Below are positions 1 through 64,000 of a stretch of 64,000 nucleotides of DNA, piece after piece. A program made the position numbers and the translations under genes. The DNA comes from Kitasatospora sp. SolWspMP-SS2h. Lineage in GTDB: Bacteria; Actinomycetota; Actinomycetes; Streptomycetales; Streptomycetaceae. Position 1 is the first letter of the stretch. Each line of letters starts with the position of its first letter. The stretch covers positions 124,001 to 188,000 of the forward strand of contig NZ_QLLT01000004.1 in assembly GCF_003259315.1 (NCBI RefSeq). Direction: 5' to 3'. The notes under the pieces are model-generated. The model saw nothing but the letters and a program-made list of their open reading frames with translations, had not been told where the DNA came from and searched no databases.

Positions 1-330
1 GCGCACGACCCCGGCCTGCCGCTGGTCCTGGCGAGCCACTGGCCGCTCGACCGCCGCCCCACCGACATCCTGCACTACCCCGACTTCGCCCAGTGGTGCG
101 GCACCGACGGCACCGCCGACTGGCACCGCCGCTTCAACGTCGCCGCCGTGGTCTACGGACACCTGCACATCCCCCGCACCACCTGGTACGAGGACGTGCG
201 CTTCGAGGAGGTCTCGATCGGCTACCCCCGCGAGTGGCGCCGCCGCGGCCACCCGCGCGGACTGCTCCGCCAGATCCTCCCCTACCCCGGCCCGCCCGAG
301 CAGCCCGTCCCCGCCCCGCCCGCGCCCTGA
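1..330 (+). CDS. Metallophosphoesterase, C-terminal part (partial gene)
   Basis: The reading frame is open from the first base of the window, so the start lies outside. The visible 109 residues contain YGHLHIPRT, the terminal GHxH metal-ligand motif of calcineurin-like metallophosphoesterases, preceded by a segment with ASHWPL. This family hydrolyses phosphomono- or phosphodiesters at a two-metal centre. The nucleotide, protein or lipid substrate cannot be told from this fragment. The tail after the GHLH strand is rich in Pro and Arg and ends at TGA 328-330. The gene belongs to the chromosomal left flank and is not part of the mobile element. Confidence 0.7.
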   Translation, partial: AHDPGLPLVLASHWPLDRRPTDILHYPDFAQWCGTDGTADWHRRFNVAAVVYGHLHIPRTTWYEDVRFEEVSIGYPREWRRRGHPRGLLRQILPYPGPPEQPVPAPPAP

Positions 331-336
331 GGACCC

Positions 337-413
337 GCGTCCCGAACGGCCGTGCCGCGAAGGGCCGCGTCCCGAACGGCCACGCCGCGAACGCCCGTGC
401 CGGGAACGGCCGC
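337..413. repeat. Imperfect 30-bp tandem repeat
   Basis: Two adjacent 30-bp units (337-366 and 367-396), followed by a partial third unit to 413, share the core CGAACGGCC and GCCGCGAA. The repeat sits between the phosphoesterase stop and the next gene. It is probably slippage-derived, and no function is visible. Confidence 0.6.
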
Positions 414-472
414 TGACAGTGCCGGCCGCTAGGGTCGGTGCCCTCGGGAACCGGCACGGAGGGGGACGCGCG

Positions 473-1603
473 GTGGGCGGAGTCGAACTGACGGTGGACC
501 AGGTACTGGCCTGGCGCCTGCGCCGCCAACACCTCGGCACGGCACCGTCCCCGGACGGGCCGGTCGCCGTGGTCGAACGCCTCGCCGGAGTGCAGGCCCA
601 GGTCCCGGCCGCCGCCGAACTCGCCGTCGCCCTGCGCACCGGCCCCGGCGCCGCCGCGCAGCTGCGCACCGCCCTCGCCGACGGCCGGCTGCTGCGCACC
701 TGGGCCCAGCGCGGCACCCTGCACCTGCTCGACCCCGCCACCGCCGCCGACGCACTTGCCCTGATCGGCTCCGCCCGCACCTGGGAGAAGCCCGCCTGGA
801 CCAGGGAGTTCGGCGCGACCCCGGCCCAGGTCGCCCAGCTGGTCGAAGCCGTCGCCGAACTGCTCGACGGCACCGTGCTGACCAGGGAGGAACTGACCGC
901 CGCCCTCGCCGCCGACCCCCGGTTCGCCCCGCTGGCCGAACAACTGCGCTCCGGCTGGGGAACGCTGTTGAAACCGCTCGCCTGGCAGGGCGCACTCTGC
1001 CACGCGCCCGCCCCCCACGGCCGGACCGCCTTCACCCACCCGGCCCGCCACAGCCCCGCCTGGCCCGGCCTCCCCCCGGTCGACCAGGCCGGCCCGCGCC
1101 TGCTCGCCGCCTACCTCGGCGCGTACGGCCCGGCCGACCTGGACCGGTTCGACGCCTGGCTCTCCCGCAACAGCCTGCGCCGGAGCGTCCTCAAGAGCTT
1201 CGCCGCCGCCCTCGGCGACCGACTAACCGAAGTCACCGTCGACGGCACCCCCGCCTACGCCCTCACCGAACACCTCGACGACCTCGCCACCACCGCCCCC
1301 GCCACCGGCTCGGTCCACCTGCTCGGCCCCTTCGACCAGTACGTCCTGGGCCCCGGCACCAAGGCCACCGAAATCCTCCCACCCGCCCACCGCCCCGCCG
1401 TCAGCCGCACCGCCGGCCGGATCGCCCCGCTCCTCCTGGTCGACGGCCGCATCACCGGCACCTGGCACCAGGACGGCTCCACCCTCACCCTCACCCCCTT
1501 CGCCCACCGCCCACCCACCGAGTCCCTCACCCCGGCCCTAGCCCGCCTCGCCACCGCCACCGACACCCCGGACCTGACCGTCCGCTGGTCCACCGACGGC
1601 TAG
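473..1603 (+). CDS. Winged helix DNA-binding domain protein (HTH_42, YcaQ/AlkX-like)
   Basis: The 376-aa protein begins GGVELTVDQVLAWRLRRQHL. It matches the actinobacterial winged-helix DNA-binding family related to YcaQ/AlkX/AlkZ DNA glycosylases in its N-terminal helix, in the VQAQ segment near residue 45, in RGTLHLL near residue 85, and in LLGPFDQYVLG near residue 300. Relatives remove alkylated or crosslinked bases, but this subgroup is mostly uncharacterised, so a glycosylase activity is inference. I chose GTG 473 because GGAGGGGG lies 8-16 bases upstream; an earlier in-frame GTG at 419 has no ribosome binding site. It is followed by a strong inverted repeat at 1743-1785. Confidence 0.75.
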   Translation: MGGVELTVDQVLAWRLRRQHLGTAPSPDGPVAVVERLAGVQAQVPAAAELAVALRTGPGAAAQLRTALADGRLLRTWAQRGTLHLLDPATAADALALIGSARTWEKPAWTREFGATPAQVAQLVEAVAELLDGTVLTREELTAALAADPRFAPLAEQLRSGWGTLLKPLAWQGALCHAPAPHGRTAFTHPARHSPAWPGLPPVDQAGPRLLAAYLGAYGPADLDRFDAWLSRNSLRRSVLKSFAAALGDRLTEVTVDGTPAYALTEHLDDLATTAPATGSVHLLGPFDQYVLGPGTKATEILPPAHRPAVSRTAGRIAPLLLVDGRITGTWHQDGSTLTLTPFAHRPPTESLTPALARLATATDTPDLTVRWSTDG

Positions 1604-1742
1604 TGCCGAAGCGGCCCGACGCGGTACCGTCCGCGCCACGTTCGTGCGATGAGGGGCAGCGTGTCGGCCTGCTGCGCGAGCACCCCCGGACGTCCGGGGG
1701 ACTCCCCGCAGCCGCGGTGAGCAGCCCTGTCGACCTGCGGCG

Positions 1743-1785
1743 ACGCGTGTGGTCCCGCCCGACGGCCGGGCGGGGCCACACGCGT
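1743..1785. terminator. Bidirectional terminator hairpin
   Basis: Arms 1743-1761 and 1767-1785 are complementary over 19 bp with one mismatch, around the 5-nt loop ACGGC. It lies between the convergent winged-helix gene and csbD, where a two-way terminator is expected. There is no U tract, which is usual in Streptomyces. Confidence 0.7.
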
Positions 1786-1806
1786 GAACCGGCCAGTGAC
1801 GGCCGG

Positions 1807-1959
1807 TCAGCGCTTGAGGACGTCCATGATGTTCCTGCCGGCCTGCTTGAGGCTGGCCTTGGTCTGTTCGGTCCGGCCCTCGGCTTCGAGGCGCTTGTTG
1901 CCGACCGCTCGGCCGACGGTCTCCTTGACCTTGCCCTTGAGCTTGCTGCTCGTGCTCAC
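1807..1959 (-). CDS. CsbD family stress protein
   Basis: A 50-aa hydrophilic protein, STSSKLKGKVKETVG at its start and GRNIMDVLK at its end, has the KxKGKxKExxGxxxGNxxLxxEG pattern of the CsbD family. CsbD proteins are small, abundant general-stress proteins under alternative sigma factor control in Bacillus; their biochemical role is unknown. GTG 1959 is chosen because GAGGACGC lies directly upstream on the minus strand. Extending upstream would add about 47 unrelated residues encoded partly by a tandem repeat. It is at the short end for the family (usually 55-70 aa). Confidence 0.85.
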   Translation of the reverse strand: MSTSSKLKGKVKETVGRAVGNKRLEAEGRTEQTKASLKQAGRNIMDVLKR

Positions 1960-2046
1960 CGCGTCCTCCCGGGTGTCGTGTCCGCTGCCTTCCCACTCCG
2001 CGCATGCCCCGGCAGACCGCGTCGATGCGCGGGCCCCGCTTCCGGT

Positions 2047-2086
2047 GGTGTCCGGGTGTCCAGGTGTCCAGGTGTCCAGGTGTCGG
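2047..2086. repeat. 8-bp tandem repeat GGTGTCCA
   Basis: Five consecutive 8-bp units occur, three exact copies of GGTGTCCA (2055-2078) flanked by one variant on each side. The repeat is in the divergent promoter region between csbD and the VOC gene, so copy-number change could alter promoter spacing. No regulator is suggested by the sequence itself. Confidence 0.8.
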
Positions 2087-2117
2087 GAAGCGGGGCGCAC
2101 GGGCGTAGGGTCGGATC

Positions 2118-2516
2118 ATGCCGTTGAGCGATTTCCAGGTGAGGGCGTCGATCGCCGTGTCCGACATCGGGCGGGCGGCCGAGTTCTACGAGGGCAGGCT
2201 GGGCCTGCGGGCGCTGCGGTCCGGCCCCAGTGCCAGGATCGCCGACGGTAGCCGCGTCTACGGGTCCGGCGGCGGTCCGGCTCTGAACGTGTACCAGTCC
2301 GCCACCGCCGGGAAGTCGTCGGCGACCATGGCCACCTGGTACGTCGACGACATCGACGAGGTCGTCGACCAGCTCACCGCGGCCGGGGTCGAGTTCACCC
2401 GGTACGACGAGTACGAGCACGACGCCCAGGGCATCACCGCCCGGGCCGGCGGGGGCCGCATCGCCTGGTTCCAGGACCCCGACGGCAACACCTTCGCCGT
2501 CGAGGCCGACCACTGA
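2118..2516 (+). CDS. VOC family protein (glyoxalase/bleomycin resistance/dioxygenase fold)
   Basis: The 132-aa protein has a single vicinal-oxygen-chelate module: AVSDIGRAAEFYEGRLGL at residues 13-30, TWYVDDIDEVVDQL in the middle, and WFQDPDGNTFAVEADH at the end. The final motif DPDGNxFxV supplies the Glu metal ligand typical of VOC proteins. Members bind a divalent metal and act as lyases, isomerases, dioxygenases or drug-sequestering proteins. Nothing local identifies the substrate. ATG 2118 is preceded by a poor ribosome binding site, but the fold needs this start. Confidence 0.85.
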   Translation: MPLSDFQVRASIAVSDIGRAAEFYEGRLGLRALRSGPSARIADGSRVYGSGGGPALNVYQSATAGKSSATMATWYVDDIDEVVDQLTAAGVEFTRYDEYEHDAQGITARAGGGRIAWFQDPDGNTFAVEADH

Positions 2517-2570
2517 ACACGCGGCGGAACGGCTGACCCCCGCGGGCACGGGGGGCGGGACCGGCGGGCG

Positions 2571-3164
2571 TCACCCGGCCCCCGGGCGGACGCGGTCGGC
2601 GATCCGGTCGGCGTCCCAGTCCGCGAGCCGGGCGAGGTCGTTGCCCGCCCACAGGCCCAGGGTCAGCAGCAGCTCGCGCGCGTCCTCCACCCGGGACGCC
2701 GGACGCATGTGGTCCAGCACCGGCGCACCGATCCGCACCAGCGCGGCGGCCGACGGTGCCCCGGGGTGCTGCCGGACCTCGACGACGGCGGTGTCCAGGA
2801 CCTCGATCGCGGCGGGGCCGGCGGAGTGCGGGTGCGCCTGGTTCTCGGCGAACCGGTGGCCGAAGTCGAGCAGCCACTGCCGGGCGAGGTCGTGGTCGTT
2901 GTCGAAGCGGCCCAGCAGGTAGGCGGTCGACTGCAGCGCCAGGACGGCGGTGGCCAGCGTCGCCTCCGTCGCCAGGGCGGCACGCCGCTCCCAGCCGTTC
3001 AGCACGGCGGTGAGCGTGTCGATGATCCGCCAGTCGGGAAGCTCGGCGCCGGTGGTGCTCCGGGCGGACGCGTCCAGGGCGCAGGCGTGCAGCAGCCAGT
3101 GGGCGAGGTCGTCACCCCCGCTGTCGGCGGAGACTGCGGCGGGGGCGACGGGGTCGGCGCTCAT
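2571..3164 (-). CDS. Hypothetical protein
   Basis: I do not recognise this 197-aa protein. It is acidic and alpha-helical in appearance, with no membrane segment or signal peptide. Identifiable stretches include DDLAHWLLHACALDASARS near the start, LLGRFDNDHDLARQWLLDFG in the centre, and ELLLTLGLWAGNDLARLADW near the end. ATG 3164 has GAAGGAGCG upstream on the minus strand, so translation from here is likely. Codon use is typical of its neighbours. It stands alone between VOC and the GNAT gene. Confidence 0.65.
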   Translation of the reverse strand: MSADPVAPAAVSADSGGDDLAHWLLHACALDASARSTTGAELPDWRIIDTLTAVLNGWERRAALATEATLATAVLALQSTAYLLGRFDNDHDLARQWLLDFGHRFAENQAHPHSAGPAAIEVLDTAVVEVRQHPGAPSAAALVRIGAPVLDHMRPASRVEDARELLLTLGLWAGNDLARLADWDADRIADRVRPGAG

Positions 3165-3591
3165 GCGGTTCGCTCCTTCGGTCGTCCCCGCGGACCGGCC
3201 GCGCGCGGGCGGCCCCGGCCGGTGGGGCTCGGATGCACGGACACCGTCTGTCCGCCCACCCCCGGCCCAACCCTCACTCGGACCGGACCGGACCGGACCG
3301 GACCGGACCGACCCTGGCCCGGACCAACCCTCGACCGGACCGGACGGGACCGGACCGACCCCGGCCGCGGAACGGGCCGCAGCCGGGGCGCGGGGCCGGC
3401 GGGGGAGGGGTGTGCGGCGCGGTCGGCCCCCGGCCCGGGGCCGACCGCGCCGGTCGGGGGCCCCGCCGGGTCGTGGGGGTGGCCCGGCGGGGTGGGTGCT
3501 GTGGCACCATGGCGGTTCCGGCGTCCCGCCGTGGCGCGGTGCCCGCCAGGCCGCGCCCGTACCACCGCACCCCGTTCCGAGGAGAGCACCG
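3165..3591. repeat. Intergenic region with GGACC tandem repeats
   Basis: This 427-bp gap between divergent genes holds a run of seven contiguous GGACC units at about 3280-3314, plus further scattered GGACC/GGGACC copies to 3360. It is followed by a GC-only stretch and the GNAT promoter area. Nothing protein-coding is convincing on either strand. The repeats look like simple-sequence expansion. Confidence 0.7.
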
Positions 3592-4173
3592 ATGACCGCC
3601 GCCGAGCCGACGTCCGCCCCGGCCACCGACCGGACTGCCGACCCGGTGCTGCGGCCCGCGGGGCCCGCGGACGTGCCGGCGCTGGTGGCGCTGGTGGAGT
3701 CGGCGTACCGGGGCGAGGCGAGCCGGGCCGGGTGGACCACCGAGGCGGACCTGCTGGCGGGGCAGCGCACGGACGAGGCCGCGGTGGCCGAGCTGCTGGG
3801 CCGTCCGGACTCGGTGGTGCTGCTGGTCGAGCGGGACGGCGCCCCGGTGGCCTGCTGCCACCTGGAGCGGCGCGGCCCGGCCGCGTACTTCGGGATGTTC
3901 TCGGTGTCGCCCGCCGTCCAGGGCGGTGGCCTGGGGCGGCGGGTGCTGGCCCGGGCCGAGGAGTGGGCCCGGGCCGCGTGGGGGTCGACCGCGATGGAGA
4001 TGACGGTCATCGACCAGCGCGCTGACCTGATCGCCTGGTACGAGCGGCGGGGTTTCGCCCGTACCGGCGAGTTCGAGCCCTTCCCCTACGGGAACGAGCG
4101 CTTCGGCGTGCCGCTCCGCCCCGACCTGCGGTTCGCCCGGCTGGTCAAGCCGCTGGATCCGCAGGGGGAGTGA
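3592..4173 (+). CDS. GNAT family N-acetyltransferase
   Basis: The 193-aa protein has the GNAT fold order: an N-terminal LRPAGPADVPALVALVESAYRG motif, central VERDGAPVACCHLE strand, and the acetyl-CoA binding loop VQGGGLGRRVLARAEEWA near residue 125 (Q/RxxGxG/A type). It ends with LIAWYERRGFARTGE, the usual beta-6/alpha-4 motif. It would transfer an acetyl group from acetyl-CoA to an amine. The acceptor is unknown. ATG 3592 is supported by GAGGAGAG upstream. It is convergent with the beta-helix gene 7 bp downstream. Confidence 0.88.
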   Translation: MTAAEPTSAPATDRTADPVLRPAGPADVPALVALVESAYRGEASRAGWTTEADLLAGQRTDEAAVAELLGRPDSVVLLVERDGAPVACCHLERRGPAAYFGMFSVSPAVQGGGLGRRVLARAEEWARAAWGSTAMEMTVIDQRADLIAWYERRGFARTGEFEPFPYGNERFGVPLRPDLRFARLVKPLDPQGE

Positions 4174-4180
4174 CGGTCCG

Positions 4181-6253
4181 TCACCACCCGGAGGGGGCGG
4201 GCGGGGCGACCACCGGCGGGCGGTCGTCGCAGGTGATGGTGTTGGGCAGCTCCCAGGAGGCCAGCCAGTCGCCGGTGGTGCCGCCGCCGGAGTTGCCGCC
4301 CAAGTCGGTGACCGAGAACTCGGAGCCGGCCGGGGTGAAGTGGAAGGTGCCGCAGTTGTTGACGCCGACGGCGCCGACGTTGCGGGCCACCACGTTCTGG
4401 AAGCTGGCCGAGCCGGCCACGCGGGCGCTGAGCACCGAGGTGCCGGTGCCGTCGATCCTGACGTCCTTGAAGGCCAGGTTGGACAGCTTGTACTGGTCCT
4501 TCACGCCCCACTCGGCGACCGCCATGATCGCGTTGTAGGTGGAGTCCAGGTAGTGGTCGCCGGTGACCTCGACGTCCGCGTCGATGTCCCGGTCCAGCAC
4601 CTCGAACCAGATCGCGCCGAGGCCGATGTTCCAGTTCAGCTCGTAGGTGCCGGCCCGCACCGTGGTGTTGTCGGTGAAGTGCAGGTAGCCGGTGAACGGC
4701 TCGGCGCCGAAGCGGGAGCCGGCGTGCAGGCCGGAGCCCTCGCGGACCGGGTCGGCGACCAGGTTGTTCGAGACGGTGGTGTCGGTGCCGCCGTACACCG
4801 CGATGGCGTTGGCCAGGGTCGGCGACTGCACGGTGTTGTGGTCGATGACGGTGCGGGCGTCCTCGGTCTTCTCCGACCAGAGCGCGATGCCGTCGTCGCC
4901 GGTGTTGCGCAGGAAGTTGTCGCGGATCACCGAGTCGGCCACGCCGGTGTGGAAGTTGATGCCGTCGGCGATCTGGTCGGCGATCTGGTTGCCGGTGATC
5001 TTCAGGTTCTTCATCGGGCCGTCCAGCCAGATGCCGACCTTGGTGTGGTGGATGTACAGGCCCTCGATGCTGGAGTCGCTGAACGCCCCGCCGATGCCGT
5101 TGACCTGGTCGGTGTCGATCCGCTCCCGGACGTCGCCCTCGATCGCGAACCCGGACAGGTGGACGTTGCGGCTGCCGCCCTGGGCCGCGTCCTTGCCGTA
5201 GAGGCCGACGCCGGTGTGCACGCTGCCGTCCGGCGCGGGGGCGGACAGGGTCTGCTGGCTGCCCTTGAGCACGGTGTACCAGCTGCCCGCGCCGATCAGC
5301 GTGACGTCGTCGACCACCAGGTGGCGGTTGACCTGGAAGACGCCCGGCGGCAGGTAGACCGGCAGGTGCAGCAGCTTGGCGAGCTGGACGGCCCGGTCGA
5401 CGGCGTCCGCGGAGTCGCGCCGCCCGGTCGGGTCGGCACCCAGCGCGAGCACGTTGACGGCCTTCAGCTCGACGTGCGGTGCGGCCACCAGCTGGGAGTC
5501 CAGCAGGTCGATCGCCGCCCAGGGGGCCTTGGAGCCGGCGGGCAGCGCGATCCGGACCTTGTCGCCCGCCTTGTAGGTGCGGCCCAGCAGCAGCCGCTGC
5601 TCGTCGTACACGTGGCCGGGGCGGAACGGGGTGGAGATCGCCGGGGCGGGGGTGGTCGCGGCGGGCACGCAGCCGCACTCGGTGATCCACCAGTCGGGGT
5701 GCAGCAGCCCGGCCTTCGGGTCGTTGCTGAACGGGTACTGGTTGTACAGCCAGGAGTACTGGCTGGTGGCCGAGAGCTGCCGGCGGTCCTTGCCGTTGAC
5801 GGTGACGTCCAGCGGGGCGGTGATCCCGCCGCCGTTCGCCGCGTCCGGCAGGCTGTAGCGGACGGTGATCGCGTTGGCGTCCTTGGGGAGGGTGAACTCC
5901 ACGTACTGGCCGGGCGCCAGCTTCACCGCGCTGCGGCCGGACGCCTCGGCGGCCAGGGTGTACGCGGTGCGGTCGGCGGCGATCACGCTGCCGTTGGTGG
6001 CGGCGTGCTCCGCCTCCTGCTCCAGGAAGTCCACCCGCGCGCCGCGGCCCGCGGTCAGCGCCGGGTCGATCCCGGCCCGGGTCACCGCGGCGGCGCTCCC
6101 GCCGGAGCCGGAGCCGGACGACGCGGACGCGGCCTGCGCGGCCGGGGCGCACAGCGCCACCCCCAGCCCGAGCACGGAGGCGACCACCACCGCTCCCGCG
6201 CGGGCCGGACGGGACAGCACGGAACGGTGGGGGGATGCGGGGGCAGCAGTCAT
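4181..6253 (-). CDS. Secreted right-handed beta-helix protein, probable polysaccharide-degrading enzyme (GH55/GH87-like)
   Basis: The 690-aa protein has a Sec-type signal peptide (residues 1-43, hydrophobic core VVVASVLGLGVALCAPAAQA). A CBM-like region with LAPGQYVEFTLPKDANAI follows (about 60-260). The rest is a long parallel beta-helix recognisable from NVLALGADPTGRRDSADAVDRAV, VYLPPGVFQVNRHLVV and repeated SVIRDNFLRNTGDDGI or TVSNNLVAD rungs. The architecture is that of extracellular GH55/GH87/mycodextranase-like enzymes that cut beta-1,3- or alpha-1,3-glucans. The exact glycoside family is not certain from reading alone. It ends 7 bp from the convergent GNAT gene. Confidence 0.75.
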   Translation of the reverse strand: MTAAPASPHRSVLSRPARAGAVVVASVLGLGVALCAPAAQAASASSGSGSGGSAAAVTRAGIDPALTAGRGARVDFLEQEAEHAATNGSVIAADRTAYTLAAEASGRSAVKLAPGQYVEFTLPKDANAITVRYSLPDAANGGGITAPLDVTVNGKDRRQLSATSQYSWLYNQYPFSNDPKAGLLHPDWWITECGCVPAATTPAPAISTPFRPGHVYDEQRLLLGRTYKAGDKVRIALPAGSKAPWAAIDLLDSQLVAAPHVELKAVNVLALGADPTGRRDSADAVDRAVQLAKLLHLPVYLPPGVFQVNRHLVVDDVTLIGAGSWYTVLKGSQQTLSAPAPDGSVHTGVGLYGKDAAQGGSRNVHLSGFAIEGDVRERIDTDQVNGIGGAFSDSSIEGLYIHHTKVGIWLDGPMKNLKITGNQIADQIADGINFHTGVADSVIRDNFLRNTGDDGIALWSEKTEDARTVIDHNTVQSPTLANAIAVYGGTDTTVSNNLVADPVREGSGLHAGSRFGAEPFTGYLHFTDNTTVRAGTYELNWNIGLGAIWFEVLDRDIDADVEVTGDHYLDSTYNAIMAVAEWGVKDQYKLSNLAFKDVRIDGTGTSVLSARVAGSASFQNVVARNVGAVGVNNCGTFHFTPAGSEFSVTDLGGNSGGGTTGDWLASWELPNTITCDDRPPVVAPPAPSGW

Positions 6254-6374
6254 CGGGGACCGGCTCTCTGAAAGGCGTGGTGGAAGTGAGCCGACAGTAG
6301 GGGGACGCGCCGCACCACCACAAGAGAGTTGCGCAGAAATTTCTTACAGATGTCAGCTTCTTGCGAATTCAAGG

Positions 6375-6779
6375 TCAATCGTTGCGACGTGATCGGCTCC
6401 CGGCCCACTCCACGTACCGGCCCGACTCCCGGGTCAGCCCCATCAGGAACCACAGCAGCAGCGCCGTGTCGTCGCCCCAGCCGATCACCGGCAGGAAGTC
6501 CGGCACCGCGTCCACCGGGCTGAGCAGGTACACCCCCACCGCCACCGTCAGCGCCGCCAGCTTCCCCGGCCCGAGCCCCGGGTAGCGGCCGGTCAGCGCG
6601 TCCCGCAGCAGCCGGGGCAGCGCCCGCACCCGCGCCCCGAGCCCCGGCGCGCCCGGCCGCCGGGTCTCCCGGTACAGCCCCCACGCCGAGCGGGTCACCG
6701 CCACCCCGTCCAGCCCGCGCACCCGGGCCCCGCCGCCGACGCCGCCCCTGCCCCGTCCCCTGTCCCGCCCCTTGCCCAT
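6375..6779 (-). CDS. YkvA family (DUF1232) membrane protein
   Basis: The 134-aa protein has a Gly/Arg-rich N terminus, then AALTVAVGVYLLSPVDAVPD and FLPVIGWGDDTALLLWFLMG. The YLLSPVDAVPDFLPVIGWGDD block is the DUF1232/YkvA signature. The family is a small integral membrane protein of unknown function with two short hydrophobic segments. ATG 6779 is the first start. It overlaps the promoter region of the beta-helix gene only in position, because both genes point the same way. Confidence 0.82.
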   Translation of the reverse strand: MGKGRDRGRGRGGVGGGARVRGLDGVAVTRSAWGLYRETRRPGAPGLGARVRALPRLLRDALTGRYPGLGPGKLAALTVAVGVYLLSPVDAVPDFLPVIGWGDDTALLLWFLMGLTRESGRYVEWAGSRSRRND

Positions 6780-6970
6780 CCGGTCCTCCCCGCCCGTCCG
6801 GCCGGCTCCGCTGCCGACCGGTTCCGCCGCCGGCCCTCCACGGTACGGGACGCCGTCCACGCTCCGGGAGCGCCCGGGTCGGCGCTCGCGACGGCGCCCG
6901 GGGTGCCGCGACACGCTGCGGGTGGCGGAGCGGGCGTGCGTCGCGCCGCGGCCCGGCCGATGCTGGCCGC

Positions 6971-7213
6971 ATGACGAGCCACACGAACAGCAGCAGCACC
7001 GAGGAGCCCCTGGTCCGGGTCGCCGAGTTCCGCACCGACAGCCGCTACCGGCTGGTCCACTTCCAGGGGGAGGGGTGGAAGCCGCTCGCCCCCGAGGAGT
7101 TCGAACCCGAGGTGCACCACCACTTCCCCGACCTCGACCCGCGCGACCCCGCCCGGGTGCACTGGGACGACCGCCCCTGGGAGTGGCCCGCCTGGCGCCC
7201 CGGCGAGGCCTGA
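6971..7213 (+). CDS. Small acidic hypothetical protein
   Basis: An 80-aa acidic protein with many His, Pro and Trp residues, including PEVHHHFPDLDPRDPARVHW and WEWPAWRPGEA. I do not recognise a family. The start ATG 6971 lies in GCCGCATGACG without a clear Shine-Dalgarno. The steady codon bias and the strong terminator hairpin 4 bp after its stop support it as a real gene. Confidence 0.6.
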   Translation: MTSHTNSSSTEEPLVRVAEFRTDSRYRLVHFQGEGWKPLAPEEFEPEVHHHFPDLDPRDPARVHWDDRPWEWPAWRPGEA

Positions 7214-7216
7214 CCT

Positions 7217-7280
7217 GACGCGGCGGAGCCCGCACCCGCCGGCCCTCGCGGGGGTCGGCGGGTGCGGGCTCCGCCGCGTC
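7217..7280. terminator. Perfect 25-bp bidirectional terminator
   Basis: Arms 7217-7241 and 7256-7280 are perfectly complementary over 25 bp around a 14-nt loop. The element separates the convergent small acidic protein gene and the isochorismatase-like gene. It is the strongest hairpin in the chromosomal flank. Confidence 0.85.
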
Positions 7281-7286
7281 CGGACG

Positions 7287-7871
7287 TCAGCGGCCCGCGG
7301 CCAGCAGCGCCAGGACCTCCTCGGTGGTGCCGGTCTCGCCCAGCCGCGGGAAGATCCGCTCCACGCTGTTGCGGTGGGCCTCCGGGTCCATGTCGGTCAT
7401 CGCGTCCACCACCGGCGTCACGTGGTAGCCGTGCTCGTGCGCGGCCCGGGCGGTGGACTCCACCCCCATGCTGGTGGCGATGCCGGTCAGCACGATCTGG
7501 GTGACGCCCCGGCGGCGCAGCTGCACGTCCAGGTCGGTGCCGTGGAAGGCGCCCCAGTTGTGCTTGGTGACGACCAGGTCGGACGGGTCGTGCAGCTCGG
7601 CGGAGAGCCGGTCCCAGCCCTCGGGGCGGGCGGCCCCGCCGCCGGAACGGTTCTGCTCGGTGCGGCCGGGCGGCACGTCCCCGCCGTCGGCGGCGAAGGA
7701 CACCCGCACCAGCACCACCGGCAGCTTGGCGGCGCGGAACGCCCGGGCGAGCGCGACGCTGCGCTCCAGCACCTCGGTGCTGGGGTGCGGGGTGCCGGGG
7801 ATGGCGAGGATGCCCTGCTGGAGGTCGATGACGACCAGGGCGGCGGTCGGGTCGAGCGCGGTGACGGACAC
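7287..7871 (-). CDS. Isochorismatase-like (cysteine hydrolase superfamily) protein lacking the nucleophilic Cys
   Basis: The 194-aa protein has the isochorismatase fold motifs: ALVVIDLQQGI at residues 11-21 (catalytic Asp) and VVTKHNWGAFHGTDLD near 105-120 (Lys). At the position where nicotinamidases and amidases carry TNVCVESTAR it reads GIATSMGVESTARAAHEHGY. Gly replaces the nucleophilic Cys, as in true isochorismatases, which hydrolyse a vinyl ether without a covalent intermediate. The substrate is unknown. GTG 7871 starts the frame. A palindrome 68 bp upstream (7939-7959) may control it. Confidence 0.82.
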   Translation of the reverse strand: MSVTALDPTAALVVIDLQQGILAIPGTPHPSTEVLERSVALARAFRAAKLPVVLVRVSFAADGGDVPPGRTEQNRSGGGAARPEGWDRLSAELHDPSDLVVTKHNWGAFHGTDLDVQLRRRGVTQIVLTGIATSMGVESTARAAHEHGYHVTPVVDAMTDMDPEAHRNSVERIFPRLGETGTTEEVLALLAAGR

Positions 7872-7938
7872 GGCGGACCTTTCGGGGGAGGGACGGGAGG
7901 GCGTGCGGACAGGCCGGAGCCCGGACTGTCCGGTTCCA

Positions 7939-7959
7939 CTGTGCAGGTTACCTGTACAG
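7939..7959. promoter_or_regulatory. Palindromic operator candidate
   Basis: The 21-bp site has half-sites CTGTGCAGG and CCTGTACAG around TTA, with one mismatched pair between the half-sites. It lies upstream of the isochorismatase-like gene (start 7871) and downstream of the glutathione peroxidase gene stop. Its size and symmetry suit a TetR-, MarR- or GntR-type dimer. No regulator gene is adjacent, so the binder is unknown. Confidence 0.5.
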
Positions 7960-8031
7960 TTCGGACCGCCGGACCGCCCGGGCCCCGGACCCGTTCCGCG
8001 ACCGGGCGCCGCCCGGCCCCGGCCGCCCCGC

Positions 8032-8526
8032 TCAGCCGCCGAGCTGCGCCTCGATCGCGGCCACCAGCTCCGCCGACTCCGGCTCGGTCCGCGGCCGGAA
8101 CCGCCCGACCACCTCGCCGTCCGCCGACACCAGGAACTTCTCGAAGTTCCACTGCACGTCCCCGGCCTCGCCCGCCCCGTCCGGGACCTCGGTCAGCCGC
8201 GCGTACAGCGGGTGGCGCTCCGCCCCGTTCACGTCGATCTTCTCGAACAGCGGGAACGACACCCCGTACGTGGTCGAGCAGAACTCCTGGATCTCCTCCG
8301 CCGACCCCGGCTCCTGCCCCATGAACTGGTTGCACGGGAACCCGAGCACGGTGAACCCGCGTTCCCCGTACGTCTTCTGCAACTGCTCCAGACCCGAGTA
8401 CTGCGGCGTCAGACCGCACTTGGACGCCACGTTCACCAGCAGCAGCACCTTGCCCCGGTACTCGCCCAGCGAGGACGGCTCGCCCGCCAGCGTCCGGATC
8501 GGGAGCTCGAACAGCGAATCCACCAT
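8032..8526 (-). CDS. Glutathione peroxidase-like thiol peroxidase
   Basis: The 164-aa protein carries the family motifs NVASKCGLTPQYSGLEQL (peroxidatic Cys, in place of selenocysteine), FPCNQFMGQEPGS (resolving Cys and catalytic Gln), and WNFEKFLV (catalytic Trp/Asn). It reduces hydrogen peroxide or organic hydroperoxides, in bacteria usually with thioredoxin rather than glutathione as donor. No TGA-encoded selenocysteine is involved, because the codon is TGC. ATG 8526 is the start. The gene is divergent from the oxidoreductase that the mobile element has split. Confidence 0.92.
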   Translation of the reverse strand: MVDSLFELPIRTLAGEPSSLGEYRGKVLLLVNVASKCGLTPQYSGLEQLQKTYGERGFTVLGFPCNQFMGQEPGSAEEIQEFCSTTYGVSFPLFEKIDVNGAERHPLYARLTEVPDGAGEAGDVQWNFEKFLVSADGEVVGRFRPRTEPESAELVAAIEAQLGG

Positions 8527-8712
8527 GACCTGAACCTGCTTCCTGTGCGACGACACACCAACGCCCCCGAACCTACCCCCCGCCCCGGCCCGGACGCCGG
8601 GACCCCCGACACCGCGGCCGCTGCGCCGTCCGGCGGAGGATCCCCGCCCGGCGGGCGGCCGCGTGGTCCGATGGGCCACCGGAACAGCGGCGAGACGAAC
8701 GGACGGACGGCG

Positions 8713-8985
8713 ATGACCCAGTACTCCGACCTGCGGGCGGTCTTCCTCAACTGCACCCTCAAGCGCAGCCCCGAACGCAGCCACACCCAGGGCCTCATCG
8801 ACCTCAGCGCCGGCATCCTGCGCCGCCAGGGCGTCCGGGTCGACGAGATCCGCGCCGTCGACCACGACATCGCCACCGGCGTCTGGCCCGACATGACCGA
8901 CCACGGCTGGGACACCGACGAGTGGCCCGTCCTCTACTCCCGGCTCATGGACGCCGACATCCTCACCCTGGCCGGCCCGGTCTGA
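8713..8985 (+). pseudogene. NAD(P)H:FMN oxidoreductase (flavodoxin-like), 5' part interrupted by the mobile element
   Basis: The first 90 codons encode the N-terminal half of an NADPH-dependent FMN reductase-like protein. NCTLKRSPERSHTQGLID is the FMN-phosphate binding loop, and IATGVWPDMTDHGW follows. The frame ends at TGA 8983-8985, created by the integration junction: a TGG tryptophan codon has become TGA because its third base now comes from the element. The rest of the gene continues in frame at 63587. This is the native chromosomal copy, and it is inactivated unless the truncated peptide has a function. Confidence 0.93.
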
Positions 8986-9002
8986 GCCGGCGGAACACTC
9001 TG
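8977..9002. other. attL: left integration junction
   Basis: The 8-bp core CCGGTCTG (8977-8984) is shared with the right junction (63584-63591). The inner arm CCGGCGGAACACTCTG (8987-9002) is the exact reverse complement of the inner arm at the right end (63572-63587). Rejoining the two inner sides gives a 38-bp attP with 16-bp arms around TCTGAG. The symmetry centre falls on TG (8983-8984), the likely crossover dinucleotide. Confidence 0.9.
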
Positions 9003-9053
9003 CCTGCCGCCAATCGCGTGCCATGATGGCCCGCCCCGGACGGAGAACGAGTG

Positions 9054-10613
9054 ATGACCGACCTGCCGTACGTAGACCTCTACCTGCGCAAATCGCGCGT
9101 CGTGCGGGACGAGGACCCGCGTGACCTGACCTCCATCCAGTCCCAGGAGAACACCGGTCGGGCCTGGGCCGCACGGGAGGGGTACCGGGTCCGCGAGGTG
9201 TGGGTGGACAACCTGTCCGCCTGGAGCGACATCGAGCGGCCCGAGTTCGACAAGGCGCTCGCCGCCGTCCTGGCGGGCGAAGTGCCCGCGCTGTGGTGCG
9301 CCTTCCTGGACCGGTTCACCCGCAAGGGCATCGACGACATCGGTCCGATCCTGGGCAAGGCCCGCGTGATCTTCGACTACGAGGGGCTGGACTCCTCGAT
9401 CGAACGGGACCGGCGCTGGATCATCGACCGCGCCGAACAAGCCCGCGAGTACTCCAACCGCCTGTCGTACAACATCAAGTCGACCAAGGCGACGATGCGG
9501 GCGCGCGGCCAGTGGACGCAGATGGCCCCCTACGGCCTGTGCGCGGACAAGGCCAGGAAACTGCACCACGCGCCCGAGACGTGGCGGATCGTCCTGCACG
9601 TGGTGAAGTGCGTCGCGCTCGGTTTCTCGCAGCGGTCCGTGGCGAAGGCGCTCAACTCCGGCCCGAACCCCGTCCCCGGGCCCGGCGGCGGAAGGTGGCA
9701 GGCGAACGCGATATCGCGGATCCTGCACAACCCGGTCTACGAGGGCTGGCAGGTGGCGCCACGTCGGCAGAAGGCCACCCGCGGCCGCTTCGAGGCGTTC
9801 CGGGACCGCGACGGGAACCGGGTGAGCGTGCTCGCCGACGGTGTGGAACCCGTACCGGCGGACTTGCTCGCCCGAGCCTGGCAGGTCGCGGCCGGCTTCA
9901 CCTTCGCCTCCCCCGACCAGGCCGCCCGGGTGGGGACGACCCGCGAACTCCTCACCGACGCGGTGAAGTGCCCCGGCTGCAGGGGCGGTGCGTCCCCCGA
10001 TTCGCAGAACTACCGCTGCTGGCGCGCCGTGCAGGGCGATGTCTGCCCTGCACCGGTGTCGGTCAGCCGGGCACGGCTCGAGGAGTACGTGACCGAAGCC
10101 TGGTTCTCCTGGATGAACGCGGCGGAGCCGGACGACCCGCTCCTGGTGAAGGCCGCCCAGCGGTGGAAGGGCCTCCAGCAGCCGGACAACGGATCTGAAC
10201 TCGCAGAAGCCGCAGCCGCGTTGAAGTCGGCCGAAGCCGGGATCAAGCGTCTGGTGGAACAACAGGCCTCGGGCTTCTTCGACCCGCCGTTCGACACGCA
10301 CCTGCCGACCTTGCAGGCCGAAGCACGGGCCGCGCTGGAGAACGCGAAGCGGAGGGTGGCAGATGCCAGCCCGAAGCGCCTCGACGTCTCGTTCCTCCTG
10401 GAGGACGCCGCGATCCGGCAGGCGTGGGCAGAGGCCGACCTGCCCCTGCGACGCGAGTTGCTGCGCCTCGTGATCCGCCGGGTCGCGGTGACGAAGGGCC
10501 GTCGAGGATGCAACGTGTTCGACGGCCCTTCGCGCGTGGAGATCCACTGGCTCGACCAGCCCGACCCGTGGTTGAAGCCGAAGGACCAAGGATCCTTCGC
10601 CGCAGCAGCCTGA
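9054..10613 (+). CDS. Large serine recombinase (site-specific integrase)
   Basis: The 519-aa protein has the large serine recombinase layout. A resolvase-type catalytic domain (1-150) carries nucleophile Ser14 in VDLYLRKSRVV and the arginine-rich DRFTRKGIDDIG. The recombinase domain (about 155-260) has RWQANAISRILHNPVYEGW. A zinc ribbon (about 300-345) has CPGCRGG and further Cys residues. A coiled-coil motif lies at about 375-440, with ALKSAEAGIKRLVEQQ. It would join attP to attB through a 2-bp staggered cut with a phosphoserine intermediate. It starts 52 bp inside attL, as usual for phiC31-like integrases. ATG 9054 (or GTG 9051) follows GGAG. Confidence 0.95.
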   Translation: MTDLPYVDLYLRKSRVVRDEDPRDLTSIQSQENTGRAWAAREGYRVREVWVDNLSAWSDIERPEFDKALAAVLAGEVPALWCAFLDRFTRKGIDDIGPILGKARVIFDYEGLDSSIERDRRWIIDRAEQAREYSNRLSYNIKSTKATMRARGQWTQMAPYGLCADKARKLHHAPETWRIVLHVVKCVALGFSQRSVAKALNSGPNPVPGPGGGRWQANAISRILHNPVYEGWQVAPRRQKATRGRFEAFRDRDGNRVSVLADGVEPVPADLLARAWQVAAGFTFASPDQAARVGTTRELLTDAVKCPGCRGGASPDSQNYRCWRAVQGDVCPAPVSVSRARLEEYVTEAWFSWMNAAEPDDPLLVKAAQRWKGLQQPDNGSELAEAAAALKSAEAGIKRLVEQQASGFFDPPFDTHLPTLQAEARAALENAKRRVADASPKRLDVSFLLEDAAIRQAWAEADLPLRRELLRLVIRRVAVTKGRRGCNVFDGPSRVEIHWLDQPDPWLKPKDQGSFAAAA

Positions 10614-10756
10614 CCGACACGGCCGGCCTGTCGCCGTCACGCTGCGGCGTGACGGTCCCCGGCTGGGCCGGGCTTCGAGACAAGGGGAGACGGCCGAGCC
10701 AAATCGCGCCGGATCCGGATGCTCTCACCACTCGACGAGAGGTGAGGAGGCGTCCT

Positions 10757-11374
10757 GTGGCGACGTACCGTTGTGTGACATCCGGTCTTCCGGCAGCCGC
10801 TGAGCGGAGCAGGGTGGTTGCCGAGGGAGGATGGTGCTTCGTCACCGGCAGCCGAGAGAGTGCAGTTGCGGTCGCTTCGGCGCTGGGCGGCAGGATCGAC
10901 GAAGCCGACCCCCGCGGTTCCTCGCCCGCCTGCTTGGTGAGGACCGGAGCCCACTCCCTCTCGATCACGATGCACGGTGCTGAGTCGATCTCGTTCCGGA
11001 TGGTGCACCGGGGCGTGCGGGGGAGTGGCAAGGTCCAGGTGGATCACCGGAATTGTCACCGCCCTGCTGCTCTCGAAGTAAAGCAGTGCGGCTGTGGCAC
11101 GGGCCTGGCGGAGCAGCGCTCTGCGGCCAGGTCCGGCCACGGCCCGAAGCCCGAGATCAAGATCGCGTTCCGGCTGACCGAGGCGCCCTCGCTCGGGGTG
11201 TTCGAGTTCGCCACCTCGTCGTGGACGCTGGCCGGGACGCTGGAACCCGTACTGCGGGCGTTCGCGGAGGGCCAGGCGTCGGTGCAATGCGAACTCAGGA
11301 TCGAGTCCCACTCCTTCGAGACGTCCGACGGCGTGCAAGTGACCTGCCACGAGCCGGTGCTCGTCCTCGGCTGA
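10757..11374 (+). CDS. Probable recombination directionality factor (phage Gp3-like)
   Basis: This 205-aa protein follows the integrase and has a strong ribosome binding site (GAGGAGG) before GTG 10757. Its order of segments resembles Gp3-like directionality factors of phiC31-type phages: a TGSRESAVAVASALGGRIDE opening, SITMHGAESISFRM, a short Cys cluster (CGCG) near residue 117, IKIAFRLTEAPSLGVFEFAT, SSWTLAG, and a VTCHEPVLVLG end. Gp3 binds the integrase and switches it to excision. The assignment is from remembered family features, not a search; the position next to the integrase supports it. Alternative: an unrelated hypothetical phage protein. Confidence 0.55.
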   Translation: MATYRCVTSGLPAAAERSRVVAEGGWCFVTGSRESAVAVASALGGRIDEADPRGSSPACLVRTGAHSLSITMHGAESISFRMVHRGVRGSGKVQVDHRNCHRPAALEVKQCGCGTGLAEQRSAARSGHGPKPEIKIAFRLTEAPSLGVFEFATSSWTLAGTLEPVLRAFAEGQASVQCELRIESHSFETSDGVQVTCHEPVLVLG

Positions 11375-11483
11375 GCCGTTGGAGCGGGATCACCGCCCGA
11401 CCGGGTGAGCCTGTCAGCCGATCGGACCCGTGGCTGGTGAGCTGACCCGAACGACCTGAGCAGCAGCAGAAGGAGAGGAAGCC

Positions 11484-12200
11484 ATGCCCGCGCCTGGCAC
11501 GTCGTACGGTGACCTTCGAGCCCTGGTGATCAACTGCACGCTGAAGCGATCACCGGAACGGAGCCACACCCAAGGCCTCATCGACATCAGCACGGGAATC
11601 ATGGAACGCCAAGGCGTGTCGGTCGAAGTCCTTCGTGCCGTCGACATCGACATCGCGACCGGCGTGTGGCCGGACATGACGGAGCACGGGTGGGAGAGCG
11701 ACGAATGGCCGGTCATCTACTCGAAGGTGATGGCCGCTGACATCCTTACGCTAGCCGGGTCTGTGTGGCTGGGAGACAACTCTTCCGTCATGAAGCGCGT
11801 CATCGAGCGGCTGTACTCCTGTTCCTCGGTCCTCAACGAGCACGGCCAGTACGCGTACTACGGGCGGGTCGGCGGTTGTCTGATCACCGGGAACGAGGAC
11901 GGCGCGAAGCACTGCGCGATGAACGTGCTGTACAGCCTCCAGCACCTGGGGTACGTCGTCCCGCCGCAGGCCGACGCGGGCTGGGTCGGGCCGGCCGGGC
12001 CGGGGCCGTCGTACCTGGACGAGGGGTCGGGCGGGCCGGAGAACGACTTCACCAACCGGAACACCACGTTCATGACGTGGAACCAGCTGCACCTGGCGCG
12101 GATGCTGAAGGACGCGGGCGGTATCCCAGTGCACGGCAATCAGCGCTCCGAGTGGGACGCGGGCTGCCGCTTCGACTTCGAGAACCCCGAGCACCGGTAG
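11484..12200 (+). CDS. Intact element-borne NAD(P)H:FMN oxidoreductase (replacement copy of the attB gene)
   Basis: The 238-aa flavodoxin-fold oxidoreductase matches both halves of the disrupted chromosomal gene almost without gaps. Shared blocks include NCTLKRSPERSHTQGLID, GRVGGCLITGNEDGAKHC and FMTWNQLHLARMLKDAG. It should bind FMN and use NAD(P)H; the physiological acceptor is unknown. At the insertion point the protein is LAGSVWLGDN against LAGPVWLGDN in the host. The DNA is recoded there (GCCGGGTCTGTGTGG against GCCGGCCCGGTCTGG), so the CCGGTCTG core is absent. ATG 11484 has AAGGAGAGG upstream. It likely restores the lost function and resists self-integration. Confidence 0.93.
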   Translation: MPAPGTSYGDLRALVINCTLKRSPERSHTQGLIDISTGIMERQGVSVEVLRAVDIDIATGVWPDMTEHGWESDEWPVIYSKVMAADILTLAGSVWLGDNSSVMKRVIERLYSCSSVLNEHGQYAYYGRVGGCLITGNEDGAKHCAMNVLYSLQHLGYVVPPQADAGWVGPAGPGPSYLDEGSGGPENDFTNRNTTFMTWNQLHLARMLKDAGGIPVHGNQRSEWDAGCRFDFENPEHR

Positions 12201-12326
12201 GGATCTTCGCTGGACCTGGTGATTTCGGCTGGTGTCGTACGGTCCGCGACTTGAACGCCCTTGTGCTCTACGGCCTGGTTCGATGCGGGTGCTGTTCGAA
12301 TTCGGGGCGCGGCGCCGTTCCTCGGA

Positions 12327-13286
12327 TCAGTGGCGGACGAGTTCGACCTCGGCGTCTATTACCTCCCACCACACCTCTATGTCCCATTCGGTGACCTGTG
12401 GGAGGTGGTCGGAAACCTCCTGCACCTGCGGCATGTTCGGGATGGTTGCGGAGATGAGCGCCCGCATCAGCTCCTCGGCGGCGTAGCCGTGGTCGATCCC
12501 ACCGAGGCCGCCGGGCGGGAGGTCTTCTCCGGGGATCCGCTGACGGGCCTTCTTCGGACCGTCCCAGGTGGTGGGCCCGTCCGCGCCGACCTGCCCGAGC
12601 ACGGTGGCCGCGTACCGGCCGATGTTGACCATGCCGCGGAGGGTCATGAGCCGGTCGGGCACGTCGTCGGGCCGGGTCGTTCCGTCGGGCAGGACGATCG
12701 AGCGGTCCACCACCCATGCCTTGTCCTCGGCCCCGTCGAGGCGGAGCGGGCAGCCCCACACCGGCCAGGAGTTCATGTCGCCCTGGAAGAAGGCGAGCCA
12801 CCGGTCCTTGTACATGTTGGCCAGCAGCCAGCGGATCTGGTGCTCCCGGTCGCCGGGGTCACCGAAGTTCAGGTGGACGCTGGCCACCGAGACCTCGCGC
12901 TTGCTGAGGGCCTTGGTGTGGGGATGGATGCAGCGGAGCTTGGCCGTGGCGGGCCGGTGCCGGACCGCGTTGGTGTAGGGGACCCACTCGGGGTCGGCCT
13001 GGAACAGCTCGGGTGCGAAGAACAGCACGTTCCTCGACCCGGAGCGGAGGTTGGGTGCCTCCACGAAGTCCAGCTGGAGCTGCTGGGCGACCTCGGCGGC
13101 CTGGTCCTCCTGGAGTTCCTGGAGGGTGAGCAGGTGCGGGCGCTCGGCGCCGCGCTCCTGGGCGAACTGACGCAGGTGGTCGATCGCTTGGGGCAGCTTC
13201 CAGCCGTGCTGGATGTTCCAGCCGACGTGGACGAAGGAGCCCATAGCGCCGGCCTCGGGCCTGGCGGTGGTGAGGGTGCTGCTCAT
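12327..13286 (-). CDS. Endonuclease/exonuclease/phosphatase (EEP) fold protein
   Basis: The 319-aa protein shows the EEP superfamily motifs in order: VGWNIQHG (Asn), LTLQELQEDQ (catalytic Glu), VASVHLNFGD, FFQGDMNSWP (GDxN), and EVSDHLPQV (SDH) near the C terminus. EEP enzymes cut phosphodiester or phosphate-ester bonds in DNA, RNA, lipids or inositol phosphates with Mg. There is no signal peptide, so a cytoplasmic nuclease is likely. It lies 98 bp downstream of the lanthipeptide genes on the same strand and could be read through from them. It is convergent with the replacement oxidoreductase gene. Its role in the cluster is unknown. Confidence 0.8.
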   Translation of the reverse strand: MSSTLTTARPEAGAMGSFVHVGWNIQHGWKLPQAIDHLRQFAQERGAERPHLLTLQELQEDQAAEVAQQLQLDFVEAPNLRSGSRNVLFFAPELFQADPEWVPYTNAVRHRPATAKLRCIHPHTKALSKREVSVASVHLNFGDPGDREHQIRWLLANMYKDRWLAFFQGDMNSWPVWGCPLRLDGAEDKAWVVDRSIVLPDGTTRPDDVPDRLMTLRGMVNIGRYAATVLGQVGADGPTTWDGPKKARQRIPGEDLPPGGLGGIDHGYAAEELMRALISATIPNMPQVQEVSDHLPQVTEWDIEVWWEVIDAEVELVRH

Positions 13287-13384
13287 GCGGTTGCCTCTCG
13301 GTGTCGGGTCCTGCTGGAAGGCGCGCCGGGGAGTGCGCCGGACCGGCGGCGGTGCCCGGGTCCGCGGTCGAACGGACGGCCGGG

Positions 13385-14527
13385 TCACGGCCGCGACGGC
13401 GAGAGGGGCTTGGCGGCGGCCTTGGTGATGACGGCGGTGGCCAGGGCGAGGGCGGCGGTGATCCGGTCCTCGTGGTCGGTCGTCAGGGTGGCCGGGCCGC
13501 CGACGCCACACTCGGTGGCGATGGCTGCCAGCCGGTGGCGCTGTTCGGCGGGCAGGCCGTCGGCGAGGCGGTGGCGGGCGAGGTCGCGGGCGCTGTAGCC
13601 CTCGGGTGCGGCCAGGGTCCGGCCGACGGCGGCGACGTACACGCGGGCGGCATCGGGGAGTCGGCCGGCGGCGGTGGCGAGGTCGGCGACGGTCAGGACG
13701 AGCCGGGTGTCGAACACCTCGCTGCCCTGGCGCGGGGTCACGGCGGCGTGGGCGCGGAGCATCGTCTCGGCCTGCTCGGCCGCCGGGTCGCCGTCGAGCA
13801 GCGTGCACGCCACGGTCAGAGCGGCGGCGATGGCGTGCTCCCACGGCTGTTCGGCAGGGGTGTCGCGGGCCAGAGCGCGGGCGAGCGCGGTGCGGCCTTC
13901 GAGGGCCATGGCGACGACGGCGACCTGGCGGCCCTCGAACAGGCGGTCGCTGCGGTCGGTGGACTGTCTGAGGTGGAAGTGCGCCTCGGTCCAGCGCCCG
14001 GCGCGGGCCAGGGCGCGGGCTCCCTCGAAGACCTGGATGTCGGTGAGCCACTGGTGGAGGTCGGCACGGTCGGCGCTGCTGGCGGTCAGCCCGGCGAGGG
14101 GGATGATCAGGCCGCCGGGGAGGTTGGCGTCGTCGTTCTCGGCGACGGCGCGCAGCAGCTCGTCCAGGATCGCAAGTGCCGGGATGCCGTTGCCCGCCCG
14201 CAGTTCGAGGTGGGCGAGGTTGACGAGGGGTTCGAAGACCAGGCGGGCCAGGTAGACGGTCAGCGGCCGGTGGGCGAGGTAGAAGCCGGCGTGGTTGAGG
14301 CACAGCACGCGGGCCAGGCCGGGCAGGCCGCGGTCGGAGGCGAGGAGCGCGGCGAGGTTGTGGACGCTGGTGGCGGTGGCCGGGTTCCCGGTGTCAGCGG
14401 CCTGCCGGGCGAGGTCGGTGAGCTGCTGCACCCGCTGCTCCAGCGGGGCGGCGAGGGCGTGCCTGCGGGGGACGAGCGGGAGGCGGGCGAGGGCGTCGCC
14501 GAGCGGGCCGGTGAGCTGGGCGCTCAT
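13385..14527 (-). CDS. Helical repeat protein of the FxLD lanthipeptide cluster
   Basis: The 380-aa, Ala/Leu-rich, all-helical protein appears built of TPR-like repeats (for example ATATSVHNLAALLASDRGL, LGNLAHLEL-type helices and AGRLPDAARVYVAAVG). It has no catalytic motif that I can name. Its ATG overlaps the stop of the preceding bacteriocin-type gene (ATGA at 14524-14527), so it belongs to the lanthipeptide operon. It may scaffold the modification enzymes or act as a regulator. The function is not assigned. Confidence 0.7.
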   Translation of the reverse strand: MSAQLTGPLGDALARLPLVPRRHALAAPLEQRVQQLTDLARQAADTGNPATATSVHNLAALLASDRGLPGLARVLCLNHAGFYLAHRPLTVYLARLVFEPLVNLAHLELRAGNGIPALAILDELLRAVAENDDANLPGGLIIPLAGLTASSADRADLHQWLTDIQVFEGARALARAGRWTEAHFHLRQSTDRSDRLFEGRQVAVVAMALEGRTALARALARDTPAEQPWEHAIAAALTVACTLLDGDPAAEQAETMLRAHAAVTPRQGSEVFDTRLVLTVADLATAAGRLPDAARVYVAAVGRTLAAPEGYSARDLARHRLADGLPAEQRHRLAAIATECGVGGPATLTTDHEDRITAALALATAVITKAAAKPLSPSRP

Positions 14528-15372
14528 CGCAGCACCGCCTCGTTGGCGTCGACGAGGTCCAGGACCGCGCCCGCGGCGGCCGAGGCTAGGGCGGCTTGCT
14601 GCTGGTGGGGCAGGCCGAGGCGGTTGGCGGCGAACAGTTGGTGGTGGGCGAGGACCGCGCGCTGCCCCCGCCACAGCTGGCCCTCGTCGGCCAGTGCCCG
14701 CAGGCTCAGGCCGTAGGCGGCGAACTCGGCGAACCAGGGCGCGGCGTGTGCGAGTCGGCCTTCCAGGAGAGCGGAGCCGGGGGTGGTGTCGGCCCGGAGC
14801 AGGGTACGGGCGGCGTCGACCAGGCGGCGGTCCGGGACGGCCAGCCCAGGGCCGTCTGCGGGCCGGTTCTCGGCGACCTGCGCCCAGGTGTCGCCGATCT
14901 CGTACCAGTCTAGTCCGGCGCCGCGCATCGCGGCCGTGCCGAGCAGCAGCCACAGCTCGGCCCGCTGGTCGGGCAGTTTGCCGCGGTGGACGGCTCCGAG
15001 GTAGGTGAGGGTGTGGCGGCTGTCCTGGTGGAAGAGGCGGTGGGCGGCGGGCAGCGCGGCGGCTCCGCCGAAGGCGTAGGTCTCCGGCTCGTAGAGGGCC
15101 GGGGTCCAGTCGCTGATCATGCCCGCCTCGCGGCACATGTCCAGGGCCTCGTTGACCGCGGTGGCGACCGCGTGCAGGGCGCGGGTGGCGGTCTCCCGGT
15201 AGCGCAGCCGCCATCGCTCGCCCTTGCGCAGAAAGTGCCAGGCGTCCAGCAGCCCCTGGTCCTCCAGGGATATCAGGGCGGGGCCGAGGAGCCGGACGGC
15301 GTGCTCCTCGGGGGTGTCGGTGGCCAGGTGCAGGTGGACCTGCGTCCAGGCGCGGTCGCCGGTGGCGAGCAC
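14524..15372 (-). CDS. Thiopeptide-type bacteriocin biosynthesis protein (stand-alone SpaB_C-like domain)
   Basis: The 282-aa protein begins VLATGDRAWTQVHLHLATDT and continues RWRLRYRETA. This is the opening of the thiopeptide-type bacteriocin biosynthesis domain related to the C-terminal elimination domain of LanB dehydratases. That domain removes glutamate from glutamylated Ser/Thr to give Dha/Dhb. The main LanB of this cluster already has such a domain, so this copy is a second, separate one. GTG 15372 has AAAGGAGAA upstream. It follows lanC by 17 bp and overlaps the next gene, so all are one operon. Confidence 0.78.
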   Translation of the reverse strand: MLATGDRAWTQVHLHLATDTPEEHAVRLLGPALISLEDQGLLDAWHFLRKGERWRLRYRETATRALHAVATAVNEALDMCREAGMISDWTPALYEPETYAFGGAAALPAAHRLFHQDSRHTLTYLGAVHRGKLPDQRAELWLLLGTAAMRGAGLDWYEIGDTWAQVAENRPADGPGLAVPDRRLVDAARTLLRADTTPGSALLEGRLAHAAPWFAEFAAYGLSLRALADEGQLWRGQRAVLAHHQLFAANRLGLPHQQQAALASAAAGAVLDLVDANEAVLR

Positions 15373-15389
15373 CAGAGTTCTCCTTTGGA

Positions 15390-16547
15390 TCAGACGAGCA
15401 GCAGCAGGGCGTCCCAGCCGGTACCGGGGTGGTCGGCGGCCAGGGAGCAGCGGGCGAGGCCGATGCCGGCGGTGCCTTCGAACAGGCCCTGGCCGGTGGC
15501 GTCGGTGCCGGGGTCGGGCAGGCCGCTGGCGGCGGCGAGGATCCGCACCGCGGTGGTGTGGTCGGTGCGCTCGGCGAAGCGCTTGGCAGCCAGGCGTACC
15601 CCCGCGGTGCCGTGGCAGACGGTGCCGTCGGTCAGGCTGTGGACTTGGTCGGGGTCTTCGAGAGCGTCGAGGAAGGCGGCTTCGGCGGTGCGGGCGCGGT
15701 CGGTGTCGCCGGTGGCGCGGGCGGCGTGGTGCAGGGCGGTGGCGATGCCGGGGGTGCCGTAGCACCAGGACGGGCGCAGCGGCTTCGACTGCCGGGTGCG
15801 GCCCTGGTCGGCTTCGGCGGCGGTCAGTGCCTCGGGCCACCAGGCGCGGGCGGCGCCGTTCTGCTGCCAGGCGTCCAGCCAGTCGAGGATGCGCCCGATC
15901 GCCTCCAGCTGGCCCGGGACGCGGGTGCCGTCAAGGTAGGTGAGGGCCAGCAGGGCAAGCGGGCCGGGGATGCCGTGCGCCATACCGAAGTTGCCGTGCC
16001 CGCCCGGGTAGCGGTCGTCCTGCTCGCCGCTGGGCGCGAGGTGCGTCCACCAGCCCGAACGCCCCTGCACCGGCCCGGTCAGCCGCACCAGGTAGGTCAG
16101 CACTTCCCTCAGCAGCTCCCGGCTGCCCCAGACCCGCAGGTGCGCGCCGAGACCGGTCAGCCCGCCCAGGAGGTCGAACTCCCCGAAGGCGGGGCGCACT
16201 CCGCAGTCGATGCGGCGGTGGGCGGCCGCCAGGCGCTTGCGGACGACGTCCTCCACCGCGGCGTTCAGGCCCATGCGCGGCTGCTGGTAGGCACGCGGCC
16301 CGTGGCTCGCTGCCAGGTGAAGGATGTGCGCGACGGCGGGCGCGCCGTAGAACACGGAGGCCCCGGCGAAGGAGTTCACAGGCTGGCTCACGCACGCGGT
16401 GATCCACTCGTGGGCGGTGTCCCAGCTTCCCCGGCCGGTGGCGGCGCGCTCGACGTGCAGCAGCGCGGTGGCGAGGCCGCCCTTGGCCAGGGACTGGCCC
16501 CACTGGGCGGAGGCCTCGGTGGGCGGTGTGAGCAGTTCGGCGGTCAT
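15390..16547 (-). CDS. Lanthionine synthetase C family protein (cyclase)
   Basis: The 385-aa LanC-type protein has the alpha-barrel motifs GGHGNFGMAHGIPGPLALL (about 195-213), WCYGTPG (about 280) and CHGTAG (about 325). The Cys of WCYG and the Cys-His of CHGTAG are the three zinc ligands that activate the peptide cysteine thiol for addition to Dha/Dhb. It would close the (methyl)lanthionine rings of the FxLD precursor in the cytoplasm. Its ATG overlaps the stop of the dehydratase gene (16544-16547), giving translational coupling. Confidence 0.9.
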   Translation of the reverse strand: MTAELLTPPTEASAQWGQSLAKGGLATALLHVERAATGRGSWDTAHEWITACVSQPVNSFAGASVFYGAPAVAHILHLAASHGPRAYQQPRMGLNAAVEDVVRKRLAAAHRRIDCGVRPAFGEFDLLGGLTGLGAHLRVWGSRELLREVLTYLVRLTGPVQGRSGWWTHLAPSGEQDDRYPGGHGNFGMAHGIPGPLALLALTYLDGTRVPGQLEAIGRILDWLDAWQQNGAARAWWPEALTAAEADQGRTRQSKPLRPSWCYGTPGIATALHHAARATGDTDRARTAEAAFLDALEDPDQVHSLTDGTVCHGTAGVRLAAKRFAERTDHTTAVRILAAASGLPDPGTDATGQGLFEGTAGIGLARCSLAADHPGTGWDALLLLV

Positions 16548-19500
16548 GCCGGTTGTCCTTCCTCGGCGCGAGCGGTTCGGGCGGTGAGGGTGAGCGCGGC
16601 AGCGCGGGCCAGGCGGTGGCAGGTGCGCTCGCTGGCCGGGTTGAGGCCCACGGCGCGGGCGTGGTGCAGGTGCAGCAGCGAGCCGAGGACGTCGGCGGGC
16701 TCCAACTCCCCGTCCCGGCCGAGCGCCCTGCGGTAGTCGGCCAGCTTCTTGGCCCGCACCCCCCACACCAGGGCGAGGAGGCGGCCCTCCTCGGTGAGTT
16801 CCAACCGGTCCGGGCGATCGGCGAGTTCGGCGGCCAGCCGCGACGCGGCGCGCGGCAGCGCGATCTCGCTGCGCCTGGGCACCCGCTCCAGCAGCCAGGC
16901 GTGGCCGGCCTCCCTGCCCAGCAGCGCGGTGGCGAGGTCGAGCATGCTCGCCGCCGTCACGGTGGCCGGATCGGTGGAGGTGGCGCGCTGGTAGGCGAGT
17001 TGGGCCAGCACCGCTCGGGAATCGAGGGAGAAGAACTCCTCCGCCACCCGCAGCGCCGCCCCGCGCCCGTACCGGCCGGCCTCCGGCAGGTAGGTGTCGA
17101 TCTCCAGCCGCGTGAGCAGGCCCTCCTCCCGCATCTGCTGGGCCCACTTGCCGATGCGCTCGGCGGCCAGCGACCACGCGGCGACGGCGGAGACGGGGAT
17201 GCGCAGGCGCACGTGCGGTTCGGGGTCGGTGTGCCGCAGGAACCACCACTGCGGCGGCACCACCCAGCCAGCAGCCAACCCCGGTACTCGAGAGAGGAGT
17301 TCGTCGGCGCGGCGCGGGTTGCCGAACAGGCGGGCCGACAGCCACCCGGACGCGCCCGGTAGGTGCCCGGACCGGACGGTGACCGGCCTCCCGGGGCGCG
17401 GGCGAGCGGCGGGCAGCGGCGGGCGGGTGGAGTGCAACTGCACGGTGACCTCGTGGGCCCGGCCGCACCACCGGTTGTTGACTGCCCGCGGGGCCTCGAT
17501 CAGGACCGCGGTCGGCTCCCGCAGCAGGTGATCGCGCAGCAGCACCAGGTGCTCCGGCAGGCACAGGTCCAGCGGCAGCCGAAGGTTGTTCTGCGACAGG
17601 TGCACCGTCGCCGGGACGTTGTAGCGGGCGATCCACTCGCTCGCCGCCGCCTGCCACTCCTCCCAGTCGGCGTCCTTGCCGGGCAGGTCGGCGGCGGGCA
17701 GGTGCCAGCGCGCCGGCGACAGCACCACCTCCCCGTAGCGCATCCGCGGCAGGTAGGGCAGCCGCCCGGCCGCGCCCCAGTTGAACGTGGTCAGCCACGG
17801 GGTGTGGGCGTGGGTGATCTCGCACAGGAACCGCACCAGCGGGTCGGTGTTCGCGCGGAAGTCCACCGCGTTGAGCGCCCGCACCTCCACCGGACGGCGG
17901 TCGGAGAGCCGCACCAGCCACATCCGCCGCTCGTCCGCGCACACCCCTAAGTCCTCCAGCCGCAGCACCGATCCGATCTGCGGGAACTCGCCCAACGCCA
18001 GCAGCGGCAGCAGAGCCGGGGCCCGGGAGACGTTCTCCGCGCGGGCGTACAGCGGGGGCGCGGAGACCTGCACCACCAGCGCGTCGGCCCGCAGCGGCGG
18101 CGCGGCGGCGATCGCCGCCTCCAGCTCGCGGCGGCGCTCGGGCTCCAGCAGGTACAGGAACCGGCCCGCGGTCGTGCCCGCCCCACGCGGCACCGCCTGC
18201 ACCACCGGGGCAAACTGCGCAGCCCCGTAGGTGAACAGCCCTACACCGTAGGCCGAAAGCCGCACCGTCAGCTCGGCATGCGGCTGCACCGCCCCGTCGG
18301 GCACCGGGTCCGGAGCGAGGCGCTCCAGCAGCGGGCCCTGGAGGTCGACCTGGTCCAGCCGCTCGACAACGGCCATCTGAGCCAGCGCCAGAAGCTGGGC
18401 GTCGCGCCGCCCGAACTTCGGCTGCACGTCGGGCAGCACCGAGTCCCGGTAGCGGGCGGGGAATCCCATCCCGGTGTCCGGGTTCACCAGCTCGACCACC
18501 GGCACCACCGCGCCCGGCCCGAACCGCTCGGCGAAGCGGCGGTGGTAGTCCACCCACGCCGGGTGCCCATTCGGGAACGGCGACAGCCGGGTCAGCACCT
18601 CGGCCGCGCCGGCCACCAGCGACGCCACCCGCCGGGGCAGCGCCGCGGGACCGGCGTCCAGGTGCAGGTCCACCATCAGCGGCGACGGCCCGTCCGGGAC
18701 CCCGCCCGGCTGGCGGGTCAGCTGCCGGGTCAACCCGGTCCGCAGCGTCCGCTGGGCCGTCGGGTCGTCCAGCTCGTTGTGCCGGGTCAGCTGCCCGCGC
18801 ACCGTTCGAAGGGTGTTCCAGGTGGCTTCGGCGGCGGGGACCTGGTCGAGGCCGGTGGTGCGGGCGATGGCGAACAGGTGGCCGAGCGGGTCGGTCGCGG
18901 TCGTCGGCAGCCGCAGGATGCTGATCAGGAAGCCCTGGCGCACCAGCTCGCCGAGCATCGCGCGCACCGTGTCCGCCGGGACGGCCGGGAAGCGGTCGGC
19001 GAGTTCGCCGAGCGTCACCGACAGCGGGCCGTCGGCCGCCTCCAGCACGGCCAGCACCGGGGCGGTGGCGCGGACGGACACCTCCGCCGGTTCTCCGTCC
19101 TGGAGGTTGCGGGTCATCGGCAGGACGACGCGGCCACCGCGGAGCACCCGCAGCTGGTTGGCCGTCACCGGCAGCAGATCGCCGACAGCTTCCTCCAACT
19201 CCCGCACCACGGAGGCCAGCCAGCGCGCGTCGGGCCGCGCCACCGCCCGGGACGCACCCCAGCGGGGCGCGGCGGCGGACTCGCCGAAGGGCACCGCGGT
19301 CACCCCGGCGAACAGCCCGAAGGGCGTCGCCCGCTGCTGGCGCAGCGCGTACTGCATCACCGAGGCCGTCAGCCGGCGTAGCCGCCGCCGGGGTACGTGG
19401 TCGAAGTTGAAGACCACCTCGCGCACCCGGGCGGCCAGCTGCGGGCCTGCGGCGATCTCGACCGCCGCGGCGAAGTCGGCGTCCGCCCAGACGTGCTGGA

Positions 19501-19624
19501 GCCAAGCGCGCCAGTTCGCGGTGGCGTGGGGGTCGGTGTCGGCGAGGTCGGGCCACCAGGACGGCCCGGCTCCGGCCGGGCGGGCGGCGGCCCGTAACAG
19601 GGCCGGTCCTGCGACGGCGTACAC
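16544..19624 (-). CDS. Class I lantibiotic dehydratase (LanB)
   Basis: The 1026-aa protein has an N-terminal glutamylation domain: FNFDHVPRRRLRRLTASVMQ, TPFGLFAGVTAVPFGE near residue 110, and GMGFPARYRDSVLP. A C-terminal elimination domain has WWFLRHTDPEPHVRLRI and LEIDTYLPEAGRYGRG. LanB enzymes use glutamyl-tRNA to glutamylate Ser/Thr and then eliminate it to form dehydroamino acids. GTG 19624 is chosen because GAGG lies 9 bp upstream and VYAVAGPALLRAA matches the usual N terminus. It is separated from the precursor gene by a hairpin. Confidence 0.92.
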   Translation of the reverse strand: MYAVAGPALLRAAARPAGAGPSWWPDLADTDPHATANWRAWLQHVWADADFAAAVEIAAGPQLAARVREVVFNFDHVPRRRLRRLTASVMQYALRQQRATPFGLFAGVTAVPFGESAAAPRWGASRAVARPDARWLASVVRELEEAVGDLLPVTANQLRVLRGGRVVLPMTRNLQDGEPAEVSVRATAPVLAVLEAADGPLSVTLGELADRFPAVPADTVRAMLGELVRQGFLISILRLPTTATDPLGHLFAIARTTGLDQVPAAEATWNTLRTVRGQLTRHNELDDPTAQRTLRTGLTRQLTRQPGGVPDGPSPLMVDLHLDAGPAALPRRVASLVAGAAEVLTRLSPFPNGHPAWVDYHRRFAERFGPGAVVPVVELVNPDTGMGFPARYRDSVLPDVQPKFGRRDAQLLALAQMAVVERLDQVDLQGPLLERLAPDPVPDGAVQPHAELTVRLSAYGVGLFTYGAAQFAPVVQAVPRGAGTTAGRFLYLLEPERRRELEAAIAAAPPLRADALVVQVSAPPLYARAENVSRAPALLPLLALGEFPQIGSVLRLEDLGVCADERRMWLVRLSDRRPVEVRALNAVDFRANTDPLVRFLCEITHAHTPWLTTFNWGAAGRLPYLPRMRYGEVVLSPARWHLPAADLPGKDADWEEWQAAASEWIARYNVPATVHLSQNNLRLPLDLCLPEHLVLLRDHLLREPTAVLIEAPRAVNNRWCGRAHEVTVQLHSTRPPLPAARPRPGRPVTVRSGHLPGASGWLSARLFGNPRRADELLSRVPGLAAGWVVPPQWWFLRHTDPEPHVRLRIPVSAVAAWSLAAERIGKWAQQMREEGLLTRLEIDTYLPEAGRYGRGAALRVAEEFFSLDSRAVLAQLAYQRATSTDPATVTAASMLDLATALLGREAGHAWLLERVPRRSEIALPRAASRLAAELADRPDRLELTEEGRLLALVWGVRAKKLADYRRALGRDGELEPADVLGSLLHLHHARAVGLNPASERTCHRLARAAALTLTARTARAEEGQPA

Positions 19625-19673
19625 GGGTATTCGCCTCGATTCCGGGAGATTTCGGGAGGTTTCAGAAACGCCG

Positions 19674-19714
19674 GGGCCCGGCGTGCGGCGGCTTGACGAC
19701 CGCACGCCGGGCCC
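19674..19714 (-). terminator. Attenuating hairpin between precursor and dehydratase genes
   Basis: Arms 19674-19688 (GGGCCCGGCGTGCGG) and 19700-19714 are perfectly complementary over 15 bp with an 11-nt loop. It lies 23 bp after the precursor stop and 50 bp before the lanB start on the same strand. Such a partial terminator typically lets the short precursor mRNA outnumber the enzyme mRNA. Confidence 0.75.
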
Positions 19715-19736
19715 GGTCACACGGGGAGAGGAGCGG

Positions 19737-19901
19737 TCAGACGTTGCCGCCGAACGAGGCGCAGGCGGTGCCCGAGCAGGTGCTGCCGCAGCCGTCGTCG
19801 GTGGAGCGCAGCAGCGCGGCCACCGGGTCGGCGCCCTCGACGATCGTCACGTCGAGCTCGAAGTCGCTCGCGGCGGCGGTGCCGGTGATGGTGGTGCTCA
19901 T
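19737..19901 (-). CDS. FxLD family lanthipeptide precursor
   Basis: A 54-aa peptide has leader MSTTITGTAAASDFELDVTI, with the FxLD motif as FELD at residues 14-17. A Cys/Ser/Thr-rich C-terminal core follows, with CGSTCSGTACASF holding three Cys and several Ser/Thr. The leader FxLD motif recruits LanB. The core would be dehydrated and cyclised to up to three thioether rings. A strong ribosome binding site (AAGGAGGAAG) precedes ATG 19901. It is very short and easily missed, but it lies first among the modification genes and just after the FxLD methyltransferase, as expected. The mature target is unknown. Confidence 0.92.
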   Translation of the reverse strand: MSTTITGTAAASDFELDVTIVEGADPVAALLRSTDDGCGSTCSGTACASFGGNV

Positions 19902-19944
19902 GGTGCTTCCTCCTTGAGTCGGTGGTGCAGGACCTGGCCGCGGA

Positions 19945-21177
19945 CTACGGCCAGGAGATCGTGAGCCGGACGTGGGTCTTGTCGATGACCAGCCCGTCCG
20001 GAAGCTGGTCGTTGGGGATGCCGATCGGCTGGGCGGTGAAGACCGGGCCGTCGCCGGTGCGGTGCTCGCGGTCCCACTTGCGCACCTCGGTGTTGATCAG
20101 GGCGGCCAGGGGCCCCCCTTCGGGGCCGAAGCCGTGCGCGCCGAACTCGAACTCCGCCGGGTCTTCGCTGATCCTGCGCAGCGCGAGGTAGGCGAGGCTG
20201 TCGCCCTCCACGATCACCGGGCACGCCATCCGGTTCGCCGGGGCGACCGTCTTGGTGTCCAGCTCGGGGTCCACGGACATCAGGCCGAAGCCGGGCAGCG
20301 AGGACGCCAGCCACAGGTACAGGGAGTCGAAGGGCTCCTGGTTGGCGATCGTCACCCCGCTCCACCACTCCGCGCGGGGCGTCTCCAGCACGCCGCCCAG
20401 GCGGCTGGTGTCCGGGCGCTCCAGCTCGTCGAAGCGCAGCCCGACCTCCTTCGTGCCGCGTGGCAGCACCAGGAACTCGTCGTGCGCGTCCGCGCCTTGG
20501 ATCTTGACGAACCCGGAGACAGTCGCGGACACGCTCACCAGCCGCTCGCCCTCCCGGCGGAAGGTGATCGAGCGGGTCAGCCCGTGCATCCGCAGCGGCA
20601 CGGTGATCGTCCCGCCCTCGACCAGAGCGCCAGTCCACGCCGGCGGCAGGTCCCACGCCCCCACCGTCACGACGATCCGGTCGAACGGGCCGCCCTCCAC
20701 CTGCCCGGAGCCGTCCGCCAGCACCACCCGCACCCGCTCGTACCCGGCCTCCGCGAGGTACTTCTCCGCACGCTCGGTGACGAACGGGTCGATGTCGACC
20801 GTCACCACCTCGCCTGCCGGGCCGACGAGTTCGGCAATCAGCGCCGCGTTGTAACCACCCGACCCGACCTCCAGCACCCGCATCCCCGGCCGCACGTCCG
20901 CCTGCTCCAGCATCTGCGCCTGGATCCGCGCGGCCGACACCGAACTGACCGCCAGCCCGTACTCGTTCCGCTTGGTCACCAGCGCCCGCTCGGGCTCGTA
21001 CGCCTCCGCCAACGCCGCCTCTGGGGCGAACACGTGCCGGGGCACGGCCAGCAGCGCCTCCGCGACAGCGGCCGAGCGCACCGAGCCCGCTGCCCGTAGC
21101 GCCTCGACCATCGCCACACGCGGCGCCTCGTCCCTGTCCGGCAACGACCGGCCGATGGAATCTGCCAAGGTGGACAT
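19945..21177 (-). CDS. Methyltransferase of the FxLD system (protein L-isoaspartyl methyltransferase-like)
   Basis: The 410-aa protein has a PCMT-type SAM-binding domain: LLAVPRHVFAPEAALAEAYE, VLEVGSGGYNAALIAELVG (motif I, about residues 105-123), and VVTVDIDPFVTERAEKYL. A roughly 190-aa C-terminal extension follows that is specific to methyltransferases linked to FxLD lanthipeptides. Relatives methylate an aspartate in the peptide and may lead to aspartimide formation. ATG 21177 has GAGGAG upstream. It is the first gene of the minus-strand biosynthetic operon, 43 bp before the precursor. Confidence 0.9.
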   Translation of the reverse strand: MSTLADSIGRSLPDRDEAPRVAMVEALRAAGSVRSAAVAEALLAVPRHVFAPEAALAEAYEPERALVTKRNEYGLAVSSVSAARIQAQMLEQADVRPGMRVLEVGSGGYNAALIAELVGPAGEVVTVDIDPFVTERAEKYLAEAGYERVRVVLADGSGQVEGGPFDRIVVTVGAWDLPPAWTGALVEGGTITVPLRMHGLTRSITFRREGERLVSVSATVSGFVKIQGADAHDEFLVLPRGTKEVGLRFDELERPDTSRLGGVLETPRAEWWSGVTIANQEPFDSLYLWLASSLPGFGLMSVDPELDTKTVAPANRMACPVIVEGDSLAYLALRRISEDPAEFEFGAHGFGPEGGPLAALINTEVRKWDREHRTGDGPVFTAQPIGIPNDQLPDGLVIDKTHVRLTISWP

Positions 21178-21355
21178 CGTTCTCCTCTTGATCTGCCGCA
21201 TGGGTGCGGCACCGTTCCGGAGCGGGACATGGCCACGTCCCAACTCCCTTTGCGGAAAAGTCATCAGCGCGTGCCCGGAGCAGCACACCGCAGCGCCAGG
21301 CCGCCGTCGCCGAGCGATGCGAACACCAGGCGACCGCCCTCCGAGGCGCGCCCAC

Positions 21356-21790
21356 TCAAGCGGCCTCCCCGACACCCGAGTGCTGCGGCTGCCCCGACAG
21401 CCGGGCCCACACGGCCTTCGCGCCGAGATCGACCGTCACGCCCCAGTCATCGGACAGATCGGCAACCAGCAGAAGCCCCTGCCCGTCCACGCGCACACCG
21501 GCGGGGCGCGGACACGGTCGGAGTTCGGACCGGTTGTCGCGGACCTCCAACCAGCAGTCACCGCCGACCTCCTGGAGCCGCACGGGCACGACCTCGCCGT
21601 CACGGCAGGCGTGGCGGATGGCGTTGGTGACCAACTCCGAGCAGATCAGGACCATGTCGTCGATGCGCTCCGGAGCCCACCCCCACCCCAGGAGGGTCCG
21701 CCGGACAGCGCCACGGGCCAGTCGGGCCGATGCCGGTGTCGCCGGAAACTCCTGCTCCCACAGCCGGAGCCCCTGTACTGTCACGTCCAC
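21356..21790 (-). CDS. HATPase_c_2 ATP-binding protein (anti-sigma kinase-like)
   Basis: The 144-aa protein has a single GHKL ATPase domain: ELVTNAIRHACRDGEVV (N box, Glu/Asn) near residue 60 and DGQGLLLVADLSDDWGV (G box) near 105. Streptomyces uses many such short ATP-binding proteins beside helix-turn-helix regulators, as anti-sigma or protein kinase-like switches. It is divergent from the XRE/TPR regulator and just upstream of the FxLD methyltransferase. The likely role is control of the lanthipeptide cluster. GTG 21790 starts it. Confidence 0.82.
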   Translation of the reverse strand: MDVTVQGLRLWEQEFPATPASARLARGAVRRTLLGWGWAPERIDDMVLICSELVTNAIRHACRDGEVVPVRLQEVGGDCWLEVRDNRSELRPCPRPAGVRVDGQGLLLVADLSDDWGVTVDLGAKAVWARLSGQPQHSGVGEAA

Positions 21791-21936
21791 GCCCGCTCCC
21801 TCCGCCGTCTCCGGTCGCTACCTCACGAACCGCACGGTTGTCCCGGCAGTTGGTGTTCGGACGGTGCCGCCCGCTTGCTCAAGACAACCGTGGTTGGCGA
21901 CCGGGAGTAAGGTGTTGGCCACTCCCAGCGGTTTAA

Positions 21937-21949
21937 CCCGTTTAACGGG
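21937..21949. promoter_or_regulatory. Operator candidate before the XRE/TPR regulator gene
   Basis: CCCGTTTAACGGG is a perfect 13-bp palindrome around a central T. A second GTTTAAC lies just upstream at 21931-21937. It sits 15 bp before the regulator start, so occupancy would repress it. Autoregulation is plausible. Confidence 0.5.
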
Positions 21950-21964
21950 AAGTCAGGGGACGTG

Positions 21965-23356
21965 ATGGCGAAGGAAGTTCGGGTCAACGAGCGCCTGCAG
22001 CAGGCCATCAGGGAATCCCGGATGACGTACGATCGCCTGGCCCTGGAGCTGGGCATCGTCGCAGGTCGACACGGTGACGACGCCCGCCCGGGCAAGTCGT
22101 TGATCAGCCACTGGGTGCGCTACAGCGTGGTGCCGTCGGGGGACATGCCGTCCTACCTCGCCGCCGTGCTGTCCCGCCGGCTCGGGCGGACCGTCACCCC
22201 GGCCGACCTTGGCCTGGCCGAAGAGGTGAGCGATCTTCGGGAGTGGGGCTTGGATACGCTGAGCGTCCTGGCCGATCTCCGACGAATCGACGTGGACGAC
22301 GTGGAAGTGGATCGCAGCACCGCCCTCCAGCTGATGGCCTACTCCGTCGGCGCGCTCGCACTTCCCGCCGAGAGCTTGTGGGAGTCGATGGCGCGCACGG
22401 GCGAGGCACGCGGACGAGCCGGTGGCCGACGGGTCGGTGAAGCGGACGTCGAGGCGGTCCGCGACATGACCGGCCTGTTCTCCCAGGTCGACCAGCGACG
22501 CGGCGGCGGCCACGCCCGCACCGCCGTGGTGCAGTACCTCACCAGCGACGTCGCACGATTCTTGAAGGGCGCCTTCGCCTCGGAGCGGACGCGTCGGCAG
22601 ATGTTCTCCGCCGCGGCCGAACTCGCCTACGTGGCAGGCTGGATGGCCTTCGACAGCGCCGACCACGCCGCAGCCCAGACCTACTTCGGGCAGGCGGTCC
22701 GGTTGGCGGCCGAGGCCGACGACCCGGCGATGGCCGGCCACGTCCTGCGGGCGATGGCCCACCAGGCCCTCGACCTCGGGCACCCGAAGCAGGCGCTCGA
22801 CCTCGCTGCGGCGTCCATCAGCGGAGACCGGTACGCACTCGCCTGCCCGCGCGAACGCGCGCTGCTCGGGGTGATCCACGCCCGGGGCCTGGCGGCGACC
22901 GGCCGGCACACGGCCGCCACCGGCGCCCTGCTCCAGGCCCAGCGCGACCTCGCCGCCGCGGCACTGGGCGACGACGAACCGGCCCGGGTGTTCTTCTTCG
23001 GCGAGGCGAGCCTGGCGCACGAAACCGCCTCCGCCCTGCGCGACATAGGCGATCTCGCCGGTGCGGTGAAGGAGTTCCGACACAGCGTCGAGACCCGCAA
23101 GGCCAGCTCCTTCGCCCGGACGCACGCCGTCACCCTCGGCTACCTGGGTGCCGTCCACGTCCGGCTCAAGAACATCGAGGAAGCCTGCACCGTCTGGTCG
23201 GACGCCCTGGACGCCATGGAGCCCGTCCGGTCCGGGCGGACCCGGCAGACCGCCACGCACATGCGCACCGCCCTCTCGCCGTTCCGGCAGCGCGGCATCC
23301 GCAGCATCGACCGGGTCGACAGCCGGGCGGCCGCCTACCTGGAAGCCACCGCGTGA
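21965..23356 (+). CDS. XRE-like helix-turn-helix regulator with TPR domain
   Basis: The 463-aa protein has an N-terminal helix-turn-helix (VNERLQQAIRESRMTYDRLA to SLISHWVRYSVVPSG, residues about 6-60). A long helical TPR-like part follows with DHAAAQTYFGQAVRLAAEAD, GHPKQALDLAAASISG and GDLAGAVKEFRHSVETRKAS. Such proteins read a small signal or peptide through the TPR part and switch neighbouring clusters. It is divergent from the HATPase and FxLD genes with a palindrome at its promoter, so it is the likely regulator. ATG 21965 (or GTG 21962) follows AGGGGA. It reads toward the trmO-like gene 44 bp downstream. Confidence 0.83.
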   Translation: MAKEVRVNERLQQAIRESRMTYDRLALELGIVAGRHGDDARPGKSLISHWVRYSVVPSGDMPSYLAAVLSRRLGRTVTPADLGLAEEVSDLREWGLDTLSVLADLRRIDVDDVEVDRSTALQLMAYSVGALALPAESLWESMARTGEARGRAGGRRVGEADVEAVRDMTGLFSQVDQRRGGGHARTAVVQYLTSDVARFLKGAFASERTRRQMFSAAAELAYVAGWMAFDSADHAAAQTYFGQAVRLAAEADDPAMAGHVLRAMAHQALDLGHPKQALDLAAASISGDRYALACPRERALLGVIHARGLAATGRHTAATGALLQAQRDLAAAALGDDEPARVFFFGEASLAHETASALRDIGDLAGAVKEFRHSVETRKASSFARTHAVTLGYLGAVHVRLKNIEEACTVWSDALDAMEPVRSGRTRQTATHMRTALSPFRQRGIRSIDRVDSRAAAYLEATA

Positions 23357-23400
23357 ACCGACGTACCGTCACCACCCCGACCGCAGGAGGAGAACCGATC

Positions 23401-23904
23401 ATGACCGACCGCGAGGTGTTCGAAGTCGAGGCCCTCGGCCACGTGGTGGGCGGCCGCACCGAGCCCACCGACGACTTCTGGGGCGGCACCCGGGCGATCA
23501 TCCGACTCGACGGCACCCGCTTCACCGCCGACGCCACCAAGGGGCTCGAGGACTTCTCCCACCTGGAGGTCGTCTTCCGCTTCCACCTCACCGACCCCAC
23601 CGACCTCAACCTCGGTGCCCGCCGCCCGCGCGACAACCCCGACTGGCCCGAGGTCGGCATCTTCGGCCACCGCAACATGCGCCGCCTGAACTGGCTCGGC
23701 GTCTCGCGCTGCCGACTCCTCAAGGTCGACGGCCTGGACCTCCACGTCGAGGACCTCGACGCCGTCGACGGCACCCCGATCCTCGACGTGAAGCCCTGGT
23801 TCGTCGACTTCGGTCCCCGCGGTGAGATCCACCAGGCACAGTGGACCACCGACATGCTGGGCGAGTACTTCGCCCCGGGCGAGGACGGCCGGAGCGCCGA
23901 GTAG
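23401..23904 (+). CDS. TrmO/TsaA-like SAM-dependent methyltransferase (UPF0066)
   Basis: The 167-aa protein has the TsaA/TrmO beta-barrel signatures: an ALGHVVGGRTEPTDD start, KGLEDFSHLEVVFRFH near residue 55, and DLDAVDGTPILDVKPW near 120. TrmO methylates N6 of t6A37 in tRNAs. The usual RSPFRPNPIGLS segment is replaced by RNMRRLNWLGVS, so the substrate may differ. ATG 23401 is preceded by AGGAGGAGAACC, a strong ribosome binding site. It probably shares a transcript with the regulator. A terminator follows. Confidence 0.8.
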   Translation: MTDREVFEVEALGHVVGGRTEPTDDFWGGTRAIIRLDGTRFTADATKGLEDFSHLEVVFRFHLTDPTDLNLGARRPRDNPDWPEVGIFGHRNMRRLNWLGVSRCRLLKVDGLDLHVEDLDAVDGTPILDVKPWFVDFGPRGEIHQAQWTTDMLGEYFAPGEDGRSAE

Positions 23905-23949
23905 CCGAGCGGTTAACTTCCCTCCGCGGAAGCCGAATCCTAAAGGGGA

Positions 23950-23987
23950 CGTCCGAAGCGGCCTGCTGGGCGGCCCCACTTCGGACG
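23950..23987. terminator. Terminator between trmO-like and PAP2-like genes
   Basis: CGTCCGAAG (23950-23958) and CTTCGGACG (23979-23987) pair, with an inner GGCC/GGCC extension. It separates two convergent genes. Confidence 0.7.
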
Positions 23988-24010
23988 CCCCGGGTGAGGG
24001 CGCCCGATGG

Positions 24011-24628
24011 TCAGCGCAGGAGGCCGAAGACCAGGGCCGTGACGCTGCCGAGGGCGGTGCCGGCCAGGATCTGCGCGAGGGTGTGGGCCTTGAGGACCAT
24101 GCGGGACCAGCCGATCGCCGCGGCGCCGAGCGTGGTGAGCAGCAGCCAGGGGCCGAGGGCGAGCACGAGGATCATGACGGTGCCGCCGGCGACGCTGTTG
24201 TGAAGAGAGATCTGCCAGCCGGTGGTGACGAGGAGGCTGGAGACCAGCCCCACGAGCATCGCGACGACCAACGCGGACACGTCGGACGGGGCGCCGAGGG
24301 CGTACAGCAGGATGATGCCGGTGGCGACTGACACCAGGCTGAGCACCATCGGCAGGAGTCGCTGGCGGCGGACGCGGATGTGCCTGTCGGTGAGACCGCC
24401 GCGTTTCACACCGAGCGCGATGATGCTTATCGGGACGACGCCGCAGAAGAGCGCGGCCAGCAGCCCCCAGCCGAGGCCCGACCAGGAGCGGGTGCTGTGC
24501 CAGCCGATCAGCAGCAGGAGCGCGATCACGAGGTTGGCAGGGGCAAGGACGTCTGTGACGACCCGCGCGGCCTTCTGGCGAAGTGTGCTGCCGGCGAAGG
24601 CGGGCGGAACGGGTGGTTCGAACGTCAC
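24011..24628 (-). CDS. PAP2-superfamily-like membrane protein with degenerate catalytic motif
   Basis: The 205-aa protein has about six hydrophobic segments, including APANLVIALLLLIGW, LLAALFCGVVPISIIALGV and MILVLALGPWLLLTTLG. It ends in the PAP2-type helix SRMVLKAHTLAQILAGTALG. In active PAP2 enzymes this is SRxxxxxHxxxD; here the His is kept but the Asp is Gln. The KX6RP motif is not evident, so lipid phosphatase activity is doubtful. GTG 24628 is preceded by GGAG. It is cargo of unclear benefit. Confidence 0.72.
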   Translation of the reverse strand: MTFEPPVPPAFAGSTLRQKAARVVTDVLAPANLVIALLLLIGWHSTRSWSGLGWGLLAALFCGVVPISIIALGVKRGGLTDRHIRVRRQRLLPMVLSLVSVATGIILLYALGAPSDVSALVVAMLVGLVSSLLVTTGWQISLHNSVAGGTVMILVLALGPWLLLTTLGAAAIGWSRMVLKAHTLAQILAGTALGSVTALVFGLLR

Positions 24629-25143
24629 GGGGTGGCTCCGGAAGGGCGGTCGGGTCGTATGCAACGGCGTACGCGTGTGGTCTCCGGCCGCGCATCGGCG
24701 CGGCGCTCGCGCACAGCTTCTCAACAGTGAGCGGAAGACCGTGCGAAGGGGCAAGCCAAGGTCCGTCGTGACTGGTCAGGTGGCTTAACAGGGTGGATGA
24801 GTGCCCGCGGTACGGCCTATGGTTCTGGTCCTGCCGCACACGGCAGGCAGGCTGATGGGCCGCTGCCCACGCCGACCGAAGACGATACCGGCGTCCAGAA
24901 GCACCAACTCCTGGACGCCGCACCGGCCCTCCGAAGTGGCCGATTCCCCACCGCGCGCTCGGCGGACTTCCATGCCCGAGAGACCGCCGCGCGCGCTCCT
25001 ACGAAGTACGGAGCATGGCTTGCGCGTACCCATGACGGAAACGGAAAACCCGGCATCGCCCTGTCGCAGCCGGCGCCTTCGCCCTGGTGCGCAGCCAGTC
25101 GGCAAGGTGCCTGGTGCGGGCACCGCCGCTCGGGGTCGCTGAC
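24629..25143. other. 515-bp intergenic region upstream of the replication genes
   Basis: No convincing coding frame occurs on either strand. The open stretches have poor codon bias and no ribosome binding site. The region contains minor inverted repeats (such as TGCCGCACACGGCA at about 24834) and slightly more A/T-rich tracts near 25015-25050. Lying directly before the replication-like genes it could contain their promoter or an origin, but nothing diagnostic is visible. Confidence 0.4.
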
Positions 25144-26193
25144 ATGGCGCGCATCCGATCGGTCAAGCCCGAGACCTGGGTGAGCGAGACGCTCGCCGAG
25201 GTCTCCATCCCCGCGATGGTCACCTTCCTCGGCATGACCAACCACGCCGACGACCACGGCCGGCATCGCGACAACGCCGCGGTCGTCTACGGCCTGGTGT
25301 GGCCGATGCGCGAGGAGATCACCCGCACCGACGTCGAGGAGCACCTCCGGCAGCTCGCCGCCGCCGGGGCTGTGTGCCGCTACACCGGCTGCGACGGCCG
25401 GAAGTACTTCCACTTCCCGACCTGGCGCAACCACCAGAAGATCGACAAGCCTTCGCTGTCCCGGCTGCCCGCGTGCCCGCACTGCGAGCCGGAGCGGTGC
25501 GGCGTCTGCAAGGGCCCGTGCATCCAGCGCGTCACCCTCGCCGATGCGCCGACCCCTGCGCCCGAGGCGGACCCGATGGCTCCCCGAGTGTTCCACGAGC
25601 CCTCGGCGAACACTCCCTCCCACCTCGACCCCCTCTCCGAACCGGTCGCGAAGCTGTCCCCGCAGGGCGGCACCGGCGGCGGCACGGCCACCGCCCCGGC
25701 GCTCGACGAGAAGCGCGTGGCCGTCCCTGCCGCTGGAAGAAGCGCAGGTCAGAGGTCATTCGCCGAAGCCTCCCCGAAGGTTCGGCGAAGCGTCCGGGAG
25801 CCCTCGACGCCTGGATCTAGGATCTTGGATCCTGGATCTTCTTTCCCTACGGGGCGGCAAGCGCCCGAGCCGGAGGCCGTCTCGGCGGGCCAGCTCGTCG
25901 GCGAGTACGTCGCCGCCTGCGAGCGGCGTCCGCCGAACGGCGTGCTCGGCCACCTCGGCAAGACCGTCAAGGTGCTGCTGGCCGAGGGCATCGACGCTGA
26001 GCACGTCCGCGCCGGACTGCGGCGCTTCGCCGAGATCCAGGGCCACCCGTCCCGGCTGCCGAGCCTGGTCAACGACGCGATGAACGCCCCGGGCGCCGGT
26101 TTGGTCCGGCCGGGATTCCGCCCTAACCTGCCTGTTCACCAGGCGTGGACCAATCCGGTCGACGCTGCCGCCGCCTACGCCGAGGAGCTGTGA
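25144..26193 (+). CDS. Replication-initiator-like protein of phage/plasmid type
   Basis: The 349-aa protein starts ARIRSVKPETWVSETLAEVS, a winged-helix-like N terminus found in actinobacterial prophage and integrative-element replication proteins (lambda O-like position). A CPHCEPERCGVCKGPC Cys cluster near residues 112-128 could bind zinc. A variable linker follows, and then a conserved helical end (GQLVGEYVAACERRPPNGVL). Its stop overlaps the start of the DnaC-like gene (TGATG at 26191-26195), the usual initiator-helicase-loader arrangement. The linker contains short direct repeats around 25810-25835. Function is inferred from context. Confidence 0.65.
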   Translation: MARIRSVKPETWVSETLAEVSIPAMVTFLGMTNHADDHGRHRDNAAVVYGLVWPMREEITRTDVEEHLRQLAAAGAVCRYTGCDGRKYFHFPTWRNHQKIDKPSLSRLPACPHCEPERCGVCKGPCIQRVTLADAPTPAPEADPMAPRVFHEPSANTPSHLDPLSEPVAKLSPQGGTGGGTATAPALDEKRVAVPAAGRSAGQRSFAEASPKVRRSVREPSTPGSRILDPGSSFPTGRQAPEPEAVSAGQLVGEYVAACERRPPNGVLGHLGKTVKVLLAEGIDAEHVRAGLRRFAEIQGHPSRLPSLVNDAMNAPGAGLVRPGFRPNLPVHQAWTNPVDAAAAYAEEL

Positions 26194-26900
26194 TGCGCAC
26201 CCACCGCGACCCGCAGACCCTCGCCGACGGGCCCTCCGTCCTCGACCGGATGGCCGAGATCCTCGCCGCCCGGGGCATCGACCGCGCCCGAGTCGACGCC
26301 CTCCCCGACGAGCCGGAGCCCTTCTCGCCGGAAGCCGCGCTCTCCGCCGGGATGCCGCCCCGCTACCGCGACGCCATCGCCGACCACCCGCTGGTGCTGG
26401 CCTGGGCCCGGCAGGTCGCGGCCCAGGCCACCGCCCCGAGCACCGGGGCACGCCGCCAGGTCACCTGCGGTCCCAGCCTGCTGATGGCCGGGGTGACGGG
26501 CACAGGCAAGACCCACCAGGCGTACGGAGCGGTCCGGGTCCTGGTGCGCGCCGGCCTCGGCGTGCGCTGGCGCGCCACCACCACCGCCGACCTCTACGCC
26601 GAACTCCGCCCCGGCTCCGACACCGACGCCGAGCGCGTGCTCGCCGCCTACAGCCGGGTGCCGCTGCTGATCCTCGACGACCTCGGCGCCGCGAAGAACA
26701 GCGAGTTCGTCGAGGAGCAGACCTACCGACTCATCAACCGCCGCTACAACCACTGCCTGCCCACCTTGATCACCACCAACCTGGCGATCAAGGACCTCCG
26801 CACCTGCCTGGGTGACCGCGTCACCTCCCGGCTCGCCGAGATGACCACCCGGGTCTCCTTCGAGCCGGTCGACCGCAGACGCCACCAGCGCGCTGCCTGA
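26193..26900 (+). CDS. DnaC/IstB-like AAA+ ATPase (helicase loader-like)
   Basis: The 235-aa protein has the Walker A motif GVTGTGKTHQAYGAV near residue 100, Walker B LLILDDLGAAKNSEF near 155, and sensor 1 LPTLITTNLA near 190. An ending DRVTSRLAEMTTRVSFE is typical of DnaC/IstB ATPases. It probably loads a host replicative helicase at the element origin with the upstream initiator-like protein, to which it is translationally coupled. Confidence 0.85.
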   Translation: MRTHRDPQTLADGPSVLDRMAEILAARGIDRARVDALPDEPEPFSPEAALSAGMPPRYRDAIADHPLVLAWARQVAAQATAPSTGARRQVTCGPSLLMAGVTGTGKTHQAYGAVRVLVRAGLGVRWRATTTADLYAELRPGSDTDAERVLAAYSRVPLLILDDLGAAKNSEFVEEQTYRLINRRYNHCLPTLITTNLAIKDLRTCLGDRVTSRLAEMTTRVSFEPVDRRRHQRAA

Positions 26901-26949
26901 ACAACCGCTGCGCCGTCCCATCCCGGTGGTCATCAGCGCTCTCGAATCC

Positions 26950-27185
26950 GGTCAGTAGAACACCTACTCGGTCACTGGCCGTCCGGCCGAGGTCGGCTCG
27001 GGTGACCGGTCCGCCGGTCAGCCCGGTCAGCGTGCTGCCGACGGCGGTGACCGAGGCCGCTGACCTGGCCGGTCAGCCGGTCAGTGCCCTGCCGGTCACT
27101 GACCGATTGGCCGAGGTCGTCCCTGTGACCGGCTCGCCGGTCAGCCCGGTTCCCTCCCGGCCGGTCACTGACCGGGCGGCTGACC
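26950..27185. repeat. Cluster of 16 GGTCA/TGACC motifs
   Basis: Sixteen copies of GGTCA or its complement TGACC lie in 236 bp, several paired as GGTCACTGACC (27094-27104, 27163-27173) or spaced as direct repeats CCGGTCAGCCCGGTCAG. The cluster begins in the intergenic space and runs into the 27002-27379 frame. The density is far above chance. Iterons of a replication origin or a transfer-protein binding locus are the likely explanations. Confidence 0.7.
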
Positions 27186-27379
27186 GGGGCACCGAGGAGC
27201 TGCTGGAGATCGCCAGGCAGGCGGTCGCGGAGGCGGACAACAAGCTGACCCGCGCTGTGGTCGCCGCCGCGATCCGCGGTCAGCGGATCCCGCTGTCCAG
27301 CGACACCCTGACCCAGCTGATGGCCCAGCTCCGCGAACAGCAGCGCAAGAACCAGCTCGTCGACGCCGATCGGGACTGA
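27002..27379 (+). CDS. Hypothetical protein with Pro/Val repeats and conserved helical tail
   Basis: The 125-aa frame from GTG 27002 has a repetitive first half (GPPVSPVSVL, AGQPVSALPVT, GSPVSPVPSRPVT), which is the translation of the GGTCA repeats. Its credible second half is EELLEIARQAVAEADNKLT, VVAAAIRGQRIPLSSDTLTQ and LMAQLREQQRK. That tail resembles the C terminus of DUF2637-type proteins on actinomycete integrative plasmids, but the membrane part is missing. It may be a truncated gene or a repeat-binding protein. The true start could be further downstream. Confidence 0.45.
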   Translation: MTGPPVSPVSVLPTAVTEAADLAGQPVSALPVTDRLAEVVPVTGSPVSPVPSRPVTDRAADRGTEELLEIARQAVAEADNKLTRAVVAAAIRGQRIPLSSDTLTQLMAQLREQQRKNQLVDADRD

Positions 27380-27388
27380 CCGACACCG

Positions 27389-27425
27389 ACCGGCCGGGGT
27401 GACCGAGGAGGTCACCCCGGCCGGT
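27389..27425. terminator. Perfect 16-bp inverted repeat
   Basis: ACCGGCCGGGGTGACC (27389-27404) and its exact complement (27410-27425) flank GAGGA. It includes the TGACC/GGTCA motif of the repeat field. It may terminate the preceding gene or be another binding site for the same protein. Confidence 0.65.
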
Positions 27426-27464
27426 CACCCACCCGCCACCGCACCATCGAAGTGGAGCACCGTC

Positions 27465-27689
27465 ATGCGCACCACCCCCGCCACCTGGACCGAGGCGGAC
27501 GCCTGGCTGACCGTCCTGTGCCAGCGCGGCCACCTCCACCGCGTCGAAACCGGCACCGACGGCACCCGAACCGTCCAACGGGGCCGGCACTCCCGGCCCT
27601 GGACCCTCCACCACCCGGTCCTGGCCCTCGACTGGATCGAGGACCTCGTCCGCGACGTCGAGCAGCGCGACACGGAGCCGCACCGATGA
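27465..27689 (+). CDS. Small hypothetical protein upstream of mobC
   Basis: The 74-aa protein MRTTPATWTEADAWLTVLC continues with TVQRGRHSRPWTLHHPVLAL and DWIEDLVRDVEQRD. I do not recognise a family. ATG 27465 has GTGGAGC upstream. Its stop overlaps the ATG at 27686 (ATGA), so it is translationally linked to the mobilisation genes and may be an accessory relaxosome or regulatory protein. Confidence 0.6.
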   Translation: MRTTPATWTEADAWLTVLCQRGHLHRVETGTDGTRTVQRGRHSRPWTLHHPVLALDWIEDLVRDVEQRDTEPHR

Positions 27690-28306
27690 CCGGAACCGAC
27701 CCGGAGGCGACCGTCTCGCGTCCGGTCGGTGACCCCAACCAGGCTCCTGGCGGAGCAAGTTGTGGGGTAAGGAGTCCTTACCCCGCTCCCACCCCCACGG
27801 GGGCGGGAGCACCCCGTCCGGTGGCAGACCCAAGGGGGCCTGCCACCGGACGGGGAGTCGGCCCAGGGGTGCCGACGAAGAAGAAGGAGGGGCAGCAGGG
27901 CGAGCCGACCGCCGAAGCCGTCCGCGCTGCCACCCGCCGCCGACTGCGCCAGCCCGTCGCCCGCACCAACCGCGTCTGCCCCCGCTTCAGCGACCCCGAG
28001 TGGTCCCTCCTTCAGTATGCCGCCCGGCAGTCCGGCCACGCCCCCGGCGGTTACGCCGCCGCCGCGACCCTGGCCGCCGCCGCGAGCAGCGACCCGACCG
28101 CCGCCGTCGCCGACTACCGGCGCGGCATCCAGGAACTCATGGAGTCCAACCGCCAACTCGGAGGCATCGGCAACAACTTGAACCAGGTCGCCCACTTCCT
28201 CAACGCCGGAGGCCAGGTCACCACCGACCTCCACCAACTCCTGCGGCGCGTCGAAGCGTCCATCGCCGCGGTCGACGACGCGGTCGCCTGGATGGTCCAC
28301 CGGTGA
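27686..28306 (+). CDS. mobC: MobC-like relaxosome accessory protein
   Basis: The frame encodes up to 206 aa. The conserved part begins near residue 75: RTNRVCPRFSDPEWSLLQYA, SGHAPGGYAAAATLAAAAS, and GNNLNQVAHFLNAGGQ, which is the MobC signature (NNLNQ). MobC proteins bind oriT and help the relaxase nick. The first 61 codons are low-complexity and coincide with three stem-loops, so the real start may be GTG 27869 (145 aa), leaving the hairpins as non-coding oriT. Its stop overlaps the relaxase GTG (28303). Confidence 0.82.
   Translation: MTGTDPEATVSRPVGDPNQAPGGASCGVRSPYPAPTPTGAGAPRPVADPRGPATGRGVGPGVPTKKKEGQQGEPTAEAVRAATRRRLRQPVARTNRVCPRFSDPEWSLLQYAARQSGHAPGGYAAAATLAAAASSDPTAAVADYRRGIQELMESNRQLGGIGNNLNQVAHFLNAGGQVTTDLHQLLRRVEASIAAVDDAVAWMVHR
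27764..27855. other. Three consecutive stem-loops, candidate oriT
   Basis: Stem 1: GGGGTAAGGA (27764-27773) pairs with TCCTTACCCC (27775-27784). Stem 2: 27785-27796 pairs with 27799-27810 over 12 bp with one mismatch. Stem 3: CCCCGTCCGGTGGCAG (27812-27827) pairs perfectly with 27840-27855 around a 12-nt loop. They lie just before the conserved part of mobC and the relaxase start, where origins of transfer occur. The sequence AAGTTGTGGGGTAAGGA at the left edge could include the nic site. Confidence 0.55.
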
Positions 28307-28568
28307 TCCCCAAGATCCGCACCGGCACCGGAGGCACCTACGGCCTCATCCGCTACCTCTTCGGCCCCGGCAAACGCGACGAGCACACCGACCAGCACGT
28401 CGTGGCCAGTTGGAACGACTTCGCCCCCGACCCCGGCCGCAACCCCCACCACACCATCGCCCAACTCGCCAACCAGCTCGACCAGCCCGTCAAGGCCATC
28501 GGCGACCGCGCCCCCGCCACCACCATCTGGCACTCCTCGGTGCGCGCCGACCCTGGCGACCGACACCT
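28303..28568 (+). pseudogene. Relaxase (MobA/VirD2-like), truncated after about 88 residues
   Basis: From GTG 28303, coupled to mobC by GTGA overlap, the frame gives VIPKIRTGTGGTYGLIRYLF and GPGKRDEHTDQHVVASW, then ATTIWHSSVRADPGDR. This is the N terminus of actinobacterial relaxases, including the GLIRYL(Y/F)GPG and WHSSVRAxPGDR motifs. After about 28568 it reads into the antisense of an integrase and stops at 28695. The His triad and most of the nicking domain are gone, so the product cannot act as a relaxase. Confidence 0.85.
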
Positions 28569-29224
28569 CGATGGCGGCGGGCCGCTGCCCGGTGCGCTGC
28601 CACTCGGCGACCTGGGCGTCGGTCCACACGACGGGGTGCGGGTGCGGGGTGCGGGGTGCGGGGCAGGTCGAGGTAGCGGGCGGGGTTGGTGCTGAGCATG
28701 CCCCGGCGGATGGCCGCGTTGAGTGCGGCGCGCAAGGTGGCCTGGATGCGGCGCAGAGTGTTGCCGCTGATGGGCCGCCCGGAGTCCCGGTGCTGGCGGA
28801 CGATTGTGTCGAACGCCTGCTGGACGCGGTCGTGGGTCAGTTCGCACAGCAGCTCGCGTCCGAGCAGTGGGACCAGGTACTGCTGGAGGTGCTTGCGGTA
28901 GCCGCGGGCGGTGGAAGCGCGTAGGTGTGGTTCGACGGTGGCGTACCAGTGGCCGAGCCACTGGGTGCAGGGCATCAGGGCGCCTGAGCTGACGAGTTCG
29001 GGGTCGCGGAGCTGTGCGAGAGCGTGGGCGGCGGCCGCACGTGTGGGGTGGCCGCCGCGGCGGAGCCGGGTTGCTCGGTGGGCGGCGGTGGCCGGCTGGG
29101 GGAGGGCCAGGTACCAGGAGCCGTGGCCGCGCCGCTTCAGTCCGGGGCAGGCGCTGCCGCGTTGCCGGCCGGTGAGGGGATCGCGGCATCCGCACCGTTT
29201 GTAGATCGTTCCGGTGCTGTGCAT
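28565..29224 (-). pseudogene. Tyrosine integrase, truncated and frameshifted
   Basis: ATG 29224 begins MHSTGTIYKRCGCRDPLTG, followed by HGSWYLALPQ and CTQWLGHWYATVEPHLRAST, the SAM-like core-binding domain of actinomycete tyrosine integrases. The frame holds to LSTNPARYLDLPRTPHP, then shifts in a GGGTGC-type repeat near 28645-28665. The correct continuation (VVWTDAQVAEWQRTGQRP) is found in another frame up to about 28565, where the relaxase stump begins. The catalytic R-H-R-Y domain is deleted. This is an old integrase, replaced by the serine recombinase. Confidence 0.85.
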
Positions 29225-29472
29225 GGCGTCCTCCTTCTGGAGTTCCGGTGGACGCACAGCCCAGTGTGGACCTGTGGCAGTGCGAGTCGTGCCCTTCCGG
29301 CACCAGTGCCGGCGTAGGGCGGTGGCCGGCTGCCCCGGCCGGAACTGGCCGGTTCCGCACCCCATACGGCCGTCCACCCAGCGTCACGGGACCGGATCTT
29401 GGCGTTACTCCTCCGACGAACGGTCCCCGATGGTAGGACAGAGGCCGTTGAGGGACGCCTTCTGGGGGGACT

Positions 29473-32400
29473 GTGGGCTGGCGCGAGGAAACGGTGACGG
29501 CGCTCGACTCCTGGCTCGCCCTGGAGGGCGGAGCCGGACGCAAGGCCCAGTGGCGCATCCTCGGCCGGGCCGTCGTCGCCGGGCCGGGGCAGTACGCGGT
29601 CGACATCCGCGGCCTGAACATCAACGCCGACCAGTTGCAGAGCGACAGCCTGCGCCTCGCGGAACCGGACGAGAACACCGTCGAGGACGGCCACCCCGTC
29701 CTGGACGTCACGCACGACGGCACCGCCCTGCGCGTGCGCGTCCCCGACTTCGCCGAACCCGCCGACCCGTGCCTGTGGCTCTACCAGCAACCGGCGACGT
29801 TCCTGACCAAAGCCCTCCGCGACGGCATCGCCGGCCTCACCGACGACGGACTCGCCGGCCTCCTCGCCCGCGGAGAACCCGGCGGCCGCCTCTCCCCGCA
29901 CGGACTGCCGCAAGGAGTCCTCCTACCCGCCCAGGACCGCGCCTACCGGGCCTGCCTCGGCACGGGACTGTGGCTCGTGTGGGGGCCGCCCGGCACGGGC
30001 AAGACCTCCGTCCTCAAACGCGCCATCAGCGACCTCATCGCCGCCGGAAAGCGCGTGCTCCTGGTGTCGGCGACCAACATCGCCGTCGACAACGCCCTGC
30101 TCGGCGTCGTCAAGGAACAACGGCACTCTCCCGGGCAACTCGTCCGCGTCGGCCCGCCCCACCTCAAGCAGATCGCCGACGACCCCCAGGTGTGCCTGCC
30201 CCTCATGGTCCGCGCCAAGCTCGCCGCCATCGACGGGCAGCGCGAGAGCGTGGCCGCCGAACTCGGCGCCCTGCAGCAGCGCGCCCGGCAACTCGCCGCC
30301 CTCACCGCACGCATGGTCGGTTTCGACGCCGACCACTACACCCGGCAGCGCGAGCGCCTGGACGACCCGGCACTCGCAGCCGCACACCTCACCGCGCAAC
30401 TCGCCGACCAATCCGACCGCCACCGGGAACTGCAACCCCTCCTCGCCCAAGCCGAAGACCGCGCCGAACAGGCCGCCCGGCGCAGCGCCGACGCCACCGA
30501 CCACCGCACGGCCTGGGCGCAGATCGACGCACTGGAGACCGAAACGGCCGAGGTCGAGGAAGCCTCGACCAGCGCCGAAGCCCGCGACCTCCTCGCCCGC
30601 CAGAACCTGGCCGAAGCCCAACAGGCCCTGGACACACTCGAATCGAAGAAGGGCCTCGCCAGACTCAAAGCCCGGCAGGCCATCGCCGCGGCCGAGAAGC
30701 ACCGGGACGCCGCCCTCGCGCGCCGGCAGGACACCCTCGAACAGGCCAGACAAGCCCGAGCCCTCGCCGACCGCCACCGCCTCCAGACCCACACCGCCAT
30801 CACCCGGATCAGCCGGCAGACCCCGCTCACCCGCGACGACCTCGCCGCCATCGACAACGAACTGCACCAGGCCGACGCCGCCCTCCGGCACATCCGCGCA
30901 CAGGAAGAAGACGCAGCCGCCCGCATCGTCCACCTCGACGAGCAACTGCGCCTCACCCTGGCCGCCGCCGACGACGTCAAGAAGGCCGACCGCCGCGGCC
31001 ACCCCGCCACCCACCGCGAAGCCGAGACCCTGCGGCCCCTGGTCGCCGCCGACACCGCCCGGCAACCCGGACTGCTCCGGCAGCACCGCGAACTCCACGA
31101 CCAGTACGAACGCCTCGCCCGCGACGCACAGGGCCACATCATCCGCGAAGCCCGCCTCGTCGCCACCACCCTCGCCAGATTCCGCACCAACCCGACCGTC
31201 TTCGAAGGCCCCTACGACGTCGTCCTCGTCGACGAGGTCGGCGCCGCCACCCTGCCCGAAGTCCTCCTCGCCGTCGCGAAGGCCAAGAGCACCGCCGTCC
31301 TCCTCGGCGACTTCATGCAGCTAGGCCCGGTCCTGCCCGAGGTACTCAAGGGCAACCAGCGCCCCGACATCCGCCGCTGGCTGCTGACCGAGGTCTTCGA
31401 CCACTGCCGCATCACCACCCCCGCCGCCGCCCGCGCCCACCCGGGATGCCTCAGCCTCGACGTCCAACACCGCTTCGGCCCGGACGTCATGCGCCTGGCC
31501 AACACCCTCGCCTACGACGGCCTGCTCACCGGCGGCCCAACCGTCCAAGCCCGCGCCCGCACCAGGACCGGCGACGACGCGGAGATCGTCATCGTCGACA
31601 CCGACGGACTCGGCAGCCTCGCCCAGGTCCACCGCCTCGGACAAGCCAGCGGCTGGTGGCCGGCCGGACTCCTCCTCGCCCGCACCCTCGTCGAACTCCA
31701 CCGCGCCGACGGGGACACCACCGGCATCGTCACCCCCTACGGAGCCCAGGCAGAAGCAACACTCGCGGCCCTGCGCGACATCGAAGGCGACTCCGGCCTG
31801 CTCGCCGAAGTCGGCACCGCCCATCGCTTCCAAGGCCGCGAGTTCCCCATCGTCATCTTCGACCTCGTCGAGGAGCAGCACGGCCGCGGCATGTGGATGG
31901 CCCAAGCCGCACGCCGACCGGACGCCGGAGAGTGGGTCAACAACGGCGTGAGGCTGTTCAACGTCGCCGCCACCCGCGTCCAGAACCGCCTCTACCTCAT
32001 CGGCAGCCGCAGCCGCATCACAGCCGCCCGCGGCGACACCGCCCTCGGCGCCGTCCGCGAACTCATCACCGCCGGCGCCGTCCGCACCATCCGGGCCGCC
32101 GACCTCATCACCCCGCTCGTCGCCCAGACCCCCAGACTCGGCCCCGTCGGCACCCGCCTCGCGGACATCCTCAGCCGCCACGTGGAGATCGCCGACGTCC
32201 AGGACGAAGTCTCCTTCCACAAGACCTTCGCCGACCGCCTCGCCGAGGCCAGGCACTCCTTGTGGATCTGGACCCCGTGGGTAGCGAAGCGCGTACGCAG
32301 CCTGCTCCCCGCCCTGGAGGACGCTGTGCGCCGCGGGGTACGGATCACCGTGTTCGTCCGCGACCAGAGCGACCAGAACCAGCAGCGCTTCACCGAGTAC

Positions 32401-32775
32401 CTCGACGAACTCAAGGCCATCACCCCCTCGGTGATCCCTGTCAACGTCATGCACCAGAAGATCGTCGTCATCGACGAGCAGACCGTCCTGCTCGGCAGCC
32501 TCAACACCCTCTCCCAGAGCCACTCCCGCGAGATCATGCTGACCGTGCGAGGTGCCCACTTCGCCCGCAAGATCCTCGACCACGAGCACGCCGAGGACTT
32601 CGCCCACCCACCGCGGTGCGGCGGCTGCCGGGGAGACCGACTCGACCTCAGACGGGGCAAAACTGGCTGGTACTGGCGCTGCTACGACAAGGCCTGCCCC
32701 GCCCGCAAGGGTGACCGCGCCTGGACCGCTCCCGTCCGGTTCACGACCTCCCGACCCAAGCAGGGAGCCCGCTGA
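29473..32775 (+). CDS. Mokosh type II-like defence protein: SF1 helicase fused to PLD nuclease
   Basis: The 1100-aa protein has an SF1 (COG1112-type) helicase: Walker A WGPPGTGKTSVLKRA at about 171, DVVLVDEVGAATLPE near 581, and a GDFMQLGP motif near 610. A long Glu/Ala/Arg-rich coiled coil (about 245-520) is inserted between the helicase motifs. The C-terminal part has a phospholipase D active site HQKIVVIDEQTVLLGSLNTL near 993 and a C4 zinc finger (CGGCRGD and CYDKACPARKG) near 1052-1080. RNA-helicase plus PLD in one chain is the definition of single-gene Mokosh (type II, MkoC). It stands alone, from GTG 29473. Confidence 0.75.
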   Translation: MGWREETVTALDSWLALEGGAGRKAQWRILGRAVVAGPGQYAVDIRGLNINADQLQSDSLRLAEPDENTVEDGHPVLDVTHDGTALRVRVPDFAEPADPCLWLYQQPATFLTKALRDGIAGLTDDGLAGLLARGEPGGRLSPHGLPQGVLLPAQDRAYRACLGTGLWLVWGPPGTGKTSVLKRAISDLIAAGKRVLLVSATNIAVDNALLGVVKEQRHSPGQLVRVGPPHLKQIADDPQVCLPLMVRAKLAAIDGQRESVAAELGALQQRARQLAALTARMVGFDADHYTRQRERLDDPALAAAHLTAQLADQSDRHRELQPLLAQAEDRAEQAARRSADATDHRTAWAQIDALETETAEVEEASTSAEARDLLARQNLAEAQQALDTLESKKGLARLKARQAIAAAEKHRDAALARRQDTLEQARQARALADRHRLQTHTAITRISRQTPLTRDDLAAIDNELHQADAALRHIRAQEEDAAARIVHLDEQLRLTLAAADDVKKADRRGHPATHREAETLRPLVAADTARQPGLLRQHRELHDQYERLARDAQGHIIREARLVATTLARFRTNPTVFEGPYDVVLVDEVGAATLPEVLLAVAKAKSTAVLLGDFMQLGPVLPEVLKGNQRPDIRRWLLTEVFDHCRITTPAAARAHPGCLSLDVQHRFGPDVMRLANTLAYDGLLTGGPTVQARARTRTGDDAEIVIVDTDGLGSLAQVHRLGQASGWWPAGLLLARTLVELHRADGDTTGIVTPYGAQAEATLAALRDIEGDSGLLAEVGTAHRFQGREFPIVIFDLVEEQHGRGMWMAQAARRPDAGEWVNNGVRLFNVAATRVQNRLYLIGSRSRITAARGDTALGAVRELITAGAVRTIRAADLITPLVAQTPRLGPVGTRLADILSRHVEIADVQDEVSFHKTFADRLAEARHSLWIWTPWVAKRVRSLLPALEDAVRRGVRITVFVRDQSDQNQQRFTEYLDELKAITPSVIPVNVMHQKIVVIDEQTVLLGSLNTLSQSHSREIMLTVRGAHFARKILDHEHAEDFAHPPRCGGCRGDRLDLRRGKTGWYWRCYDKACPARKGDRAWTAPVRFTTSRPKQGAR

Positions 32776-32898
32776 ATCCGGCGTCAGCCACATACCGGAA
32801 CGGGAGGAACAGCTCATTGGGGGCACCACAGAGCCGACCCGGTTCCCACTGATCACGCACCGGATGACGCTGGCCCGCTGACTCCGCGACGGCTGGGG

Positions 32899-34503
32899 TC
32901 AACGACGTTCCGACAGAATCGGATCGGCGGACTCGACGGCCACGTACGTCTCGGCCGTCCTTGCTTCGAGCAGCCCATTGGCTTCGGGCCGCTCCACCGC
33001 GAGGCGAGGATCGCGCAGGAGCCCGGCCGGAACCTCCTGGGTCGCATACGCATGGGCCATCTCCCGCTTGGTCACCACCAGCCGTTCGTCCTCACGCTCG
33101 TAGAAAGTGCGCCGCGCCTCGCGGCTCATCTCTTCACGCACCTCGTTCTCCTCGCGCCGTGAGCGGAACGGGTCCGCGAGGAACAGGGGCTCCTCTGCGG
33201 GGACTTCCGCCTGCGCCAGGTGCAGGAGGGCGCAGGCTGCGTACAGGCCGCGCGACAGACCCAGGTGGACGCCGATGCCCGGAATGCGCCCCACCACGAA
33301 CTCCCGAAGGTTCCGGCCCCATTCCTGCCGGATCGACTCGTAGTGCCTCCCTTGGTGCAGCAGCAGACTGCGCAGCTCACGGGTATTGGCGTCCCACTCA
33401 AGCGGCCTCGTCCTGCCCACCCGCCCAGACCGCCCGGTCGGCTCCGCCCCCATCTCCGCCAGTGGCGCGATCCGCAGATCCTGCACCGCGCCGAACGCCA
33501 GCGCCCGAAAGACGAGCAGTTGGTCCCGTGCGACGCTCAGCAACTCGTCGGGGGACTCGTCCAGCGGGGGCGCTCCCGGGCTGCCCGGGGGCTCCGGCAG
33601 GGAGCGGACGCCGCCGCCGGGGGACGGGTCGACCAGAGCGGTGTGCACCATCACCACCAGATGGTCTTTTTCCCACCAGCGCGGTGCCGGCATGACCGTT
33701 CCGCAGAGCACCTGCCGGTGCGGTACGGCGAGCTCCGCGCTCGCCCGGTTCAACTGCTCCTGCCCGCCCTGCATGTCGGGACCACCTAGCGACTTGCGCG
33801 CCTTGGCCTCGATCAGCCACGGCAGCGCCTCGGCCACGTGGTTGCCGTAGAGGTCCGGGAGCTTCTTCGCCGGGTCCGTCAACGCCGGGATCCCGCATGC
33901 CTCCAGGTGGACGGTGGCCGGCAGCCCGGCCATGCCGACGGTCAGCCACTGGGCCATCGTCATGCCGAGGTGGTAGCCGAAGGCGGCGTGGGCGCTGCGC
34001 TCCGTGCCGTGGCGGTAGACCGCGTTCACGAACAGACGACGCCCCGCCGCGGTCGCAGGCGCCGGGACGTCCTTCAGGGACAGGTACGCCTGTAGCGGGG
34101 CAATGCGGGCGATGAGTTCGTTGACCGCGAAGGCCGGCGTCTTGCGCAACCAGGGCGCCAGGTCGCGACCCGCACCGGCCGCTGCCGTGACGAGCTGGCG
34201 CCAGGTGGTCGTCGCCAGGTACTCGCCGTCCACCGGCAGCCCGTCACCGGTCGGCCATGGCTGCACGGCCTTGGGCGCCCGCCGGCGGTCCCATTTCGCC
34301 AGATCTCCGTCGGAACGCACACGGACCGGGACATCGAGTGCGTCGCCCAGCGCGAAGGTGAAATCCGCGGCATCAGCAGGGGGAATCATCGCCATGAAAG
34401 GAGCCTGCCAGAACGCTCCGGACCAGGGCCCGCGAGCCCTCGGCTCCGCCCCTCGCGCCGCTCCCGAAACGATGCTCACCGTCATCGTTTCGACAGTGGA
34501 CAC
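32899..34503 (-). CDS. Unknown protein with possible PD-(D/E)xK nuclease motif
   Basis: I do not recognise this protein of up to 534 aa. Near residue 215-245 it has KKLPDLYGNHVAEALPWLIE followed by AKARKSLGG and GQEQLNRAS. The Asp, the Glu-x-Lys (EAK) and a following Gln have the order and spacing of PD-(D/E)xK nucleases, but the match is short. It has no signal peptide or membrane segment. The start is uncertain: GTG 34503 gives the longest form, while MIPPADAADFTFALG near 34391 is a plausible shorter one. It lies between the Mokosh-like gene (convergent) and the kinase (divergent), so defence is a reasonable guess. Confidence 0.6.
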   Translation of the reverse strand: MSTVETMTVSIVSGAARGAEPRARGPWSGAFWQAPFMAMIPPADAADFTFALGDALDVPVRVRSDGDLAKWDRRRAPKAVQPWPTGDGLPVDGEYLATTTWRQLVTAAAGAGRDLAPWLRKTPAFAVNELIARIAPLQAYLSLKDVPAPATAAGRRLFVNAVYRHGTERSAHAAFGYHLGMTMAQWLTVGMAGLPATVHLEACGIPALTDPAKKLPDLYGNHVAEALPWLIEAKARKSLGGPDMQGGQEQLNRASAELAVPHRQVLCGTVMPAPRWWEKDHLVVMVHTALVDPSPGGGVRSLPEPPGSPGAPPLDESPDELLSVARDQLLVFRALAFGAVQDLRIAPLAEMGAEPTGRSGRVGRTRPLEWDANTRELRSLLLHQGRHYESIRQEWGRNLREFVVGRIPGIGVHLGLSRGLYAACALLHLAQAEVPAEEPLFLADPFRSRREENEVREEMSREARRTFYEREDERLVVTKREMAHAYATQEVPAGLLRDPRLAVERPEANGLLEARTAETYVAVESADPILSERR

Positions 34504-34816
34504 CCGGGGTCGAAGGACGCGCTCTGACCTGCTGCTTTTCCCTGGACAGCGACAGGGGCCGACACGCCGGAGACTTGCACCTCATCCGTGCACCTCGCTG
34601 CCCTGCGATCAGATGCTGAGACGAACCTCGAAGTGGCCCGCTGCCTGCCATTCGTCACTCTGACTCATCCTCCGGTCACAGAAAGGCGTCACTTTCTGCG
34701 CAGGCTGGCGTTGATCGGTACGCTGTGCGGGTGATTCGTCAGTGTCCACACCGCTCAGTGCGGCTTCCTGAGGCGGGCGGCGAGGCGCTCTCGTCAATCG
34801 CGTTCGCGTCGGCACC
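34504..34816. promoter_or_regulatory. Divergent promoter region of the defence block
   Basis: This 313-bp gap separates the unknown minus-strand gene and the kinase. It contains the inverted repeat CAGAAAG/CTTTCTG (34679-34685 and 34692-34698). A weak promoter-like TTGATC with ATTCGT 17 bp downstream (34711-34739) follows. It is the only sizeable promoter space before the kinase and the six-gene operon. No coding frame is convincing here. Confidence 0.45.
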
Positions 34817-34837
34817 GTGGAACTCGGGGGGAAGCTG

Positions 34838-36007
34838 GTGACAGGCGTCGCCCTGCCGCAGCAGATCGGCCCGTACGTCGTCGAACGGTGTATCGGCACC
34901 GGGGGCATGGGGGCGGTGTACCTGGCTTATTCCGTCGCCGGCGATCCGGTCGCGGTCAAGGTCATCCGGCCCGACAAGATCGATCCGCACTCCCGCGCCC
35001 GCTTCGAGCGGGAGGCGGAGATCGCGCGCACCATCTCCGGCACGGGCCGGGTGGCCCGGTTCCTGGATGCGGACCCGCTCGCCGAGCAGCCGTGGCTGGC
35101 CATGGACTACGTCCCCGGACGGCCGCTGACCGAGGTGGTGCAGGACCAGGGACCGCTGCCGGCGTCGCTGGTGGCGAGTGTGGGCGCGCTGCTCGCCGAG
35201 GGGCTGACCGCAGTGCACGGGGCTGGTCTGCTGCACCGGGACCTCAAGGCATCCAACGTCATCCTGGGCGACTTCGGGCCGGTGATCATCGACTTCGGTC
35301 TCGGTGCCTTCCTGGAGGCGTCGAAGGGTTCGATGAGTCAGCCCGGTACGGTGCTCGGCACCGTCCGCTGCATGCCGCCCGAGCAGGCCCGCGGCGAGAC
35401 CGAGGTGACGGCGGCGGCGGACGTGTACGGGCTGGGCACGGTCCTTCTGCACGCCGCCACGGGCCACGCGCCTTACGACGGCACACGATGGGAGGCCATC
35501 GCGGTGCAGGTGGTGAACCCGGACGCCCAGCCCGATCTGTCGGGGCTGCCCACGGGGCTGGCCCCACTGGTGAGCTCGATGCTCGCCTTCGACCCGGACG
35601 ATCGCCCCGCCCTGGGCCAGGTGACCCGGCGCTGTACCGACCTGCTGCGGGAACTGGGCACCAGTCCGGCCCGTGCCCGCCACGCGCTGATCCAGCAGAC
35701 CAGGTCGACCGGCGGGGCGTCCGCGAGGTTCCCGCAGCCTGACGCCCAGATGCTGGACCGCCTGGAGGCGCTCGACAAGCAACTGCGGGAGCAGCCGGAG
35801 GCCGGCATCGAGCCCGGTGAGGAGGTCCCCGCTTCGGGCGGTGCCCCCAGCGAACCGGTGCCCGTCCCGGTACCTTCGCCCGACGACGACCGGCCCGCCG
35901 CCGCGAGACCCGGCCGTCCGCCCGCGTCCCAGCGCGTGGCCGAGGAGCTGCGCACACGGTACGCGGTGCGCGGGCAGCTGACCTGGTCCGGGCAGCGCGG
36001 GTCCTGA
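34838..36007 (+). CDS. Cytoplasmic Ser/Thr protein kinase
   Basis: The 389-aa Hanks-type kinase has the Gly-rich loop GTGGMGAVYLAY (about 17), AVKVI lysine, HRDLKASNVILGDFG catalytic loop (about 135), IIDFGLGAF and the CMPPEQARGE activation segment, ending near residue 270. It is followed by a Pro-rich, likely disordered tail and a short basic end; there is no membrane helix or PASTA domain. GTG 34838 is preferred over GTG 34817 because GGGGGGAAG lies 4-12 bp upstream. It is 108 bp before the six-gene operon on the same strand and may regulate it, like PglW in Pgl/BREX systems, but it lacks the large PglW architecture. Confidence 0.85.
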   Translation: MTGVALPQQIGPYVVERCIGTGGMGAVYLAYSVAGDPVAVKVIRPDKIDPHSRARFEREAEIARTISGTGRVARFLDADPLAEQPWLAMDYVPGRPLTEVVQDQGPLPASLVASVGALLAEGLTAVHGAGLLHRDLKASNVILGDFGPVIIDFGLGAFLEASKGSMSQPGTVLGTVRCMPPEQARGETEVTAAADVYGLGTVLLHAATGHAPYDGTRWEAIAVQVVNPDAQPDLSGLPTGLAPLVSSMLAFDPDDRPALGQVTRRCTDLLRELGTSPARARHALIQQTRSTGGASARFPQPDAQMLDRLEALDKQLREQPEAGIEPGEEVPASGGAPSEPVPVPVPSPDDDRPAAARPGRPPASQRVAEELRTRYAVRGQLTWSGQRGS

Positions 36008-36115
36008 GGCCCTGCACCGGGCCCCACTGCTTGCGGCGAAACACGTAGACAGCAGACCCGGATACGGCGGCACCGCCGTACCGGCCGAGCACCCCATCCA
36101 TCGAGGAGCACCACG

Positions 36116-39100
36116 TTGACCACGGCGCCACTGCCCGACGATCCTGTTGCGGGCACCGCCGCGGACCCGGAGTTTCCGGCAGGCACGAAGCCGACGTTCG
36201 CCCCCGGCGCGCAGGTCCGGATCCGGGACGAGCAGTGGTTGGTCAAGTCGGTCGCCGAGAGCCGGGACGGGCTGATGGTCGAGGTCAGTGGCGTGTCCGC
36301 ATTCGTCCGCGGGACGGACGCCGTCTTCTATGACGGCCTCGACCAGATCGACGTCCTCGACCCGCGCAAGACGCGCCTCGTCGCGGACGAAACCTCCAAG
36401 CACGCCAAGGCCCGCCTCTACTTGGAAGCGGTGATCCGCAAGACGGCGCTCCCGCAGACCGAGCACGGGCTCGCCCTGGCCGACTCGTTCCTGATGGACC
36501 GCCAGGAGCACCAGTTGCGTCCGGCCGAGCTGGCGCTGTCCATGCGCAACCCGCAGCCGCGGCTGCTGATCGCCGACGTGGTCGGTCTCGGCAAGACCCT
36601 GGAGATCGGCATCACCCTGGCGGAGCTGATCCGGCGGGGCCGCGGCGAGCGCATCCTCGTCGTCACCCCTGCCCACGTCCTGGAGCAGTTCCAGCGCGAG
36701 CTGTGGACCCGGTTCTCGCTGCCGCTGGTGCGCCTGGACTCCACCGGTATCCAGCGCATCCAGCAGGAGATCCCCGCCGGACGCAACCCGTTCGCCCACT
36801 TCAAGCGGGTGATCGTCTCCGTCGACACGCTCAAGTCGGCCACCTACGCGCACCACCTTGAGAACACCCGATGGGACGCGGTGGTCATCGACGAGTCGCA
36901 CAACCTCGTCAACAGGGGCACCCGGAACAACACCCTCGCCAAGCTCCTCGCCAAGCGCACCGACGCGCTGATCCTGGCCTCGGCGACCCCGCACAACGGC
37001 GAGGCCGAGTCCTTCGCCGAGCTGATCGGAATGCTCGACCCCGCGGCGATCGCCGACGCCAAGAACTACAAGGTCGAGGACCTCGGCCACCTCTACCTCC
37101 GCCGCACCAAGACCGACCGCGAGGTGCGCGACGGTCTGAAGGGCAAGCCGTGGGCGGAACGCGGCGAGTCCCGACCGGTCCCCGCCCCGGCCACGCCGAA
37201 GGAGGTGGCCGTACTGGAGAAGCTGGCCGCCGAATGGACGCCCGGCGACCCCGCCCGCTCCTCGGTGTGCGCCGACACGATGGTCGCGTACGGCTTCCTC
37301 AAGGCGTTCCTCTCCTCCCACGTCGCCCTGCGCAAGACGCTCGCCAACCGCCGCACCTACCTGGAGAACCCGCGGCGCGCCACCGCGGCACCCAAGGACC
37401 GCGAGAACTTCGCCACGGAGCTCCGGGCTCTCGGCGAACTCGAAGCTTTGGTAGCCGAGTTCGAGGACAAGGACTCCGCCAAGTTGGACGCGCTGGTGGC
37501 CACGCTCAAGGGTCTCGGCGTCGGCCCCCGCTCCGAACGCCGGGTCGTGGTCTTCTCCGAGCGGACCGCCACCCTGGAGTGGCTCGCGCAGGTGGTGCCC
37601 GAGCGGTTGGGCTTCAAGACGAAGCCCGCCCTGGCGGAGCGCACCCGCCCCTGGAAGGCGTACGGCGGAGCCGTGGAGGTCATGCACGGCGACACCAGCA
37701 ACGACGACCAGCAGCGGGAGATCGTCGACCGCTTCGGCCGCCGCGACGAGCCGGTACGGCTGCTGTTCACCGGCGACATCGCCTCCGAGGGCGTCAACCT
37801 GCACCACCAGTGCCACGACCTCGTCCACTACGACCTGCCCTGGTCGCTGATCCGGATCGAGCAGCGCAACGGCCGTATCGACCGCTACGGCCAGGCCGTC
37901 AGCCCCGAGTTCCGCGCCGTCACCCTGACCGCCGACGTCCCCTGGCGACGCGACGAGGCGACCGGTGAGCAGCTCACCCTCGACGACCGGCTGGTTGGTG
38001 TCCGGCTACTGCGCCGCGAGGAGCAGGCACACGGGATCGAGTCCGGGGAAGGCTGCGCCGAGGCCGTCACAGGCCTGTACGACGCCAAGAAGGAGGACGA
38101 CCGGCTCACCCGAGACCTGATCAAGGGCAGCACGGTCGACCGCTCCCTCCAGCAGTCCCGGCAGGAGGCGGGCGGCGTGCTGGCCGGCCTGCTGGCGAAC
38201 GTCCACGCGCGGATCGCCGACCCGTCGGCCGCACCGGTCGGTACGAGCCTCCCACCGGTCGCGAAGGCGGACGTTCCGCACCTGTTCGCCGACACCGAGG
38301 CGTACTTCCACGCCGCGATGGACCTGGTCTACCCGCAGTCCGAACGTGACGCCATGGGCTGGAAGCCGGTCACGGACCGGGGCCGGATCGAGTTCACGCC
38401 GCCGGACGACCTCCAGTACCGGTTCCGCGAACTGCCCGCCTCCTACCTCGACCAGGAGAAGATCCTCACCACCTCCAAGTACGATGGCAGACTGAGCATC
38501 ACCTTCGACCGGAAGTACGCGGCGGAGCGGCTGGAGGCCGCCCGCGACGCCAAGCGCGGCAAGACCGAGCAGACCGCGTCGCAGTGGCCGAACGTCTCCT
38601 ACGTCTCCGACATCCACCCGGTCCTCGACTGGCTGACGGACAAGGTCCTGGCGAACCTCAAGTACGACGAGGCGTTCGTGCTCGCCCACCGGCCCGACAC
38701 CGCGAAAGCGGGGCGCATCCACCCCGAGCTGCCGGCCGCGCTGGACGGCGCCGTCTACCTCGTGCAGGGCGTGTACTCCAACGCCGCCGGCAAGCCGACC
38801 GTGGTCGAGTGGATGGCCGTCACCGGTCTCGAAGGGGCTGACCCCCGGGTATGGCGGATGGACTCGGCGTTCCTCGCCGCCTGCGGTGTCGGACCGAGCA
38901 TGCCCGGACGCGACCGGATCCTCGACGAGGACGGCCTACAGGCCCTGGTGCCGGCCGCCGTCGACGCGGCCGAGTTCCACCTGCGGGCCCGACGCGCCGA
39001 GTACGACCGGCTGATCGACAACTACCTCGCCCCGTACGAGGACCGGGTGCAGGTCTGGGAGCAGGGCGCGCTGATCGCGGCCGGCAGCCGACAGCGCCGC

Positions 39101-39256
39101 GAAGAGGTGCAGGACACCGCCGTCGGCCGCCGCGAGCTGGTCCGGCGACTGCGGACTTCCGGCGATCCGATGCTCCGGGTCCTGGCCGTACTCGAACCCC
39201 TGTACTCCGCCGCGCCCGCCACCACCGACCTCCGTGCCGAGGAGTCCGCCCGATGA
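36116..39256 (+). CDS. SNF2-family helicase (DISARM DrmD-like)
   Basis: The 1046-aa protein has an N-terminal SH3-like strand region (GAQVRIRDEQWLVKSVAE), then an SNF2 ATPase: IADVVGLGKTLEIGITLAEL (Walker A variant, about 153), VVIDESHNLVNRGTRNN (DESH, about 258), and SATPHNGEAESF (motif III). The second helicase lobe has LLFTGDIASEGVNLHHQCHD and IRIEQRNGRIDRYGQ (motifs V/VI, about 555-590). The arginine finger motif is intact. This is the layout of DrmD, the marker of class 1 DISARM. It starts with TTG 36116 after GAGGAG. Its stop overlaps the methyltransferase ATG. Confidence 0.85.
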   Translation: MTTAPLPDDPVAGTAADPEFPAGTKPTFAPGAQVRIRDEQWLVKSVAESRDGLMVEVSGVSAFVRGTDAVFYDGLDQIDVLDPRKTRLVADETSKHAKARLYLEAVIRKTALPQTEHGLALADSFLMDRQEHQLRPAELALSMRNPQPRLLIADVVGLGKTLEIGITLAELIRRGRGERILVVTPAHVLEQFQRELWTRFSLPLVRLDSTGIQRIQQEIPAGRNPFAHFKRVIVSVDTLKSATYAHHLENTRWDAVVIDESHNLVNRGTRNNTLAKLLAKRTDALILASATPHNGEAESFAELIGMLDPAAIADAKNYKVEDLGHLYLRRTKTDREVRDGLKGKPWAERGESRPVPAPATPKEVAVLEKLAAEWTPGDPARSSVCADTMVAYGFLKAFLSSHVALRKTLANRRTYLENPRRATAAPKDRENFATELRALGELEALVAEFEDKDSAKLDALVATLKGLGVGPRSERRVVVFSERTATLEWLAQVVPERLGFKTKPALAERTRPWKAYGGAVEVMHGDTSNDDQQREIVDRFGRRDEPVRLLFTGDIASEGVNLHHQCHDLVHYDLPWSLIRIEQRNGRIDRYGQAVSPEFRAVTLTADVPWRRDEATGEQLTLDDRLVGVRLLRREEQAHGIESGEGCAEAVTGLYDAKKEDDRLTRDLIKGSTVDRSLQQSRQEAGGVLAGLLANVHARIADPSAAPVGTSLPPVAKADVPHLFADTEAYFHAAMDLVYPQSERDAMGWKPVTDRGRIEFTPPDDLQYRFRELPASYLDQEKILTTSKYDGRLSITFDRKYAAERLEAARDAKRGKTEQTASQWPNVSYVSDIHPVLDWLTDKVLANLKYDEAFVLAHRPDTAKAGRIHPELPAALDGAVYLVQGVYSNAAGKPTVVEWMAVTGLEGADPRVWRMDSAFLAACGVGPSMPGRDRILDEDGLQALVPAAVDAAEFHLRARRAEYDRLIDNYLAPYEDRVQVWEQGALIAAGSRQRREEVQDTAVGRRELVRRLRTSGDPMLRVLAVLEPLYSAAPATTDLRAEESAR

Positions 39257-42200
39257 GCTACACCTTCGACTCCTTCGCCAACCGCGGTGAGTACCTTTCC
39301 GCGCACTACTTCAGCGAGGAGCTGGAGAACAGCCTCAAGAAGAAGTCCGCGGACGACGAAGGCCTGTTCACGCTGTGGACCTACCGCGAGACCGACGAGC
39401 ACGACTCGCAGTCGACCCCGCGCGAGAGCGTCCTGCGGCTGCACGGTGACTACGCGAGTCGAGTCCGGCCGGTCCTCGCCGCGCAGGACGACCGGGACGA
39501 GCTGCGGGGCGAGCGGCTCACCTCCTGGCACACCGACCTGCTCACCGCGCTCGGCTACCGCAAGTCCGACATCGTGCTGACGCTGCACAACGCCGGCCGC
39601 GCGTACGAACTCCCCGTCGCCTGGCACGGCGACGGCATCGTCGCCCTCGACTGCGGGTGGACGGACAACCTCGACGACGCCCTCGACCCCGAGGACGCGG
39701 GCCGCCTGCTGCGCCCCTTCAAGACCCACGAGGGCCTGATCAGCACGGGCGAAAAGCTTGCCGGCTGGCTGTTCCAGAGTGAACTGGACGAGCCCGGCGG
39801 CGAGTCACCGCGCTTCGTGCTGCTGCTCTGCGGCGGTGTGATCGTCCTGGCCGACCGTGCCACCTGGTCCGAGGGCCGCTACCTCGCGGTCAGCGTGGAT
39901 GCGGCGCTGCTCCGCAACGACACCAGGAAGACCGGCGAACTCGCCCTCCTCGCCGCCCTGTTCTCGCACGACATGCTCGCCCCCCGCCCCGACGGCAAGG
40001 GCCGCCGGATGGACGACCTGCTCAAGGCGTCCCGCGACAACGCCGTCGGCGTCAACTCCGAACTGCGCAAGGGACTCCAGCGCTCGGTCGAGATCATCGC
40101 CAACGAGGTGCTGGCCCGGCTCAAGCAGCACAAGATCACCCCGCGGCAGATCGAGGACCCCGAACGGCACGGCCCGTTCGCCAAGCAGCTGACCCGCGAA
40201 TCACTGCGCTACCTCTACCGCATCCTCTTCCTGCTGTACGCCGAAGCCCGCCCCGAGCTGGGCATCCTGCCCGCCGACGACTCCACCTACGAGGCCGGCT
40301 ACTCGGTCGCCAGGCTGCGCGAACTCGTCTCCCGCGACCGGAAGCTGGTCGAGGAGGAGAGCAAGAACGGTTTCCACCTCTACTCGTCGCTCGACGTCCT
40401 GTTCAACAAGGTCAACTACGGCCACCGCCCGCACGGCACCGAGCCCGACGACCACAAGGCCGTCGCCGAACGCAGCGAGCAGCGCGGCCTGCGCTTCGAG
40501 CCGTTGCGCAGCGAACTCTTCGACCCCAAGGCCATCACCCTGATCGGCCGGGGCGTCCGCGACCCGCGCAGCGAAGGCGACGGCGGAGCGGACGAATGCC
40601 CGAAGTGGCTCGACCTCCGGCTGCGCAACGCCGCCCTGCACGAGGTGCTGCGGCTGCTCACCATGAAGGAGGCGAGCGCAAAGGGCCGACAGGGCGGTTT
40701 CATCTCCTACCGCAACCTCGGCATCAACCAACTCGGCGCCGTCTACGAGGGCCTGATGTCGTACACCGGCATCATCGACGAAGAGCGCCAGCTGGCCGAG
40801 GTCGCCAAGCCCGGTGCCAAGACCGGTACCCAGCAGCACGGTGACCCGGAGAAGGGCTCCTGGCTCGTCCCCGCCGACCGGCTGAGTGACTATCCCGCGA
40901 ACACGCACGTCGTCTACTCCGCGCAGGACGCCGAGCAGCACGGACTCCGCGGCCCGAAGAAGTACGACCCTGGCACCTTCGTTTACCGGCTCGCCGGACG
41001 CGACCGGGAGACCTCGGCGTCCTACTACACGCCCGAGTCGCTGACCAAGGTCACCGTCGAACTGGCGCTCAAGCACCGGCTCGACCAGCAGCGCGACGAG
41101 GATGGCGAGGTCGTCAAGACCCGGGCGAGCGAACTGCTCCGCTACACCATCTGCGAGCCCGCCCTCGGCTCCGGTGCGTTCCTCAACGAGGCGATCAACC
41201 AGGTCGCCGAGGCGTACCTGAAGCGCCGCCAGGAGGAGCTGGGCCTCACTCTCGACACCTCGCAGGCGCTGGAGGCGAAGCAGAAGGTCAAGGCGTACAT
41301 CGCGCTGCACAACGCGTACGGCGTCGACCTCAACGCGACGGGCGTCGAGCTGGCCGAGGTGTCGCTGTGGCTCAACACCATGCACCCCGGCATGCGCGCA
41401 CCCTGGTTCGGCCTGCACCTGCGGCGCGGCAACTCCCTGATCGGAGCGCGTCGTTGGGTATATTCGGCCGACCATCTCAAGCAGGAACGGACGCCTGCCG
41501 CGCACACGCCGGACAAGTTGCCGTTCCGGTCGGCCGAGACCGGCGCCGAGCAGCCGCTGCCGACGGGCGGGGTGCACCAGTTCCTGCTGCCCTCGCCCGG
41601 GTGGGGCGCGGTCGCGGACGCCGGCGGGGACGCGAAGAAGCTGGTCGAGCAGCTCGCCGGTGAACAGCTCGGCGCGCTGAAGGCGTGGCGGAAGGCGGTC
41701 GGTACCAAGCCGAAGACGACCGGGGGCAAGAGCAGCCAGCTGGCCCGGCTCCAGGCCGTTGCGGAGCGGGTGGAGTACCTGTGGGAGCTGGTCGCGAAGC
41801 GGCTGGAGCTCAGTGAGCAGGAGATCGCCCGGACGATTGACGTCTGGGGTGCGGGTCGGCCGGAGGACGCTGAGGAGTACGCCTTCCTACGCCGCGACAA
41901 GGAGCGCGCGGGCGGTGCGCTGCCGCTGACCAAGGAGCAGGTGTTCAAGGACCTGTTCGAGGCGGAGGGCTCGCCCTACTGGCGGCTCAAGCAAATCATG
42001 GACGCCTGGTGCGCGCTCTGGTTCTGGCCCCTGGACAAGGTCGGCCTGTTGGACGGCTCGGACCCCGAGTATGCCTCCGCACCGGTCGTCGCGCTGGACG
42101 CGCTGCTGGCGTCCGGGGTGGCGCCGGTCGTCGGGGCCGAGCCGGTTCCTGAACCTGAGCCGGTGGTCGTGGAGCATGGGCTGCTGTTCGCCATGCCGGG

Positions 42201-44685
42201 CGACCAGTTGGCCTTCGGCGAGGGGGAGGAGGGTGACCTCGTCGAGCGAAGGGTGATCAAGAAGGCCGCACCGTCCGGCCGGAAGGCAACGAGCGGACCG
42301 GTGCGTCGACGGGACGTCATCCCGCTTGCGGGCTTGGACGACTGGCTCGCGTTCCTGGAGTCCATGGTGGGTACGGGTGAGGTGCCCAAAGGGACTTTCG
42401 CCACGTCCGTCGACTCGCTGGCCAAGCTGCGGGACCTGGAGAAGCTGATCGAGGCGGAGATGGGCATGGACGACGCCCGCCGAGCCGTCGAGACGCGGTA
42501 CCCGTGGATGCGGACGGTGCGTGACATTGCGGCGGAACAGGGCTTCCTGCACTGGGAGTTGGAGTACGCCGGGGTCTTCGCCGGGCCGTCTGGAGGGTTC
42601 GACCTCCAGGTCGGTAACCCGCCGTGGGTGCGGCCCCAGTGGAAGGAAGATTCGGTCCTCGCAGAGTCCGAGCCCTGGTTTATGCTGACAGAAAAGCCGA
42701 AGGCAGAAGAAAAGAGTCGACGACGGGCGCTGCTGCTTGAGCGAGAGGAAGTTCAGAAGTACTTGCTCGACGAGTTCACGAATACAATTACTACGGCGTC
42801 ATATCTGTCGGATTTGGCGGTCTATCCGCTAGTTTCTGGAACTAAGCCCGATCTCTACCGAGCATTTATGTGCGAGGTGTGGGACCATGCAAGCGTCCAC
42901 GGCATGGCGGGGATGGTTCACCCTGATACTCACTTCTCGGGTGACAAAGAGGCTCGGCTGCGGTCGGCGGCGTATAGACGCCTTCGGGTGCGCGGGGACT
43001 TTGTCAATGCGGGAAATCGCTTCTTTCCTCCGCCGGTGGGCAGGTCTAGCCATTTCGGGGTCCACATCTACGGTGGCGTCGGGGTTATTGATTTCGACTC
43101 GTTGTCCTGGCTGTTTACGGTCGACACATTGCGGCTCTCGGCTCTCGCCGAGGGAAGCGAAGAGGCGCCCGGAGTCAAGTACCGCGGGGAGTGGGACGAA
43201 CGTCCACACCCTAAGCGAGTTATCCGCGTCACCCTGGAGACCCTCCAGCTTTGGAGGCGTTTCACGGGAGACAGCGGCCATCCAGAGCAGGCACCCCTGC
43301 TCATGCCGGTAAGCACAGCCGAAGAGCCCGCGATCAAGGCCCTTGCGCGTTATCCGCTGCGTATTGGCCAGCTGAGCCCCGAGATTGCTATCGGTTTCGA
43401 TGAAGGTCAAACCAAGAAGGCAAAGTTCGGCCCCGGAAAGAATGTGCGGCTCATCGAATATAATACCGGCGTGGATGGCCAGGAGGATTACCGTGCGGAG
43501 TCTTGGGGTGAAATCATCCTCAAGGGCCCTCAACTCGGGGTCGCCAACCCGATGTTCAAGCAGCCTAGCCAGGGCGGTGGTGAGACACGCGGCTTGGACC
43601 CTCGAACGTTCGCAGACGGCGCGGTGCCCGAGTCGGAATACCGGAGGGTGGCGCCAGTCGAAGTGTTCCAGGGGGAACAGGAGCGGTGGACCAACTGGGA
43701 ACGCTACGGGGAGTTGCTCGGGTCGCAGGATGAGAGAGCAGCAGCAAGGCTCACGCTCGCTGAGAAACGGAGGATTGAGCCCGAAGCGGTCGCAGAGGCG
43801 GAGATTGATGAGTTTCTGCAGGATAAGGCCAGCGCGCCGTACAGCGGGTGGTACCGCCTGGCATGGCGTGAAATGATTGCACCTGACACCGAACGCGCTC
43901 TGTACGCGGCTCTGATTCCGCCGGGGACGACTCACATTCATGCGGTGCGCTCAGCACGGTTCGTCACATCTCGGCTAACCGTCCTCGCAGCTGGGTTCAT
44001 GGCTGCGCTGCCGGTGGACTATCTCCTCCGGACCATGGGTGTGGGACATCTGGAAGTTTCCCAGGCCAAGCGCCTGCCACAAGCACAACCCGACCACCCC
44101 CTCGCCCCCGCCCTCCTCCTCCGTACCCTCCGTCTGAACTGCCTGACCACCGCCTACGCCGACCTCTGGGAAGAGCTCTACGACCCCAAGTGGCCCGGCT
44201 ACGAGCCGTGGGCGATCGAGTGGCCCGGCATGGAGACCGAGCTGCACGCCGTGACCCCCTCCTGGCAGCGGGGCACCCCGCTCCGCACCGAGTACGCTCG
44301 CCGGGCCGCGCTGGTCGAGATCGACGCGCTTGTCGCCGTCTGGCTGGGCATCGACGCGGACACGCTCGTCGCCATGTACCGGGCCCGGTTCCCGATCATG
44401 CAGGACTTCGACCGGGTGACCTGGTTCGACGCGAACGAGCGCAAGATCGCCGGTGACCGGTACACCTACGGCTTCGACCAGACCAAGGAGCACTGGCAGC
44501 AGTTCGAGGCCCACCAGGAGGACCCGGAGACGAACCCCGTGCCGGACGGCTACGCCAGGCCCTTCTACAAGGCCGACCGCGAAGCGGAGATGCGCCGCAC
44601 TCACGCCTACTTCACCGCGCGCCTGGACGAGGCCGTGGCCAAGGGGCTGTGGGATCCGACGACGATGGAGGTCCCGAAGCCGTGA
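39253..44685 (+). CDS. Very large N6-adenine DNA methyltransferase (DrmMI/PglX-like)
   Basis: The 1810-aa protein has motif I CEPALGSGAFLNEAINQVAE near 634 and motif IV NPPWV near 1120, the signature of Eco57I/PglX-type adenine methyltransferases. The roughly 480-residue interval between the motifs contains ASYYTPESLTKVTVEL and helical spacer material. Methyltransferases in class 1 DISARM are usually shorter, so this one is unusually large. The part after NPPW (about 1130-1604) should be the target recognition domain and has different base composition (see 42640-44065). It is coupled by 4-bp overlaps at both ends (ATGA, GTGA). It would mark host DNA as self. Confidence 0.88.
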   Translation: MSYTFDSFANRGEYLSAHYFSEELENSLKKKSADDEGLFTLWTYRETDEHDSQSTPRESVLRLHGDYASRVRPVLAAQDDRDELRGERLTSWHTDLLTALGYRKSDIVLTLHNAGRAYELPVAWHGDGIVALDCGWTDNLDDALDPEDAGRLLRPFKTHEGLISTGEKLAGWLFQSELDEPGGESPRFVLLLCGGVIVLADRATWSEGRYLAVSVDAALLRNDTRKTGELALLAALFSHDMLAPRPDGKGRRMDDLLKASRDNAVGVNSELRKGLQRSVEIIANEVLARLKQHKITPRQIEDPERHGPFAKQLTRESLRYLYRILFLLYAEARPELGILPADDSTYEAGYSVARLRELVSRDRKLVEEESKNGFHLYSSLDVLFNKVNYGHRPHGTEPDDHKAVAERSEQRGLRFEPLRSELFDPKAITLIGRGVRDPRSEGDGGADECPKWLDLRLRNAALHEVLRLLTMKEASAKGRQGGFISYRNLGINQLGAVYEGLMSYTGIIDEERQLAEVAKPGAKTGTQQHGDPEKGSWLVPADRLSDYPANTHVVYSAQDAEQHGLRGPKKYDPGTFVYRLAGRDRETSASYYTPESLTKVTVELALKHRLDQQRDEDGEVVKTRASELLRYTICEPALGSGAFLNEAINQVAEAYLKRRQEELGLTLDTSQALEAKQKVKAYIALHNAYGVDLNATGVELAEVSLWLNTMHPGMRAPWFGLHLRRGNSLIGARRWVYSADHLKQERTPAAHTPDKLPFRSAETGAEQPLPTGGVHQFLLPSPGWGAVADAGGDAKKLVEQLAGEQLGALKAWRKAVGTKPKTTGGKSSQLARLQAVAERVEYLWELVAKRLELSEQEIARTIDVWGAGRPEDAEEYAFLRRDKERAGGALPLTKEQVFKDLFEAEGSPYWRLKQIMDAWCALWFWPLDKVGLLDGSDPEYASAPVVALDALLASGVAPVVGAEPVPEPEPVVVEHGLLFAMPGDQLAFGEGEEGDLVERRVIKKAAPSGRKATSGPVRRRDVIPLAGLDDWLAFLESMVGTGEVPKGTFATSVDSLAKLRDLEKLIEAEMGMDDARRAVETRYPWMRTVRDIAAEQGFLHWELEYAGVFAGPSGGFDLQVGNPPWVRPQWKEDSVLAESEPWFMLTEKPKAEEKSRRRALLLEREEVQKYLLDEFTNTITTASYLSDLAVYPLVSGTKPDLYRAFMCEVWDHASVHGMAGMVHPDTHFSGDKEARLRSAAYRRLRVRGDFVNAGNRFFPPPVGRSSHFGVHIYGGVGVIDFDSLSWLFTVDTLRLSALAEGSEEAPGVKYRGEWDERPHPKRVIRVTLETLQLWRRFTGDSGHPEQAPLLMPVSTAEEPAIKALARYPLRIGQLSPEIAIGFDEGQTKKAKFGPGKNVRLIEYNTGVDGQEDYRAESWGEIILKGPQLGVANPMFKQPSQGGGETRGLDPRTFADGAVPESEYRRVAPVEVFQGEQERWTNWERYGELLGSQDERAAARLTLAEKRRIEPEAVAEAEIDEFLQDKASAPYSGWYRLAWREMIAPDTERALYAALIPPGTTHIHAVRSARFVTSRLTVLAAGFMAALPVDYLLRTMGVGHLEVSQAKRLPQAQPDHPLAPALLLRTLRLNCLTTAYADLWEELYDPKWPGYEPWAIEWPGMETELHAVTPSWQRGTPLRTEYARRAALVEIDALVAVWLGIDADTLVAMYRARFPIMQDFDRVTWFDANERKIAGDRYTYGFDQTKEHWQQFEAHQEDPETNPVPDGYARPFYKADREAEMRRTHAYFTARLDEAVAKGLWDPTTMEVPKP
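42640..44065 (+). other. Compositionally foreign segment in the methyltransferase (candidate target-recognition region)
   Basis: Starting just after the NPPW motif, codons ending in A or T become common (AAT, TAT, ATT, GAT, TTT, and runs such as GAATACAATTACTACGGCGT). The flanks on both sides use almost only G/C-ending codons. The change back occurs abruptly near 44065, at CAAGCGCCTGCCACAAGCAC. The frame stays open throughout, so the protein is intact. The segment was probably replaced by recombination with a distant allele. Confidence 0.8.
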
Positions 44686-47600
44686 GGCCCACTCTCGAAG
44701 CGCAGGGACTCAAGGAGAGCCTGCTCCAGTACCTCTCCACCACCTACGGCCTCGCCGACGAGGGCGCCCGCAAGGCGCTGCACACCTTCCTCGGTGACGA
44801 GACCACGGGCATGTTCCGCGGCCCCTACCTGCGCCTGCGCACACCGTTCACCCGTGCCGAGGACGGTTGGCAGCAGCACCTGGACTGGCGTCGCGCCGAC
44901 GGCTGGTCTCCGTACGCGCACCAGGCCCGTGCGTTCGCCCGGCTGACCACGAAGAACGGTCACACTCCGCTCCCTACCTTGGTGACCACCGGCACCGGTT
45001 CCGGCAAGACGGAGTCCTTCCTCTACCCGGTGCTCGACCACTGCACTCGCGAGCGGGCCGTCGGAAGGGCCGGTGTCAAAGCCGTCTTCCTGTACCCGAT
45101 GAACGCCCTCGCCACCGACCAGGCAGGGCGCATCAACGACCTGCTGACCGACGATCAGGAAGCGCTCAGGGGTGTCCGTGCCGGCCTGTACATCGGTGAC
45201 AAGGCGGCGACGCACTACGACCACGTCTACACGCGCCGGCAGGACATGCAGTTGTCCCCGCCGGACATCCTGATCACCAACTACAAGATGCTCGACCTGC
45301 TGCTGCAGCGTTCCGCCGATGCGCCGCTGTGGGAGGGCAGCGACATCCGCTACGTGGTGGTGGACGAGTTCCACACCTACGACGGTGCGCAGGGCACCGA
45401 CGTGGCGATGCTGCTGCGCCGTCTCGCCTCCGCCGTCGGGGCCACGCAGGACGGTCGGCCGCTGGGCACGATCACCCCGGTAGCGACTTCCGCCACGCTC
45501 GCGTCCAGGACCGACTCCGACGGGGTGCGCCAACTCCTCGACGTCGCCGCACACGTCTTCGGAACCGAGTTCACCGAGGACGCGATCGTCAGCGAGGACC
45601 GGCTCACGGTCGACGAGTTCATGCTCGACGAGACCGTCCCGGACCCGAAGTTCCTGCCCGGCCGGGTGCCCACGCCCGAGGAGCTGACCACCCTCCCCGA
45701 CCCCGCCTCCGGACCGGTCGCGCTCGCCCTGCTCGTCGAGGCCGTCACCGGACGCCGGATCGACACGGCCGACCTGCACGGTGCCCGGGAGCTGGGGGCA
45801 GCGCTCAAGCGGCACCGGCTCACCTACGCCGTGCTGTCGGCGTTCGACGGCACGGTGCGCAGCTACGACGAGGTCCTGGACGTCATGCGGCGTGAAGGGG
45901 CCGCCGGTTGGGACGAGGCGGTCACCACCCGGCCGGAGGTGGCTGCTCTCGGGTTGGCCCGGTTCGTCGCTCTGCTGTCCGTCGCCCGCGACCCGGACGC
46001 GCCCGCCGGGGTGAGTCGTCCGCTGGTGCAGGTGGAGGTGCACCAGTGGGCGCGGTCGGTGACGCGGATGCTGCGCGGTGTACAGCCGTGGCCGCAGGCG
46101 TCGTTCGCCTGGGACGCGGCCGGGGCGCAGGCCCAGCCGCGGACGACGCCGGACACCACCGGCCCCCGGGAGACCCGGCTGTTCCTGCCGGCGGTGTACT
46201 GCCGCGAGTGCGGCCGCTCCGGCTGGTCGGTGCTGGCGCCCGAGTCGGACGACGAGGAGTTGAGCTTCGAGTCCCACAAGATCCGGCGCGCCTCGGTGAC
46301 CGCCGACAAGGCGAAGGTCCGCGCTCTGATCGCGGCCACCGACAAGGAGGCCATGGAAGGCAGCGGTCGCGCCGTGATGGACCGGGCGGCGCAGCGCTCG
46401 CTGACCACCGGCGGGGCGGGCGTGCTGATGGTACTGGACGGCCCCGACCGCCGGCTCCGGCTGCCGGACCCGGTCGACGACTACACGGCAGAGGGCGCCC
46501 CCCAACCGCGCGGTGCGGACGCGGCGTTCGTCCTCGTCCAGTTGGGCGAGCGGGCCGAGCGGGCGGCGCAGGACGACTGGTGCCCGGCGTGCGGCACCCA
46601 CAACGCGATCCGCTTCCTCGGCACCGGTGCGGCCGCACTCGCCGCCGCCTCCGTCACCCAGCTGTTCACCGGCGGCGAGATGGACGAGCGGCAGCGCGAG
46701 ACGAAGACGCTGATGTTCAACGACTCGGTGCAGGACGCTGCGCACCGGGCCGGCTTCGTCGCCTCCCGTTCCTACACGTTCTCGCTGCGCGCGCTGTTCA
46801 CCAAGCACCTGGGAGAGGACCGGTCCACCGCTCTGAACGACCTGGTGGCGGACGTGGTGGCAGCCACCACCGACCGGAAGACCCTGGCCGCCGTCGTCCC
46901 GCCCGACCTGCACGACGACACGGGCGTGGCCCGGTTGCTGTCGGGTGCCGGTCGGGGCGGCGACAGGCGGACCTGGGACCTGATCGGCGAGCGGTTCGCC
47001 TTCGAAGCCGTCATGGAGTTCGGCCACCGCTCCCGCAACGGCCGTACCCTCGAGCTCACCCGTACCGCTGCGGCGTTCGCCGACATCCCGGACGAGCGGG
47101 TGGCGATCGGACTGGTCCGCACCGCCTACGAGGAGACGGCGGACCAGGGTCTCGCCCTCGCTGGGCACGACGACGCCCGCCATCTCGTCTTCCTGCGGGG
47201 CTTCCTCGACCGGCTGCGCACCCGCGGTGCGATCGGCCACCGCTGGCTGGCGAAGTACCTCGACGAGGCGGGCACCAGCCGGTTCTTCGTCTGGGGCGGT
47301 CGCCCGCCCGGGATGAAGGCGTTCCCGAAGGGCGTCGCCGCCCCGGTCTTCCTGCTCGCCAAGCCGAAGCCCAACAGCGAGTTCGACGTCGCGGCCGGAC
47401 GGCTGTCCTGGTACGAAACGTGGGCGCAGCGCTGCCTCGGCCTGACCCGTGAGCAGGCCGATCAGTTCTGGCTCCGTTTGCTGCCCCGGCTCGCCGAGGC
47501 CGGGCTGCTCGCCGTCCGCACACCCGGTGACTCGGCGGCCCGGATCTACGGGCTCCAACCCGGGGCCGTGCGGCTCCAGTTGCTCTCCGACGAGCAGGTC

Positions 47601-50600
47601 AACAGCGCGTACGTGCGTTGCCCCAGGTGCTTCTGGGAGCAGACCGTCCATCCGTCGCTGCTGAGCCAGTACCACGACCAGCCGTGCCCGGCGTACCGCT
47701 GCAGTTCCGGGCGTCTGGTCGCCGGCGACCGCTGGCAGGAGAGTGTCGACCGGCACGACCGCGATCGCGACTACCGCGACGACTACTACCGGGCCCTGTA
47801 CCGCCGGGCCGGTGTCTTCCAGGTGATCACCGCGGAGCACACCGGTCTGCTGTCCCGGGCCAAGCGCGAACGCGTCGAAGAGGCGTTCCGCAAGGGTGAG
47901 GGCTTCAACGACCCCAACGTGCTGTCCTGCACTCCGACGCTGGAGATGGGCATCGACATCGGGGACCTGTCTGCCGTCGTGCTCGGCGCCCTGCCGCGCC
48001 GCCCCGCCAACTACACCCAGCAGGCCGGTCGGGCCGGCCGTCGGACCGGCAACGCGTTCCTGCTCACCATTTCGGACCGCAAGCGCCGTGATCTCTACTT
48101 CCTCGACCGGCCGCGCGACATGATCGACGGGCGGATCGTGCCGCCCGGCTCGTACCTGTCGGCCGTCGAGATCCTGCGCCGCCAGTACACCGCCCACCTG
48201 CTCGACCTGGCGGCCCGCGGCCGACTCCTGCGTGAGGACGGCAGGCCGCTGGCCGCGCTGCCGCGCCGGGTGGACGAGCTGTTCGGCCCGTCCGGCTATC
48301 TGGAGGACTTCGCCGATGCCGCCCTCGCCCACGGCGAGGAACTGGTCCGGGGGTTCCTCGCCCTCTTCCCGACCGGGGTGAACGAGAACGCGCGGGCGGA
48401 GCTGACCAAGTACGCGAAGCGCCGCCTGCGCAGCGCGGTCGAGCGGGCGGAACGCAACTGGGAACGCGAGAGCCAGAAGCTGCGCGACCGCATCCGCACC
48501 ATCCGGTCCGCCATCGACGAGCTGAAGGACGGCGACGAGGAACAGGCCCGGACCAAGGCCGAGTTGGAAGCCGAGGCGCGGGCGCTGTCGAAGAAGGGCG
48601 GAGCCCGGCTGCGCCAGCCCGCCCAGAGCGTCCTGTGCGACCTCGGGCTGCTCCCGAACTACGCGCTGATCGATTCGGTCACCACCCTGTCCGCCACGCT
48701 CTACTGGCCGGAGGGGAAGACCCCCACCGGGCAGGACCAGTACAAGTCGAAGCCGTACAGCTACGACCGGCCGCGCTCCTTCGCCGTCGCCGAACTCGCC
48801 CCCGGCAACACCTTCTACGCGGAGGGCTACAAGCACCGCATCACCGGCATCGACATCGTCGCGGGCCAGGAACAGGACTGGCTTCACTGGCGCTTCTGCC
48901 CCTCCTGCGGTTATGTCCGCACGGACAACGCCCATCAGGACATCTCGCCCTGCCCGCGCTGCGCGGACACCGGCATCGCCGACTCCGGCAGCCTGTGGCA
49001 GGTCGTCCAACCGACCACCGTCACCGCCCGCGCCAAGCGTGAGGACGCCCGGATCGGCGACGAGAGCGACGACCGTGACCGGCGGTTCTACACCGTCGTC
49101 GACATCGTCGACATCGCCCCCGACGACTTCGTGGCCAAGACCTCGTGGCGGCACACCAAGGAGGTGTTCGGCGTCGACTACACCCGGCGCGCCGTGATCC
49201 GCCGGGTCAACGTCGGGCCGTTGAGGATCGGCGCCCAGGACGGCGACCAGCTCGCCGGCAGGCCGGTGCGCATCGCGCCCTTCCAGGTGTGCACCGGGTG
49301 CGGCGCGGCGAGCGCTGACGGGCAGCCGGTGTTCGACGACGACCGTGATGCCGTCGACGCCTCGGCCAACCGCCAGCGCGCCCTGAAGCACCACGCGCCC
49401 TGGTGCCCGCACCGGCGGGGCGCCACCCAGGTGCCGCAGGAACAGGTGCTGCTCGCCCACCAGTTGGAGACCGAGGCGCTGCGCGTCCTGCTCCCCGCGG
49501 CGACCGTCCTGGTCGACGAGAAGGTGTACTCCTTCCAGGCTGCGCTCCGGCTCGGTGTCGACCGCGCTTTTGGGGGCGACCCGCAGCACCTCGACTCCTG
49601 CCTGGCCGTCATGCCCGACCGCGACACCGAGGAGACGCGCAACTTCCTCGTCCTGTACGACCGGCTCCCGCACGGCACCGGCTATCTCGACCGGCTCACC
49701 AAACCGGCCGCTTTCCGGCAGGTCCTGGAGGACGCGCGGACCCTGCTCGTCGAATGCCCGTGCGTCCAGGAGAACCGGCCGGCCTGCCACCGCTGCCTGT
49801 ACCGCTACGCCGACGAGCGGCACATCGACGCGGTGTCCCGGCAAGCGGCGCTGGACATCCTCGACGACCTCCTCGGCCGGGACACCGATGCCTGGACCAC
49901 GGAAGACATCGGCAACACCGACCAGATCGGCCTGGACGGACAGGTCGAGTCCGACCTGGAGGCACGCTTCCTCACCGTGCTACGAGCGTGGGCCGGGCAG
50001 CAGGACAGTGACGCCTCGCTCGACGAGAGCGGTGACAACAGCGGTTACCTCCGCCTCAAGGACTCGACCACCGTCCACGGCTGGCGCCTCACCGCGCAGC
50101 GCGGCGAGGGCTTTACCCGCACCGACTTCACCTTCGAACGCACCGAGGGCCCCAAGCGGAAGGTGACCGTGTACCTCGACGGCCGCCGCTTCCACGCCTC
50201 CAGCCGCCACAACCGGCTCGCCGGGGACGCGGACAAGCGAAACCGGCTGAGGGCGAAGGGACGAGCGGTCTTCCAGCTGACCTGGGACGACCTGGGCGCG
50301 TTCGAAAAGCGGATGGGTGTCGGCTCGGGAGACCGCGAGGTGGCCGAGTCCGTGTGGCCGCCCTACTCGCACACCGCCCGGGAGCTGGCCAAACAACTGC
50401 ACGCCGAGCGTAGCGAGGAGGACCTGGACACCACCGCCTTCCTCGACCCGATGAGCCAGCTCCTCGCGTACCTGCGCAGCCCCGACGACGCCGCCTGGGG
50501 TCGGCGGGCCGCGGCCGTGGTGGGCGGACTGCTCCGCCACGACCCGGTGCTGCTCGTCACCGGCGGCTCCGCGGAGCAGACGCGTCGAACGCTCGGGACG

Positions 50601-51419
50601 CTCCTCGAAGCCTGGGGCCAGGGTGACGGCATCGACCCGGCCACCGTGCCGGGCGCCGGGACGCTCAACCTGTTCCAGAGCTGCGACCAGTCCGGGCTGC
50701 CCATCGCGTTCCTGGTCGACGGTCTCACCGGCCCTTGGACGGCGCTGGTGTGCCTCGACGACACGGAGACCGACCAACTCGACACTTTGGAGCACAAGGC
50801 CCGGTGGCGGGCCTGGCTCCAGTGGTCCAACCTGCTGCAGTTCCTCGCCCACGACGGCGGCGACGGCATCCAGCTCACCACCGCCACCGCGGGCGGGTTC
50901 GACCTCGGCACGCTCAAGGCATTCGGCGGGATCGGCGAACTCGAGTCCCTGGTCGTTCAGTACGGCGAGGGCGTGCGGCCCGTCCCGCAGCCCGCAGCGG
51001 TCGGACTGCCGGACGACACTCCGCTGGAGACTGCCCTGCGGGACCTGCTGTGGGACCGGGAGATCCTCGGCTACCTGGACGAGGACGCCCCCGACTCCCC
51101 GCTCGCCCGCCTCGCCCACGCCTTGGCCGACCACGGCAGGCAGGCGCCGGTGTACGGCTACGAGCTGGGTGACCGCGGCTGGCTCGCCGACCTCGCCTGG
51201 GCCGACCCCGGCGTGCGGATCGCCGTGATGGCCGATCCGTACGACAGCGAGGACGAGGAGAACCGCAAGACCTGGCAGGCGTACCGCGACGCGGGCTTCA
51301 CCGTTCGCTCGGCCGATGAATGGCTCGGCCTGCTCGACGACCTGCTCGCCACTCTCCCCGGTCCCACCGACCGGCCCGACTCCGCTTCCGACTCCCACGA
51401 ACCGAGTGCCGCACGATGA
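44682..51419 (+). CDS. Giant DEAD/DEAH-box helicase with DUF1998 domain (DrmA/DrmB-like)
   Basis: The 2245-aa protein has an SF2 helicase: Walker A VTTGTGSGKTESFLYPVLD near 104, VVVDEFHTYDGAQGTD near 227, and CTPTLEMGIDIGDL to YTQQAGRAGRRTGN near 1081-1121. At least four zinc-ribbon-like Cys pairs occur (CRECGRSG, CPACGTHN, CPRCFWE, CPSCGYV). The DUF1998 core has CPCVQENRPACHRCLYRYA near 1691. A roughly 500-aa C-terminal extension includes a PD-(D/E)xK-like strand (TDFTFERT and VYLDGRRFHA). DISARM normally separates the helicase (DrmA) and DUF1998 (DrmB); here both are in one chain. GTG 44682 overlaps the previous stop. Confidence 0.85.
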   Translation: MRPTLEAQGLKESLLQYLSTTYGLADEGARKALHTFLGDETTGMFRGPYLRLRTPFTRAEDGWQQHLDWRRADGWSPYAHQARAFARLTTKNGHTPLPTLVTTGTGSGKTESFLYPVLDHCTRERAVGRAGVKAVFLYPMNALATDQAGRINDLLTDDQEALRGVRAGLYIGDKAATHYDHVYTRRQDMQLSPPDILITNYKMLDLLLQRSADAPLWEGSDIRYVVVDEFHTYDGAQGTDVAMLLRRLASAVGATQDGRPLGTITPVATSATLASRTDSDGVRQLLDVAAHVFGTEFTEDAIVSEDRLTVDEFMLDETVPDPKFLPGRVPTPEELTTLPDPASGPVALALLVEAVTGRRIDTADLHGARELGAALKRHRLTYAVLSAFDGTVRSYDEVLDVMRREGAAGWDEAVTTRPEVAALGLARFVALLSVARDPDAPAGVSRPLVQVEVHQWARSVTRMLRGVQPWPQASFAWDAAGAQAQPRTTPDTTGPRETRLFLPAVYCRECGRSGWSVLAPESDDEELSFESHKIRRASVTADKAKVRALIAATDKEAMEGSGRAVMDRAAQRSLTTGGAGVLMVLDGPDRRLRLPDPVDDYTAEGAPQPRGADAAFVLVQLGERAERAAQDDWCPACGTHNAIRFLGTGAAALAAASVTQLFTGGEMDERQRETKTLMFNDSVQDAAHRAGFVASRSYTFSLRALFTKHLGEDRSTALNDLVADVVAATTDRKTLAAVVPPDLHDDTGVARLLSGAGRGGDRRTWDLIGERFAFEAVMEFGHRSRNGRTLELTRTAAAFADIPDERVAIGLVRTAYEETADQGLALAGHDDARHLVFLRGFLDRLRTRGAIGHRWLAKYLDEAGTSRFFVWGGRPPGMKAFPKGVAAPVFLLAKPKPNSEFDVAAGRLSWYETWAQRCLGLTREQADQFWLRLLPRLAEAGLLAVRTPGDSAARIYGLQPGAVRLQLLSDEQVNSAYVRCPRCFWEQTVHPSLLSQYHDQPCPAYRCSSGRLVAGDRWQESVDRHDRDRDYRDDYYRALYRRAGVFQVITAEHTGLLSRAKRERVEEAFRKGEGFNDPNVLSCTPTLEMGIDIGDLSAVVLGALPRRPANYTQQAGRAGRRTGNAFLLTISDRKRRDLYFLDRPRDMIDGRIVPPGSYLSAVEILRRQYTAHLLDLAARGRLLREDGRPLAALPRRVDELFGPSGYLEDFADAALAHGEELVRGFLALFPTGVNENARAELTKYAKRRLRSAVERAERNWERESQKLRDRIRTIRSAIDELKDGDEEQARTKAELEAEARALSKKGGARLRQPAQSVLCDLGLLPNYALIDSVTTLSATLYWPEGKTPTGQDQYKSKPYSYDRPRSFAVAELAPGNTFYAEGYKHRITGIDIVAGQEQDWLHWRFCPSCGYVRTDNAHQDISPCPRCADTGIADSGSLWQVVQPTTVTARAKREDARIGDESDDRDRRFYTVVDIVDIAPDDFVAKTSWRHTKEVFGVDYTRRAVIRRVNVGPLRIGAQDGDQLAGRPVRIAPFQVCTGCGAASADGQPVFDDDRDAVDASANRQRALKHHAPWCPHRRGATQVPQEQVLLAHQLETEALRVLLPAATVLVDEKVYSFQAALRLGVDRAFGGDPQHLDSCLAVMPDRDTEETRNFLVLYDRLPHGTGYLDRLTKPAAFRQVLEDARTLLVECPCVQENRPACHRCLYRYADERHIDAVSRQAALDILDDLLGRDTDAWTTEDIGNTDQIGLDGQVESDLEARFLTVLRAWAGQQDSDASLDESGDNSGYLRLKDSTTVHGWRLTAQRGEGFTRTDFTFERTEGPKRKVTVYLDGRRFHASSRHNRLAGDADKRNRLRAKGRAVFQLTWDDLGAFEKRMGVGSGDREVAESVWPPYSHTARELAKQLHAERSEEDLDTTAFLDPMSQLLAYLRSPDDAAWGRRAAAVVGGLLRHDPVLLVTGGSAEQTRRTLGTLLEAWGQGDGIDPATVPGAGTLNLFQSCDQSGLPIAFLVDGLTGPWTALVCLDDTETDQLDTLEHKARWRAWLQWSNLLQFLAHDGGDGIQLTTATAGGFDLGTLKAFGGIGELESLVVQYGEGVRPVPQPAAVGLPDDTPLETALRDLLWDREILGYLDEDAPDSPLARLAHALADHGRQAPVYGYELGDRGWLADLAWADPGVRIAVMADPYDSEDEENRKTWQAYRDAGFTVRSADEWLGLLDDLLATLPGPTDRPDSASDSHEPSAAR

Positions 51420-53731
51420 CCGCACGCCTGAGCCTCTACCAGAAGGCCGAGAACGAGCTCTACAAGATGGACTCGTCGGTCAAGACGAAGTTCTACGACT
51501 TCTGCCACCTGTTCCGGAACGACCCGGCGCACCCCAAACTCGACCTCAAACCGCTCAAGGGCGACCGCCGCATCTTCCGGGCCAGGATCGACCCCTCGTA
51601 CCGGGCGCTCCTCGCCCCCGCCGGTGTGGGCCCGGACGGCGTCGAGCAGTGGCTCGTCGTCGCTGTGCGGCACCGCAAGCACGTCTACGAGGAACTCAGC
51701 GTCGCCATCAACCGGATCACCGGCGAGATCGAGTTCGTCGACCTCGGTGTCGTCGGCCAGAGCGTGCTCAAGCGGGCCGGCATCCAGCTCACCCCCGACC
51801 CGGCCGAGGCGGCCCACTCGGAAGAGCCCCCTTCCGCTTCCGCCTCCGCGCCTGCCGTCGAACCCTCCGCGGAGCCGCTCCTCGCCGCCTGCACCGCTGA
51901 CGACCTCCGCCGCCTCGGCGTGGCGGAAGCCCTGATCGAGGTGGCCCTCCAGGTCACCACCGACGACGAACTCGACCAACTCGTCGCCGGCGCACCGCGT
52001 CTCACCGCCGAAGTACTCACCGGCTTGGGCGCCGGCATGAGCGTCGACGAGGTGGAGGAGGAGATCACCCGGCCCGCCGCCACCGTCCTCGAACCCGGCT
52101 TCGAGGACGACATGGGTGCCGCCCTCACCCGCACCGCCGTCACCACCGTCGACGACGACCTGCGCAACGTGCTCGCCGAGGGTGACTTCCGGGCCTGGAA
52201 GGTCTACCTCCACCCCACCCAGCGCAAGATCGTCGAGCGGAACCACAAGGGTTCGGCCCGGGTCAGTGGCGGACCCGGAACCGGCAAGACCATCGTGGCC
52301 CTGCACCGCACCGCCAGGCTCGCCGCCCAGCTCCCGCCCGGCCGGGACAAGCCGATCCTGCTCACCACGTACACCAAGAACCTCACCGCGGACCTGCGCT
52401 CGCGGCTCAGCTCCCTGGTCACCCCCGATCTGCTCGCCCGGGTGGACATCAAGCACATCGACATCCTGGCCCAGGGTGTTCTCAACGAGAACAGCGCCGC
52501 CGGTGCACAGCGTTCACTCATCGGAGACGTCCAGGCGAAGGACGTCCTCGGTGAAGTCCTGTTCGAGCACGACGCGGAGCGGCGCTGGGACGCGGACTTC
52601 CTCTTCGACGAGTGGGAGCAGGTGATCCTGGGCCAGTCGCTCGCCACCCGGCAGGACTACTTCAAAGCCCGGCGCGCCGGTATGGGCCGTTCCCTCACCC
52701 GTCCCGAACGCGCAAGTGTCTGGCAGGTGCTGGAACAGTTCACGCTGCGCCTGAACGGCATGAAGCGCGAGACCTGGGCGCAGTCCGCGGAGCGTGCCGC
52801 GCGCTACGAGATGGAGCGCGCACGCAAGATCAAGGACCGCGCCGAGCAGAAGGCCGCGATCGGCGGCGGCGACCTGAAGCATCTCGACGACAACAGCTCC
52901 GCCACCCGCTACCTGCGCCACCGCTACCAGCACATCGTCGTCGACGAGGCACAGGACCTCAGCGCCGCCCACTGGAAGATGCTGCGTGCGATGGCGGCCC
53001 CCGGCTCGAACGACCTGTTCATCGCCGGCGACACCCACCAGCGGATCTACGACCGCCAGGTCACCCTCTCCACCGTCGGGATCAACATCCGCGGCAGCTC
53101 CTCCAAACTGACCCTCAGCTACCGCACCACGCAGGAGATCCTCCACCAGGCCGCCAAGGTCGTCGGCGACGCGACCTACGACGACCTCGACGACGGCACC
53201 GACAACCTCAACGGCTACCACTCCCTGCTCCGTGGCCCGGCGCCCGAGTTCATCGCCTGCACGGACTGGGACGACGAGATCGCCAAGCTCGCCGCCAGGC
53301 TGGAGCTCTGGCGTGAGGAGATCACCCGACCGGCCGAGGACGGTACCGTCCGCGATCCCCACGGCACCGTGGCCGTCTGCGTCGCGGACGGTGACATGGC
53401 CGGCCGGGTCGCCTCCGACCTCGCGCTCAAGCACGGCATCACCACCGCGACCCTCACCAAGGACGGCCCCCAGGGCGGCGGCGAGGTGCACATCGGCACC
53501 ATGCACCGCTTCAAGGGTCTGGAATATCAGAAGCTCGCCATCATCGGCGCAAGCGACGGCATCCTGCCCCGCACGGCCCTGATCGAGAAGTACCTCCACA
53601 CCGATCCCAAGCGCTACGAGCGCGAACTCAAACAGAGCCGCAATCTGCTCTTCGTTGCGGCTACCCGTGCTCGCGACGCACTGTCGATCTCATGGCACGG
53701 TGCCCCCAGCCCGTTCCTGCAGATCCAATGA
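51416..53731 (+). CDS. UvrD/REP-type SF1 helicase with N-terminal RelE/ParE-like toxin-fold domain
   Basis: Residues 1-95 read ARLSLYQKAENELYKMDSS, LDLKPLKGDRRIFRARI and YRALLA, ending in VAVRHRKHVYEELS. This is the strand/helix plan of RelE/ParE/HigB-type toxins (R-x-R plus HxxxY end). A Ser/Pro-rich linker follows. The SF1 helicase has SGGPGTGKTIVALHR near 285, HIVVDEAQDLSAAHW near 509, LTLSYRTTQEI, GTMHRFKGLEYQK and LLFVAATRARDAL near the end. It sits mid-operon with ATGA coupling to the DUF1998 helicase. The toxin-like part may bind ribosomes or the helicase partner; it has no separate antitoxin gene. Confidence 0.82.
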   Translation: MTARLSLYQKAENELYKMDSSVKTKFYDFCHLFRNDPAHPKLDLKPLKGDRRIFRARIDPSYRALLAPAGVGPDGVEQWLVVAVRHRKHVYEELSVAINRITGEIEFVDLGVVGQSVLKRAGIQLTPDPAEAAHSEEPPSASASAPAVEPSAEPLLAACTADDLRRLGVAEALIEVALQVTTDDELDQLVAGAPRLTAEVLTGLGAGMSVDEVEEEITRPAATVLEPGFEDDMGAALTRTAVTTVDDDLRNVLAEGDFRAWKVYLHPTQRKIVERNHKGSARVSGGPGTGKTIVALHRTARLAAQLPPGRDKPILLTTYTKNLTADLRSRLSSLVTPDLLARVDIKHIDILAQGVLNENSAAGAQRSLIGDVQAKDVLGEVLFEHDAERRWDADFLFDEWEQVILGQSLATRQDYFKARRAGMGRSLTRPERASVWQVLEQFTLRLNGMKRETWAQSAERAARYEMERARKIKDRAEQKAAIGGGDLKHLDDNSSATRYLRHRYQHIVVDEAQDLSAAHWKMLRAMAAPGSNDLFIAGDTHQRIYDRQVTLSTVGINIRGSSSKLTLSYRTTQEILHQAAKVVGDATYDDLDDGTDNLNGYHSLLRGPAPEFIACTDWDDEIAKLAARLELWREEITRPAEDGTVRDPHGTVAVCVADGDMAGRVASDLALKHGITTATLTKDGPQGGGEVHIGTMHRFKGLEYQKLAIIGASDGILPRTALIEKYLHTDPKRYERELKQSRNLLFVAATRARDALSISWHGAPSPFLQIQ

Positions 53732-53906
53732 GCACCAGGAGGAGCGTCGAGTCACCGGACAACAGTCCCGAGATCGCGAACCGACCGCTCGCGCCGACTG
53801 TCGGACCGGGAGCTCGCCGTGCGCGGCGGTCCGGCGGAGCCGTAGCCGGCATCGCATCGGCTCCGAAGCCCTGTTACCCCTGTACCCCATCGTTCGAGGA
53901 GCCGTC

Positions 53907-55853
53907 GTGGACAGCACTGCGTACCCCGATTTCCTGTTGAGCCTGCCCGGTGGCACGCACGTGGCCCGAGGGCGGCTGCTGGCGGACCGCGGCAGCAACG
54001 GCAGTCAGAAGTTCGTGGTGCTCGCGGGTTCTCCGGTGCGGGCCGAGGTGGTGCCGTCGTTCCCGATCCGGATGCCGTCCTCGTTCCGCTTCCGCGAGAA
54101 GCTGATCGCGGAGGGTGCGATCACCGATTCCGGCCGCTGGGCGGGGATGCTGGAGGTGGTGCACGACGTCGAGTGCGGCTCGCCGTCCGCTGCCGCCGAG
54201 ATCCTGGTGGGACGCAGCGCCAACGGGTGGGCCGAGTGGAAGACCGCGGATGGGGCGCCGCTGTCCGATTTCATGCCGGGTGTCTGGGCGGGCCCCAACC
54301 GGGCCTGGCTGGTCCGCGGGGCCAAGGTGTCCGGTGTGGATGTCGTCCGTCGCCTCTGGCTCCCGGAGGGAAGGGTGAGCCTGTCGGCCGCGCGGCTGCG
54401 CTCCGGAGTGAAGCAGGGTGCGAGCAAGCACGAACTGCGGTCGATGGTCGAGGAGGACTACGAGTCGACCGCGACCTACAGCCAGAGACTCGAACTCGCC
54501 GGCGAGTTCCACGCGTTCCTGTCGCGGATGAAGCCGGGCGACACCGTGTGCACCCTCTCCGACAACGAGCTGTACGTCGGAGAGATCACCGGTTCGGCGG
54601 AGCAGGTCGCCTCGGAGGACGGGAGGTCGAACCTGCGCCGCCCGGTGGAGTGGCAGCCGGGCGGCCACCCCTACGACGAACTGCCGGAGGGGTTGCAGCA
54701 GAAGCTGTCGGCACAGCACGAGGTGGTCGAGCTGACGTCCGTGCAGGCCCTCATCGACGGGCTCGGCCTGACCGACGAGGACCTCGCCGCAGAAGCCGAG
54801 GCAGCCGACGTGGACCCCAGCGTCGAGCTCCCCGTCGTGACCGCCCGCCGCGAGCTGGAACTGCCCGAGCCCACCAAAGAACTGGCCGATGACCTGCTGG
54901 TGCACGACGCCGCCTGGCTGGGGGAGCTGCGGGACCTGCTGTGGGACGAGCGGCAGCTGATCCTCTACGGGCCGCCCGGCACCGGCAAGACCTTCCTGGC
55001 CCTCAAGCTCGCCGAGTTCCTCGGCGGCGGCCCCGAGCAGGTCAAGCTCGTGCAGTTCCACCCCTCCTACGCCTACGAGGACTTCTTCGAGGGCTTCCGC
55101 CCGCAGGAGGACCGCGAGACCCGCGAGGTCGCGTTCCGGCTGACCGCCGGCCCGCTGCGGGAGCTCGCGGACCTGGCCTCGCGTGAGGGCAACCAGCACA
55201 TCCCGCACTTCCTGATCATCGACGAGATCAACCGTGCCAACCTGGCCAAGGTCTTCGGCGAGCTGTACTTCCTGCTGGAGTACCGCAACAAGTCGGTGCG
55301 GCTCACCTACTCGGGCGACGACTTCGCCTTGCCGTCGAACCTGTTCGTCATCGGCACCATGAACACCGCCGACCGCTCCATCGCGCTGGTGGACGCCGCG
55401 ATGCGCCGCCGCTTCGCCTTCGTCGAGCTCTCCCCGCGGATCGAGCCCACCCGAGGCTTGCTGCGCCGCTGGCTCACCGCTCAGGACGCGCAGGACGGCG
55501 AGCCGGCGGACCTGCTCGACGCCCTCAACGCCCGCATCGACGACCCGGACTTCCGGATCGGCCCCTCCTACCTGATGAAGAAGGGCGTCTACCGGGCCGG
55601 CGGCCTGGACCGCACCTGGCGGACGAAAATCCTGCCGCTGCTGGAGGAACACCACTACGGTGAGGGTGTCGACATCGAGAAGCGCTACGGGCTCGACGCC
55701 CTGCGCGCGGTGGTCGCCCGCGAGCGGCGAGCCAGGGCCGAGCGCTTCGTCACGCAGCCGGGCGACCTCCAATGGTCGCCCGATCAGGGTGGCAGCTCCG
55801 GAAACGAATCCGACGACGGCGGCACCCCGGCCGTCGGCGCGCCCGCCCGATGA
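53907..55853 (+). CDS. McrB-like AAA+ GTPase with N-terminal DUF4357 domain
   Basis: The 648-aa protein has a DUF4357-like domain in its first 120 residues (SAAAEILVGRSANGWAEWK). The McrB AAA+ module has LYGPPGTGKTFLALKLAEF near 354, HFLIIDEINRANLAKVFGEL, and the family-specific MNTADRSIALVDAAMRRRF near 484. McrB uses GTP to assemble and translocate on DNA with nuclease partner McrC, cutting modified DNA. GTG 53907 follows CGAGGA and is preferred over upstream frames that are unrelated. It is 175 bp after the helicase gene and coupled by ATGA to mcrC. Confidence 0.85.
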   Translation: MDSTAYPDFLLSLPGGTHVARGRLLADRGSNGSQKFVVLAGSPVRAEVVPSFPIRMPSSFRFREKLIAEGAITDSGRWAGMLEVVHDVECGSPSAAAEILVGRSANGWAEWKTADGAPLSDFMPGVWAGPNRAWLVRGAKVSGVDVVRRLWLPEGRVSLSAARLRSGVKQGASKHELRSMVEEDYESTATYSQRLELAGEFHAFLSRMKPGDTVCTLSDNELYVGEITGSAEQVASEDGRSNLRRPVEWQPGGHPYDELPEGLQQKLSAQHEVVELTSVQALIDGLGLTDEDLAAEAEAADVDPSVELPVVTARRELELPEPTKELADDLLVHDAAWLGELRDLLWDERQLILYGPPGTGKTFLALKLAEFLGGGPEQVKLVQFHPSYAYEDFFEGFRPQEDRETREVAFRLTAGPLRELADLASREGNQHIPHFLIIDEINRANLAKVFGELYFLLEYRNKSVRLTYSGDDFALPSNLFVIGTMNTADRSIALVDAAMRRRFAFVELSPRIEPTRGLLRRWLTAQDAQDGEPADLLDALNARIDDPDFRIGPSYLMKKGVYRAGGLDRTWRTKILPLLEEHHYGEGVDIEKRYGLDALRAVVARERRARAERFVTQPGDLQWSPDQGGSSGNESDDGGTPAVGAPAR

Positions 55854-57064
55854 CCACCGTCGAGCTGGTCGAGCACGCCCGCCCCACTCCGTGGACGCTC
55901 GACACAGCGATAGGCCAGGCCCTCGCCACATCCAAGATCGTCGATGCCGCACCCGACCCCTACACACCTGGGGTGTGGCTGCTGCGGGCGGGCAGCAAGG
56001 TCGGCGCGGTCACGGTCACCGCCCCCGGCGCCGATCCGGTGGGCGTCCGGATCACGCCGAAGGTGCCCATCGCCAGGCTGCTGTTCCTGCTCGGCTACGC
56101 CACCGACCCCAAGGGCTGGCGCAACGACACCGTGGACGTGCAGGAGCACGTGGACCTGCTGCCCGCGCTCGCCCACGCCTTCGAACGCCAGGTGGAACGC
56201 GCGCTGCGCCAGGGCCTGATCCAGGGCTACCGCACCATCGAGGACACCGCGCTGGTAGTCCGCGGCCGCATCCGCGAAGCCGACCAGATCCGCCGTCGCT
56301 TCGGCGCCGCGATTCCCGTGGAGCTGCGCTACGACGAGTTCACCGCCGACACTCCCGAGAACCGGATCCTGCGCGCCGCCGTCGAGCGCCTGCTGCGCCT
56401 GCCCGGCGTGCCGCCCCTGGTGCGCCGCCGCCTGCTGCACCACAAGGCCCGCCTGGCCGACGTCTCCCCGCTGGTGCGCGGCGTCCCACTGCCCGCCTGG
56501 CGGGCGACCCGGCTGAACGCGCGCTACCACCAGGCCCTGCACCTGGCCCAGGCGGTGCTGCGCGACAGCTCCGTCGAGCACCGCGCGGGTGACCTGCGCA
56601 TCAGCGGCTTCCTGTTCGACATGAACCGCCTCTTCGAGGACTTCGTCACCGTCGCCCTGCGCGAGGCCCTGACGTCCCAACATCCCGGAGGCCGTACCGT
56701 GCTGCAGGCACGTCACCACCTCGACGAGGCGAACACCATCCGCATCCGGCCCGACCTGGTCCTCTACGGGCCAAGCGACCGCCCGCACGCGGTCGTCGAC
56801 GCCAAGTACAAGGCCGAGAAGCCCGACGGCTTCCCCGAGGCCGACCTGTACCAGATGCTCGCCTACTGCACAGCTCTCGGCCTCGGCGAGGGCCACCTCG
56901 TCTACGCCAAGGGAAACGCCCCGCACGCCGTGCACCAGGTGCGGGGCGGCGACATCGTGCTGCACCAGCACGCCCTTGACCTCGACCAGCCGCCGACCGC
57001 ACTGCTCGCCGAGGTGTCCGACCTCGCCGACGCCGTCTGCGCCGCTGCCGGTTCGTCCCTATGA
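55850..57064 (+). CDS. McrC-like PD-(D/E)xK nuclease
   Basis: The 404-aa protein has the McrC layout: an N-terminal beta domain with VGVRITPKVPIARLLFLLGY, a central helical region (ELRYDEFTADTPENRILRAA), and a nuclease core with IRPDLVLYGPSDRPHAVVDA followed by KYK (about 300-320; Asp, Asp-x-Lys). DLYQMLAYCTALGLGEGHLV ends the core. It supplies the DNA cleavage for the McrB-like motor. ATG 55850 overlaps the mcrB stop. It is the last gene of the operon, which ends at 57064 with no clear hairpin. Confidence 0.88.
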   Translation: MTTVELVEHARPTPWTLDTAIGQALATSKIVDAAPDPYTPGVWLLRAGSKVGAVTVTAPGADPVGVRITPKVPIARLLFLLGYATDPKGWRNDTVDVQEHVDLLPALAHAFERQVERALRQGLIQGYRTIEDTALVVRGRIREADQIRRRFGAAIPVELRYDEFTADTPENRILRAAVERLLRLPGVPPLVRRRLLHHKARLADVSPLVRGVPLPAWRATRLNARYHQALHLAQAVLRDSSVEHRAGDLRISGFLFDMNRLFEDFVTVALREALTSQHPGGRTVLQARHHLDEANTIRIRPDLVLYGPSDRPHAVVDAKYKAEKPDGFPEADLYQMLAYCTALGLGEGHLVYAKGNAPHAVHQVRGGDIVLHQHALDLDQPPTALLAEVSDLADAVCAAAGSSL

Positions 57065-57116
57065 TCCGCAAGATCATCCCGACGGACCAAGGCGAGTCGC
57101 AGCACCTGATTCGGAC

Positions 57117-58214
57117 TCAGAACAGAGCGTCCTGCGGGACAGCGGTGACGGTAGTCGTTCCGATGATCCGGCCAGGGGAAACCGTGAGTTGTTGCTCGTC
57201 CCGCATGCGCTTGAGCAGGGGTATCACCTGGGTGGGCCGGTAGACGGTCTCCAGCAAGGTGTATCTCTTGAGCTGATCGACGGTCAGGGGCGCCGGAGCG
57301 GTGCGGAGGTGTTCGAGCAGGATGCGACGCAGCGGGCCGGTGTCCGGTTCGAGCTCCAGGTCGAGGGCCTGCTGGTTGGGGTCCTTGGGGTCGCGATAGC
57401 GCACGCCGGAGGTGCTGTCCACGGCCCACATGGCTTCCTTCATCTTCTCGACGCCTCGCTCGTGGCGGGTGCCGAAGATCAGGTAGAGGAGGCGGCTGCC
57501 TTCGTCGATCATCTCGAAGGCCAACGTGTGCTGGAAACCGGCTTGTTGGAGCGACGTGCGGTACTGGTCGCGCAGGTAAGCGGCCTTGGCGCTGGACGGC
57601 TGCTGGAAGACGCCGTGCCAGTCGGAGTCGCCGAAGAAGGCATCGCCGGCGGCGCGGTGCTGCTCGTTCTTCTCGGCGAACCGAAAGAGGAAGGAAGGCT
57701 GGAAGGTGACCATCACCTCGTTGCTGTGGTGAGCGTCGGCTATCCGTCGCAGAAGGTCGAACGGCACCTCCGGGCCGCCGAATCCGTCGAGCAGGACGAA
57801 CATCGGCCGGCGCATGCTGTCCGTGCGGGTCAGCTCCTCCAGGAGGACGGGGTGGCAGCTGCCCTGGCCGATCCGGACATCCAGCCGTCCCGACCGCAGC
57901 CGTCTGGAACGCGCGGCGGCTGCGATGTGCTGCTCCAACTCCGCCTTGCGCCGGGGGTCTTCTTCCAGCAGCACCATCTGCACCCGGCCCGGTCTGTCCT
58001 GAAGGGCGCTGGCGAGCACGTGGTAGGCGACGACTGGCGAGCCCTGCTCGCCTCCCCGGTAGACGCCGGGGCCCGCGAACCCTTCGGCGTAGACGACGGT
58101 GTCGTTGTACCGGAGCATGATCGGGGCCCATGCCTGGAGGTAGCGGCGCAGCAGGGCGTGCTTCGCTGCAGTGTGCGGGTCGCGGTCCCAGGTGACGTCC
58201 TTCGGTACCGACAT
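57117..58214 (-). CDS. tcmP: Three-Cys-motif partner protein (TcmP family)
   Basis: The 365-aa protein matches TcmP: WDRDPHTAAKHALLRRYLQA at residues 9-28, VYAEGFAGPGVYRGGEQGSP near 42, MFVLLDGFGGPEVPFDLLRR near 140, and VMVTFQPSFLFRFAE. The FAGPG segment resembles a SAM-binding loop, so a Rossmann methyltransferase-like fold is possible. TcmP genes are almost always beside a Gp37/Gp68 three-Cys gene, as here (90 bp upstream on the same strand). The biochemical role is unknown; such pairs are frequent in phages and mobile islands. Confidence 0.85.
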   Translation of the reverse strand: MSVPKDVTWDRDPHTAAKHALLRRYLQAWAPIMLRYNDTVVYAEGFAGPGVYRGGEQGSPVVAYHVLASALQDRPGRVQMVLLEEDPRRKAELEQHIAAAARSRRLRSGRLDVRIGQGSCHPVLLEELTRTDSMRRPMFVLLDGFGGPEVPFDLLRRIADAHHSNEVMVTFQPSFLFRFAEKNEQHRAAGDAFFGDSDWHGVFQQPSSAKAAYLRDQYRTSLQQAGFQHTLAFEMIDEGSRLLYLIFGTRHERGVEKMKEAMWAVDSTSGVRYRDPKDPNQQALDLELEPDTGPLRRILLEHLRTAPAPLTVDQLKRYTLLETVYRPTQVIPLLKRMRDEQQLTVSPGRIIGTTTVTAVPQDALF

Positions 58215-58304
58215 GTGTCTCCCCGATGAGATCTGCGGTTGCTACCGAGGGGAGGATCACACAATCATCACGCGCTGAACAGGGTGCGTACACGGCTCAC
58301 GGCA

Positions 58305-59060
58305 TCATCCAACGGCGGTGCGGTGGCGTTCGGGCATGTCGTCCCAGGTGCGTCCCTGGAGATCGCGTCCACCGGCCTTCGGGTTGCGCCCGCCCCACTG
58401 CTTGAAGAAGAACGGCACGTCCGCCGCCGCGCAGGCGTCGCGGATCTCCAGTACCCACCGCGGGTCCATCGGTCGGTGCCCGGGGCCGGACTCGCCGCCC
58501 GCGATCACCCAGCCGATCCCGTCGAGTTCCAGCCCCGGCAGCGGTCCGAGCAGCGGCTCCAGCGAGAGGAAACGCACCGCTGCGGGAACCTCGCGCAAGT
58601 CGTTGACGCGCCCGAGGTGTCCGGCGTCCTCCACGGACACTCCCATCCAGAGGTTGGCCGGCCAGTCGAGCCGCTCGGCGACCCGGCGCAGCCGCACCGA
58701 ACGCTTCGTCAACATCTGATAGGTGTGCTGCGGTGTCTCGGCGATCACCGCGAAGACGTCCCGCACGAAGGACAGCGGCACTTTGGCGTGGAACAGGTCG
58801 CTCATCGAGTTCACGAACACCATCCGCGAACTGCGCCACCGCCGGGGCACCTCCAGCGCGTCCCGGTGGACCGTCAGCCCGAACCCGGGCCCCGACGTTC
58901 GCGGGTCACCGTCCGCTTGGTACTTCGCGGCGCCCATCGCCTTCAACCGCCGTGCCAGGACCAGGGCGTAGCAGTTGTCGCACCCGGCGGAGACCCGGTC
59001 GCAACCGGTGGTCGGATTCCACGTCGCCTCCGTCCACTCGATACTGCTGCGATCACTCAC
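58305..59060 (-). CDS. Phage Gp37/Gp68 family (DUF5131) three-Cys-motif protein
   Basis: The 251-aa protein begins SDRSSIEWTEATWNPTTGC and has three Cys in TGCDRVSAGCDNCYA, the motif that gives the family its name. RMVFVNSMSDLFHAKVPLSF, TYQMLTKRSVRLR, LWMGVSVEDA and GGESGPGHRPMDPRWV follow. The three Cys suggest an iron-sulphur cluster and a radical-SAM-like fold. GTG 59060 is chosen because GAGGAGC lies directly before it. With TcmP it forms a two-gene unit whose substrate is not known. Transcription is probably separate from the HelD-like gene, which has its own terminator. Confidence 0.85.
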   Translation of the reverse strand: MSDRSSIEWTEATWNPTTGCDRVSAGCDNCYALVLARRLKAMGAAKYQADGDPRTSGPGFGLTVHRDALEVPRRWRSSRMVFVNSMSDLFHAKVPLSFVRDVFAVIAETPQHTYQMLTKRSVRLRRVAERLDWPANLWMGVSVEDAGHLGRVNDLREVPAAVRFLSLEPLLGPLPGLELDGIGWVIAGGESGPGHRPMDPRWVLEIRDACAAADVPFFFKQWGGRNPKAGGRDLQGRTWDDMPERHRTAVG

Positions 59061-59245
59061 TGCTCGCTCCTCGCCCCAGACGCGCGCTCGCTGCGGCACC
59101 GGCCGCACGGCACTGCCTACCATCCTCCGCGGACACTGCGATGTCGAACCGGTCGACATCAGTAGCAGAACCCGTCCGTCCGGAGACGAAACACGCTCTC
59201 GGGGAATCTTTTGGCGTTCAACGCTGACGGTTCGAAGATCCGGTG

Positions 59246-59283
59246 CGAGTACCCGACGGCAGAGCGCCGCCGTCGGGTACTCG
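59246..59283 (-). terminator. Terminator after the HelD-like gene
   Basis: CGAGTACCCGACGGC (59246-59260) pairs perfectly with 59269-59283 around an 8-nt loop. It is 21 bp beyond the stop of the HelD-like gene on the minus strand. Confidence 0.85.
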
Positions 59284-59304
59284 TGTCACTGGCCGATCAG
59301 CGAC

Positions 59305-62300
59305 TCAACCGGCGGCGCCGCCGACGGAGGAACGTCCCGGACCCTGCCAGCCGGTGGCCGCGGGCCAGAGAACGGAGACATCGAGAACCTGCTCGATGAG
59401 ACCGGGGATCCACGGCTCGTCGGGCGGCGACGTCAGGACGACGTGGAGCCGCTCGGGAACCCCGTCGACCACCTGCCCGATCTCCCGCACACGGACCGCG
59501 CCGGACCGCACGGCGTGGTACGAGGTGTGGCCGACCGGAAGGACCTCGTAAACGATCGGCCCCCGTTCTCCGGGGCGGACGACATCGACGATCGACGAGT
59601 CCTGCGGCTTGTGGCCCGCCCCGAAGAGAGCAGCCATGAGCTGGTGGCGCACCGCCTCGTGCTGGAAGCACGACCGATCCGACTCGGCCGCTGCCGCGAG
59701 CTCGGCGGTCAGGACAGTAGTCGGCGCTGACACGGTGGACGCGTCCGAGGACTCCTGGCCGGTCAGGTTCGCCAGGGCGGCGGCCGCCCGATCGTGCCAG
59801 CCGCTGCTCCGCAGGACTTCGCCAAGGTGTTCCAGCATGGTGGTGTCAGGCGACCGTACGGCCTCCGGGAGACTACGGGAGACGTCCCTCAGCACCGTCA
59901 GATCGGCTGCGGACGGGGATCCGAGGAGCTGCCAGACAGGGAGCCAGTCGGCCTGGTCGCGGCGGAGGCAGCAGTTCACCAGCTCGTCGAGGCCCGAGTT
60001 GCCCGTCTCCGGCAGCTCCACCGGGATGCCCTCGCCGAGGGCGGTCAGGACCGCGAGCGCGGCTCGGTACAGTTCGGCCGACCGGTCGGAGATCGCCTGG
60101 CGTCCGAAGTCGTTGGCCGACACCAGGTGCACGCCGGAACGGTGCTGTACGACCCAGACGTCCAGCTCCTGCCCGGTCTCGGGTGCTCGGTCACCGGGCC
60201 TCAGCCGCAGGAGGTACCGCCGCTGCGGATCCTCCGGCACCGGGGTGACCCTCCAGTGGAGCTGGTCGCCATGGGCAAGGGCACGTACCCGCAGTTCGGT
60301 GCCGGGTACGAGTTCGTCGGCCCCTCCCAGGCCGGCCGCTGCCAGGATCTCCGCGTCCAGCGGGGTGGGGCTGCGGACGAAGACCACCGAACTGCCGTCG
60401 GGTGAGAGGTTCCAGGTGCGTGAGGCACCGAGAACGAGGTGGTTGCCTCGCAGTTGTGTCTCGACGTGGCCGCTGGACAGGTCCTCCGCAAGTGCGGTGC
60501 GAAGCCGGCCGAGGAAACCGGGGTCGGCCGGATCGGCCCGGTCCGAAGTGAGGTCGGCGTACGCGGCGCGCGTCTCCGCGCCCACCAGGATCTCTTCGGC
60601 CCCAAGGGCGCGCACGGCCGCCGTGTCCTGGAGCGCAGGACCGCGCTGGGCAACGGCGAGCCCGGAGGACCTGTACCGGGACGGGACCCCGGCCAGGTAC
60701 TGTGCCGGGCTCCGTTCGCCGTGCACGCTCCGGTAGCCGGTCACGGCTGTCCCGTCGTGGCTCAGGACGAACCGGTAGCCATTGAGGTCGACGAGTCGGT
60801 AACCGTCCGATTGCTGCGCCTGGCGCCCGTCGGTCAGGAACATGGCGATCACACCGCGGATCTCGGCCTCGGCCTCCTGGTCACTGCCGCCGTGCGCGGT
60901 GACGAAAGCTCGCACGGCGGCCCTGGTCACCCGGAGCCTGCGGAGGAAGGCGTCCGACGCCTCCAGCACGGCTCCGAGGTCGGCGTCGACGGGCACCCTG
61001 GGCAGGTAGCGGGTCGGCGGCCGGTCCGGTACCGCGCCCATCCGGAATCCGCTGCAGGAACTGTCACGGCACCAGCCGTCCGCGTTCTCCGTGGGGAGCT
61101 TGCAGCGCTCGCCGTCCAGGTGGAAGCGCGAGCAGACACGGCCCATCGCCGGATCGGACGGGGGCTTCGGGGCGGGTTCGTCCGGTCCGACGGAGGGCAG
61201 CATGACCGCCGGCAGGGGCGAGGCGTGCAACACCGTCAAGGTCTGCGTGCTCCGGGTCAGGGCCACGTACAGCTGCCGCGGGCCCTCGGCACCGCGGGCG
61301 GTGATGATCGCAGGCTCCAGGACGAGCACGTGGTCGAACTCCATGCCTTTCGCCTCGCCAGCGGTCAGGACGGTCACCGCTTCCTGGACCTCGTCTGTCA
61401 TCGCCTCCGCAGAGTCGACCAGGAGCTGTACCTGCTGGAGCCAGTCCGAGTCGTCGGGGACGACCAGGGCGATTGAGCGCTGGGTGCGACCGTCCGATCC
61501 GGCCAGCCGTGCCGCGTGCGCGACCGCCTCGGCGAGGAGTTGCCACGGTGGCGTCTCCACGATGCGCACGGGCTCCCCGTTCGCCTCCTTCACCGCGGCC
61601 GGGAACGGAACGGACGGGGCCACCGCCCGGGCCAGGGGAGCGACGAACTCCATGATCTGCGCGGGCACCCGGTAGCTGGTGGTGAGTTCTTCGAGGTGCC
61701 AGCCGCCCTGGCCCGCCAGGATCCGGCCGATCCGCTCCCAACTCGGGTAACCGTGCGCTCCGGTGGCCTGTGCGAGGTCGCCGAGTACCGTCATCGACCC
61801 CTTCGGGTTGCGCCGTCGTAGCGACCGGGCCTGCATGGGAGTCAGGTCCTGGGCCTCGTCCACGACGATGTGCGGGTAACTCGGCGGTGTCTTTCCTGAG
61901 ATGAGGGCCCGCAGTTCCTCGAGGCACACCAGGTCGTCGAGGGTCCACGGCTCGTCCTCGGCACGCTCGGCGGCCGGGCGGGACAGCAACCCCTGCTCAG
62001 CCGCGTCGAACACGTCGGCTGCGCACTCGGCCAGCCTGCCGGACGAGTTCAGCAGGCTGCGCAGGGCCTCCTCCGGACTCAGGGGAGGCCAGACGCGTTC
62101 GACGAGCCCGGCGACCTGGCGATGGCGCTCGACGCTCTTCCGAACGGTCCGGTCGCGAGCACGCTGCGGGAAACCCTGCTTCAGCGCGGCCAGCAGGAGG
62201 TCGACGAGGAGGTCGCGGAAGTGGTCACGGCAGGCTCGGTAGTGACCCGGTCTGCTGCGGGCGGCCTCGAAGACGCGGCGGACCTCGGACACCGGAACCC

Positions 62301-63333
62301 TCAGCGGCGCGCTGCCCAGGACGATGGTGAACATCGGCTCGTCCTGCGCGTCCGCGGCGGCGGTGACGGCCGCGTCGATGGCGTCCGGCCGGCAGTTGCC
62401 GTCGACCCGGCGCCGCAGCACCACCGCCATGCGCTCGTCCGACTTGACCCGCCGCACCGGAGGGGCGTCCTCGCCCCGAACGGCCCCCTCCCAGAGCAGG
62501 GGGAGCTCGACCGCGGTGACATTGCGCGTGCCCAGCGTGGGGAGGACCCTGCCGACGTACTCCAGGAACCTCCGGTGCGGGCCCACCACCAGGATGTCCT
62601 GCGCCTGAAAGCGCTTGTTGTCGACGAGCCAGGTGACCCGGTGCAGACCGACAGCGGACTTGCCGGTGCCCGGGCCGCCCTGGACGATCAGGATGTCCGT
62701 GGACGGGCTGGCCACTAATGCCATCTGGTCGGGCTGGATGGTCTCGACGATGTCGCGCATGCGACTGCGACGGGCGCGGTCGAGGTCGCGGAGCAGCAGG
62801 TCATCCACGGCAGGCTGCTGAGCCACGGCGATGGGGCCGAACACGTCGATGGGGGAGGGCGCGCCGCCCCCCGCACTGGTGGCGGTCGTGACCGTTGGAG
62901 CTATTTCGTCGCGGTAGTCCCGGACCGTCCGCTCGTCGCAGTCGAGACGTCGACGCAACCGGACTTCTCCTGGGGCTTTCGGCGTGGCCAGGCGCCAGGC
63001 GGTGGCGAGCTCGTTCGTCCAGGATATGACGACGGTGTCGCGGGTCTCGGCATCGTGTACCGTCCGCCGCCCGAGGTAGAAGACCTCCTCCTCACCGCTC
63101 TTGTCCGACTGGGTATCCACCCGCATCGTGACGAGGTTCTCGCCCTCCAGACGGAACTCCTCCGCCCTGGCCAAGGACTCTGCCCTGGCCGCGATGCCGT
63201 CCTTCCCGGTGGCCGCAGCCCGGGCCGAGGAGGCGCCGGACAGTTCGGCGAGCTTTGCTTCGTAACAGGCGTACGCGCGATCGACCGCTCGTTGTTCGGT
63301 GGCCATTACGGCCGACCTCGGTGACGTGCCCAT
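59305..63333 (-). CDS. HelD-like SF1 helicase with long novel C-terminal extension
   Basis: The 1342-aa protein begins like HelD (TEQRAVDRAYACYEAKLAEL). The UvrD-type helicase has IVQGGPGTGKSAVGLHRVTW near 218, IVVDEAQDLTPMQARSLRRR near 489, ELTTSYRVP, AGEAKGMEFDHVLVLEP and LYVALTRSTQTLTVLHAS near 693. HelD proteins bind RNA polymerase and clear it, and some cause rifamycin resistance. Here about 640 residues follow the helicase with no recognised domain, except a Cys cluster (CSRFHLDGERCKL, CRDSSCSGF) near 730-760. ATG 63333 has a strong GGGAGGGAAG ribosome binding site. It is the gene nearest the right end of the element. Confidence 0.78.
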   Translation of the reverse strand: MGTSPRSAVMATEQRAVDRAYACYEAKLAELSGASSARAAATGKDGIAARAESLARAEEFRLEGENLVTMRVDTQSDKSGEEEVFYLGRRTVHDAETRDTVVISWTNELATAWRLATPKAPGEVRLRRRLDCDERTVRDYRDEIAPTVTTATSAGGGAPSPIDVFGPIAVAQQPAVDDLLLRDLDRARRSRMRDIVETIQPDQMALVASPSTDILIVQGGPGTGKSAVGLHRVTWLVDNKRFQAQDILVVGPHRRFLEYVGRVLPTLGTRNVTAVELPLLWEGAVRGEDAPPVRRVKSDERMAVVLRRRVDGNCRPDAIDAAVTAAADAQDEPMFTIVLGSAPLRVPVSEVRRVFEAARSRPGHYRACRDHFRDLLVDLLLAALKQGFPQRARDRTVRKSVERHRQVAGLVERVWPPLSPEEALRSLLNSSGRLAECAADVFDAAEQGLLSRPAAERAEDEPWTLDDLVCLEELRALISGKTPPSYPHIVVDEAQDLTPMQARSLRRRNPKGSMTVLGDLAQATGAHGYPSWERIGRILAGQGGWHLEELTTSYRVPAQIMEFVAPLARAVAPSVPFPAAVKEANGEPVRIVETPPWQLLAEAVAHAARLAGSDGRTQRSIALVVPDDSDWLQQVQLLVDSAEAMTDEVQEAVTVLTAGEAKGMEFDHVLVLEPAIITARGAEGPRQLYVALTRSTQTLTVLHASPLPAVMLPSVGPDEPAPKPPSDPAMGRVCSRFHLDGERCKLPTENADGWCRDSSCSGFRMGAVPDRPPTRYLPRVPVDADLGAVLEASDAFLRRLRVTRAAVRAFVTAHGGSDQEAEAEIRGVIAMFLTDGRQAQQSDGYRLVDLNGYRFVLSHDGTAVTGYRSVHGERSPAQYLAGVPSRYRSSGLAVAQRGPALQDTAAVRALGAEEILVGAETRAAYADLTSDRADPADPGFLGRLRTALAEDLSSGHVETQLRGNHLVLGASRTWNLSPDGSSVVFVRSPTPLDAEILAAAGLGGADELVPGTELRVRALAHGDQLHWRVTPVPEDPQRRYLLRLRPGDRAPETGQELDVWVVQHRSGVHLVSANDFGRQAISDRSAELYRAALAVLTALGEGIPVELPETGNSGLDELVNCCLRRDQADWLPVWQLLGSPSAADLTVLRDVSRSLPEAVRSPDTTMLEHLGEVLRSSGWHDRAAAALANLTGQESSDASTVSAPTTVLTAELAAAAESDRSCFQHEAVRHQLMAALFGAGHKPQDSSIVDVVRPGERGPIVYEVLPVGHTSYHAVRSGAVRVREIGQVVDGVPERLHVVLTSPPDEPWIPGLIEQVLDVSVLWPAATGWQGPGRSSVGGAAG

Positions 63334-63571
63334 GTGCTTCCCTCCCGCGGGGGCCGCACTGAGCGGCCACCCGCCTGCAGCCGCAACCTGCTTATCAGAG
63401 CGTCCACGCGGGTCGAGTACGGAAAGCCACATTCGTTGCGCAAGCGTAGAGTCCGGAGCCCTCCGTGCCGTTGAGGGTTGGGCAAAGCATTGGGGCATTG
63501 CATCTTGTCGTGGTGCGAAAGTGCGGCACGGTTGTTGATGGATGGACTACGCTCCAGGTCAGCTAGGGTGC

Positions 63572-63591
63572 CAGAGTGTTCCGCCGGTCTG
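63572..63591. other. attR: right integration junction
   Basis: The core CCGGTCTG (63584-63591) matches attL. The inner arm CAGAGTGTTCCGCCGG (63572-63587) is the reverse complement of the attL inner arm. The sequence to the right resumes the oxidoreductase gene in frame (TGG at 63590-63592). Confidence 0.9.
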
Positions 63592-64000
63592 GCTCGGCGA
63601 CAACTCCTCCGTCATGAAGCGCGTCGTCGAGCGGCTCTACGCCTGCTCGTCGGTCCTCAACGACCGTGGCCAGTACGCCTACTACGGCCGGGTCGGCGGC
63701 TGTCTGATCACCGGGAACGAGGACGGCGCGAAGCACTGCGCGATGAATGTCCTCTACAGCCTCCAGCACCTGGGCTTCACCGTCCCGCCGCAGGCCGACG
63801 CCGCCTGGGTCGGCGAGGCCGGGCCGGGGCCGTCCTACCTGGACGAGGGCTCCGGCGGCCCCGAGAACGACTTCACCAACCGGAACGTGACCTTCATGAC
63901 CTGGAACCAGCTGCACCTGGCCCGGATGCTCAAGGACGCCGGCGGCCTCCCCGCCCACGGCAACCAGCGCTCCGCGTGGGACGCCGGCTGCCGCTTCGAC
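63587..64000 (+). pseudogene. NAD(P)H:FMN oxidoreductase, 3' part displaced by the element (window ends inside)
   Basis: In frame from the core, the sequence reads VWLGDNSSVMKRVVERLYAC, GRVGGCLITGNEDGAKHC and FMTWNQLHLARMLKDAG up to the window edge. It directly continues the 5' part at 8713-8985. It has no upstream start in frame within the junction, apart from an internal ATG near 63614 without a ribosome binding site, so it is probably silent. Joined to the 5' part it would restore a complete gene of the same size as the element copy at 11484-12200. Confidence 0.93.

What the first reader, a model, noticed from the sequence alone, without database searches (positions are those of the whole stretch)
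13385..21790. FxLD-type class I lanthipeptide cluster travelling on a phage-defence element
Precursor, LanB, LanC, extra SpaB_C-like protein, FxLD methyltransferase, helical protein and an HATPase/XRE pair are all present, but there is no obvious exporter or leader protease. Inside an element full of anti-phage genes, the product could act within the cell or against phage rather than as an exported antibiotic. I recall that lanthipeptides with anti-phage activity have been reported in Streptomyces, which makes this worth testing.
Basis: partly seen in the sequence, partly recalled or inferred. Interest (0 to 1): 0.75.

Follow-up and report, generated by a model that had tools for sequence, protein, structure and literature searches.

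The report
Lanthipeptide cluster on mobile defence element
A soil bacterium carries, on an inserted piece of DNA packed with virus-defence genes, a small gene set that should make a chemically modified peptide of a kind already reported to protect related bacteria from viruses from inside the cell; whether this one does so is untested.

Summary
All named genes are present: TPR-like protein 13385-14527, standalone SpaB_C 14524-15372, LanC 15390-16547, LanB 16544-19720, FxLD precursor 19737-19901, FxLD methyltransferase 19945-21177, HATPase 21356-21790; the XRE (NsdA-family) gene lies just outside, 21962-23356. No exporter or protease family was seen to recur beside 129 related loci (a crude check). 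The cluster is a class I LanSA-type lanthipeptide ('lanthimiditide'). The 'travelling' claim is strengthened: it lies in a 54.6-kb insertion (about 8985-63587) that splits an FMN-reductase gene, with inverted-repeat ends, a serine recombinase at the left end, and an uninterrupted gene in a relative. The insertion also holds restriction-, McrBC- and helicase-type defence genes. Window-type clusters occur on Streptomyces plasmids, two near type I-E CRISPR-Cas. The anti-phage idea is already in print as 'lanthiphages' (a review section and citing passages seen; primary paper not held). The gene set matches a cluster I take as an orthologue of lanthiphage_Sco, but the window lies in another LanB clade, with methyltransferase and SpaB_C unfused. 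Most likely an intracellular anti-phage lanthipeptide (0.55): a new member of a known kind. Association with defence genes across the genus is weak (3 of 30 other loci).

The parts
8985..63587 (.). Integrative element (about 54.6 kb) inserted in an FMN-reductase gene
   Evidence: Core CCGGTCTG at 8977-8984 and 63584-63591; 16-bp CAGAGTGTTCCGCCGG inverted at the two ends (8987-9002 minus, 63572-63587 plus); gene uninterrupted in G009 (C1:4413319-4414029); joined window flanks align across the junction at 92% over 769 columns
9027..10613 (+). Serine recombinase frame (Resolvase + Recombinase domains) at the left end; open frame given, first ATG about 9054
   Evidence: PF07508, PF00239
11484..12200 (+). 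Intact FMN reductase copy carried by the element, next to the lan cluster
   Evidence: PF03358; 444-bp part repeated at 63587-64030, 89%
12327..13286 (-). Endonuclease/exonuclease/phosphatase-like protein, accessory
   Evidence: No Pfam match; plasmid relatives H40, H41 annotated as EEP family; 3 of 14 genus matches lie beside an FxLD cluster: window, G009, and a C-terminal piece in G042
13385..14527 (-). TPR-like helical protein, conserved cluster member
   Evidence: Homologues passing a length filter in 59 of 80 named loci; model pLDDT 94.8; best structural matches are TPR solenoids
14524..15372 (-). Standalone SpaB_C / LanB elimination-domain protein
   Evidence: TIGR03891 171.7 bits; model Z 20.9 to MadB, 18.1 to PbtD
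15390..16547 (-). LanC cyclase
   Evidence: PF05147; WCYGTPG and CHG motifs align to a solved LanC-like protein, 8byk
16544..19720 (-). Full-length LanB dehydratase
   Evidence: PF04738, PF14028; 222.6 bits to MibB 5ehk
19737..19901 (-). FxLD precursor peptide, core with TDDGC
   Evidence: TIGR04363 57.5 bits; sole match in the genome
19945..21177 (-). LanSA-type (FxLD) aspartate O-methyltransferase
   Evidence: TIGR04364 505.6 bits
21356..21790 (-). HATPase (RsbW-like) regulator
   Evidence: PF13581; a like family in the flanks of 62 of 129 loci
21962..23356 (+). NsdA-family TPR-like regulator, divergent
   Evidence: NF053720 379.1 bits; an XRE-type family in the flanks of 79 of 129 loci, 81 of 87 copies upstream (family joined by single linkage, not profile-checked)
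23392..23904 (+). TrmO-domain protein beside the regulator
   Evidence: PF01980; same TrmO-XRE neighbours in L134, L155, L172
28490..29383 (-). Partial tyrosine-integrase-like ORF inside the element
   Evidence: PF22022, PF13102, PF14659, all under their cut-offs
29452..32775 (+). AAA helicase with PLD domain (defence-type)
   Evidence: PF13086, PF13087, PF13091; PADLOC MkoA 131.6 bits
34772..57064 (+). Defence-type run: kinase, SNF2/DrmD-like, IIG-like methylase, DruE-like helicase, UvrD-like, McrB-like, McrC
   Evidence: PADLOC PDLC03611 828.9 bits, DruE 317.1, DrmD 262.7; PF10117 196.9 bits
57117..59285 (-). TcmP and DUF5131 pair
   Evidence: TIGR04474 174.9 bits; PF07505 325.3 bits
59305..63546 (-). 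UvrD-like helicase protein
   Evidence: PF00580 37.6 bits

Best explanation
The cluster makes a class I lanthipeptide that stays in the cell and blocks phage, and it is one of several defence cargoes of a serine-recombinase integrative element. Proposed path: the NsdA-family/HATPase pair controls expression; LanB dehydrates Ser/Thr of the core STDDGCGSTCSGTACASFGGNV, LanC closes up to three thioether rings, then the LanSA-type methyltransferase esterifies an Asp of TDDGC to give an aspartimide or isoaspartate; the standalone SpaB_C adds a further, unknown step; the TPR-like protein probably binds precursor, product or target. The finished peptide, with no dedicated export, would interfere with the phage programme, as reported for lanthiphages (late phage transcription). 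Shown here: genes, families, element and its ends, conserved order. Inferred: chemistry, intracellular site, anti-phage effect, roles of SpaB_C and TPR-like protein.
For: Same gene set (precursor, LanB, LanC, SpaB_C, FxLD methyltransferase, TPR-like protein) as a conservon-linked cluster, L095, with 43- and 59-aa precursors, matching what is published of the S. coelicolor lan cluster named lanthiphage_Sco. Lanthiphages are described as LanBC class I clusters of Actinomycetota in defence islands, active inside the cell. Window: one insertion holds the cluster and the defence genes. No exporter or peptidase family was seen among the commonest flank families of 129 loci; 4 of 1575 flank ORFs carry an ABC-ATPase motif pair. 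Plasmids: 7 of 12 regions read (of 39 records with a hit) hold LanB and LanC; 3 of those 7 show an annotated defence system in the stretch, fxlM plus or minus 18 kb (type I-E CRISPR-Cas, type I restriction). L184 has a window-type cluster and a TcmP/DUF5131 pair like the window's.
Against: No activity is shown. The window LanB is 39% identical to that of L095 and lies in another clade, with unfused methyltransferase and SpaB_C. S. coelicolor itself was not in hand; the two precursors of L095 are not 97% identical to each other, as the 2010 paper says of SCO6931/6932, and a CvnD-like gene stands beside FxLD-type clusters in 10 loci, not only this one. In the genus, N6_Mtase lies within 40 kb of 3 of 30 other FxLD loci (0.51 expected, P 0.015, one of three families tested, uncorrected), C5 methylase and McrBC of 0 of 30. 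8 of 129 loci match any window defence protein, mostly weakly. 36 of 1575 flank ORFs, in 32 loci, hold an HExxH motif and were not looked at further, so a metalloprotease in some loci is not excluded.
Confidence: 0.55

Rival explanations
1. Intracellular or contact signal: the lanthipeptide is a ligand for TPR-type proteins (the NsdA-family regulator and the TPR-like cluster protein) and steers development or secondary metabolism, with no direct anti-phage role.
For: Two TPR-type proteins belong to the unit: the regulator (NF053720, 'TPR-like'; an XRE-type family in 79 of 129 loci) and the 13385-14527 protein, whose model resembles LGN and also the peptide receptors NprR and Rap.
Against: TPR solenoids resemble one another, so Z about 14 may show only a common arrangement (note); Pfam TPR matches of the regulator are under their cut-offs. 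Signalling does not explain cargo shared with defence genes or the published lanthiphage phenotype.
Confidence: 0.17
2. Conventional exported lantibiotic: leader removal and export are done by housekeeping proteases and pumps elsewhere in the genome; the defence genes are only co-passengers.
For: Class III actinobacterial clusters usually lack a protease (section read). The mature product of the studied LanSA lanthipeptide (S. olivaceus) was unknown in 2020.
Against: No exporter or immunity family was seen to recur across 129 loci; reported lanthiphages show no obvious antibiotic activity and only intracellular ones were found active (review section).
Confidence: 0.13
3. Selfish or decaying cargo: the cluster persists by riding the element and is silent or broken in function.
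For: Remnants of the TPR-like gene lie at the same FMN site in G011 and G009; the precursor family is patchy, 135 of 394 family genomes.
Against: The cluster frames in the window are open and 81-89% identical at protein level to the G009 and G042 copies, so function seems kept.
Confidence: 0.1

Closest known systems
Lanthiphages (Shomar et al., bioRxiv 10.1101/2024.06.26.600839; journal doi 10.1016/j.chom.2026.06.017), e.g. lanthiphage_Sco beside cvn8 of S. coelicolor
   Same: Class I LanBC cluster of an actinomycete, in a defence island, no exporter in the cluster; same six-gene set as L095, which I take as an orthologue of lanthiphage_Sco
   Different: Unfused methyltransferase and SpaB_C, methyltransferase first; other LanB clade; on a serine-recombinase element; activity untested. 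Primary paper not held; known here only through a review section and passages of citing papers
LanSA lanthipeptides / lanthimiditides (olv cluster, Acedo et al. 2019; Walker et al. 2020 families I 1-4; Lee et al. TxDGC motif)
   Same: FxLD precursor, TxDGC core, LanB, LanC, PIMT-like methyltransferase, extra elimination-domain protein
   Different: No product chemistry known for the window; in what I saw, that work treats structure and mining, not phage defence
Thiopeptide [4+2] cyclases (TbtD, PbtD)
   Same: Fold of the standalone SpaB_C protein (Z about 17.5-18)
   Different: Closer to LanB elimination domains (Z 19-21); no pyridine chemistry expected
Serine-integrase integrative elements of actinomycetes (recalled)
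   Same: Recombinase at one end, short core, dyad att halves, split target gene
   Different: No transfer genes seen among the ORFs scanned; the recombinase is not found in the loci fetched around other FxLD clusters

Membership tests
FxLD / LanSA class I lanthipeptide (lanthimiditide) | FxLD precursor with TxDGC core | tested here: met
   TIGR04363 57.5 bits; FELD leader, TDDGC core; TxDGC as given in PMC10787088
FxLD / LanSA class I lanthipeptide (lanthimiditide) | Full LanB and LanC with zinc-site motifs | tested here: met
   PF04738, PF14028, PF05147; WCYG and CHG aligned to 8byk; that these residues bind zinc is recalled
FxLD / LanSA class I lanthipeptide (lanthimiditide) | PIMT-like methyltransferase with C-terminal extension | tested here: met
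   TIGR04364 505.6 bits over residues 20-409; PF01135 covers only 22-215
FxLD / LanSA class I lanthipeptide (lanthimiditide) | Product with thioether rings and aspartimide or isoAsp | not testable with these tools
   Needs mass spectrometry
Lanthiphage | LanBC-type class I cluster in an actinomycete | tested here: met
   definition as given in PMC12715929
Lanthiphage | Located in a defence island | tested here: met
   one 54.6-kb insertion holds both
Lanthiphage | Same gene set as lanthiphage_Sco | tested here: inconclusive
   Met against the proxy L095; S. coelicolor sequence itself not in hand
Lanthiphage | Grouping with the lanthiphage_Sco proxy in the LanB tree (not known to be defining) | tested here: not met
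   Proxy sits in the 87-row clade without separate-type rows (support 99); window outside it
Lanthiphage | Protects against phage; acts inside the cell | not testable with these tools
   Needs experiment
Serine-recombinase integrative element | Recombinase gene at one end; direct core and dyad att halves; split target gene | tested here: met
Serine-recombinase integrative element | Uninterrupted target in a relative | tested here: met
   G009 FMN reductase frame open across the point; G011, same species, has other DNA inserted at the same point
Serine-recombinase integrative element | Excision and transfer | not testable with these tools
   Needs PCR for the circle or reads

The most novel reading that the evidence does not exclude
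The peptide is an immune cofactor rather than an antibiotic: it never leaves the cell, carries an electrophilic aspartimide at the TDDGC site, and is held by the conserved TPR-like protein, which presents it to or senses a phage target; the unfused, methyltransferase-first clusters on plasmids and integrative elements are a second, transmissible branch of lanthiphages.
Probability: 0.12. Interest if true: 0.82.

Novelty: new member of a known kind. Interest (0 to 1): 0.5.

Why it matters
If active, it would show that peptide-based phage defence moves between bacteria as a package with restriction-type systems, and that the lanthiphage function extends beyond the fused SpaB_C-methyltransferase clade. 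It also gives a small (about 9 kb) operon with open frames and a matched uninterrupted site for testing what the methyltransferase, the extra SpaB_C and the TPR-like protein do.

Tried and rejected
Viral copies: no relative of the precursor or of the EEP-like gene in viral contigs, by single-sequence scans that find close relatives only; no SpaB_C relative in phages by tblastn. EEP-like protein as a core part: rejected, 11 of 70 genomes have it, 3 of 14 matches beside an FxLD cluster; phmmer gave no usable solved relative (best E 0.36). Broad defence association in the genus: three families tested, weak; the C5 list was cut by the tool, its nearest listed hits were 45 and 46 kb away; many contigs are too short to show 40 kb on both sides. 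One general carrier element: no relative of the recombinase in the loci fetched around other FxLD clusters, though these reach only about 10 kb out. SpaB_C as a second copy of the same eliminase: doubtful. In 13 of 13 standalone proteins the RYG motif of LanB (window RYGR, MibB and MadB RYGG) reads [AV]FGG, and the His before RLR is absent; that these residues serve elimination is recalled. Pfam and NCBIfam gave nothing for the TPR-like protein, and Foldseek no match at E <= 0.001. The 46-bp FMN 3'-end repeat was first taken as the att site; the sequence at the junctions points instead to the CCGGTCTG site inside the gene. Five of 12 plasmid regions read with an fxlM hit show no LanB beside it and were left out of the cluster count. 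From the LanB tree three of 130 candidate rows (under 800 aa; L043, L110, L111 are missing from it) were dropped by the script.
Full report
What is there. On the minus strand from 21,790 to 12,327 lie a HATPase, an FxLD methyltransferase, a 54-aa FxLD precursor, LanB, LanC, a standalone SpaB_C protein, a helical protein and an endonuclease/exonuclease/phosphatase-like gene; a divergent NsdA-family regulator and a TrmO-domain gene follow on the plus strand to 23,904. Family matches: TIGR04363 57.5 bits, TIGR04364 505.6, TIGR03891 172.5 (LanB) and 171.7 (standalone), NF053720 379.1, all above their curated cut-offs; Pfam. The genus is Kitasatospora by inference: G008 contig 1 has the length of the K. 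cheerisanensis record NZ_KK853997.1 and an identical LanB row.

Conserved unit. The precursor family occurs in 29 of 70 genomes of the genus, not in the second genome of the same species, G011, and in 135 of 394 of the family. I compared 129 loci: 29 of the 30 other genus loci (one on a 6.7-kb contig was not fetched that way, but its named twin L181 is in the next set), 20 from the wider family chosen partly for tandem precursors, and the 80 named loci that one search kept of at least 494; some loci occur twice, and the LanB tree has 127 rows, 120 different. The usual order is regulator, HATPase, (methyltransferase), precursor, LanB, LanC, SpaB_C, (methyltransferase), helical protein, not each present everywhere. 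SpaB_C and methyltransferase are one ORF in 84 of 129, separate in 30 (window type), and one of them is lacking in 15, some at contig ends. In the LanB tree the fused type falls in one clade of 87 rows (support 99) with no separate-type row; the window groups with the G009 and G042 copies (100), then G058, then G026. The tree is a quick one, three short rows were dropped, and its output warns of long rows.

Regulators and export. Among 1575 flank ORFs called by a simple GC-frame script, the two commonest families are an XRE-type regulator (79 of 129 loci; 81 of 87 copies upstream) and a HATPase (62 of 129; 64 of 66 upstream); the next family is in 20 (sign tests). Families were joined by single linkage and named from one sequence each. 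Among the 28 printed I saw no transporter or peptidase family. An ABC-ATPase motif pair is in 4 of 1575 ORFs, all within 5 kb; an HExxH motif is in 36 ORFs of 32 loci and was not followed. MFS pumps would be missed. On plasmids, MFS and ABC genes appear in regions that lack LanB (MFS and a phosphate ABC system in 119).

Helical protein and SpaB_C. The 13,385-14,527 protein models at mean pLDDT 94.8 from 42 sequences. Foldseek's best match is MalT domain III (E 1.4e-3; none at E <= 0.001), the next ones LGN-type TPR; VIA-align gives LGN 4wnd Z 14.2 (rmsd 6.0, 262 aligned) and the peptide receptor NprR 5dbk Z 14.2 (rmsd 6.8, 264 aligned), with Rap proteins between about 11.5 and 13. It is a TPR-like solenoid; the call's own note says such scores may reflect only a common arrangement, so binding of a peptide is a guess. 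The SpaB_C protein models at 91.3 from 13 sequences: MadB Z 20.9 (rmsd 3.5, 262 aligned), MibB 20.3, NisB 19.3, PbtD 18.1, TbtD 17.7. In all 13 aligned standalone proteins the RYG motif of LanB and the His of H-x-R-L-R are replaced, so a reaction other than glutamate elimination is possible, as Walker et al. suggested for such proteins (PMC7268733, two sections read).

The element. BLAST against G011 (same species) and G009 shows core genome left of 8,985 and right of about 63,547. Whole-genome searches used only window 1-20,000 and the 20 kb right of the window; the full window was compared with the site regions of the two genomes only. There, apart from FMN-reductase stretches and short TPR-gene or other fragments, nothing between the ends aligned under the filters used. 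G009 has an FMN-reductase frame open across the junction, matching residues 6-238 of the window's copy; in the window the gene is cut after about codon 94, and its 3' part resumes near 63,587. The ends share CCGGTCTG, and the adjoining 16 bases CAGAGTGTTCCGCCGG occur as an inverted pair at 8,987-9,002 and 63,572-63,587, the form expected of a serine-integrase attP (that expectation is recalled). A serine recombinase frame begins within about 70 bases of the left end. The element carries its own FMN-reductase copy (11,484-12,200), which may make good the damage. G011 has the same right end at the same point but other DNA inside, including N6-methylase fragments at 1,086,273-1,087,135, and two fragments of the TPR-like gene just beyond; G009 has a TPR-gene end near an FMN copy and its intact lan cluster elsewhere, at C1:1,199,454. 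So the site looks like a hotspot that has held related clusters before.

Defence cargo. Right of the lan cluster, after an IstB-type ORF and a partial integrase ORF, lie a PLD-helicase, a kinase, SNF2/DrmD-like, IIG-like methylase, DruE-like, UvrD-like, McrB-like and McrC genes, a TcmP/DUF5131 pair and a second UvrD-like gene. I do not claim a named complete system; PADLOC matches are single-protein scores. The window has no PF02384 match at the threshold.

Does the link recur? Plasmids: 39 of 72,556 records have a methyltransferase relative at E <= 1e-50. Of these I read 12 regions, chosen by me, not at random: 7 show LanB and LanC (5 window-type; 2 fused), and 3 of the 7 show an annotated defence system in the stretch: type I-E CRISPR-Cas 2.5 and 6.6 kb after window-type clusters of S. 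globosus and S. angustmyceticus and type I restriction about 12 kb from a fused one on pM92. The gene tables of that collection are incomplete, so this is a lower bound. Chromosomes of the genus: N6_Mtase within 40 kb of 3 of 30 other loci (G060 35 kb, G008 26, G069 24; 0.51 expected under a uniform null, P 0.015, not corrected for three families; accessory regions are not uniform), C5 methylase 0 of 30 in a capped list, McrBC 0 of 30. Homologues of the window's own defence proteins: 8 of 129 loci, of which only L184 (DUF5131 75%, plus TcmP) is strong. I read this as a real but minority association, in line with the 8.8% given for lanthipeptide clusters in the review PMC12360287.

What is known. 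The review PMC12360287 (section 2.1.8 read) reports intracellular anti-phage lanthipeptides of Streptomyces, late-gene inhibition and GNAT escape mutants. PMC12715929 (abstract and passages) calls lanthiphages LanBC class I clusters found solely in Actinomycetota. Ten loci have such a GTPase gene; the eight of them in the tree all lie in the fused clade. Aspartimide chemistry: PMC13001092 and PMC10787088 (passages). The primary paper is not held, so whether it includes window-type clusters is open.

Verdict. Ordinary as a cluster type, good as an example: a lanthiphage-like operon with open frames and well-placed element ends. Interest 0.5.

Noticed in passing
window 34772-57064: Long plus-strand run of kinase, SNF2, IIG-like methylase, DruE-like helicase, UvrD-like, McrB-like and McrC genes; may be one composite defence operon.
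   Followed up: partly
L225 (S. globosus plasmid) and L231 (S. angustmyceticus plasmid): Type I-E CRISPR-Cas genes lie 2.5 and 6.6 kb after a window-type FxLD cluster on two different plasmids.
   Followed up: partly
L225, L227, and a 10-locus flank family (e.g. L045): A GNAT acetyltransferase gene (annotated in L225 and L227; in L045 my reading of the sequence) sits next to the XRE regulator upstream of FxLD genes; escape phages of lanthiphages are reported to carry GNAT mutations, so this host gene deserves a look.
   Followed up: no
L228, L232, L233, L234: Plasmid regions with a 2.3-kb gene annotated fxlM but no LanB, instead with PIMT or other methyltransferase, phosphotransferase and NUDIX genes, often GNAT and M15 peptidase: apparently another conserved cluster.
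   Followed up: no
L194 (G011) 5566-7858: Two fragments of the TPR-like gene beyond the FMN 3' part, between 46-bp repeats about 2.2 kb apart: perhaps the remnant of an earlier lan cluster at the hotspot.
   Followed up: partly
L094 3848-14649: A cluster with three tandem precursors and three FxLD-type methyltransferase genes, one fused to SpaB_C.
   Followed up: no
window 23392-23904: TrmO-domain gene directly after the NsdA-family regulator; TrmO and XRE hits are neighbours also in L134, L155 and L172.
   Followed up: no
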